From: Desulfobacula sp.
Lineage (GTDB): Bacteria; Desulfobacterota; Desulfobacteria; Desulfobacterales; Desulfobacteraceae
Assembly: GCA_013792075.1 (NCBI GenBank)
Contig: VMSR01000101.1
Coordinates: 1-33,949, forward strand
Reading direction: 5' to 3'
Length of the DNA stretch: 33,949 nucleotides
Positions 1-33,949 of the stretch are shown here, one piece after another. The number at the start of each line of letters is the position of its first letter. Position 1 is the first letter of the stretch. Made by a program: the position numbers and the translations under genes. The notes below the pieces were generated by a model. The model saw only the letters and a program-made list of their open reading frames with translations, was not told where the DNA came from and did not search any database.

Positions 1-225
1 AAAAAAGAATGGTGGTATTTTCCTATATTTCACATGAATAGCGGGTGTCATAATTCAAATCCTTGTAGCGGCTTTTCTGTTTTTATATTCTGTAATTCTT
101 ATTTGAAATCGGACAAGATTTATTGAAAACATGTCTGAGACATACTTGAAATCTGCGGTTTATCCGCCAGTATTTCACTTTTTGAAATTAGTTTACTTTC
201 CCCCCTCCATTCTCTATCTCAATAT
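1..225. other. AT-rich stretch with no gene recognised
   Basis: No reading frame here looks like a gene. It lies downstream of the minus-strand radical SAM gene. The only structure noticed is a short palindrome (ATGTCT-G-AGACAT) at 131-143. No hairpin followed by a T run, as expected for a terminator of the radical SAM gene, was found. Confidence 0.4.
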
Positions 226-1500
226 TTACAATCTCTGAATCAGATAGACAAATACCGGCAGACAGCTGTCCTCTTTTATTTTGTAAAACCGGGGCAAAAG
301 TTCTCGTTTTTTGGGACTGTCCTTTAACGGTGATAAATATATCGCCCCTTTTGATTTCTTTTTTACATTGGCATGTTTTAAAAGGTCTGACAGGGAACTG
401 TCATGTTCGGGAGATAACTTGTGCCCTGCTATAAAATTCCCGGTGACTTCTATCCCGTCAAAGGTTTCATTGACTTCTATCATTTTTTTAAACGCTTCTT
501 TTACCTGTTCAGCTGTTATCGGTTTACCGATCTGGGAAAGGGTTTTTGGATCGATGGATTCAAATCCTATATTGATATAGGTATAAAAGGGCAATTGATT
601 CAATTTTTCCAACACAGCCTGGTCTGTTCCCAAGAACGATCCCACACTGCCAAATAAATATAAAAACGGCAATTCATCCATGCGCGGCCTGAATCCGAAT
701 GTTTGATACGCCTCTTCTGCCGCAAAACAAATCAAATTGCCCCCTGAAGCAAGGGCATCATGATTGCCAAGAAAAAGCGCGTGATAGTTGACTATATTTG
801 CACCAAAATGATCTTTCAGGGCAACAAGCTGTTCCTGGATATTTTCTTTTGATCTTTTTTGAAATTTTTGGTCTGTTTTAACACAGCAAAATTTACAATG
901 ATAAAGACATCCATCGGCAATGTTCAGTGGAATGATATCATAATCCACATGCCGTGTATCAGGCGGAAGTACCGAAACCCTGCCACCGATGATCTTGTTC
1001 AGTTGCTGGGAGCGTTCATGGAGAGTCTGGTCATCATTGGCCAGTACCCGTTCTATAAAATCCTTTGCATGGGGGTATAATCCTTTTGAGTTTGCCATAT
1101 ACAGGTTGCCAAACGATTGGGACCATTCTGCCAATGCACTCATGACCACTGGATTGGAAAAATACTGTATTTCCCATACCGGGTTGCTGCTATATGGCAA
1201 ACAGGGCAGATAATACTCCCCCATCCATGAAATAATCCCATCATTGCCGCTTTTATCACCAACAGTATAATAAACCCAATCATTTCCGGCCGTCCGCTTA
1301 AACTGCTCTGCCGGATGGGGCCAGTCAGGTTTAAGACCGCGAATTGATTTGATCTCACCATTCAGGTTAAAACAGAACTCAAAATCAGAGGTCTTGATTT
1401 CCGAATATTTACCAAACCGCAAAGGAAACGTTTGTTTGACCAATTTATCAGGACCATTTTTTTCAACACTGATCATTAAATGCTGGTGTAAAGGATTCAT
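226..1500 (-). CDS. Radical SAM protein of unknown specificity
   Basis: A 424-residue protein with the radical SAM cluster motif C198-x3-C202-x2-C205 (GCLYHCKFCC), which in this superfamily binds a [4Fe-4S] cluster and cleaves S-adenosylmethionine. A segment near residues 310-320 (INIGFESIDPKTL) resembles the 'GFES' strand of the radical SAM barrel. The motif sits unusually far in: about 190 residues precede it and match nothing I recognise, apart from many aromatic residues. The C-terminus is short and has no obvious extra Cys-rich cluster domain. The ATG at 1498-1500 has no clear Shine-Dalgarno site; a later ATG (Met9) is no better. The gene is separated from the upstream coiled-coil gene by a strong hairpin, so it is probably transcribed on its own. 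The superfamily is secure; reaction and substrate are unknown. Confidence 0.85.
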   Translation of the reverse strand: MNPLHQHLMISVEKNGPDKLVKQTFPLRFGKYSEIKTSDFEFCFNLNGEIKSIRGLKPDWPHPAEQFKRTAGNDWVYYTVGDKSGNDGIISWMGEYYLPCLPYSSNPVWEIQYFSNPVVMSALAEWSQSFGNLYMANSKGLYPHAKDFIERVLANDDQTLHERSQQLNKIIGGRVSVLPPDTRHVDYDIIPLNIADGCLYHCKFCCVKTDQKFQKRSKENIQEQLVALKDHFGANIVNYHALFLGNHDALASGGNLICFAAEEAYQTFGFRPRMDELPFLYLFGSVGSFLGTDQAVLEKLNQLPFYTYINIGFESIDPKTLSQIGKPITAEQVKEAFKKMIEVNETFDGIEVTGNFIAGHKLSPEHDSSLSDLLKHANVKKKSKGAIYLSPLKDSPKKRELLPRFYKIKEDSCLPVFVYLIQRL

Positions 1501-1621
1501 TTTATACCATTTATTCTTGATTCGTTGCGACTGCCTGCCGTTTCCAAATCACCGGCTTGCCCGTGTACATTTTGATTGTTGGATAGTGTTGATATTATTT
1601 CTTGGAGGCTCTATTCAGGCG

Positions 1622-1680
1622 TGAAAAACAAATTGGAGACACGATCACTTATTTTTATAATCAAGTGATCGTGTCTCCAG
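1622..1680 (-). terminator. Strong intrinsic terminator after the coiled-coil gene
   Basis: A perfect 17-bp inverted repeat (1634-1650 and 1663-1679) with a 12-nt loop. Read on the minus strand, the stem is followed by T-rich sequence (ATTTGTTTTT, 1633-1624), as expected for a Rho-independent terminator of the gene ending at 1737. On the plus strand no T run follows, so it should act in one direction only. Confidence 0.8.
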
Positions 1681-1736
1681 ATTGTCTATGGGGTGAGGGA
1701 AAACCCTGGTTTCCCCGTTTCAATTCCCAGACAGAA

Positions 1737-2735
1737 TTATCCTTCTGCCCCTTTTTCGAGTTCATCCAGTTTATCGGGATCAGAAATGGCAATATCGACA
1801 AGGCACTGTGGGATGGAGCTTTGTTCACACATTGTCCTGATTTCTTTCTCTACATCACTGAATTCCTTGATCTCGCGAATGGCTTCGATATGCTCAAGCA
1901 TATCTTCGGGTGTAATATCCTCAAGCGCCGGTCCTGCAGCCTTTGCCTTTTTCCTGGGAGCTCCTTCTTCTGCCTTTCTTTGTTGTTCCTTGATCTCTTC
2001 TTCCATGGCTTTTTGGGCATCTTTAATGGCACCCTTGTCAACGCCCGCCATCTCAATGATCAATTCCTCAGCCACATCATTTGTAATCAAGTGTTTGACC
2101 TTTTCCAGATCTGATTTGTCCTCAACTTTTGTCAGAAGGTCGGCCACTCTTGTCCTTTCTGCCTTTTCTTTTGCGATTTCCGCTTCCACCTCGGCCAGTT
2201 TTTCTTGTGTAATGGCCAATTTGCTGATGATATTTTCCCTGGTTACTTTTTCTCCAACAAGGTACCGGACACCTTCCTTTTCAGACATCTCCTTTGCTTT
2301 TTTTACAAGCAAATCGAGTTTTGTCTCTTCCATAATCCGTATGATATCCGGTCTGTTTTGGACTTTCCTGATCTCTTCCCAGGTTTCTCCAAGTTTAGCG
2401 ATAAAATCAGTGGTCGCTGAATAAACGTCAAGAACATCCTCCAGTGAAAGTGCCGCAATCGCATCGTTAAAGTCCTTCATCAGCGGCCTCCCGACTTCCA
2501 GCATGTCATCCATTGCCCATCTTAAATGCATGATTTTGCCGCCGCTTTTAAAAACATTAAACCCCTCATCATCAAGTTCTCTTATAATCTTTTGAATTGC
2601 TGCCTCTTTGTCGTCTCCTGAGAGGCTTACTGTGTTGAGCTCAAGTAATTTTTCCTCCATTGCCAGCCATAGGGGTTTCAGTTTGGTTACTTCAACTGCA
2701 TCTTCAACTTCTTCAGTTTTTTCTTCAGTTGTCAT
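1737..2735 (-). CDS. Acidic, helical, coiled-coil-rich protein of unknown function
   Basis: A 332-residue protein, very rich in Glu, Lys and Ala and almost free of Cys (one, near the C-terminus). It has no signal peptide or membrane segment, so it is probably cytoplasmic. The first 20 residues are strongly acidic. Residues about 170-270 are long charged heptad-like stretches (LAEVEAEIAKEKAERTR and EEIKEQQRKAEE) that suggest a coiled coil, followed by a basic Ala/Lys linker (PRKKAKAAG) and an acidic helical tail. I do not recognise a family. The ATG at 2735 has a GGAG ribosome-binding site 7 nt upstream, and codon use looks normal, so it should be a real gene. It is monocistronic by context: a strong terminator follows and about 320 bp of noncoding DNA lies upstream. 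Confidence 0.8.
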   Translation of the reverse strand: MTTEEKTEEVEDAVEVTKLKPLWLAMEEKLLELNTVSLSGDDKEAAIQKIIRELDDEGFNVFKSGGKIMHLRWAMDDMLEVGRPLMKDFNDAIAALSLEDVLDVYSATTDFIAKLGETWEEIRKVQNRPDIIRIMEETKLDLLVKKAKEMSEKEGVRYLVGEKVTRENIISKLAITQEKLAEVEAEIAKEKAERTRVADLLTKVEDKSDLEKVKHLITNDVAEELIIEMAGVDKGAIKDAQKAMEEEIKEQQRKAEEGAPRKKAKAAGPALEDITPEDMLEHIEAIREIKEFSDVEKEIRTMCEQSSIPQCLVDIAISDPDKLDELEKGAEG

Positions 2736-3058
2736 ATTTAATCTCCATTAACTGATATGTTTACCCTGATATCAACAACCATCCGGATTCCGGCCAGAGC
2801 AGTTATTTCTCTCACAGGGCTTGTTCTTTTTCACACGGCTGCTTATGCTACATGAAAATTGTTGTGATATCTATTTAACCTTATTGGAAATAAGCATCCC
2901 TGGCTGAAAAATGCAACAATAAAAATTTATCATAATTATGTTCCTTGGAACTATTTATCTGATGGGTCTTCTTATCTGTTTTTTTACGTTTTCAAATATC
3001 CGGCTCGTCCGGTTCATTTTTTTGTTGGGATTCAATTAAATATACTTAATTTTCAATT
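2736..3058. other. Intergenic region, probable promoter of the coiled-coil gene
   Basis: About 320 AT-rich bases without a supported gene. It should contain the minus-strand promoter of the coiled-coil gene, but I cannot fix its hexamers. A small palindrome (CTTATT-GGA-AATAAG, 2880-2894) is present. The segment 2947-2960 matches 4427-4440 at 12 of 14 positions, on the two sides of the mobile mystery module. Confidence 0.4.
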
Positions 3059-3640
3059 TCAGGATCTAACAAATTCAAGCAACAGAGAATAATCATGCTC
3101 ATCTGCCATTTTTAAAGCTTTTATATATTCTTTTCTGGTTTTATTATGATTAGCAAGACTCTCTCCACCCCAAGAGAAAACTTTTGTAGCGAATCGTTTT
3201 TCAAGGATTAAATCGGCCATAAGTCTTGCATGCCTTCCATTTCCGTTTGAAAATGGATGGATGAAGACTAACCTGTGGTGAAATCGTGCTGCAACTTCAT
3301 CAGGAGAATATGTATTATATTGTGTCCATGCTTGAGCATCATCACACAATGTTTGCAGTTCCACTTCAATCTGAATGTATGGGATACCGATATTTTTTTG
3401 GGATTTCCTGAATTTCCCTGCCCATTTCCAGATATTGGAAAACATTTTTTTGTGAAGTTTACAAATAAATTCAATATTTATAACATCAGTAGTTTTAAGG
3501 CTCTCACTCCAAATAATCGCCTGGTTGATATTTTCCATTTCTAAAAAATCGAGTTCTCCACGGGTTGTAATATGCGTAGGCAAAAGCCCTTTGAGCTCGT
3601 CATAATCGAGAGGAGTCGCACCATCATCATACGCAATCAT
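3059..3640 (-). CDS. Mobile mystery protein B, Fic/DOC-family protein
   Basis: A 193-residue protein with the full Fic active-site motif HPFSNGNGRHAR at residues 128-139 (HPFx2GNGRx2R). In this fold the His is the catalytic base and the Asn and Arg residues bind the nucleotide phosphates; Fic proteins usually transfer AMP to a target protein side chain. Motif, length and the preceding partner match the family called mobile mystery protein B (TIGR02613). An N-terminal helix (residues 30-45, around EMENINQA) sits where many Fic proteins carry an inhibitory helix, but the classical [S/T]xxxE[G/N] motif is not clearly intact. Its ATG shares one base with the stop of protein A (TAATG), so translation is very likely coupled. 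A toxin-like or signalling role is inferred from the partner and fold; the target is unknown. Confidence 0.9.
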   Translation of the reverse strand: MIAYDDGATPLDYDELKGLLPTHITTRGELDFLEMENINQAIIWSESLKTTDVINIEFICKLHKKMFSNIWKWAGKFRKSQKNIGIPYIQIEVELQTLCDDAQAWTQYNTYSPDEVAARFHHRLVFIHPFSNGNGRHARLMADLILEKRFATKVFSWGGESLANHNKTRKEYIKALKMADEHDYSLLLEFVRS

Positions 3641-4107
3641 TATTTATCTTCCTCCCACAATATAGACGGCGAATCAATTATCTCGTCTACCATATTGTTA
3701 AATGCCTTTTCAGCATTTTTAGATGAAAGTCCTTGAGCTTCCAAATTCATAGTGTGCATAAGCCTGCTCATTCGTTTTCGGGCGGTAAGTGAAGCTTGTT
3801 TTTTAACAGTATCGTCTAAACTTGTCCGAGGAACAAAACCATAAACAAAAACACAATCAAGTTTTTCTGCAACTCGATTCATGGTTTTAAGCGTAAGGCT
3901 TCCTGTAATTTCATCCTGTTCTATTCGAGGGATTCGAGATTTGCTGACACCAAGCCGATTGGCAAATTGTCGCATATTCATCCCTAACGCATCTCGTATT
4001 GCACGAATCCATCCTCTCATCGGCCTATTTACTGAGGCAATAGTCGAAAAACGTTTTAAAGTGTCATCTAATTGTTCTCGAATAATTTTTTTTTGTTTAT
4101 TTTTCAT
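3640..4107 (-). CDS. Mobile mystery protein A, XRE-type regulator
   Basis: A protein of about 155 residues with a helix-turn-helix of the XRE type (IRDALGMNMRQFANRLGVSKSRIPRIEQDE), following a conserved-looking RPMRGWIRAIRDALG segment. This layout, and the Fic partner directly downstream, match mobile mystery protein A (TIGR02612). It probably binds the palindromes in its own promoter and represses the pair, as XRE antitoxins and repressors do. Start choice is uncertain: in-frame GTG (4128) and ATGs (4122, 4116, 4107) all lack a clear Shine-Dalgarno site. The ATG at 4107 is chosen because the following MKNKQKK...QLD segment looks like the usual family N-terminus. The 3' end overlaps the Fic gene by one base. 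Confidence 0.85.
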   Translation of the reverse strand: MKNKQKKIIREQLDDTLKRFSTIASVNRPMRGWIRAIRDALGMNMRQFANRLGVSKSRIPRIEQDEITGSLTLKTMNRVAEKLDCVFVYGFVPRTSLDDTVKKQASLTARKRMSRLMHTMNLEAQGLSSKNAEKAFNNMVDEIIDSPSILWEEDK

Positions 4108-4146
4108 ATCGGTCATACTCATATACACGTGTAATAGTTATAAGTT

Positions 4147-4224
4147 TATATATATATGCCCATAACTTGATTGTCAAGTCATATATATATGAACTTAACA
4201 GATTATTTAGCACATATATATATG
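4147..4224 (-). promoter_or_regulatory. Promoter and three phased operator palindromes of the mobile mystery operon
   Basis: On the minus strand there is a perfect -35 box TTGACA (4177-4172), a 17-nt spacer and a -10-like TATATA (4154-4149). Three copies of the self-complementary 12-mer CATATATATATG lie at 4147-4158 (first base T), 4180-4191 and 4213-4224. They are spaced exactly 33 bp apart, so they fall close to one face of the helix. Copy 1 covers the -10 box and copy 2 abuts the -35 box, the geometry of autorepression. The last two copies share the 15-mer CATATATATATGAAC. A 6-bp inverted repeat (ACTTGA-TTG-TCAAGT, 4165-4179) overlaps the -35. Binding by protein A is inference. Confidence 0.65.
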
Positions 4225-4317
4225 AACGGTGGACTTCTTTTCGCACTCATGAAAACCTCTTCGTAGTCGAATAACATGAAAATAACCGGTGAAATCCGAT
4301 TCATTTTTTTGGTTCGA

Positions 4318-4435
4318 AATTCAGTATCATCTCCCCGGAATTATTACTCTTTTGCTCCTACGATTATTAAAACTGACCTTACCTGTTTACTGGATCCGGA
4401 TGATTAGAATTAAGTATCGTGTCGCCGGAACTACC
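4318..4435. repeat. Pair of imperfect 28-bp direct repeats
   Basis: Bases 4318-4345 and 4408-4435 match at 21 of 28 positions, 90 bp apart; both carry the core AGTATC-N5-CCGGAA. The second copy runs into the stop codon of the 949-residue gene. They lie between that gene and the mobile mystery promoter. They may be remnants of a mobile element end or a small dispersed repeat; no transposase is present. Confidence 0.45.
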
Positions 4436-7280
4436 TATCTTTTTTGAGCCTTTTGACGATATTATCCCATTTCTTATCATCTATTATGAAAGGGACTACA
4501 TCTTTTTTAAGAACTATAAACCCCTTCTTATCATACAATGTTCTTATATAGCGTTTCCCATAAAGGGGAAAATTATAATAGGCCTCATCAGTTTCCACTG
4601 GTTTTCTGAATGTGGGAAACAATTTTTCAAATTGGTTATGATCAAGAAGTTCGGATTTATCAAATTCATCCGATTCAAGCGTTTTGAATCGATATACCCC
4701 GCCCTTCACAAAAAGGATAAATTCCCCCCCAGAAACATAAAAATCATTGATTCTTTCCTTTGGCTTGAATTCATTTTTCCATAGTGGCCTGCGATCGTGG
4801 GCCAATGTGTAGATCCGTAAGATTTCGCGGTCAAAAAGAATGAGTCGGTCACCAAGAATATGAAAGCCCCCATTCTTGTGAACAGGTATTTCATGATAGA
4901 CTTTAATACTGTAGGGATCATCTATATTCACTATCAGAAGGTTTGACTCTGTCAATAGGTATAGGTTTCCGCGATGCAACCGCATCTTGGTTGCGTTCTT
5001 AATCGCTATGAAATTCATTCTATAAGGGATTTCTGGTTTTATGATATTTATAATTTCTATTCCTTCTTCATGTAGAACAAATACCAATGATTTCCTTTTA
5101 ACGGTTTGAATAATCTTTTTGTTGCAAAGGAACTTACCTTCCATTGAGACACGGTTCAAATTAAGCCGGATGATTCCTTTTCCTCCTGCGGCTTTTGGAA
5201 CCATTGTTACACTGGCACTTTTCGAAGGAGGTAGCGGCATGCAAAAAAAATGAACATCATCCACAGCAATGCTTCGTTCAAGAAGACTGCCCGAAAAGTC
5301 GGTAACATCAAAATGCGGGTGACCCGACTGCAAGGAAACCGCGAAATCCAGAAAATACCCACAAAAAGGACAGGGGTTCTCTGGATCCTCAGACCAGGGC
5401 GGATCTGGAAAAGGACCTTGGACAACGGCTATATCGTCTAACACTTCCTTGATTATCGTTTCATAAATATATTCTAAAATTAAGGGATTAAAATCCCATG
5501 GGGTGGGTCGGCAATTTGAGGCTGAAGATGCATACCCCATATTGATTCCGCTGATCGGGATGGAAACACTGGGAAGATTGGGGTCGTTACAGCGAATCCC
5601 GATTAAGCCTTCATGGATTTTATGGTCTCCCATTGGAACGTCCATCAAGACATCAACAATTATTTTTTCATCAGGTTTGAGTGCCACCGGCATATTCTCG
5701 GGCATACGAATCTTAAAGACAGCATCGGGATCTGCTTCTATCATACACGAACAAACCCAAAGCGGTATCTCGCCGCTTCCCGAATTTCGTATTTCAAAAT
5801 GGGCTAAAACGATTTCGTTTTCCAGCTCTCCCCTGTTGGTATAACGGGTGCAGACATAGCGCCCCTGGCTTTGCTGAGTTTCGACCGGAGCTTTTGAAAA
5901 AATCACGTTCACTGATCCCGGGACGTCAATCTGTGGACTTCCGGAAATATCCGTTTTTTCATCTTTACCGTAGAAGGTGAAGAATCCAGAACCAAAATTT
6001 ACCCGATTATTCATTAAAAAATCATCACCAATCCTGGCCGAACCTATTGCCACTGTCGGAAGATCTACAGACAGGTCAATGATAACAAGATTGGGATGTG
6101 TCGTCCCGGAATACCAGCCGTAATATCCCTTAAAGCCGCTTTTAAAAACAGTAGATTTTAACCTTATTTCATCAGACCCGGGATCAATTATAATATCGGC
6201 ATATGCAAGCCAGTAGGATCTGCAATCTTCAAGACTGTAGTCCCTTGGCAAGCCGCCTGAAGATGGTCTGCAGGTGAAGGTGAAATCAATGTCTTTCTCA
6301 GTTGCCATCCAGACTGAATGTTTCCAGTAATTTTCATTTACATAATCATTCCAGAATCCATGATAGTACCAATCTGTACCTTCTCCTGACCAGAATAACT
6401 TTTTGAAATTATTATCAATGTCAACGATTTCTTCATCCTGACAGTCCCTTGCACAAATAGTGTATCCGTCATCTGACCAGCTTTCCACCCTGAAAACATC
6501 AATAGACCAGCCTGCTATAGATAAAGAAGGCATATATTTTGTCAGCTTTTTTTTCATAAGATTTGATTCTATTTGCAGACCCCAGTCATTCTCACTGTTC
6601 AGGAGTAGATTTTCGAAATAGTTTGTACGAAAATAGGCGCGATCTACGTCATCACCTTCGCTAAGCGCGAGCCCGATTGCCAGGCTATCGCAGACATAGC
6701 ACGGACAGGTGATTTCGGGTTCTCCCTGGATGATCATGTCGTCTCCGAAAGCACCCACCAGAGTAACCGAAACATTTACCTTAGAAAGATCAAGCAGCGC
6801 TTCAATCGTCCTGTCAAAGTATGACTCATAATGGGTTACGATTGCCGGAATATCTGGACTTTCTCTATCAATTTTAAACTCTTTATGACTGAAAATTATG
6901 TCCAAACCGAGCCCGCATTCATCTGAGGGGGATTTCCGGGAGTGAACATCTAAGCAGAGTTGACCGCGGAAGGCGGTATCACCAAAGCCAGGATTTACTG
7001 GGACGGGTTCATCATAAGAGCCGTCCACAGTAAGATGTATTTCCAAATCAGCCACCAATGTCACCCCGTCAGCACCGGAGCGTATAAACCTTGCACTCAT
7101 GGGCGCAATAACGATATTCTCTAGGGATATATGCCAGGTTGAATTAGAGAAATAATCCTCCGGACAGTCTGGGAAACATGATAAAGAACCGTTCAATGCA
7201 AACTGCTCACGCACCCTTTTTTCGAAAACACACGCCGAAATTTGGAATACCGCGTTCATTTTTGAATTATGTAAACTCAT
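4431..7280 (-). CDS. 949-residue multidomain protein of unknown function with Ig-like and propeller-like parts
   Basis: I do not recognise this protein as a whole. It lacks a signal peptide and membrane segment. Residues about 1-480 are beta-rich and aromatic, with no known motif except a CPCYVC near residue 191. Residues about 490-577 (from HFEIRNSGSGE to SVPISG-like SIPISG, with a RCNDPNLP loop) look like the Ig-like domains of the ASPM/SPD-2/Hydin or choice-of-anchor-D type. A CPFC pair follows near residue 637. Residues about 720-860 contain repeated strands such as GNLYLLTES and NLLIVNIDDP, resembling LVIVD-type or other beta-propeller repeats. The ATG at 7280 has a strong AAGGAGG site 8 nt upstream. 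It stands alone, flanked by noncoding DNA on both sides and next to the mobile mystery module, suggesting an accessory gene. Domain calls are by eye only. Confidence 0.8.
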   Translation of the reverse strand: MSLHNSKMNAVFQISACVFEKRVREQFALNGSLSCFPDCPEDYFSNSTWHISLENIVIAPMSARFIRSGADGVTLVADLEIHLTVDGSYDEPVPVNPGFGDTAFRGQLCLDVHSRKSPSDECGLGLDIIFSHKEFKIDRESPDIPAIVTHYESYFDRTIEALLDLSKVNVSVTLVGAFGDDMIIQGEPEITCPCYVCDSLAIGLALSEGDDVDRAYFRTNYFENLLLNSENDWGLQIESNLMKKKLTKYMPSLSIAGWSIDVFRVESWSDDGYTICARDCQDEEIVDIDNNFKKLFWSGEGTDWYYHGFWNDYVNENYWKHSVWMATEKDIDFTFTCRPSSGGLPRDYSLEDCRSYWLAYADIIIDPGSDEIRLKSTVFKSGFKGYYGWYSGTTHPNLVIIDLSVDLPTVAIGSARIGDDFLMNNRVNFGSGFFTFYGKDEKTDISGSPQIDVPGSVNVIFSKAPVETQQSQGRYVCTRYTNRGELENEIVLAHFEIRNSGSGEIPLWVCSCMIEADPDAVFKIRMPENMPVALKPDEKIIVDVLMDVPMGDHKIHEGLIGIRCNDPNLPSVSIPISGINMGYASSASNCRPTPWDFNPLILEYIYETIIKEVLDDIAVVQGPFPDPPWSEDPENPCPFCGYFLDFAVSLQSGHPHFDVTDFSGSLLERSIAVDDVHFFCMPLPPSKSASVTMVPKAAGGKGIIRLNLNRVSMEGKFLCNKKIIQTVKRKSLVFVLHEEGIEIINIIKPEIPYRMNFIAIKNATKMRLHRGNLYLLTESNLLIVNIDDPYSIKVYHEIPVHKNGGFHILGDRLILFDREILRIYTLAHDRRPLWKNEFKPKERINDFYVSGGEFILFVKGGVYRFKTLESDEFDKSELLDHNQFEKLFPTFRKPVETDEAYYNFPLYGKRYIRTLYDKKGFIVLKKDVVPFIIDDKKWDNIVKRLKKDR

Positions 7281-8009
7281 CGTTCTTCCCTCCTTATCTA
7301 TTTAGGCTGTTTCCAGCAAAAGTTTCTAAAGGATTTAGAAGGCTTGCGTTTTGTTGATTAAATCATAGAAATTAACTGAAATTTGAGATACTATATCCTA
7401 CCTGATAGATGTGCAGATTGTTCATATCTGTAGCAGGTTAAAGCTATATAAAGCAATAAAAATTTAAGCGATTAAACAGCCTTTAAAAAATGTAACCGGA
7501 TGTCCAAAAAGAAGAAGAGATATAGCAATTGCAGGAGACATGTTCCATTAGACCAGACACTTTGGTGACAATCGTCAAAATGCAAATGCGGCATGATTAA
7601 TCCCGATATGATAGGTTGGTAAACACTCATAATCGGTTTAATGTAATTCTCCTTTTAGAGCATAAATGCAATAATTGAACGATTTCTGCTAAGGAATCAT
7701 TTACATAACGGATACGTTTATTCAAGAATTATTTCTGTTAAGCCAATTTTCAAAACACATCACTTTCCAGCCCATGATTCACAAAACAGGTTGTGGTATG
7801 CCCGGCAAAGGAAAATTTATTAACGATTATTTGTGACGAAACCATAAAAATATGAAGGATTTTTGGGCGAGACCGCTTGATGAACCGGGATATCCAGGTA
7901 CCGGCAGGGTGGAGGGGCAAAATCGGCGTATCTGAGCGGATCACCAGGAGGGTATGGATTCGGAAGAAAATCTGCGTTCATCTGCATCCCGTTTTGGCGG
8001 TGCCCAAGA
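7281..8009. other. 729-bp region without a supported gene
   Basis: The part next to the 949-residue gene (7281-7740) is AT-rich and should hold that gene's minus-strand promoter; a nested imperfect hairpin is visible around 7400-7437. The part 7750-8009 is more GC-rich and has only short open frames on both strands, of odd composition (for instance a 64-codon minus frame at 7750-7944). These have no ribosome-binding sites and no homology I recognise. It could be decayed coding sequence, but I cannot support a gene. Confidence 0.4.
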
Positions 8010-8963
8010 TCAGGCTTGGTCAACCAATTGGGTGGACCAGTCCGAGGACTTGATATCCGCCTTTAAGAACCGGATAAAGGTCTTCTCCGTGAGGCTCGGC
8101 ACCTTGTCCTGGAGCTGGACCAGGGATATTTTGTTAATGACGTCTTCTTTGGGGGTGTCCACGGGTATGATCTGACCGCTGTCTATGGCATTTCCCACAA
8201 TATGGGCGGCTATAACTCCCATGCCCAGATGGTTGAGTATCCCGTTGATAACCGCCTGATGGCTGTCCACGGTCATGACCCGGTTCAACCCGATGGAGAA
8301 CCGGTTAAAATGATACTTAAACCAGTTGCGAAGGGTCAAAGATGTTTTCTGGTAGGAGATAAACTCTTTGGTGACCAGATTTTCAAAGGAATGGTCCCCT
8401 TTGATTTCCCGGTCATAATACACCTTGGAACAGGCAAGGATCACCCGCTCCTCGATCAGGGGCTCGCTGCTGAAAACCCCGAGATCTGCAAATTTCTTGT
8501 CCCGGGTTAAAAAAATATCCACCAGGCCGAAATCCAGTTCCCCGCTGTTGATCATGGAAAAAATTTCAGTGGGATCCCCCAGCTTCATGGTAAAGACCAC
8601 TTCCGGATAGGTTTTGCGAAAGGCGGCAAAGATGCCCGGAAAATAAGATTTCCCGAACTCAATGGGCGAACCGAGCCGCAACATGCCCGAAGGCACCTGT
8701 TTGGCCTGAATTATTTTCTCAATCCCGGTTTCAAGATCCCTGATAAAAGGGGCGACAATCTGAAACAATGCCTTGCCGGCCGATGTGGGAACCAGTTTTC
8801 TGTGAAGGCGTGTAAACAACAAAACCTTGAGCTCGGCCTCCAGTTTTGTCAAGGCCTGGCTCACGGCAGAGGCCGTTATATGAAGCTCTTTGGCTGCCAT
8901 TGCAACGCTTTTAAGGGCAAAGACAAAATAAAATACCTTGAGGCGGTTCAGATCGGGAATCAT
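8010..8963 (-). CDS. LysR-family transcriptional regulator
   Basis: About 317 residues with the standard LysR layout: an N-terminal winged helix-turn-helix (residues about 5-62, FVFALKSVAMAAKELHITAS followed by AVSQALTKLEAEL) and a C-terminal periplasmic-binding-protein-like effector domain (SGMLRLGSPIEFG onward). Such proteins bind DNA as tetramers and respond to a small ligand, often activating a divergent neighbour. Two ATGs compete: 8969 directly abuts the purine run AAGAG, while 8963 has it 6 nt upstream and is preferred. The gene faces away from a small membrane-protein gene at 9101, which is the most likely target together with lysR itself. The ligand cannot be told from the sequence. 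Confidence 0.93.
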   Translation of the reverse strand: MIPDLNRLKVFYFVFALKSVAMAAKELHITASAVSQALTKLEAELKVLLFTRLHRKLVPTSAGKALFQIVAPFIRDLETGIEKIIQAKQVPSGMLRLGSPIEFGKSYFPGIFAAFRKTYPEVVFTMKLGDPTEIFSMINSGELDFGLVDIFLTRDKKFADLGVFSSEPLIEERVILACSKVYYDREIKGDHSFENLVTKEFISYQKTSLTLRNWFKYHFNRFSIGLNRVMTVDSHQAVINGILNHLGMGVIAAHIVGNAIDSGQIIPVDTPKEDVINKISLVQLQDKVPSLTEKTFIRFLKADIKSSDWSTQLVDQA

Positions 8964-8969
8964 TAGCAT

Positions 8970-9100
8970 CTCTTAGTCAAAGGATTAATTGTTTTAATTT
9001 TACTTAATATCAAACCCGGTTTATATTTTCAACACAAAGAAAATCAATCGGATATTGGTTGCCTGGTTTTCAAATATCCCATCAGATCAGAGGTAAAAAA
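8970..9100. promoter_or_regulatory. Divergent promoter region of the LysR gene and small membrane protein gene
   Basis: An AT-rich 131-bp region between divergently oriented genes. It contains ATTAATTG-TTTTAATTT-like symmetric AT runs (8984-9002) where a LysR operator would be expected, but no clean T-N11-A box could be fixed. An AGAGG ribosome-binding site (9089-9093) for the plus-strand gene is clear. Confidence 0.4.
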
Positions 9101-9292
9101 ATGAGAAAACACTTCAATAAAATATTTTGTGTGATGGTTTATTTCTTCACACCCGAGGATTCAGAGCGCCAGATCAGCCATGGAGATATTTCCTTTCGTA
9201 TTGATTACAACTCCCTTGACCTGGGAGCTGCCAAAGCCATTTTCTGGCTGATAAATGCCATTGTTGTATTTTATCTTCTTACCCTGCTATAA
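9101..9292 (+). CDS. Small (63-residue) single-span membrane protein, unknown
   Basis: A 63-residue protein starting at the ATG at 9101, which has an AGAGG site 7 nt upstream; an earlier in-frame ATG at 9059 has none. The N-terminal two thirds are soluble in character (SPEDS-like TPEDSERQISHGDISFRIDY). The last 22 residues (AKAIFWLINAIVVFYLLTLL) form one hydrophobic helix, so it should be a tail-anchored inner-membrane protein with its N-terminus in the cytoplasm. It is divergent from, and possibly controlled by, the LysR regulator. I recognise no family. The good ribosome-binding site and codon use argue that it is real. Confidence 0.65.
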   Translation: MRKHFNKIFCVMVYFFTPEDSERQISHGDISFRIDYNSLDLGAAKAIFWLINAIVVFYLLTLL

Positions 9293-9374
9293 GAAACGAG
9301 CTGTTTATCACCCCATTGGATTGACCCTGATTTAAAATTCTTGCCTTTAAAAGCATTTGGTAAAAAGCTCTTTT

Positions 9375-10187
9375 TTATTTCCCCCCGGGTCCTTTTTCCA
9401 GGAACAGGTTCACCGCCCCATAGTAATCACCAAAACCGGAAATGGTATTGTGGCCGGCACCGTCAATATACACCATGGATTTTGGGCAGGTCAGACTCTC
9501 GTAGAGGGCTGTGGTATTCTTGGGGGCAATCACCTCATCTGCCCGGGATGCCAGCACCAGGGTGGCAGAGGTGATGCGGGAGGAAAAATCAATGGTTCTG
9601 TGTTTATCCTTTAGAACAAACCCCACCAGCCAGCCTGGATAGTAGTTGGCGGCCACCGCCTCAATGCTGTCAAAAGGACAGGTGAGAATCAGATGGCCAA
9701 GGCCCCGCTCCAGGGCCAGAAAACCGGCCACGGACGAGCCAAGGCTCCGGCCCCAGGCAATGCACCTGTCCGGGGGGATACCATATTTTTGAGCCATGGC
9801 GTCGTAGATGGCCAGGACATCTGATTTCAAAGCAGCTTCCGAAGGCGAGCCGTCACTTTGTCCGAATCCCCTGTAATTTACCAACACCACATTGGCATCA
9901 AGCTTTTGGACAAATTCTTCCACATTCAAAGAGACCTCTTCGGCATTGCCCCCAAAATAAAAAACCAGGGGCAGGCGGGCCATATCCTTTTGAATCAGCC
10001 AGCCATGGAGCTGCCCGGTTTTATCAATTGGAATGGAAATCTCCTGAACAGTATCAAAGGAGGTTTTCAGGTATTCAAGGCGAGCTTTGCTCACAGGGGA
10101 AGGGAAATACAACAATTTTCTTGAAAAAAGCTTAAGCCCGCCCAGAACCACAATACCGGCCAAAAGCATCATCCCTAAAAATTTCAT
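9375..10187 (-). CDS. Membrane-anchored alpha/beta hydrolase (ABHD13/BEM46-like)
   Basis: A 270-residue protein with an N-terminal hydrophobic helix (residues 3-20) that would anchor it in the inner membrane, and an alpha/beta hydrolase fold outside. The nucleophile elbow GRSLGS gives Ser148, with Asp217 (SRADEVI) and His246 (GAGHN) completing the triad; FGGNAEE near residue 78 supplies the oxyanion region. This pattern matches the BEM46/ABHD13 group of serine hydrolases, whose bacterial members have mostly unknown substrates (esters or thioesters are likely). The ATG at 10187 has a strong AAGGAGG site 4 nt upstream. It is divergent from the oligopeptidase gene with a 148-bp shared control region. 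Confidence 0.88.
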   Translation of the reverse strand: MKFLGMMLLAGIVVLGGLKLFSRKLLYFPSPVSKARLEYLKTSFDTVQEISIPIDKTGQLHGWLIQKDMARLPLVFYFGGNAEEVSLNVEEFVQKLDANVVLVNYRGFGQSDGSPSEAALKSDVLAIYDAMAQKYGIPPDRCIAWGRSLGSSVAGFLALERGLGHLILTCPFDSIEAVAANYYPGWLVGFVLKDKHRTIDFSSRITSATLVLASRADEVIAPKNTTALYESLTCPKSMVYIDGAGHNTISGFGDYYGAVNLFLEKGPGGK

Positions 10188-10204
10188 CTTGCCTCCTTAA
10201 TTTT

Positions 10205-10239
10205 CCTGTTTGACCGTTACCATACCCCGAACAAACAGG
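10205..10239. promoter_or_regulatory. Inverted repeat in the hydrolase/pepF divergent control region
   Basis: Perfect 8-bp arms (CCTGTTTG at 10205-10212 and CAAACAGG at 10232-10239) separated by 19 nt lie between the two divergent genes. It could be an operator or a leader hairpin. No protein partner can be assigned. Confidence 0.35.
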
Positions 10240-10335
10240 GAAATACATCCTTTTTTTATCAGCTTCTTGACAAAGCCCCCCTATCCGAGAAGAATAGAAA
10301 TGATACGGTCTGCCATCAAAAGACAAGGAGCTGCC

Positions 10336-12150
10336 ATGAGTGACATTAGAACCCGACAGGAAATCCCGGAGAACGACTGCTGGGATCTTACCCCCCTTTT
10401 TTCATCGGACAAGGACTGGGAGAGTCTTTATAAAAACCTGGAGGGCCGGATATCCGGCTATGAAGACTTCAGAGGAAGGCTTTCTGAATCCTTTGATGCG
10501 TTCAAGGCCTGCCTTGATTTTGACACCGCCATGGCCAGGGACCTGGATAAAATTTACACCTATGCCCATTTGAAAAACGATGAAGACAAGACCAACGTCC
10601 ATGGAGACGGTTTGTTCCAGCGGGCAGCAAATCTTTCCACCCGGATTTTCGACGCAGCAAGCTTTATTACCCCCCAGATCCAGGCAATTTCCGGCCAGAC
10701 GATAGCAGAATTTCTCAGGGAACCCTCCATTTCAGACTATCGGTTCTACCTTGAGCGCATCCTCCGGACCATTCCCCACACCCGCAGTGAGGAGGTGGAA
10801 CAACTCCTTGCCGTGGCAGGCGAAACGCTTTCGGCCCCCCGGCAGATCTTTGGCCAGCTGGACAATGCAGACCTTTCCTTCGGTACCCTGACCGATCCCC
10901 AGGGAAAGAGCGTTTCCTTAACCCATGGCAATTTCATCCTCCTGTTGAGCCACAAGGACCGAAATTTCAGGCAAAAGGTCTTTTCCCAATATTACCGGGT
11001 GTATGAAAATCACAAACACACCCTTGCTGCTGCCCTGTCGGCCTCTGTTAAAAAAGATCTGTTTTATGCCAGAGCAAGGCAATTTTCCCATGCACGCCAG
11101 TCGGCCCTTTTTTATGACAATATAGACACCTCTGTCTATGACACCCTGATCACAAACGTCAAAAAAAACCTCGGCCCTTTGCATTGTTTTCTTGATTTCA
11201 GGGCAAAAGCCATGGGCCTGGATGCGCTGCACGTATACGACACCTATGTCCCCATTGTCGGGGATATTGCGTTTCACATGCCCTATGAAGAGGCGGTTGA
11301 CACCTGTATTGCCGCCCTGGCACCCCTGGGAGAAGAATACGGCACTATTTTAAAACAAGGACTGACCCGGGGCTGGGTGGACCGGTATGAAAACAAGGGC
11401 AAACGAAGCGGGGCCTATTCTTCCGGGTGCTATGACAGCCCCCCCTATATCCTGATAAATTATGAAGAAAAATCCATCAACAGCCTTTTTACCCTGATCC
11501 ACGAGGCCGGTCATTCCATGCATTCCTATTATTCCCGGAGGCATCAGCCCTATCCCACCCATAATTACAGCATTTTTGTGGCAGAGGTAGCCTCCACCTT
11601 AAATGAGACGCTTCTGGGCCAATACCTGCTTAAAAAATATGCCGATGATCCCCGGATGAAGGCCTATATCCTGAACCGGGAAATCGAAAATATCCGGGCC
11701 ACCTTTTTCAGGCAGACCCTGTTTGCCGAATTCGAACAGCAAATCCATACCCTTGCCGCCCAAAACAAGCCGTTGACCCTGGAAGCCCTTACAATGGAAT
11801 ACAAAGGGCTGTTAAAAACCTATTTCAGGGACCACATGGTGATAGATGAGCCCCTGGGCCTTGAATGCCTGCGCATCCCCCATTTTTATTCCAGCTTCTA
11901 TGTCTACCAGTACGCCACCGGCATATCCGCCGCCCTGGCCATTTCCAGGCGGATCCAGGCCCTGGGCCAGGCCGCCGTGGACGACTATCTTGGATTTCTT
12001 GCCCTCGGAGGAAGCCTGTTCCCCATGGATGCGCTTAAAACGGCCGGGGTTTCCATGGCAGAACCTGCCCCGGTGTTGGAAACCATCACCCACTTTGAAA
12101 CCTGCGTGCATGCCCTGGAGACCATATGGAATACCCGTTTAAACCCATAG
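10336..12150 (+). CDS. pepF: Oligoendopeptidase F family zinc metallopeptidase (M3B)
   Basis: A 604-residue cytoplasmic peptidase, the usual length for the PepF group. The zinc site is HEAGH: His389, catalytic Glu390, His393, with Glu417 in FVAEVAS as third ligand. The C-terminal Tyr/His region (IPHFYSSFYVYQYATG), which in M3 enzymes contacts substrate, is intact. Such enzymes cut short peptides (roughly 5-20 residues) inside the cell. The start at 10336 is chosen because AAGGAG lies 5 nt upstream; the open frame runs back to 10210 but has no such site and no family match. Its 3' end overlaps trmO by 25 bp, so the two are probably one transcript. A role in digesting peptides brought in by the dpp system nearby is plausible but not shown. 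Confidence 0.94.
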   Translation: MSDIRTRQEIPENDCWDLTPLFSSDKDWESLYKNLEGRISGYEDFRGRLSESFDAFKACLDFDTAMARDLDKIYTYAHLKNDEDKTNVHGDGLFQRAANLSTRIFDAASFITPQIQAISGQTIAEFLREPSISDYRFYLERILRTIPHTRSEEVEQLLAVAGETLSAPRQIFGQLDNADLSFGTLTDPQGKSVSLTHGNFILLLSHKDRNFRQKVFSQYYRVYENHKHTLAAALSASVKKDLFYARARQFSHARQSALFYDNIDTSVYDTLITNVKKNLGPLHCFLDFRAKAMGLDALHVYDTYVPIVGDIAFHMPYEEAVDTCIAALAPLGEEYGTILKQGLTRGWVDRYENKGKRSGAYSSGCYDSPPYILINYEEKSINSLFTLIHEAGHSMHSYYSRRHQPYPTHNYSIFVAEVASTLNETLLGQYLLKKYADDPRMKAYILNREIENIRATFFRQTLFAEFEQQIHTLAAQNKPLTLEALTMEYKGLLKTYFRDHMVIDEPLGLECLRIPHFYSSFYVYQYATGISAALAISRRIQALGQAAVDDYLGFLALGGSLFPMDALKTAGVSMAEPAPVLETITHFETCVHALETIWNTRLNP

Positions 12151-12848
12151 GCATTCTGCACACCTGTTTCAAAGAAAAATTCGGGATTCCCCGGCAGATG
12201 AACCTGGTGAAACAGGCACCGGCCACCCTTGTCTTTCTTCCGGAATTTGCCCGGGAAGAAGCTGTAAGGGAGCTGTCCGGATTTTCCCACATCTGGCTGC
12301 TCTTTGTCTTTCACAAGGCCGTCACAAAAAACTGGCCCGTCATGGTCCGCCCCCCCCGCCTGGGGGGCAACAAACGCGTGGGGGTCTTTGCCTCCCGCTC
12401 GCCCTTCAGGCCCAACCCCATCGGCATGTCTGCCGTACGCCTTAAGGCTGTTGAAATCACGGACAAGGGGCCTGTTCTCCATCTGATTGGGGTGGATATT
12501 CTTGACAAAACCCCGGTGCTGGACATCAAACCCTATCTGCCCTATTCAGACATCATTGATCATGCCACGGGCGGTTTTGCCCCCGCCCCCCCGGAACCCG
12601 GATTTAGAATCAATTTTTCGGACAAGGCCCTTGCCCAATGCACTGCCCTGGAAAACACACTCCCGGACCTTAAGTCCATCATCACCCAGGTACTTGAAAA
12701 TGACCCCAGACCCGGATATTGCGCCAAAAATACAGACAAATCCGATAAAATTTACGGTATCCGCCTGTTTGATTTTGACCTGAAATGGTCTGTCTCTTTC
12801 GGCGATATCCAGGTGATCTGCCTGGATAGAACAGAAGATCCGGCTTGA
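12126..12848 (+). CDS. trmO: tRNA (t6A37) N6-methyltransferase TrmO
   Basis: A 240-residue protein of the TsaA/TrmO (UPF0066) family, which methylates N6-threonylcarbamoyladenosine at position 37 of tRNAs reading ACY codons, using S-adenosylmethionine. The family's core motifs are visible: FKPIGILHT at the start, GFSHIWLLFVFH (residues about 52-63), and RVGVFASRSPFRPNPIGMSAVRL (residues about 84-106). DILDKTPVLDIKPYLPYSD follows. The C-terminal third is the small second domain present in longer TrmO proteins. The start overlaps the end of pepF by 25 bp; a GGAG site 5 nt upstream lies inside the pepF coding sequence. No terminator hairpin with a T run was found after it. Confidence 0.93.
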   Translation: MEYPFKPIGILHTCFKEKFGIPRQMNLVKQAPATLVFLPEFAREEAVRELSGFSHIWLLFVFHKAVTKNWPVMVRPPRLGGNKRVGVFASRSPFRPNPIGMSAVRLKAVEITDKGPVLHLIGVDILDKTPVLDIKPYLPYSDIIDHATGGFAPAPPEPGFRINFSDKALAQCTALENTLPDLKSIITQVLENDPRPGYCAKNTDKSDKIYGIRLFDFDLKWSVSFGDIQVICLDRTEDPA

Positions 12849-12949
12849 ATCAAATCAGCACATACCTCGGCCGTTGGAAGAACGGCAACACCTGACAGCC
12901 TTTTGATGGTCCCATGGTCCATGGTTCATTTCATAACCTGTTTTGGATC

Positions 12950-15310
12950 TTAAAAAGGGTCATGGGCCGTGCGAAGAATGATCTCCTCCTGGAGGGCAGA
13001 GGTCAGGTCCACAAAATAGTCTGAGTAGCCGGCCACCCGGACGATGAGGTCCCTGTATTGTTCCGGGTTTTCCTGGGCTTTTCTCAGGGTTTTTCCATCC
13101 ACCACGTTAAACTGAATATGGTGGCCGTCCATCTTGAAGTACGAACGGATCAGATGCACCAGGGCGGTTATGCCCTGGTCCGTTTCCAGAAATTGGGGCA
13201 GAAATTTCTGGTTGAGCAGGGTGCCGCCGGTCTTTAGATGGTCAATTTTGGCAGCAGATTTCAACACCGCAGTAGGACCGCAATGGTCGGCTCCCTGGAC
13301 CGGGGAGATCCCTTCGGAAAAGGGGATGCCGGATTTTCGGCCGTCGGGCAGGGCGCCGGTGATTTCCCCGAAATAGACATGGCAGGTGGTGGGCAGAAGA
13401 TTGATCCGATACACCCCTCCCCTGGCATTGGGTTTGCCGGTAACCGCCTTGTGGTATGCCGAGAAAACATCCTGGAGGACCCCGTCGGCATCGTCATCGT
13501 CGTTGCCGTATTTGGGGGCGGCAACAAGCGTATGAAGCACCCGGTCCTCTTGTTCAAAATTAGTTGCAAGGGCCGCCAGAAGGGTTTCCATGGACAGGCT
13601 TTTTTGCTCGTAAACCGTGTACTTTATGGCAGACAGGCAATCGGTGATGGTGCCCATCCCCACCCCCTGGATATAGGAGGTATTGTACCTGGCCCCGCCC
13701 TGGTTATAGTCCTTCCCCTTCTGAATACAGTCCTCGGTCACAAGGGACAACAGGGGCACCGGCATGTACCGGGCATTGATCTGCTCAATGATGTTGGAAC
13801 CGCGCATCTTGATGGCCACAAAATGCGCCACCTGGCAGACATAGGCCTCAAAGAGCCGGTCATAGGTGTCAAACCCAAGGGGATCACCGGTCCTGGGGCC
13901 GATCTGCTTTTGAGTACGGGGATCCCAGCCGTTGTTCAGGGTAATTTCCAATATCTTTGGCAGGTTAAAATACCCGGTCAGAATATAGGCTTCCCTGCCA
14001 AAGGCGCCGGCTTCCACACACCCGGAAGCCCCGGCCTTTCTGGCATCTTCCACAGACTTGCCCTGGAGGAGCATTTCCTGGACAATGGCATCGGTATTAA
14101 AAACCGAGGGCTGGCCAAAGCCTGTGGCAATGATTTTCAATGCCCTTCTGACAAACCGGTCGGGATTTTTTTTCGACACCTGGACCATGGTGCTGGGCTG
14201 GAGCAGGCGCATTTCTTCAATGACATCCAGGATCAAATAAGTCAGGTCATTGACCCCGTCCTTGTTGTCCTCTGTCACCCCCCCCAGGTTGATCAGACAA
14301 AAATCCACATAGGTATTGCTTTCCTTTGCTGTCACCCCCACCTTGGGCGGTGCCGGGTGGTTGTGAAACTTTATCCAGAAACAGCAGAGAAGCTCCCTGG
14401 CTTTCTCCCGGGTGAGACGGCCTGCCGCAATGTCCTGTTTATAAAAGGGGTAGAGGTTCTGGTCCAGACGCCCCGGGTTATAGGCATCCCAGGGATTGAG
14501 TTCTGTTATCACCCCCACATGGAGAAACCAATAATACTGGAGGGCTTCGTGGAAGGTGTCGGGTCTGTGTTCCGGTACTTTTCTGCAGATCTTTGCCAGG
14601 TCCTTAAGCTCCTGTTTTCTTTTGGGAACCGCCTCATTTTCGGCCAGTTCTTCCAGGGCATCAGCATGGCGATTGGCAAAAGCGATCAGGGCATCGGCTG
14701 CAATATCAAGGGAGTTTAAGACCTCCTGCCGGTCAAGGGCCCGGGGATCCTCAAAAAAATCAAGTCTGTCCACGGCCGCCTGAATCCTGGCTTTCAAATC
14801 ACCAAACCCATTGGTGTAGATCAGATCACCGCCGGCAGTATGGCCCGGGGAACGCTGCTCCTGAAATTCTGTAAAAATACCGGCGGAAAAGGCATCCTTC
14901 CAGGAAGTTTCCATGGCGGAAAATATTTTTTCCCGGATGGTTTTGCCCTTCCAGAACGGGATAATGGTCTGGGCATACACCTGTTTTGTCTCCAGAGAAA
15001 CCCCATAGGCCACCCTGGGCCGGGAGTCCAGTATCTCAAGGTCCTCAAGGGAATGGAGACAGACCTCCGGATAGGTGGGGACCGCCTTGGGAAAAGGTCC
15101 CCTTTCCCCAACAATCAGCTCATTGTCATCGATAAAAATCTGCTTGTGGGTAAGCAGATGGGCAAGACACAGGGCCCGCTGAACCGGGACGGACTGGTCC
15201 GGGCTCACCCGGGTTTTATAAAATTGGGTCACCAGCTCCGCCCGCTCATGGGAGAGGGTCACCTTTTTTGCAAGACTCTTTGTTCGCAGCTGCGCTACCC
15301 GTTGATTCAT
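12950..15310 (-). CDS. hypD: Glycyl radical enzyme of the HypD type, probable trans-4-hydroxy-L-proline dehydratase
   Basis: A 786-residue pyruvate-formate-lyase-like enzyme. The glycyl radical loop is RVAGYSDYF with Gly761; the thiyl cysteine is Cys431 in GCVEAG with general base Glu433. His157, Asp275, Ser331, Asp336, Phe337, Tyr447 and Thr642 fall three positions below the active-site residues I recall for Clostridioides difficile HypD (His160, Asp278, Ser334, Asp339, Phe340, Tyr450, Thr645). That constant offset supports dehydration of hydroxyproline to pyrroline-5-carboxylate. The start at 15310 is preferred (GGGGGA 5 nt upstream, one base after the activase stop); the frame opens at 15349 but would overlap the activase. 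The residue after Glu433 is Ala, where Thr is common. No proC (pyrroline-5-carboxylate reductase) is nearby, so the substrate is an inference. Confidence 0.85.
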   Translation of the reverse strand: MNQRVAQLRTKSLAKKVTLSHERAELVTQFYKTRVSPDQSVPVQRALCLAHLLTHKQIFIDDNELIVGERGPFPKAVPTYPEVCLHSLEDLEILDSRPRVAYGVSLETKQVYAQTIIPFWKGKTIREKIFSAMETSWKDAFSAGIFTEFQEQRSPGHTAGGDLIYTNGFGDLKARIQAAVDRLDFFEDPRALDRQEVLNSLDIAADALIAFANRHADALEELAENEAVPKRKQELKDLAKICRKVPEHRPDTFHEALQYYWFLHVGVITELNPWDAYNPGRLDQNLYPFYKQDIAAGRLTREKARELLCCFWIKFHNHPAPPKVGVTAKESNTYVDFCLINLGGVTEDNKDGVNDLTYLILDVIEEMRLLQPSTMVQVSKKNPDRFVRRALKIIATGFGQPSVFNTDAIVQEMLLQGKSVEDARKAGASGCVEAGAFGREAYILTGYFNLPKILEITLNNGWDPRTQKQIGPRTGDPLGFDTYDRLFEAYVCQVAHFVAIKMRGSNIIEQINARYMPVPLLSLVTEDCIQKGKDYNQGGARYNTSYIQGVGMGTITDCLSAIKYTVYEQKSLSMETLLAALATNFEQEDRVLHTLVAAPKYGNDDDDADGVLQDVFSAYHKAVTGKPNARGGVYRINLLPTTCHVYFGEITGALPDGRKSGIPFSEGISPVQGADHCGPTAVLKSAAKIDHLKTGGTLLNQKFLPQFLETDQGITALVHLIRSYFKMDGHHIQFNVVDGKTLRKAQENPEQYRDLIVRVAGYSDYFVDLTSALQEEIILRTAHDPF

Positions 15311-15311
15311 T

Positions 15312-16091
15312 TTATCCCCCAATTTTTGTTTTAAACCCGCTGGCCTCAAACCGCTGCCGGACCGCTTCCACCTGTTCTTTTGTGGGAGGACGAATATGGG
15401 TTGCTTTGTTTTTCATGTTCAGCCGCTCATATTTGCCGGCTCCTGTATTATGAAAGGGTAGAATATGAATGTCCCGGTAAAGGGTCTCCCGGGTCAAAAA
15501 TTCAATTATCCCGGTGATATTTTCCCTGGTATCGGTCATGGTCGGAACCAGGGGAAACCGCAGTTTCAGGTCCACCCCGAGGCGGGAAAGCTGTTTAAGA
15601 TTCTCCAGAACCAGCCCCACGGGCTTTCCCGTGGCCGCCTGGTGATCCAGGGGTGCCAAGATCTTGATATCAAAAAGCACCAGATCTGCCTTTGTGGCAG
15701 CAGGTTTCAGAATCTTGAAAGGGGCAAAGCCAGAAGTATCCAGGCAGGTGTGTATTTGCCTTTCACGACAGGCATCCAACAGGGGAAAAAGCAGCTCGGG
15801 ACAAGACAGGGGCTCGCCGCCTGAAAAGGTAACCCCGCCGTTGGAGTCGTCATAAAAAATCAGGTCTTTTTCAATCTCCCTGACCAGGGTTTCCACAAGC
15901 GCCTCTATGGCCGGGACTGTTTCACGGGCAGATGCACCCAAACCCATGGCCTGGCTTTCCGGGTTGTGGCACCAGGCGCAGGCAAGGGGGCATCCCTGGA
16001 AAAACAGAGTGGTCCGGATGCCCGGTCCGTCATGGAGGGAGTATCGCTGGATTTTAAAAACATGGGACCTGATATCTGCCATGGAAAGCAT
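15312..16091 (-). CDS. Glycyl-radical-enzyme activating radical SAM protein
   Basis: A 259-residue activase that would install the glycyl radical on the enzyme encoded next to it. The radical SAM motif is Cys34-x3-Cys38-x2-Cys41 (GCPLACAWCHNPES); DGPGIRTT precedes it and GGVTFSGGEPLS (residues about 85-96) is the S-adenosylmethionine-binding GGE region. Many activases of this family carry an inserted ferredoxin-like domain with eight cysteines after the CxxxCxxC. Here only about 40 residues without cysteines separate the two motifs, as in pyruvate formate-lyase activase. The ATG at 16091 has AGAAGG 5 nt upstream, within the stop region of the LolA-like gene 9 bp away, and the stop is one base before the dehydratase start. 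The two enzymes are tightly coupled. Confidence 0.9.
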   Translation of the reverse strand: MLSMADIRSHVFKIQRYSLHDGPGIRTTLFFQGCPLACAWCHNPESQAMGLGASARETVPAIEALVETLVREIEKDLIFYDDSNGGVTFSGGEPLSCPELLFPLLDACRERQIHTCLDTSGFAPFKILKPAATKADLVLFDIKILAPLDHQAATGKPVGLVLENLKQLSRLGVDLKLRFPLVPTMTDTRENITGIIEFLTRETLYRDIHILPFHNTGAGKYERLNMKNKATHIRPPTKEQVEAVRQRFEASGFKTKIGG

Positions 16092-16100
16092 GCCGGCCTT

Positions 16101-16943
16101 CTAATTGCCCTGCATCATCTGCTGCATTTTCTTTTCAAGTGCTTCTGCCTTCTTTGTTTCCCCATTCTGATACAATCGCTGAATTTCGGTTATCATGTCC
16201 ATCATTTTATCGGCCTGTTGCATGGCTTCCTGGGTATCCGGGGCCGCATCATCATAGCCTTTCACCTGACCAGGATCAAACAAGGAATCCGGGATGCTGG
16301 GGTTGACCTTCAAAGAGTTCACCACCATCTTCTGGACACCTCCTTCACTTTCAACTCGCATCTGCCAGGGAAAAACAAACCCTTTGGTGGTTTTAAAATC
16401 CGAATTGATGATAATTTCTTTTTCTTCCCCATCAAAATATTCTTTCTTCACCAGAGCGTCATTTCGAATATCAATCCAGAGAACTTCATATTCGCCTTCA
16501 TTGTAAATGGCCTTAATTTTGTAACATTCTATTCCGGAAACAGTCTCTTTTGATATATATTCCACCTCCCGGGGTTTTTTATTTTCCTCCCCATCCTGGC
16601 TGTTGGGTTCTTCCATTTTCCCTGTCAAAGGACTGAAAACCCAAGTGGACTTGCCGTCATCAATGATGATGGTTTTCATGCCGACCTCACCCACCATGGG
16701 GTTGGGACTTTTTTTGAGAATGGTTTCTATCCGTGATTTCTTGCCTTTCTTATACAGCGTCACCTGTGTCTCCATGTTGGCGTCAGTCATGGTTTGGACC
16801 AAAACCAATGTATTTGCCAACAAGTCCTTTTTTTTTTCCTGGGTTTCATGCCGGGCAAACACATCCATTCCGTTAAGGGCATACGCCGTGCTGACTCCCA
16901 TGAGCATCAGAATCATTCCATACCTTGTTACTCTTTTGAACAT
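16101..16943 (-). CDS. Exported LolA-like (outer-membrane lipoprotein-sorting-like) protein
   Basis: A 280-residue protein with a cleavable signal peptide (MFKRVTRYGMILMLMGVSTAYA) and no lipobox cysteine, so it is probably periplasmic. The mature part has the beta-strand pattern of LolA-like proteins (about residues 40-220: ANMETQVTLYKKGKKSRIE, IIIDDGKSTWVFSPLTGK, GIECYKIKAIYNEGEYEVLW). This fold binds lipids or hydrophobic ligands. The C-terminal 45 residues are a Met/Gln-rich helix. The start at 16943 has GGAG 6 nt upstream and gives a clean signal peptide; the frame opens earlier at 16997 with no support. It lies between an MBL-fold gene and the activase (9 bp), an odd place for an envelope protein. 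No role in radical enzyme function is known to me. Confidence 0.75.
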   Translation of the reverse strand: MFKRVTRYGMILMLMGVSTAYALNGMDVFARHETQEKKKDLLANTLVLVQTMTDANMETQVTLYKKGKKSRIETILKKSPNPMVGEVGMKTIIIDDGKSTWVFSPLTGKMEEPNSQDGEENKKPREVEYISKETVSGIECYKIKAIYNEGEYEVLWIDIRNDALVKKEYFDGEEKEIIINSDFKTTKGFVFPWQMRVESEGGVQKMVVNSLKVNPSIPDSLFDPGQVKGYDDAAPDTQEAMQQADKMMDMITEIQRLYQNGETKKAEALEKKMQQMMQGN

Positions 16944-16984
16944 TTTTTTCTCCATCCTTGATTTTATCCCAGTGAAACCCAAGT

Positions 16985-17719
16985 CTACTCTTTCCAATTC
17001 CCAAAAGCGGTTTGATTGAACCGGGTGTAACCGTAATGGGATGTAAATATATATTCCACTCCAGGCACCCCTGCCAGCCGGCCAATAGAACTTGCCTGGG
17101 CTACGGAATCCATATTAAAAATTTTATTAAATTGTGTAACCTTCCCGCCTTTTAGCCCCATGGAATCACCTGTGAACAAATAGGTCCCATTCACCAGAAA
17201 ACACATGGATCCGGGCGTATGACCGGGAGTTGATATTCCTTTGATCTCCATTCCGGAAATGGTGACGATCTGATTGTCTTCAAGTAATTTATGGGGATAG
17301 TTTAATTTGTTTTTCAAAAATAGAAACCGGGCGGTTTGACCGTTAACCATCTGTTCTTCAGCCCTGGAAAGGTAGATTACGGCTTTTGAAAACAAGCTGC
17401 ATGCGGCAATGTGATCTGGATCCGAATGTGTTAAAAAAATTGCCGCCACCTTTTCCGGGTCGATCTGCAGCCGGCGAAGTTCCCCTTGGATACGGCCTGC
17501 ATCATTCCCGGCGTCAATGGCAACATAGGTGTCATGGGCTTTGATGAGAAACAGGTTGACATATGAATCTTGCACTGCATACACTCCGCCAACAATTTTC
17601 CCCGTGTCCGCACTGGACATTTTCCTGGTTTCCAGGTGAACTTTCACGAGTACCCCGGCACTCAAAAGGACGACCAGGCCGAAAACAGTTCCCAGTATTT
17701 TTTTCGTTGTTTTCCCCAT
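16985..17719 (-). CDS. Membrane-anchored metallo-beta-lactamase-fold hydrolase
   Basis: A 244-residue protein: an N-terminal membrane helix (residues about 8-25, LGTVFGLVVLLSAGVLV) followed by an MBL fold. Metal-site motifs are THSDPDHI (residues about 97-104), GHTPGSM, FTGDSMG and SHYG. The first motif is HxDxDH where most family members have HxHxDH, so one metal ligand may be changed. Family members hydrolyse diverse esters, thioesters or lactones; the substrate here is unknown. The start at 17719 is chosen because GGAG lies 9 nt upstream and the ATG leads straight into the signal anchor; in-frame ATGs at 17728 and 17752 lack a suitably spaced site. It is the first gene of the apparent four-gene run MBL / LolA-like / activase / dehydratase, with a 41-bp gap to the next gene. 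Confidence 0.85.
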   Translation of the reverse strand: MGKTTKKILGTVFGLVVLLSAGVLVKVHLETRKMSSADTGKIVGGVYAVQDSYVNLFLIKAHDTYVAIDAGNDAGRIQGELRRLQIDPEKVAAIFLTHSDPDHIAACSLFSKAVIYLSRAEEQMVNGQTARFLFLKNKLNYPHKLLEDNQIVTISGMEIKGISTPGHTPGSMCFLVNGTYLFTGDSMGLKGGKVTQFNKIFNMDSVAQASSIGRLAGVPGVEYIFTSHYGYTRFNQTAFGNWKE

Positions 17720-17752
17720 AGGAAACATCTCCGAATTCCAAAATATCAGCAA

Positions 17753-18009
17753 TGACTGATATACGGCCAGAACACTTTGGGGTCAAGGAAAAACTCCATA
17801 TCCGAACCGGTCTTTGTCACCGTTTTTTTGTGGGAAAATCATACTTGATCTTTTTTGTATCCGTTTTTTCCTAAACTGATAACGGTATAGACCGGAACCG
17901 GCTTTTATTTTTTCTGCCAAAAAAACGGATACAGCATTGAACAAACGGTCAGCCAACACACTAGGACTCTATCCCAAATCGATTTTTCAGTCAAACAATG
18001 GCCCAAAAT
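17753..18009. other. Intergenic region with a 14-bp inverted repeat
   Basis: This region should hold the minus-strand promoter of the MBL-to-dehydratase run. It carries perfect 14-bp arms (TGTATCCGTTTTTT at 17856-17869, complement at 17920-17933) around a 50-nt spacer that itself contains ACCGGAACCGG. The repeat is too widely spaced for a terminator and may be a regulatory site. No gene is seen. Confidence 0.4.
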
Positions 18010-18053
18010 AAAAAACGCCCCGGCAAATGTATCCATCTGCCGGGGCGTTTTTT
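18010..18053. terminator. Bidirectional intrinsic terminator after the dpp operon
   Basis: A perfect 16-bp stem (18010-18025 with 18038-18053), a GC core CGCCCCGGCA flanked by six A on one side and six T on the other, and a 12-nt loop. It lies 42 bp beyond the stop of the last dpp gene (minus strand) and is symmetric, so it can stop transcription in both directions. Confidence 0.9.
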
Positions 18054-18094
18054 ATCAAATCAAGGGGTTTCAAATTGTCCAACGGATACAGCGT

Positions 18095-19117
<1,023 letters not shown>

Positions 19118-19148
19118 TTTAATATTTCGTCCTATCGTATTTCATCTG

Positions 19149-20108
19149 TTATTTCATATGGCAGGCTGCCAAAATGCCGTTTTGCTTTTCTTCAAGCTCC
19201 GGGGTCTTCTGGGTGCAAATGGGTTCGCACAATTCACACCTCGGATTGAAGGCGCATCCTTCGGGAATATTGCTCAAGGTCGGCATCATACCCGGAATCT
19301 GCCGGAGCTCCTCCCCCGGGACAGTGGCCCCTGGAATCGATCCGATAAGGCCGATGGTATAGGGATGAACCGGAGTGTGCACCACCTTATCCGTAGGGCC
19401 GAACTCAATGATCTTTCCGGCATACATGACGGCAATTTTTTCGGTCACCTGGGACACCACTCCCAGATCATGGGTAATCAAAATCAGGGCCATATTTTCT
19501 GTTTCACAGAGTTCTTGCAGCAGATCCATAATTTCGGCCTGGATGGTTACATCCAGGGCAGTGGTGGGCTCATCGGCGATAATGATGGCGGGATCTGCCA
19601 AAAGGGAAATGGCAATGATGATCCGTTGCCGCATACCCCCGGACAATTCATGGGGGTATTGATCCAGCCGCTCTTCGGGAGACGGAATCTGGACCTTTCT
19701 CAATTTTTCCAGGGCAATGGCCCTGGCATCTGCCTTGGAAATATTACGATGGGCCTGGAGGGTTTCGATCATCTGGAACCCGATGGTGAAAACCGGGTTC
19801 AACGTCATCATGGGATCCTGGAAAATCATGGCAATTCTGTTCCCCCGGATTTTACGCATCTGGGAACCCGTGTAATCGCTGATGCATTTGCCCTCAAAAT
19901 GAATGCTGCCCTTTGAAATAAATCCAGGCTTGCTGATTAGATTGATAATGGAAAAACCGGTCACAGACTTGCCGGCACCGCTTTCCCCCACAATCCCCAG
20001 CCGCTCTCCCTGGTTCAGGGTAAAGCTGACGCCGTCAATTGCCGTTATATCGCCGGACCTTAAAGCAAATTTCACTTCAAGATCCCGCACTTCTAAAAGG
20101 TGAGTCAT
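19149..20108 (-). CDS. dppD: Peptide ABC transporter ATP-binding protein (DppD/OppD type)
   Basis: A 319-residue ATPase subunit. Walker A is GESGAGKSV, the signature is LSGGMRQR, Walker B is IIIADEPTTALDV and the switch is ITHDLG. The C-terminal extension contains CAFNPRCELCEPIC...ACH, the four-cysteine pattern found in D-type subunits. All catalytic motifs are intact. The gene starts 9 bp after the dppC stop; the ATG at 20108 has a weak AAGGA site about 13 nt upstream, so it may depend on coupled translation. With dppF it forms the heterodimeric motor on the cytoplasmic face of the DppBC channel. Confidence 0.93.
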   Translation of the reverse strand: MTHLLEVRDLEVKFALRSGDITAIDGVSFTLNQGERLGIVGESGAGKSVTGFSIINLISKPGFISKGSIHFEGKCISDYTGSQMRKIRGNRIAMIFQDPMMTLNPVFTIGFQMIETLQAHRNISKADARAIALEKLRKVQIPSPEERLDQYPHELSGGMRQRIIIAISLLADPAIIIADEPTTALDVTIQAEIMDLLQELCETENMALILITHDLGVVSQVTEKIAVMYAGKIIEFGPTDKVVHTPVHPYTIGLIGSIPGATVPGEELRQIPGMMPTLSNIPEGCAFNPRCELCEPICTQKTPELEEKQNGILAACHMK

Positions 20109-20117
20109 CCTAAATTT

Positions 20118-20975
20118 CTATCCTTTGTAAAGTTTCGGGTTAAGTACATCCCTGAGCCAGTCACCCAAAAGGTTGATCACAAGGACAAAGACCACCAGCC
20201 AGAGCCCCGGGAAAATGGTAATCCACCAGGAGCCGGAAAAAATGTACTCCTGGCCGGCCCGGATAAGGGATCCCAAAGAGGGTCTGGTCACGGGCATGCC
20301 CAGCCCCAGAAAAGACAGGGCCGCCTCGCTCTGGATAGCACTGGCCACCTGGATGGTGAAAATAACCATCACCGATGTCAGTGAATTTGGCAAAACATGG
20401 CGGAACATGATGGTGAACCTGGGCAACCCTATCACCCGTGCAGCTTCCACATACTCCTTGTTCTTTTCTCCCATGACCGATGCCCGGATGGTCCTGGCAA
20501 ACATGGGCCAGTTGGACAACCCGATGATCAACGTCAAAAGGGGAATCGCCAATCGTTCATAACTTCCCACACCGAATAGCAGCTGGAAGACAGCGCCAAT
20601 GAAAATGGCCACCATGAGATAGGGAAAGGAAAACTGGATATCGGCGATCCGCATGAGAATGGCATCGGTTTTGCCCCCCATGTATCCGGCGGACAGCCCC
20701 AGCACGATGCCGATAAAGGCCTGGAGAGAAACTGCCCCGATGCCAATGATAATAGACGTCCTCAACCCGTAAAACATGGTGGAAAGCATATCCCTGCCCA
20801 TGTTGTCCGTCCCCAGAATAAACTCAGGAGAACCGCCTTCCATCCACATGGGCGGAATTTCGGAATTCATGATGTCTATATTATGCGAATCATAGGGGTT
20901 CATGGGAGATATCCAGGGGGCGGTGATTGCCAGAATGAGAAATATCACCAGGACAATGAAGCTTGCCATGGCCAC
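20118..20975 (-). CDS. dppC: Peptide ABC transporter permease (DppC type), start region disrupted or slippery
   Basis: A permease of 285 residues as read, with about six membrane helices and the EAA loop (YVEAARVIGLPRFTIMFRHVLPN) that docks on the ATPases; GTDNMGRDMLS is the usual periplasmic segment. The first in-frame start is GTG 20975 (ATG 20969, with AAGG 5 nt upstream, is another). However, the frame stays open to 21048 and reads ESYFLYAFRRDKVAMASF, a typical DppC N-terminus without a start codon. An ATG at 21037, overlapping the dppB stop as ATGA, lies one frame off, just before a run of eight A. A ninth A would join ATG to this N-terminus (MKKKLQQFKESYF). So either the sequence or the gene carries a one-base deletion, or slippage restores the frame. 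Confidence 0.85.
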   Translation of the reverse strand: MAMASFIVLVIFLILAITAPWISPMNPYDSHNIDIMNSEIPPMWMEGGSPEFILGTDNMGRDMLSTMFYGLRTSIIIGIGAVSLQAFIGIVLGLSAGYMGGKTDAILMRIADIQFSFPYLMVAIFIGAVFQLLFGVGSYERLAIPLLTLIIGLSNWPMFARTIRASVMGEKNKEYVEAARVIGLPRFTIMFRHVLPNSLTSVMVIFTIQVASAIQSEAALSFLGLGMPVTRPSLGSLIRAGQEYIFSGSWWITIFPGLWLVVFVLVINLLGDWLRDVLNPKLYKG

Positions 20976-21033
20976 CTTGTCCCGTCTAAAAGCGTATAAA
21001 AAATAGGACTCTTTAAACTGCTGTAATTTTTTT

Positions 21034-22017
21034 TCATCTTGTCCCTGCTATTCTAATGGTGGGATTAATAAACCCGTAAATTATATCCACCACTGTGTTC
21101 ACCAATACAAACACACCTGCCACAACCACCAGATAGGCAATGAGCAGAGAGATATCCGACCGCTCGACCGCCTCAAGAAATATAAATCCCATGCCCTGCC
21201 ATTGAAAAACAAGTTCCGTCAAGATGGTAAAGGCAAAGGTGATACCCATCTGCACCCCAAATACCGTTATCACAGGCAGCAAGGTGTTTTTAAAGGCATG
21301 TACCATCCATATCCTGGCAGGAGAAAGGCCCTTGGCCCAGGCGTATTTGATGTACTCGGTTTCAAGAACTTCCATCATTTCAGACCGGATCAGACGGATG
21401 AACAGGGGCAGCATAATCGAAGAAAGAGAGAGGCAGGGAAGAATCAGATGCATGCGACCGTCATGGGTCAAAAATCCTGTTTTCCAATACCCATTGCCAA
21501 AAAGATCAACGGTTTCTCCCCTCCCGTAGGAAGGCAGAATCTGCAAGTTCACGGCAAACAGATAAATGAGCAGAATGGCCGTCAGGAAAACGGGCATGGA
21601 AACCCCCAGGGTTGAAAAACTCATGGTGAAGCGGGATAGAAGGCTCCTGGGTTGCAAGGCCGATTGAATTCCCAGGGGCAGTGAGACAAAAATAATAATC
21701 AGGGCCGTCCCAATGAGCAGTTCTAGGGTTGCCGGCGCATGCCTTACAATGACTTCCAGAGCAGGCTTGTTGTAAATAAAAGACCTGCCCAGGTCTCCTT
21801 TCAGGGCCTGTTTCACAAACCGCGTATATTGAATTAAGAATGGGTCGTTCAACCCCATTTTGTCAGCAATTTGCGCCCGTTCTTCCGGCGTCACCCGCTC
21901 GCCGACCAGATCCCTGACCGGGTCACCGATCTTACTTTTTATTGAGAATCCCACCAGGCTGATGACCATCATGACGACCACGGCCTGGATGATCCTGCGT
22001 ATGATAAATGCAAACAT
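21034..22017 (-). CDS. dppB: Peptide ABC transporter permease (DppB type)
   Basis: A 327-residue inner-membrane permease with an N-terminal helix (FIIRRIIQAVVVMMVISLVGFSI) and five further helices. It has the long periplasmic loop typical of DppB after the first helix (GDPVRDLVGERVTPEERAQIADKMGLNDPF, in part), and the EAA loop at YIKYAWAKGLSPARIWMVHAFKNTLLPV. It forms the channel with DppC. Its stop overlaps a candidate dppC ATG (ATGA). The gene follows dppA by 98 bp containing a stable hairpin, so its expression is probably lower than that of the binding protein. No clear ribosome-binding site is seen ahead of the ATG at 22017. Confidence 0.93.
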   Translation of the reverse strand: MFAFIIRRIIQAVVVMMVISLVGFSIKSKIGDPVRDLVGERVTPEERAQIADKMGLNDPFLIQYTRFVKQALKGDLGRSFIYNKPALEVIVRHAPATLELLIGTALIIIFVSLPLGIQSALQPRSLLSRFTMSFSTLGVSMPVFLTAILLIYLFAVNLQILPSYGRGETVDLFGNGYWKTGFLTHDGRMHLILPCLSLSSIMLPLFIRLIRSEMMEVLETEYIKYAWAKGLSPARIWMVHAFKNTLLPVITVFGVQMGITFAFTILTELVFQWQGMGFIFLEAVERSDISLLIAYLVVVAGVFVLVNTVVDIIYGFINPTIRIAGTR

Positions 22018-22045
22018 GTGATTTTTTTATTTTTCCAAATTTAGG

Positions 22046-22085
22046 TACCGCCCTTCCGGGGTGCGTTCATCCCGGAAGGGCGGTA
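22046..22085 (-). promoter_or_regulatory. GC-rich intercistronic hairpin between dppA and dppB
   Basis: A perfect 15-bp stem (22046-22060 with 22071-22085) and a 10-nt loop. On the minus strand it is followed by CCTAAATTTGG rather than a clean T run, so it is more likely a partial terminator or an mRNA-stabilising structure that keeps dppA transcript levels high than a full stop. Confidence 0.7.
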
Positions 22086-22115
22086 ATGGTTTAATACGAA
22101 ACGCTTTTTCGCAAC

Positions 22116-23666
22116 TTATTCAACGACCAGGTCACCAAAATAGGGGAAATTCATCACATTGATAATGGGTTTAACCTGGATATTCTTTTTGGCGCCATAG
22201 GAATGGTTCTGCCAGTGGAGGGGAACGAAGGCTGCATCGTCATAAAGAATCTGCTCGATTTCCTGGAGCATGGCCGCCCGTTTTTCAAGATTGGTTTCAG
22301 ACTGGGCCGCAACGGTCAGCTCATCTATTTTGGGATTGCAATAGCCGCTGTTATATTGACCGTATCCGGTTTCCTTGTTTTCGCACATCATCAAAAATTC
22401 TGAAAAATTTCCTGAATCTTCCGTGTCTGAATGCCAGCCGATCATCATCATGTCGGCAGCCCTTGCATCAAATTCATTCCAGTACTGGGCTTTGGGCATG
22501 GTTTTCAGGTGCACCTTGATATTGATCTTTCCCAGCATCTGGGCAACGGCCTCGGCAATCTTGGCATCGTTCACATATCGGTCATTGGGTGCCATCATGG
22601 TGATTTCAAACCCTTTTTCAAACCCTGCTTCCTTCATGAGCATTTTGGCTTTTGCAAGGTCATACCGGGGGGTGAGGCTTTCCTTGTAACCGGCATATCC
22701 CCGGGGTCCCTGCTGGGCTGCAACCGTGGCTGTCCCTTTCATGATCTGTTGGACGATTCCGGTGTTGTTGACGGCATGGACAATGGCCTGGCGAACCCGG
22801 ACATCTTTAAAGGCTTCAACCCGTTTCTGGTTCATCTGGAAGGTGATGATCCGGCCGCCGGAAATATTTACAAGTTTAACCTTGTCATCTGAATCTACCC
22901 TGCTGAAATCCTGGGGAGGAACCGGAGAAATGAAATCAACATCCCCGGACAAAAGGGCTGCCACACGTGTGGCGTTTTCCTTGATGGGGGTCAGGATAAT
23001 TTTTGTGACATTACCAGGAGATTTGGTGTCCCAGTAATCGGTGAAGCGTTCCATTTCAAGAACAACACCCAGCTCGCGTTTGGTTGCCCGGAAAGGACCG
23101 GTCCCGGATTCATTGTTCAGGGCAAAGGATTCACCGATTTTTAAAACAGCATCCTTGGGCTGGCCGTTGGCATCCGTACCGGTGTAGAACTCAGAGTCCA
23201 TGGCAAAGAAATAGGTGGCCATATTGAGAAGAAGGGCATAGGGTTTTTTGGTTTTTACATCAATTGTGTAATCATCAACGATAGTGCATCCTTCAAAGGG
23301 GTCGAGAAGACCTTTAAAGTCGACACTGGTTCTCATGCGGTCAAAGGACCATTTCACATCTTTGGCGGTAAAGGTGTTTCCGCTGTGAAATTTCACGCCC
23401 TGTCGGAGGGTAAATCGCATCGTGAGTTCATCCAGCCGTTCCCACTTGGTGGCCAGACGGGGCTCAAAGGTCATTTCCTGGGTCCAGCGAACAAGGGGAT
23501 CAAATACCCAGTGGGACAACTGGAGCATCCCGCCGGACAGCTGAACCTGGGGATCAAGGGATACCGGGTCTGCATCCAGTCCGACTTTAAGCGTCTTTGC
23601 ACCGGCAGAAACGGTGAACGAGATAACCAAAAAAAGGCTCAAGGCCAATAAAACTAATTTTTTCAT
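22116..23666 (-). CDS. dppA: Periplasmic peptide-binding protein (SBP family 5, DppA/OppA-like)
   Basis: A 516-residue solute-binding protein of the family-5 type, which delivers ligand to DppBC. It begins with a cleavable signal peptide (MKKLVLLALSLFLVISFTVSAGA) with no lipobox Cys, so it should be free in the periplasm. KTLKVGLDADPVSLDPQ and LRQGVKFHSGNTFTAKDVKWSFDR are hallmark segments; the remainder has the expected length and domain order. The start at 23666 has GGAGGA directly upstream (spacer 4-5 nt); an earlier ATG at 23678 overlaps that site. It is the first gene of the operon, and an AT-rich upstream region should contain the promoter. Ligands of this family include dipeptides, oligopeptides, opines and nickel chelates, so peptide is only the default guess. 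Confidence 0.93.
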   Translation of the reverse strand: MKKLVLLALSLFLVISFTVSAGAKTLKVGLDADPVSLDPQVQLSGGMLQLSHWVFDPLVRWTQEMTFEPRLATKWERLDELTMRFTLRQGVKFHSGNTFTAKDVKWSFDRMRTSVDFKGLLDPFEGCTIVDDYTIDVKTKKPYALLLNMATYFFAMDSEFYTGTDANGQPKDAVLKIGESFALNNESGTGPFRATKRELGVVLEMERFTDYWDTKSPGNVTKIILTPIKENATRVAALLSGDVDFISPVPPQDFSRVDSDDKVKLVNISGGRIITFQMNQKRVEAFKDVRVRQAIVHAVNNTGIVQQIMKGTATVAAQQGPRGYAGYKESLTPRYDLAKAKMLMKEAGFEKGFEITMMAPNDRYVNDAKIAEAVAQMLGKINIKVHLKTMPKAQYWNEFDARAADMMMIGWHSDTEDSGNFSEFLMMCENKETGYGQYNSGYCNPKIDELTVAAQSETNLEKRAAMLQEIEQILYDDAAFVPLHWQNHSYGAKKNIQVKPIINVMNFPYFGDLVVE

Positions 23667-24404
23667 CCTATCCTCCATACTTAGATTAAAATTATACTGA
23701 AAGAAAGAGATCTCAACCCTTCAATATTTCATAAAAAACCTGCATCTGGCTAAATAGTCTGAAATACCAAAAAAAGTTGATCGGGTCAAGTATTTTTTTC
23801 CTTGTTGATCTTCTGGTAAAATTTATTTTTTAATAAAAAATTGCTTAAAAAATTATGTATTTTCAATATTTTAGCCTTAAAATTTTATATTTCTAAAGAT
23901 TATTACTATTTTGTTGTCAAACAACCCAGGTCACATCCGCCGCCAAACCCCTGTCGTTTTTTCGACCCCCCCTCTCGAATATCCGGTTTGTGCCGAAAAA
24001 GGCTTCATAGATTTAAAACCACATTTTTTTTGCCAGAAGAACGACTCCGGCCGAAGGGCCCCAAGGCTTTGCTTGCGGTCTGAAGATATTATTTTTTTTG
24101 ATAAACAATGTCTACAAAACCATATCAATTTTCTAAAAATAATCGTTGACTATTTAAAAATTTAATGTAATGAATTGTTATTCATTTTTATAAGATTGGG
24201 TTAATGGAAAAGAAATGAAACAAGATAAAATTTATAAATATTTAATTTTATTAGAATAAAAATGATTTTATTCTGTGGCATATAACGAACGACCTCCCAT
24301 TAATATGGATTAATATTAATGAAGGATTGTTCATTTACAAACAGGCGCATAAAAACTTTAACATATCTATTATAGTAACATAAATACCAGGAGGGCATTT
24401 TAAA
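23667..24404. promoter_or_regulatory. 738-bp AT-rich divergent region between dppA and the acyl-CoA dehydrogenase gene
   Basis: No supported gene. It must hold the dpp promoter (minus) and the dehydrogenase promoter (plus). A palindrome AATGAAT-TGTT-ATTCATT lies at 24169-24186, about 220 bp before the dehydrogenase, and the AT-rich symmetric run ATTAATATGGATTAATATTAAT lies around 24299-24320; both are operator candidates. An AGGAGG site (24389-24394) 10 nt before the ATG at 24405 is clear. A GC-richer island near 23930-24080 has only implausible short frames. Confidence 0.45.
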
Positions 24405-26219
24405 ATGGCACAGGTAATTTCCGACCGCAGGGATATCGAATTTGTGCTGCACGAGCAGCTAGAGGCAGAAAATTTATCAAAACTCCATGAAGGCTTTGCA
24501 GATTTTAATAAAAAAACCATTGATCTGATCATTTCCGAAGCAAAAAACTTTGCCGTCAAAGAGATGCTGCCGACCAGCAAGGAAGGGGATGAGCAGGGCT
24601 GCACCCTTGAAAACGGTAAGGTGACCACACCCCAATCCTTCAAACGCCTGTTTGATTTGTTCAATGAAGGCGAATGGCTGGCCCCCACGGAAGATCCCCA
24701 ATGGGGCGGTCAGGGGATGCCCAGAACCGTTGCGTCTGCTGCTGCCGAATATTTCAACGGTGCCAACTATCCGTTTATGATGTACCCGGGACTGACCCAG
24801 GGAGCCGGCCACCTGGTTGAACATTTCGGCACCCAGGAACAAAAAGACATCTACCTGAAAAATATGTATACAGGCAAATGGACCGGCACCATGCTGCTGA
24901 CCGAACCGGGTGCCGGCTCCGATGTGGGTGCGCTGACCACCAAAGCTGTGCCCAATGGGGACGGCACCTATACGATTACCGGTGAAAAAATATTTATTTC
25001 CGGTGGCGAACATGACCTGACCGAAAACATCATCCATCCGGTTCTTGCCCGCATTGAAGGGGCGCCTGCCGGCACCAAGGGTATCTCTTTATTCCTGGTT
25101 CCCAAATTCAGGGTTAATGCCGACGGCACCCCCGGGGAATTCAATGATGTCATCTGCACCGGAATTGAACACAAAATGGGAATCCATGGCAACAGCACCT
25201 GTTCTCTGTCCCTGGGTTCCAAGGGCAATTGCATCGGCACCCTTTTGGGAGAAGCCAACAAGGGCATGAAAGCCATGTTCCTGATGATGAATGCCGCCCG
25301 CCTTTTGGTGGGATTCCAGGGTTTTGCCTGCGCCACAACCGCCTATATGTATGCCCTTGACTATGCCAGAAACAGGGTCCAGGGCAAGGACCTTACCCAA
25401 TTCATGAACCCGGATGCCCCCTCCGTATCTATCTTCCGTCACCCGGATGTCAGACGCCAGCTCATGATGATGAAGGTCAATGTGGAAGGCATCAGATCCC
25501 TTCTGTATTTTGTCATGTTCTGCTCGGATATGGCAAAAGTGGCCCCCACCCAGGCGGAAAAAGACAAATACCAGGGCATTGTCGAGGTTTTGACACCCAT
25601 TGCCAAAGGCTATGTCACAGACCGGTCCTTTGAGGTCTGCAGCCAGGGTATGCAGGTATACGGCGGATATGGCTTCATCGAAGAATATCCCATGGCCCAG
25701 CTTTTACGCGACTGCCGCATCACTCTGATTTACGAAGGTACCAACGGTATCCAGGCCATGGATCTGCTGGGCCGCAAACTGGGCCTGAACAAGGGCAAAC
25801 CCATCATGGATTTGTTCGGCGAAATGCAGAAAACCGTTGCGACAGCCAAAGGGATTCCCGCACTTGAAAAACTGGCCGTCAAGGTGGAAGAGGTGATGAA
25901 CAAACTGGCAGAAGTTGCCATTCACATGGGCCAGACCGCCATGTCAGAAAAAGCGCTTGCAGCCTTTGCCAATGCCCATCCCTTCCAGGATGCCACAGGA
26001 GACGCCACCATGGCATGGATGCTGCTCTGGAGGGCCACAGTGGCTGCCCAGAAGCTTGAAAAGGCCAAGAAAAAAGACATCCCCTTTTACCAGGGCATGA
26101 TCTTATCCCTCCAGTTCTATGTGGAAACCCAATTGCCCATTACCTTGGGCAGATTTGCAGCGTTGATGAACACAAGCTCCGTGGCTGTGGACATTGAGGA
26201 TACCATGTTCCCCAGCTAA
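24405..26219 (+). CDS. Acyl-CoA dehydrogenase, large (about 600-residue) DmdC-like type
   Basis: A 604-residue FAD-dependent dehydrogenase that oxidises an acyl-CoA to the enoyl-CoA. The central segments MLLTEPGAGSDVGAL and TYTITGEKIFISGG are FAD/substrate-binding signatures. The catalytic base is predicted as Glu444 in IYEGTNGIQAMDLLGRK, and QVYGGYGFIEEYPMAQLLRD lies just before it. The length and the extra C-terminal helical domain (about residues 470-600) place it with the long group that includes 3-methylmercaptopropionyl-CoA dehydrogenase (DmdC) and similar enzymes; chain length and substrate cannot be read off. AGGAGG lies 10 nt before the ATG. It is monocistronic, with a strong terminator behind it. 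No electron-transfer flavoprotein genes are nearby. Confidence 0.93.
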   Translation: MAQVISDRRDIEFVLHEQLEAENLSKLHEGFADFNKKTIDLIISEAKNFAVKEMLPTSKEGDEQGCTLENGKVTTPQSFKRLFDLFNEGEWLAPTEDPQWGGQGMPRTVASAAAEYFNGANYPFMMYPGLTQGAGHLVEHFGTQEQKDIYLKNMYTGKWTGTMLLTEPGAGSDVGALTTKAVPNGDGTYTITGEKIFISGGEHDLTENIIHPVLARIEGAPAGTKGISLFLVPKFRVNADGTPGEFNDVICTGIEHKMGIHGNSTCSLSLGSKGNCIGTLLGEANKGMKAMFLMMNAARLLVGFQGFACATTAYMYALDYARNRVQGKDLTQFMNPDAPSVSIFRHPDVRRQLMMMKVNVEGIRSLLYFVMFCSDMAKVAPTQAEKDKYQGIVEVLTPIAKGYVTDRSFEVCSQGMQVYGGYGFIEEYPMAQLLRDCRITLIYEGTNGIQAMDLLGRKLGLNKGKPIMDLFGEMQKTVATAKGIPALEKLAVKVEEVMNKLAEVAIHMGQTAMSEKALAAFANAHPFQDATGDATMAWMLLWRATVAAQKLEKAKKKDIPFYQGMILSLQFYVETQLPITLGRFAALMNTSSVAVDIEDTMFPS

Positions 26220-26268
26220 TTTTTTCAAAAACCTAAAGTTATAGAATCAGCTTCTTTTCTTTTTTTGG

Positions 26269-26307
26269 GGCTGCCGGCAACCTTTATTGCCGGCAGCCTT
26301 TTTTTTT
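26269..26307 (+). terminator. Intrinsic terminator after the acyl-CoA dehydrogenase gene
   Basis: A perfect 12-bp stem (GGCTGCCGGCAA at 26269-26280 with 26287-26298), a 6-nt loop and nine T (26299-26307), 49 bp after the stop codon. This is a textbook Rho-independent terminator on the plus strand. Confidence 0.93.
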
Positions 26308-26390
26308 GTATTGAACATCTGGCGGTTTGTGATTATATTCTGGGTCTTGAAATAACCCAATAAAATAAAGACAAACCGGACCCCTTTGCA

Positions 26391-28643
26391 ATGAACACAA
26401 GAGAACCCGACCATTTAAACCTGTTATGCGACATGGGGGAACTGACCACCATTGTAACGGGAAACTCGGATATTGAAACCTTTCTTGCAAGCAGCGCAGC
26501 CCTGGTTGCCCAGCACCTGAAAGCCCATGTCTGCTCCATTTATCTGTTTGAGGCAATGGAAAACCGCCTGGTTTTGAGGGCCACCCAGGGATTGAACCCA
26601 AAAGCCGTAAACACGGTAACAATGAAACCCGGAGAAGGCTTGGTGGGAGTGTGCTTTGAAAAAAGCACCATCATCCGTGAAGGCAATGCGACCCAAAATC
26701 CGGTTTTTAAATATTTTGACAACGCCGGAGAGGACCCCTTTAATTCGTTTCTCTGTGTGCCCATCTGCAGCGGCATAGAAAAAATAGGGGTATTGGTTGT
26801 TCAACACAGAGAACTGGACCATTTTACCCTGTTTGATGAACGGGCACTGAGAACCGCCATGACCCAGCTTGCCGGTGCCATTGAAAATGCACGTTTCTTA
26901 ATGGAACTGGGCCCGGACAAAACCTCTGGACCCCAGCCGGGGTTACCGCCGTTTATCAAGGGGGAACCTGCCGGCACCGGCTCTGCCGAAGGGCAAATCC
27001 TTTTCCCAAACCAGAATAGAAAATCTTTGTTATACGGACCCGATCCGTCCCCGTCCCTGTATACGAAAGCAGATTTTACGGCTGCCATCGAAAGAACGTC
27101 CGAAGAACTGAAATCTCTTCAGGAAAGGTTTGCCAGACGCCTGCCGGAAAGCGCTTCCCTGATTTTCACCGCCCATTTTATGATTTTAAAGGATAAAAAT
27201 TTTACCGGCCGGATGAAACAGCTCATGGATGAAGGCCAGGGACCTATTTCGGCCGTAAAAGAAGTGGCACAAAAATATATTGACCTGTTCTCGTGCAGTC
27301 CCCATGCCTATATGCAGGAAAAAGCCGTGGATGTGGAAGATTTAACGATCCGGATCCTGGCCAATTTTCAGGACCCAGCCACCCGAAGAAAAGCCGGCAA
27401 AGGCAGTATTGCCGTAGCAACCGAAATTTACCCCTCGGATATCCTCAAGCTGGTGGCAGACGGAATAAAGGGAATCATACTTGTGGGCGGCGGGGTCACC
27501 TCCCATGTGACCATCCTGTCCCGGTCCCTTCAGATTCCCCTGATCATTGCCGATGATCCCCGACTGCTGGACCTTCCGCCCGAGACCCGACTGCTTGTTG
27601 ATGCCACCCAGGGCAATATTTATTTCAACCCGGACCCCGACACCCTGGCCCTGTTTAAAACCAAACACCAGACTGAAAAACAGATCAAGACCCAGGCCAT
27701 GGCTGAGCAAACCTTCAGCCGGGACAAACAAAAGGTCACCCTGCTGGCAAATATCAACCTGCTGAGTGAAATCCATCTGGCCAAAGCGCTCAAGGCAGAA
27801 GGGGTCGGCCTCTACCGGACCGAATTCCCTTTTTTAATCCGGACCGGGTTCCCCTCGGAAGCCGAACAATACCTGATTTATAAACAATTGTTCGAGCAGA
27901 TGGACGGCGCCCTGACAACGGTGAGAACCCTGGATGCAGGCGGAGAAAAAAACCTTTCCTATTCCGGGTTTACAAAAGAGGCAAACCCGGAGCTTGGCCT
28001 TCGGTCCATTCGGTTTTCACTCAAACACAGGGAGGTATTTGAGACCCAAATCCGGGCAATTTTACGGGCTGCCCAGGACAAGGACAATATCCGCCTCATG
28101 TTTCCTTTGATATCTTCCATTGATGAATTTATGGACGCCAGGCAAATCGTGTCAGACTGCAGCCAAAACCTTGATCTGGAAGGAATTGGCCACAACAAAC
28201 ATCTTAAGATAGGCATGATGATCGAGCTGCCCGCAGTCCTTAGCACCATTGATGAATTTGCAGAAATGGCTGATTTTTTTGCCATCGGCACCAATGATTT
28301 TGTCCAGTATATGACCTGCGCGGACCGGACCAACAAACTGGTGGCTGATTACTATATCCCCTATCACCCGGCAGTCAACAGCGGCATTGAGACCATCGTA
28401 AAAGCGGCCATCCGCCACGGCATTGATGTTTCCGTTTGCGGAGAAATGGCCCATGACCCGGACCATATCCCCTTTCTTCTGGGGGTGGGCATCCGTACCC
28501 TGAGTGTGGATCCCCAGTTTCTGCCATCGGTTCAGAAGATCATAACAGCCCTTTCCATGGAAGAGGCAACCGCCTATTCCAAAACAATGCTGGCCCAGAC
28601 CCGGGTCAGGGCAGCAGCCCAAATTCTTAAAACCAGACCCTAG
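26391..28643 (+). CDS. ptsP: GAF-domain Enzyme I-like phosphoenolpyruvate phosphotransferase (PtsP type)
   Basis: A 750-residue protein. A GAF domain occupies residues about 10-170. An Enzyme I-type phosphotransferase follows from about 215: N-terminal helical domain, the phosphorylated His372 in GGGVTSHVTILSRS, and a PEP-binding barrel with GLYRTEFPFL, RTLDAGGEK, IGTNDFVQY and the catalytic Cys in VCGEMAHDP. It would transfer phosphate from phosphoenolpyruvate to an HPr-like carrier, in the nitrogen-related or regulatory PTS rather than sugar uptake. Residues about 175-215 are a Pro/Gly-rich linker. No HPr or EIIA gene is in the window, so its partners must be elsewhere. No good ribosome-binding site precedes the ATG at 26391; Met15 (26433) is an alternative. 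It is followed by a convergent gene. Confidence 0.92.
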   Translation: MNTREPDHLNLLCDMGELTTIVTGNSDIETFLASSAALVAQHLKAHVCSIYLFEAMENRLVLRATQGLNPKAVNTVTMKPGEGLVGVCFEKSTIIREGNATQNPVFKYFDNAGEDPFNSFLCVPICSGIEKIGVLVVQHRELDHFTLFDERALRTAMTQLAGAIENARFLMELGPDKTSGPQPGLPPFIKGEPAGTGSAEGQILFPNQNRKSLLYGPDPSPSLYTKADFTAAIERTSEELKSLQERFARRLPESASLIFTAHFMILKDKNFTGRMKQLMDEGQGPISAVKEVAQKYIDLFSCSPHAYMQEKAVDVEDLTIRILANFQDPATRRKAGKGSIAVATEIYPSDILKLVADGIKGIILVGGGVTSHVTILSRSLQIPLIIADDPRLLDLPPETRLLVDATQGNIYFNPDPDTLALFKTKHQTEKQIKTQAMAEQTFSRDKQKVTLLANINLLSEIHLAKALKAEGVGLYRTEFPFLIRTGFPSEAEQYLIYKQLFEQMDGALTTVRTLDAGGEKNLSYSGFTKEANPELGLRSIRFSLKHREVFETQIRAILRAAQDKDNIRLMFPLISSIDEFMDARQIVSDCSQNLDLEGIGHNKHLKIGMMIELPAVLSTIDEFAEMADFFAIGTNDFVQYMTCADRTNKLVADYYIPYHPAVNSGIETIVKAAIRHGIDVSVCGEMAHDPDHIPFLLGVGIRTLSVDPQFLPSVQKIITALSMEEATAYSKTMLAQTRVRAAAQILKTRP

Positions 28644-28664
28644 GCTCCAGGGAAAAAAGCCCCA

Positions 28665-28814
28665 TCAGAAATTAAATTTACCCACAATTTTTTTCAACTG
28701 GGCTGCCTTTCCCAGGTCTGGCATTTTCGCCGATGCCGTGGACGCCTGATCCACAGCCTGGGCGGAAATACTTCTGGCTTTTTCAAAATTTTTTGCCCTT
28801 ATCCGACCAATCCC
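28665..28814 (-). pseudogene. Out-of-frame coding-like extension after the RelE-like gene
   Basis: In the minus-strand frame offset from the RelE-like gene, bases 28814-28665 are open for 49 codons and end in TGA. The reading (NFEKARSISAQAVDQASTAS ... KKIVGKFNF) is amphipathic, Ala/Lys-rich and looks like real protein, but it has no start codon or ribosome-binding site of its own. It overlaps the last codons of the RelE-like gene (28799-28814). The simplest explanation is a frameshift near 28800-28815 that cut off the end of a longer protein; chance cannot be excluded. Confidence 0.35.
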
Positions 28815-29272
28815 TTAAAAACCCGTCGTAACTCCTTCTGTGTTACCTGGGAAAAACCCGGGTTTTCAAAAACATCTTCCATGGGGGCCGGTGTTCCGGA
28901 TATCTGGGCACATTGATTGTCAACACTGTAGATATTCATTTCAAGTTCGGTTTTATGGGGTTTTTTCTTGCTATAATTGTCCAGCCAATTGTCAGAGCTG
29001 TCATGGTCGCCGACAAACAGAACATAGATGATTTTCCTTTCAATGATACAGATCAATCTGAACCCTGCGCCAAGATCAAACTTAAGACAATTTTTCACCC
29101 GCCTGTCTGTTTTTTTTTTCAATAACCCGGCACTGGCCGGGCTGTCTCCTTGGGTCAGGGCCTCAATGATGCGCCTTGCCCTTTGTGCGGCTATGGAACG
29201 GGTTGTTCCCTGTCGTTCAAGCACAGCCAATTGTCGTTCAAATTTGGGATGAACCTGGATCTGTTTCGGCAT
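28799..29272 (-). CDS. RelE-fold protein with C-terminal extension
   Basis: A 157-residue protein. Residues 1-100 look like the RelE/ParE toxin fold: MPKQIQVHPKFERQLAVL, a helical pair, KKKTDRRVKNCLKFDLGAGFRLI and IIYVLFVGDHDSSDNWLDNY. The last resembles the 'VGDHDxxDRWL' strand/helix of RelE-like domains that also occur at the N-terminus of some UvrD-like helicases. Residues 100-157 are an extension (PMEDVFENPGFSQVTQKELRRVF) that ends close to an apparent frameshift. It is not a standard toxin: typical RelE is 85-110 residues and a paired antitoxin gene is missing, the upstream neighbour being an IscA-like gene 17 bp away. The start at 29272 has GGGGGA 6 nt upstream; the earlier ATG at 29329 would overlap the IscA-like gene. 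Toxic activity is not implied. Confidence 0.65.
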   Translation of the reverse strand: MPKQIQVHPKFERQLAVLERQGTTRSIAAQRARRIIEALTQGDSPASAGLLKKKTDRRVKNCLKFDLGAGFRLICIIERKIIYVLFVGDHDSSDNWLDNYSKKKPHKTELEMNIYSVDNQCAQISGTPAPMEDVFENPGFSQVTQKELRRVFKGLVG

Positions 29273-29289
29273 CCTGTTTCCCCCTATCT

Positions 29290-29604
29290 TTATTCGCAGC
29301 AGGACCCGGTATTGTCGAAGGCCTTGCAACCGGAACTCAATTCCAAACTTGAACTGAGATTAAACCCCATACCTGCATAGTCCACTTTAACGGGAGATGA
29401 TTTTTCAAAAAGGGTTTTCTCCATGATATACTCCACACCGCCATGGGTGGACACGGTATCATCCTCTTTTTTTTTATCCAGAGCCATGGCCAGGCTGGGC
29501 CCGCCACACCCCCCATTGTTGAGAAAAATTCTCACCGCCTGAACTTCTTTTCCTTCAAAATAGGCCTTGACCTGTTCCTGGGCTGTTGTGCTTACATCAA
29601 TCAT
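29290..29604 (-). CDS. IscA/HesB-like iron-sulfur protein
   Basis: A 104-residue protein of the HesB/IscA type: Cys33 in NNGGCGGPSLAMALD and C-terminal cysteines Cys93 (SGCKAF), Cys102 and Cys103 (GSCCE). A-type carriers hold an iron-sulfur cluster or iron through one mid-chain and two C-terminal cysteines; here the C-terminal set is spread as C-x8-CC instead of the usual C-x-C, so it is a divergent subgroup. The start at 29604 has AAGGAG 4 nt upstream; the frame opens earlier at 29631 without support. It lies divergent from the hydrogenase operon, which needs many iron-sulfur clusters, and is co-directional with the RelE-like gene. Whether it serves the hydrogenase is unknown. Confidence 0.85.
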   Translation of the reverse strand: MIDVSTTAQEQVKAYFEGKEVQAVRIFLNNGGCGGPSLAMALDKKKEDDTVSTHGGVEYIMEKTLFEKSSPVKVDYAGMGFNLSSSLELSSGCKAFDNTGSCCE

Positions 29605-29811
29605 CTCTCTCTCCTTTGGCTTACCTTCCATTGGGTTGTATGATTATAAAAAACTTAGACGATTAACAAATTGATTATTCTTATGGGATTTATCATTTGC
29701 ATGGAAATTTTTTATACGAGTATTCCCATCTATATCTCCCTGAAATCTTTGATTTTGTCTTTATAGTACTAGTCGATACACTCCGGGAATTTAATCGAAA
29801 TAATCAATTTG

Positions 29812-29860
29812 ATCTGACCTTCCTCCCCGCTCTATTAAAGGAAGATCAGATAGTTATAAT
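29812..29860 (+). promoter_or_regulatory. Candidate promoter and operator of the hydrogenase operon
   Basis: A perfect -10 box TATAAT lies at 29855-29860, 32 bp before the small-subunit ATG. No good -35 box is seen at normal spacing. Instead a 12-bp inverted repeat with one mismatch (ATCTGACCTTCC at 29812-29823, GGAAGATCAGAT at 29840-29851) covers the -35 area, suggesting a regulated promoter. A near-match to a sigma-54 site upstream failed on spacing. Confidence 0.45.
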
Positions 29861-29891
29861 ATGAAATCATAATCATATTTACGGAGGTGAG

Positions 29892-30836
29892 ATGAAAACC
29901 GACCAGAATCCAAAATTTTATGAAAAGCTGGAAGCCAAAGGTGTCTCAAGAAGGGATTTTCTCAAATATTGTACGGCCCTGACGGCATCCATGGGACTGA
30001 GCTATTCCTGTGTGGGGCAAGTGGCCCAGCAGATTGAAAAGGCGGCTTCCAAACCGCGGCCACCCGTTGTATGGCTCCACTTTGGGGAATGCACCGGATG
30101 TTCCGAAGCCTTTTTAAGGACACCGGATGTGGGGGCCATTATCCTGGAAACCATTTCCGTGGAATACCATGAAACCCTGATGGCTGCATCCGGGTTCCAG
30201 GCAGAAGAAAACCTGCACAATGCCGTTGAAAAATACAAGGGCCAGTTTGTCTGTGTGGTTGAAGGTGCCATTGCCACAAATTACAACGGCGCCTACGGCA
30301 AAGTCGCCGACAAAACCTTTCTGGAAATTGCCAGGGAAGTGGTGCCCAATGCCGCTGCCACCCTGGCCATCGGCACCTGTGCGGCTTACGGCGGGGTGGC
30401 TGCCGCAAGCCCCAACCCGGGCGGATATAAAGGCGTTGGCGATGCCCTGGGCATCAGTCCCATCAACCTGCCCGGCTGTCCCATGAATCCCTTGAACCTG
30501 CTGGGAACCATTGTCAAATATCTGAACAAGGAATCCATTGAACTGGACGACCTGGGCAGACCCACCTTTGCCTATGGCGATACCGTCCATGACAACTGCC
30601 CCCGGCTCAAACACTATGAAGAAGGCAATTTTGTGAGCCAGTTCGGATCCAAGGAAGCCGAACTCGGGTATTGTCTCTATCCGATGGGATGCAAGGGTCC
30701 TGAAACCTATAATAATTGTCCGACTGCGAAATTCAATGATGCCACCAGTTTTCCCATCCAGGCGGGGCATCCCTGCATCGGGTGCAGCGAACCTGATTTC
30801 TGGGATACCATGACTCCTTTTTATGAGGAATCATAA
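29892..30836 (+). CDS. hynB: Periplasmic [NiFe] hydrogenase small subunit
   Basis: A 314-residue subunit carrying the electron chain of a group-1 uptake hydrogenase. The twin-arginine signal SRRDFLK is at residues 19-25. Iron-sulfur ligands all fit: proximal [4Fe-4S] Cys67, Cys70, Cys163, Cys196; distal [4Fe-4S] His233, Cys236, Cys261, Cys267; medial [3Fe-4S] Cys276, Cys295, Cys298. There is no C-terminal membrane anchor, so the enzyme should be soluble in the periplasm, as in Desulfovibrio HynAB. Together with the large subunit it oxidises hydrogen and would pass electrons to a periplasmic cytochrome c (none is encoded here). The ATG follows a near-perfect GGAGGTGA site. Only the small subunit has a signal; the large subunit is carried along with it. 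Confidence 0.97.
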   Translation: MKTDQNPKFYEKLEAKGVSRRDFLKYCTALTASMGLSYSCVGQVAQQIEKAASKPRPPVVWLHFGECTGCSEAFLRTPDVGAIILETISVEYHETLMAASGFQAEENLHNAVEKYKGQFVCVVEGAIATNYNGAYGKVADKTFLEIAREVVPNAAATLAIGTCAAYGGVAAASPNPGGYKGVGDALGISPINLPGCPMNPLNLLGTIVKYLNKESIELDDLGRPTFAYGDTVHDNCPRLKHYEEGNFVSQFGSKEAELGYCLYPMGCKGPETYNNCPTAKFNDATSFPIQAGHPCIGCSEPDFWDTMTPFYEES

Positions 30837-30903
30837 AAATTCGCACCATCAACCATTGAATGCTTTGGAATCTCACACCCCCTAACGGTGAAAGGAAATT
30901 ATT

Positions 30904-32541
30904 ATGGGAAAAAAAATAATCATAGATCCGATTACACGGATCGAAGGCCATTTAAGAATAGAAGTCGAAATTGAAAACGGACGTGTAAAAGATGCCTGGA
31001 CCTCGGGCCAGATGTTCCGCGGCATTGAAATGATGCTCCAGGGAAGGGATCCCCGGGATGCCCACCATTTTGTCCAGAGATCCTGCGGGGTCTGTACCTA
31101 TATCCATGCTTTGTCTTCGGTAAGGGCTGTGGAAGATGCCTGCAAGATCGAAATCCCTGAAAATGCCCGTATTATAAGAAATCTGCTCCACGGGGCCCAA
31201 TACCAGCACGATCATATTGTCCATTTCTATCACCTCCACGCCCTGGACTGGGTGGACATTGTCAGCGGTCTTTCAGCCGATCCTGTCAAGACAGCCAAAT
31301 TGTCTGAAAATGTCAGCGGCAGGCCCCAGACAGCGGATTATTTCAGAGAGGTCCAGGCCAAACTTTCCACCTTTGTCAACAGCGGACAATTGGGACCCTT
31401 TAACAATGCATACTGGGGCCATTCTGCCTATAAGCTTCCGGCAGAAGCCAATCTCATGGCCTCCTCCCATTATCTGGAAGCCATCAAACTCCAGGCAAAA
31501 GCCGCCAGAATGCATGCCATTTTCGGCGGCAAGAACCCCCACCCCCAGTCGTTGGTTGTGGGCGGGGTCACCTGTGTGGGAGATCTGACCCCGGAAAGAA
31601 TAGATGAATTCACAGGGATCTGGAAAGAAACCAAGGCCTTTGTGGATGAGGTGTATATTCCGGATATTCTGGCGGTTGCCTCCTTTTATAAGGACTGGGC
31701 AGCCATCGGCGGCAACAACAAAACATATCTGTGTTATGGGGACTTCCCCCAGCAGGGCATCAATGATGACCTGCTGATGCCGGGCGGAGTTCTCATGGGA
31801 GATCTGAATCCGATTCCCGTTGACACCAACAGGATCACAGAAGATGTCACCCGGGCATGGTATGAACGAGGAGAGGCCAAACACCCCTATGAGGGGGAAA
31901 CAAAGCCCATCCAGGGAGAAGTCACCTATAATACAAACGATCAATACTCCTGGATGAAAGCCCCGAGATATGACGGCAAATCAGCTGAAGTAGGTCCCCT
32001 TGCCAGGAATCTTGTGGCATATACCAGCGGCCAGAAAGAAGTAAAGGTACTGGTGGACCATGTATTAAAGACGCTGGGTGTGGGGGTTGATGCCTTGTTC
32101 TCTACCCTGGGCAGAACCGCTGCCAGGGGGATTGAAACCGTTGTGGTGGGCAATGCCATGGGTGGCTGGATTGATACCCTTAAATCCAATATTTCAAGCG
32201 GTGACAAAAAGACCTACCAGCCTTGGGAAATGCCGGACAAGGCCAGGGGATTCGGGCTCAATGATGTGCCAAGGGGCGCTTTGGGCCATTGGATTAACAT
32301 TGAAGGCGGTAAGATCAAAAACTACCAGTATGTGGTGCCCTCCACCTGGAACCTGGGGCCAAGCGACGGGAAGAACCAGAAAGGGCCGGTGGAAAATTCC
32401 CTGATCGGAACCCCCATTGCCGATCCCAAACAGCCCCTTGAGATCTTAAGAACCGTACATTCCTATGACCCCTGTATTGCCTGTGCCGTCCATGTCATTG
32501 ACCCGCACACCAATGAAACCTATAAGGTAAGGGTTATTTAA
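30904..32541 (+). CDS. hynA: [NiFe] hydrogenase large subunit
   Basis: A 545-residue catalytic subunit. The nickel-iron site ligands are Cys61 and Cys64 (RSCGVCTYIHA) and Cys524 and Cys527 (DPCIACAVH). All four are cysteine, so it is a standard rather than a selenocysteine enzyme. After His530 a 15-residue tail (VIDPHTNETYKVRVI) remains, the peptide removed by the maturation protease encoded two features downstream once nickel is inserted. N-terminal IDPITRIEGHLRIEV is the usual family start. The ATG has an AAGGA site 8 nt upstream. It follows the small subunit by 67 bp in one operon. Accessory genes (hypA-F) are not in the window. Confidence 0.97.
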   Translation: MGKKIIIDPITRIEGHLRIEVEIENGRVKDAWTSGQMFRGIEMMLQGRDPRDAHHFVQRSCGVCTYIHALSSVRAVEDACKIEIPENARIIRNLLHGAQYQHDHIVHFYHLHALDWVDIVSGLSADPVKTAKLSENVSGRPQTADYFREVQAKLSTFVNSGQLGPFNNAYWGHSAYKLPAEANLMASSHYLEAIKLQAKAARMHAIFGGKNPHPQSLVVGGVTCVGDLTPERIDEFTGIWKETKAFVDEVYIPDILAVASFYKDWAAIGGNNKTYLCYGDFPQQGINDDLLMPGGVLMGDLNPIPVDTNRITEDVTRAWYERGEAKHPYEGETKPIQGEVTYNTNDQYSWMKAPRYDGKSAEVGPLARNLVAYTSGQKEVKVLVDHVLKTLGVGVDALFSTLGRTAARGIETVVVGNAMGGWIDTLKSNISSGDKKTYQPWEMPDKARGFGLNDVPRGALGHWINIEGGKIKNYQYVVPSTWNLGPSDGKNQKGPVENSLIGTPIADPKQPLEILRTVHSYDPCIACAVHVIDPHTNETYKVRVI

Positions 32542-32554
32542 CTCAAATTTTTTG

Positions 32555-32587
32555 GGGTTCCGGTATGGGTATACCGGAACCCTTTTT
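32555..32587 (+). terminator. Hairpin with T run between hydrogenase large subunit and protease genes
   Basis: A perfect 12-bp stem (32555-32566 with 32571-32582), a GGGT loop and five T. Because the maturation protease gene starts only 14 bp later, this probably works as a partial terminator that sets lower protease expression, rather than as the end of the operon. Confidence 0.8.
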
Positions 32588-32601
32588 CTGTCAGGAAATT
32601 T

Positions 32602-33093
32602 ATGAATGATAATATCACGATTTTAGGGGTGGGGAATACCATATACACAGACGATGGGGTGGGCATCCGGGTGGTGGAACGGCTGGAAAAGGAATATGAT
32701 TTCCCGGACAATGTGCTGGTGGTTGACGGCGGTGTCCTGGGGATCAACCTTTTGGGGGTGATTTCCAATGCCGGCCGTCTGATCGTTGTAGACACGGTTT
32801 TAAATCACGGCAAGCCCGGCGATATCCACCGCCTTGAGCACCATGAGATCCCCAACCGCATCCTTGCCAAAAACTCACTCCACCAGGTGGATCTTATCGA
32901 GGCCCTCACCCTTTGCAATGCCCTGGACCATGTTCCCCAGACAACGATTATCGGGGTGGAACCCAAGGATCTTACCTCCCTTGGTGAACAGCTCACCCCG
33001 GAGATTGCGGCAAAAGTGGATGACCTCATACACAAGACCCTGGAGGAGCTGGTCCGGCTCGGGGGGACATACGCAGCCAAGTGCCAGGGATAG
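32602..33093 (+). CDS. hynC: Hydrogenase maturation protease (HyaD/HybD family)
   Basis: A 163-residue endopeptidase that trims the C-terminal tail of the nickel-loaded large subunit. The metal-sensing residues of HybD (Glu16, Asp62, His93 as I recall) correspond to Asp18 in GNTIYTDDGVG, Asp64 in VVDTVL and His94 in NSLHQVD, so the first is Asp rather than Glu, a known conservative form. GVEPKDL and LTPEIAAKVD are typical later segments. An AGGA site 6 nt upstream precedes the ATG. It is downstream of both hydrogenase subunits, and its substrate is presumably that large subunit. The symbol follows the Desulfovibrio naming and is tentative. Confidence 0.93.
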   Translation: MNDNITILGVGNTIYTDDGVGIRVVERLEKEYDFPDNVLVVDGGVLGINLLGVISNAGRLIVVDTVLNHGKPGDIHRLEHHEIPNRILAKNSLHQVDLIEALTLCNALDHVPQTTIIGVEPKDLTSLGEQLTPEIAAKVDDLIHKTLEELVRLGGTYAAKCQG

Positions 33094-33109
33094 GGAATTC
33101 CGGCACTTG
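33078..33109 (+). other. Stem-loop over the protease stop codon
   Basis: Perfect 8-bp arms (CAAGTGCC at 33078-33085, GGCACTTG at 33102-33109) enclose a 16-nt loop that contains the stop codon. No T run follows (a C run instead), so it is not a clear terminator; it may protect the transcript 3' end. Confidence 0.4.
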
Positions 33110-33239
33110 CGCCCCCCCCTTGAACAATTAAAAACACTTTTTTTCCTTTGGCTATATTTATCTTTTCCTGTCCATGGACCGATACTATAATTATGGAACA
33201 AAAAGATCGATCAGAATTTTAAATGAAGGAAAAACTATC

Positions 33240-33440
33240 ATGACTACAGGTAAAAAACTGTTTGAAATAAAAAAAACATTTGGGCTGGGAGTTTTATTAA
33301 AACTGACCAAAAAAAATATTCCCGGAATAGAAATCACAACCACTGGAAACAAATTCACATCCAATGTCACCCTCGATGAAATGAGCAATGCCGTGAATGC
33401 GACCATGAAAACCCATAATATCCGTCTAAAGATTAAATAG
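33240..33440 (+). CDS. Small 66-residue protein of unknown function
   Basis: A 66-residue, basic, soluble protein (MTTGKKLFEIKKTFGLGVLL and following) with a beta-rich middle (GIEITTTGNKFTSNVTLDEM) and no cysteines, signal or membrane helix. I do not recognise it; it is not HypC-, HybE- or HyaE-like. AAGGA sits 9 nt before the ATG at 33240, which supports this start over the upstream ATG at 33174. It is 146 bp after the protease and is followed by an intrinsic terminator, so it could be the last gene of the hydrogenase transcript or a separate unit. Confidence 0.6.
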   Translation: MTTGKKLFEIKKTFGLGVLLKLTKKNIPGIEITTTGNKFTSNVTLDEMSNAVNATMKTHNIRLKIK

Positions 33441-33500
33441 GCGCAAGCCTCTCCTCATTATACTTCCTTTGCCCTTTCATCGGGCATCACAAAGACCTAT

Positions 33501-33535
33501 AAGTGCAATCCTTTTAAAAAAAGATTGCACTTTTT
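33501..33535 (+). terminator. Intrinsic terminator closing the hydrogenase region
   Basis: A 10-bp perfect stem (AAGTGCAATC at 33501-33510 with 33523-33532) around a T/A-rich loop that can extend the stem, then a T run (33531-33535). It is 60 bp beyond the stop of the 66-residue gene. Confidence 0.85.
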
Positions 33536-33608
33536 GTCTGCAATGGGATATACCCTTGGCCTTGCCAAACCAGCATCCAAACATGACAACCGAAACAGGG
33601 TAATAATT

Positions 33609-33949
33609 ATGAAAACCGATTATATAAATATTTCCGAGCTAATCGTCCAGAATCCTTTTGCTTCCATTTTTCCCATTGGGAACGAGACCCTTGACGCCGT
33701 TTCCAAGGATATGGAGACCAACGGGTTTGATGAGGTTTTCCCCATCATTGTCTGGGAGGGAAAAAACATTGTGGTGGACGGCCATACCCGGTTTGCCGCG
33801 GCCAAAGCCTTGGGCCTTCAAGATCTGCCGGTACGCTTTAAATCTTTTAAGAATGAAGATGACGCCGTCTTGTACAGCTTTCATGTCCAGCGCAACCGCA
33901 GAAACATGTCCGACGAAGATATTCTGAACTGCCTTTCCCTGCTGGATAC
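33609..33949 (+). CDS. ParB-like nuclease/N-terminal-domain protein, cut by the window edge
   Basis: The first 113 codons of a protein that runs off the right edge. It reads like a ParB/Spo0J N-terminal domain: YINISELIVQNPF at the start, IIVWEGKNIVVDGHTRFAAA (where ParB proteins have the 'vvDGhRR' loop), ALGLQDLPVRF, and a positively charged QRNRRNMSDEDI box like the ParB arginine patch. ParB-type domains bind CTP and clamp DNA; many stand-alone relatives have other DNA-related roles. No parA is visible on this side, so it need not be a chromosome-partition protein. AGGG lies 8 nt before the ATG at 33609. The rest of the gene is outside the window. Confidence 0.8.
   Translation, partial: MKTDYINISELIVQNPFASIFPIGNETLDAVSKDMETNGFDEVFPIIVWEGKNIVVDGHTRFAAAKALGLQDLPVRFKSFKNEDDAVLYSFHVQRNRRNMSDEDILNCLSLLD

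Follow-up and report, generated by a model that had tools for sequence, protein, structure and literature searches.

HypD, a glycyl radical enzyme, was reportedly first described in a Science paper of 2017 and a Gut Microbes paper of 2018. Among the closest described systems to the locus studied here is that of C. difficile. Its HypD (structure 6vxc, family model NF043068) has the same family, length and mutagenesis-tested residues as ours, as far as the consulted parts of the sources describe them. The excerpt of PMC9044972 places an activase gene next to C. difficile hypD, as in our locus. It also places proC beside C. difficile hypD, which is not the case here. Further differences are an overall identity of 53%, an alanine instead of a threonine after the catalytic glutamate, and a peptide importer upstream. 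Clostridium thermobutyricum HypD (L091) is adjoined by a long activase, whereas the activase of our locus has no insert. According to the available part of PMC6325248, the insert is present in most microcompartment activases and in many others, and absent from the activases of PFL and GRM5. The GRM5 activases, of propanediol dehydratase microcompartments, resemble ours in having no ferredoxin-like insertion, by that paper's description. A 2024 paper (PMC11528403, in the passage seen) ascribes auxiliary clusters "of unknown function" to most such activases. Going by its title, a 2014 paper that it cites reports that the radical of 4-hydroxyphenylacetate decarboxylase does not last unless the domain is present. 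Finally, the excerpt of PMC7883544 describes a collagen cluster in a marine Colwellia MAG where peptide handling and transport are grouped with hydroxyproline catabolism, as here. That cluster uses an epimerase and dehydrogenase route; ours has a glycyl radical dehydratase.

The window, meaning the whole stretch of 33,949 nucleotides that was analysed, is contig C96 of a 5.3 Mb assembly that is 98.9% complete. Its features are listed in Table 1. The whole is best explained as a locus which, judged from the sequence, very probably serves trans-4-hydroxy-L-proline utilisation in a Desulfobacterales-type anaerobe.

Table 1. Predicted genes around hypD in the window
Feature	Position	Strand	Basis and remarks
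Oligoendopeptidase F (PepF)	10210..12150	(+), convergent with hypD	TIGR00181 641 bits, cut-off 490.55
hypD, predicted trans-4-hydroxy-L-proline dehydratase	12950..15310	(-)	ATG at 15310, 786 aa; NF043068, identity to 6vxc, catalytic residues
HypD activase (radical SAM)	15312..16091	(-)	259 aa from first ATG; CX3CX2C intact, no ferredoxin-type insert
LolA-like outer-membrane lipoprotein-sorting domain protein	16101..16955	(-)	PF17131 34.1 bits, cut-off 30
Metallo-beta-lactamase-fold hydrolase	16985..17752	(-)	PF00753 48.1 bits
OppF/DppF-type ATPase of peptide ABC transporter	18095..19117	(-)	Pfam ABC_tran and oligo_HPY; synteny
OppD/DppD-type ATPase	19149..20108	(-)	Pfam; synteny
OppC/DppC-type permease	20118..20975	(-)	Pfam; synteny
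OppB/DppB-type permease	21034..22017	(-)	Pfam; synteny
OppA/DppA-type peptide-binding protein (SBP_bac_5)	22116..23678	(-)	Pfam 290 bits; synteny; homologues in L043/L045

HypD and its active-site residues

The longest frame around hypD spans 12950..15349 on the minus strand and opens at TTG. The initial annotation had set the gene at 12950-15310, which agrees with the ATG of Table 1. It had also called the product a HypD-type glycyl radical enzyme, and this was borne out: the predicted protein is a HypD, a known kind of enzyme. The assignment is made because the equivalog cut-off is passed (NF043068, 1215.1 bits against 1100), C. difficile HypD is nearest by a wide margin, and the tested catalytic residues are kept. 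Among solved structures, 6vxc is the top match with 991 bits (E 2.3e-297), and 415 of 779 aligned residues are identical. The runner-up is glycerol dehydratase 1r8w with 529 bits. The hydroxyproline C-N lyase HplG (7vua) appears further down the list with 386 bits, so the protein is closer to HypD than to HplG. It matches PF02901 and PF01228, which it shares with other glycyl radical enzymes. This common architecture would also suit HplG, a glycerol dehydratase or a PFL2-type enzyme. Nevertheless, membership in one of those subgroups is extremely improbable and already disfavoured by the scores above, and the protein stays under the PFL2-3 cut-off (645 of 678) while it exceeds that of HypD. 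When it was aligned with C. difficile HypD and other glycyl radical enzymes, it fell inside the HypD part of a tree of 124 such enzymes rather than in another subgroup, and its nearest rows are 80-83% identical. A structure model predicted from 13 aligned sequences is of low confidence where the active site lies, and no claim is based on it.

The C. difficile residues named in PMC7077986 were mapped onto the window HypD through the alignment to 6vxc. His160, Asp278, Ser334, Asp339, Phe340, Cys434, Glu436 and Tyr450 correspond to His157, Asp275, Ser331, Asp336, Phe337, Cys431, Glu433 and Tyr447, each with an offset of -3. Thr645 and the radical Gly765 correspond to Thr641 and Gly761 with an offset of -4, because the alignment has a one-residue gap beyond Tyr450. 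All ten tested catalytic and binding residues (431, 433, 157, 275, 336, 331, 337, 447, 641 and 761) are thus identical. Arg156, Lys326 and the Phe at 152, in C. difficile numbering, are likewise kept. The initial annotation had named nine active-site positions at a constant offset of -3. Eight of them are exact, and the offset holds through Tyr447; beyond it the rule fails, and the Thr642 that had been named is the neighbour of the true Thr641, the second residue of the Thr-Thr pair that starts there. In the consulted part of PMC7077986, C. difficile variants at His160, Asp278, Ser334, Asp339, Phe340 and Glu436 had no activity, and the activity of Tyr450 and Thr645 variants was strongly reduced. 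The same excerpt reports Asp278 and Asp339 as not conserved among other eliminases. Our single alignment includes other glycyl radical enzymes in 19 rows, 18 of them distinct: 0 of 19 carry Asp at the Asp278 column, 0 of 19 carry Asp at the Asp339 column, and one of 19 carries Lys at the Lys326 column. Chance agreement of the active-site residues is therefore excluded, since these three are nearly absent elsewhere. Asp292, named at one place in the part of PMC7077986 seen, is Phe in both the 6vxc sequence and the window protein, and was set aside.

The same ten residues were examined across the HypD rows, which are grouped by activase form in the next section. All ten are kept in 65 of 65 rows with a short activase, in 15 of 15 without an activase in view, and in 22 of 25 with a long activase. 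The exceptions are L033 and L034, with Ser at His160, and L131, with a gap at Asp278 and Thr at Glu436.

The residue after Glu433 is Ala, as had been read initially; its C. difficile equivalent is Thr437. Ala or Ser occupies this place in 20 of 20 members of the 21-row clade to which the window HypD belongs in the 124-enzyme tree (one duplicate removed). The nearest relatives had suggested Ala as a marker of the short-activase lineage. It was rejected as a general marker, because over the 65 short-activase rows Ala (29 rows) is joined by Thr (24) and Ser (12). By this comparison the Ala is no oddity. The substitution bears on the possibility that a related ring compound, such as another hydroxylated proline or pipecolate, is the main substrate and hydroxyproline a side activity. 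In its favour, Ala replaces Thr, 47% of the residues differ from the characterised C. difficile enzyme, and the parts of the literature consulted report no characterised enzyme of the short-activase lineage. On the other hand, all residues that PMC7077986 (in the part seen) names as binding hydroxyproline, the Phe and those that form hydrogen bonds, are kept, the residue after Glu varies among Ala, Thr and Ser within that lineage, and HypDs of this lineage have genes of trans-3-hydroxyproline type, Xaa-Pro peptidase genes and OCD genes in their vicinity. We consider a different main substrate very improbable and retain trans-4-hydroxy-L-proline as the predicted one.

Short and long activases of HypD

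The activase gene lies upstream of hypD on the same strand, and a single base parts its stop codon from the ATG of hypD. Its product is, by its motifs and profiles, a glycyl radical enzyme activase of the radical SAM superfamily: Pfam Radical_SAM matches with 56.3 bits, the cluster motif is GCPLACAWC, and the invariant GGxTxSGGEP motif is kept. The general activase subfamily model TIGR02494 is passed (256 bits, cut-off 174.35). Like the activases described by NF043069, the HypD activase model, it is a radical SAM protein beside hypD. However, it scores 267.2 bits against that model, whose cut-off is 425, because the Cys-rich insert is missing. The linker from WCHNPE to GGVTFSGGE has 39 residues and no Cys, so a ferredoxin-type insert is absent; in the long activases set against it, this stretch counts 84-87 residues with 8-10 Cys. 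NF043069 is a 299-position model, compared with 259 aa for the window protein, and the long-form insert with its 7-10 Cys has no counterpart in it. The activation module as a whole is, on this comparison, a variant of the known HypD system. A model of the activase built from 22 short activases reached a pLDDT of 88.8, and its best PDB match is PFL-AE (3cb8; TM 0.85, 31% identity). PflA (3cb8, 3c8f) shares the insert-free architecture and gives the best fold match. It activates a different enzyme, and the activase tree described below indicates an architectural likeness rather than recent descent.

HypDs were gathered from the genomes of relatives and from the best 80 of at least 578 loci of a genome collection, ranked by likeness to the lineage of the window. 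A HypD row was a frame of at least 700 aa with a phmmer score above 820 against the window HypD. A few rows fall just under the NF043068 cut-off of 1100 (L034 with 1097, L131 with 1055). The window copy (L013) was omitted, and L018 (685 aa) and L020 (465 aa) were too short for the HypD tree. There were 105 rows, 104 of them distinct, as L048 and L006 have the same sequence and both belong to the short group; most rows are MAGs. An activase within 1500 bases of hypD was called short when the distance from CxxxCxxC..NP to GGxT was below 60 residues, and long otherwise. The activase is short in 65 rows, long in 25, and absent from the DNA examined in 15. As the rows were chosen by likeness to the window's lineage, these counts give no share of short activases among all HypDs. 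The short activases have 34-54 residues and 0-2 Cys between motif and GGxT, and the long ones 87-89 residues and 7-10 Cys. All 90 activases lie on the hypD strand, and 88 of them are within 300 bases of hypD. The short ones precede hypD in 65 of 65 rows; the long ones precede it in 17 of 25 and follow it in 8.

The activase form follows the phylogeny of HypD. When the short/long label is placed on the tree of 124 glycyl radical enzymes, a single change accounts for it, compared with a mean of 27 after shuffling, and none of 500 shuffles was as low, although the dividing branch has a support of only 33 in that tree. A second tree covered the 90 HypDs whose activase is known; there the 65 short rows form one side of a single branch with an SH-aLRT of 99.1 (quick search, one model). 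An activase tree was built without the insert region, with PflA as the root. All HypD activases, 65 short and 25 long, fall into one group with one other row at an SH-aLRT of 93, and PflA and 14 of 15 other activases stay outside it. Within the group the label needs 8 changes, of which the well-supported branches force only one. Replacement by a PflA-type protein is disfavoured, since short and long HypD activases group together and apart from PflA, with weak inner branches. The simplest reading of these trees is that the insert was lost within the HypD-activase lineage and not that the activase was swapped for PflA.

The less ordinary part of the result would be that an insert-free activase is the rule in one broad HypD lineage. 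The labels of its genomes and MAGs include Desulfobacterota, Bacteroidota, Calditrichota, Ignavibacteriota, Verrucomicrobiota and Asgard archaea. We lean, by a little, towards a general view in which HypDs form two activation groups: in one lineage the activase lost its insert once and still works, and HypD there recurs in apparent anaerobic collagen-peptide loci, together with a peptide importer, prolyl peptidases and dehydratases for trans-3- and trans-4-hydroxyproline. In a full-text search of literature other than the first HypD papers, no report of insert-free HypD activases or of HypD in collagen-peptide loci was recognised. An enzyme family whose insert-bearing and insert-free activases are split along one branch offers matched pairs to test the role of the insert. 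If the view is true, the lineage amounts to a natural deletion experiment on the auxiliary clusters.

A separate long activase is encoded on contig C107 of the same genome. Together with the failure of the short activase against the curated NF043069 model, it could mean that the short activase is degenerate in vivo and that the long one activates HypD from elsewhere. This is very improbable. The short activase keeps the SAM cluster motif and GGxTxSGGEP and models well on PFL-AE, and the constant placement of short activases before hypD, with the close spacing of nearly all short and long ones, speaks for the local pair. A functional short activase is preferred. With one [4Fe-4S] cluster and S-adenosylmethionine, it would generate the radical on Gly761 of HypD. 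Since its lineage has no ferredoxin-type insert, flavodoxin or ferredoxin presumably passes the electron to it directly, in the way that flavodoxin serves PFL-AE.

Peptide import and the onward route

A complete OppABCDF-type system lies upstream on the same strand. Between it and the activase are the LolA-like and metallo-beta-lactamase-fold genes and a gap of 342 bases. The order OppABCDF-activase-hypD on one strand is found in the window and in L166, L168 and L173, which makes four genomes of the family (3 of 9 relatives' regions). The Opp proteins of these three are 76-91% identical to those of the window. In L173 (G013) the matches to OppF and to the activase are about 270 bases apart, and its hypD is broken into two frames. 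The order was not found in the other six of the nine regions (L165, L167 and L169-L172; upstream of hypD, L170 has less than 6 kb). What L165 shares with the window, in place of Opp, is the opposite flank with PepF and TrmO. L043 and L045 have an OppA, of 78% and 81% identity, on the opposite side of hypD. Opp systems transport many peptides. Two congeneric genomes (L165 and L166) also have a homologue of the metallo-beta-lactamase-fold protein upstream of activase-hypD (tblastn, 64-66% identity). The LolA-like gene ends 9 bases upstream of the activase; its start codon is not settled, as the frame reaches 16997. PepF, a general enzyme with a homologue near hypD also in G001 (L165), might conceivably hydrolyse the same peptide substrates in the cytosol.

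No proC was found among the scanned proteins of the window, so the arrangement of C. difficile is not repeated. The initial annotation had proposed looking for proC elsewhere, and it was found on contig C4 (278 bits, cut-off 196.75). When the available flanks of the 80 collection loci were searched with the ProC of this genome (E up to 1e-8, half length), none had proC beside hypD; many of these flanks end at a contig edge. The genome also encodes a trans-3-hydroxyproline dehydratase elsewhere. A Cys/Cys racemase-family protein on C282 and an OCD-family protein on C39 are both below all equivalog cut-offs. Oxidative proline catabolism was considered as the onward route and rejected, as no proline dehydrogenase was found: the genome has no Pro_dh match, and the same search was positive in 8 of 14 control genomes. 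No P5C dehydrogenase exceeded the strict cut-off, the best TIGR01237 match having 334 bits against 660, a cut-off that 3 of the 14 controls pass. For Stickland-type proline reduction, the PrdA-type reductase subunit PF09338 has no match in the genome and none in the 14 controls either.

On these gene contents, hydroxyproline is likely converted through P5C to proline, with consumption of reducing power. This suits an electron sink more than an electron source, because proC is present, proline dehydrogenase was not found, and no P5C dehydrogenase is over the cut-off. The earlier suggestion that hydroxyproline is a nitrogen or electron source is therefore kept in part: its use is backed by the Opp synteny, proC and the trans-3-hydroxyproline dehydratase, and a role as electron source is less well backed, as no proline dehydrogenase was found and no P5C dehydrogenase over the cut-off. 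Reduction of P5C to proline would rather fit an electron sink together with a supply of proline or nitrogen.

The proposed sequence of events is as follows. Hydroxyproline probably enters within short collagen-like peptides through OppABCDF and would be freed by cytosolic peptidases. The radical would pass from Gly761 to Cys431, which would then abstract hydrogen from C5 of hydroxyproline. By identity with the C. difficile residues, Asp275, Glu433, His157 and Asp336 would handle the protons, water would be lost and P5C formed. ProC, encoded elsewhere, would reduce P5C to proline.

HypD loci in other organisms

The neighbourhoods of the best 80 of the at least 578 collection loci were counted, with neighbour clusters named from one representative each. 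An Xaa-Pro aminopeptidase cluster (AMP_N and M24) lies near hypD in 16 of 80 loci. In 46 loci a same-strand frame starts directly after hypD, and in 13 of these it belongs to this cluster. By activase form, the Xaa-Pro aminopeptidase cluster occurs in 12 of 55 short loci, 1 of 11 long loci and 3 of 14 loci without an activase call. Peptidase clusters S37, S9/DPP-IV and C69 occur in 7, 4 and 5 of the 80 loci, and one or more of these four clusters are present in 23 of 80. A Cys/Thr proline-racemase-family protein is near hypD in 8 of 80 loci (L048 was read by eye). An OCD/mu-crystallin protein is present in 7 of 80, all among those 8. The one pair scored, that of L048, is below the curated cut-offs (dehydratase 397 of 540 bits; reductases 245 of 322 and lower), so the trans-3-hydroxyproline assignment of these loci is based on residues and context. 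The window itself has no prolyl-peptidase or trans-3-hydroxyproline gene of this kind next to hypD; those counted here belong to other organisms. These counts, taken without a matched neighbourhood control, suggest a repeated link of short-activase HypDs with peptide import and prolyl peptidases. The context of the window itself appears to fit collagen-type peptides.

The nearest named HypDs come from Desulfobacterales and marine MAGs, so that the organism is likely a Desulfobacterota of the Desulfobacterales type. In the search of relatives, 13 of 39 genomes have a HypD that passes the cut-off, and so do at least 9 of 395 genomes drawn from the phylum, for which few candidates were scored per genome; both counts include the genome of the window. 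The locus points to anaerobic collagen-hydroxyproline turnover in settings other than the gut, by relatives of marine sulfate reducers. One HypD sequence from a genome of the same order (G031:C21) matches the HypD of the Olavius algarvensis Delta 4 endosymbiont, and that genome appears to be the one of the Olavius worm symbiont.

Divergent HypD-like enzymes

Four HypD-like enzymes stand out in sequence from other trans-4-hydroxy-L-proline dehydratases. Two of them, L033 and L034, form a separate long branch in the glycyl radical enzyme tree, and this branch lies among the HypDs with long activases, which carry the Cys-rich ferredoxin-type insert. The two enzymes perhaps have a changed substrate. 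In the other two, L035 and L131, the GC[VIA]E motif was searched for and not found. The alignment of L131 has Thr in the column of the catalytic Glu and a gap in the column of Asp278 (C. difficile HypD numbering). In the same alignment, the equivalent of His160 is replaced by Ser in L033 and L034.

Coordinates of the features described in this part
Feature	Source	Coordinates	Remark
HypD-like enzyme L033	genome of the window's family	1501-3843	
HypD-like enzyme L034	genome of the window's family	1501-3843	
HypD-like enzyme L035		1501-3843	
HypD-like enzyme L131		1501-3840	
Glycyl radical enzyme L040	own genome, contig C189	9473-11821	
Glycyl radical enzyme L041	own genome, contig C107	9110-11080	
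Frame L042	own genome, contig C226	130-327	~82 aa; close to contig start
Acyl-CoA dehydrogenase-family protein	window	24405-26219	divergent from Opp genes
NiFe hydrogenase small subunit, large subunit, maturation protease	window	29892-33093	consecutive genes
Helix-turn-helix protein, then directly Fic/DOC protein	window	3059-4128	same strand

Other glycyl radical proteins in the same genome

The L040 enzyme and the scanned 657-aa stretch of the L041 enzyme both scored under every NCBIfam cut-off shown. Like the window's HypD activase, the activase adjoining L040 lacks the ferredoxin insert (0 Cys), and it was grouped outside the HypD activases in the activase tree. A long activase with eight Cys within the insert is found near L041. 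The glycyl radical domain is the sole content of the L042 frame, which scored under the GrcA cut-offs. This frame encodes a spare-part protein, or else just the end of an enzyme that the assembly truncated. At one further locus, four scanned neighbours (a sensor kinase, a PLP enzyme, a Na/Pi cotransporter and a radical SAM protein) gave no pathway hint.

Other genes in the window

The acyl-CoA dehydrogenase-family gene is also located beside OppA in L168 and L173, two regions of relatives with the OppABCDF-activase-hypD order. NiFe hydrogenase genes are present as well. The Fic/DOC and helix-turn-helix genes look like a toxin-antitoxin-type pair.
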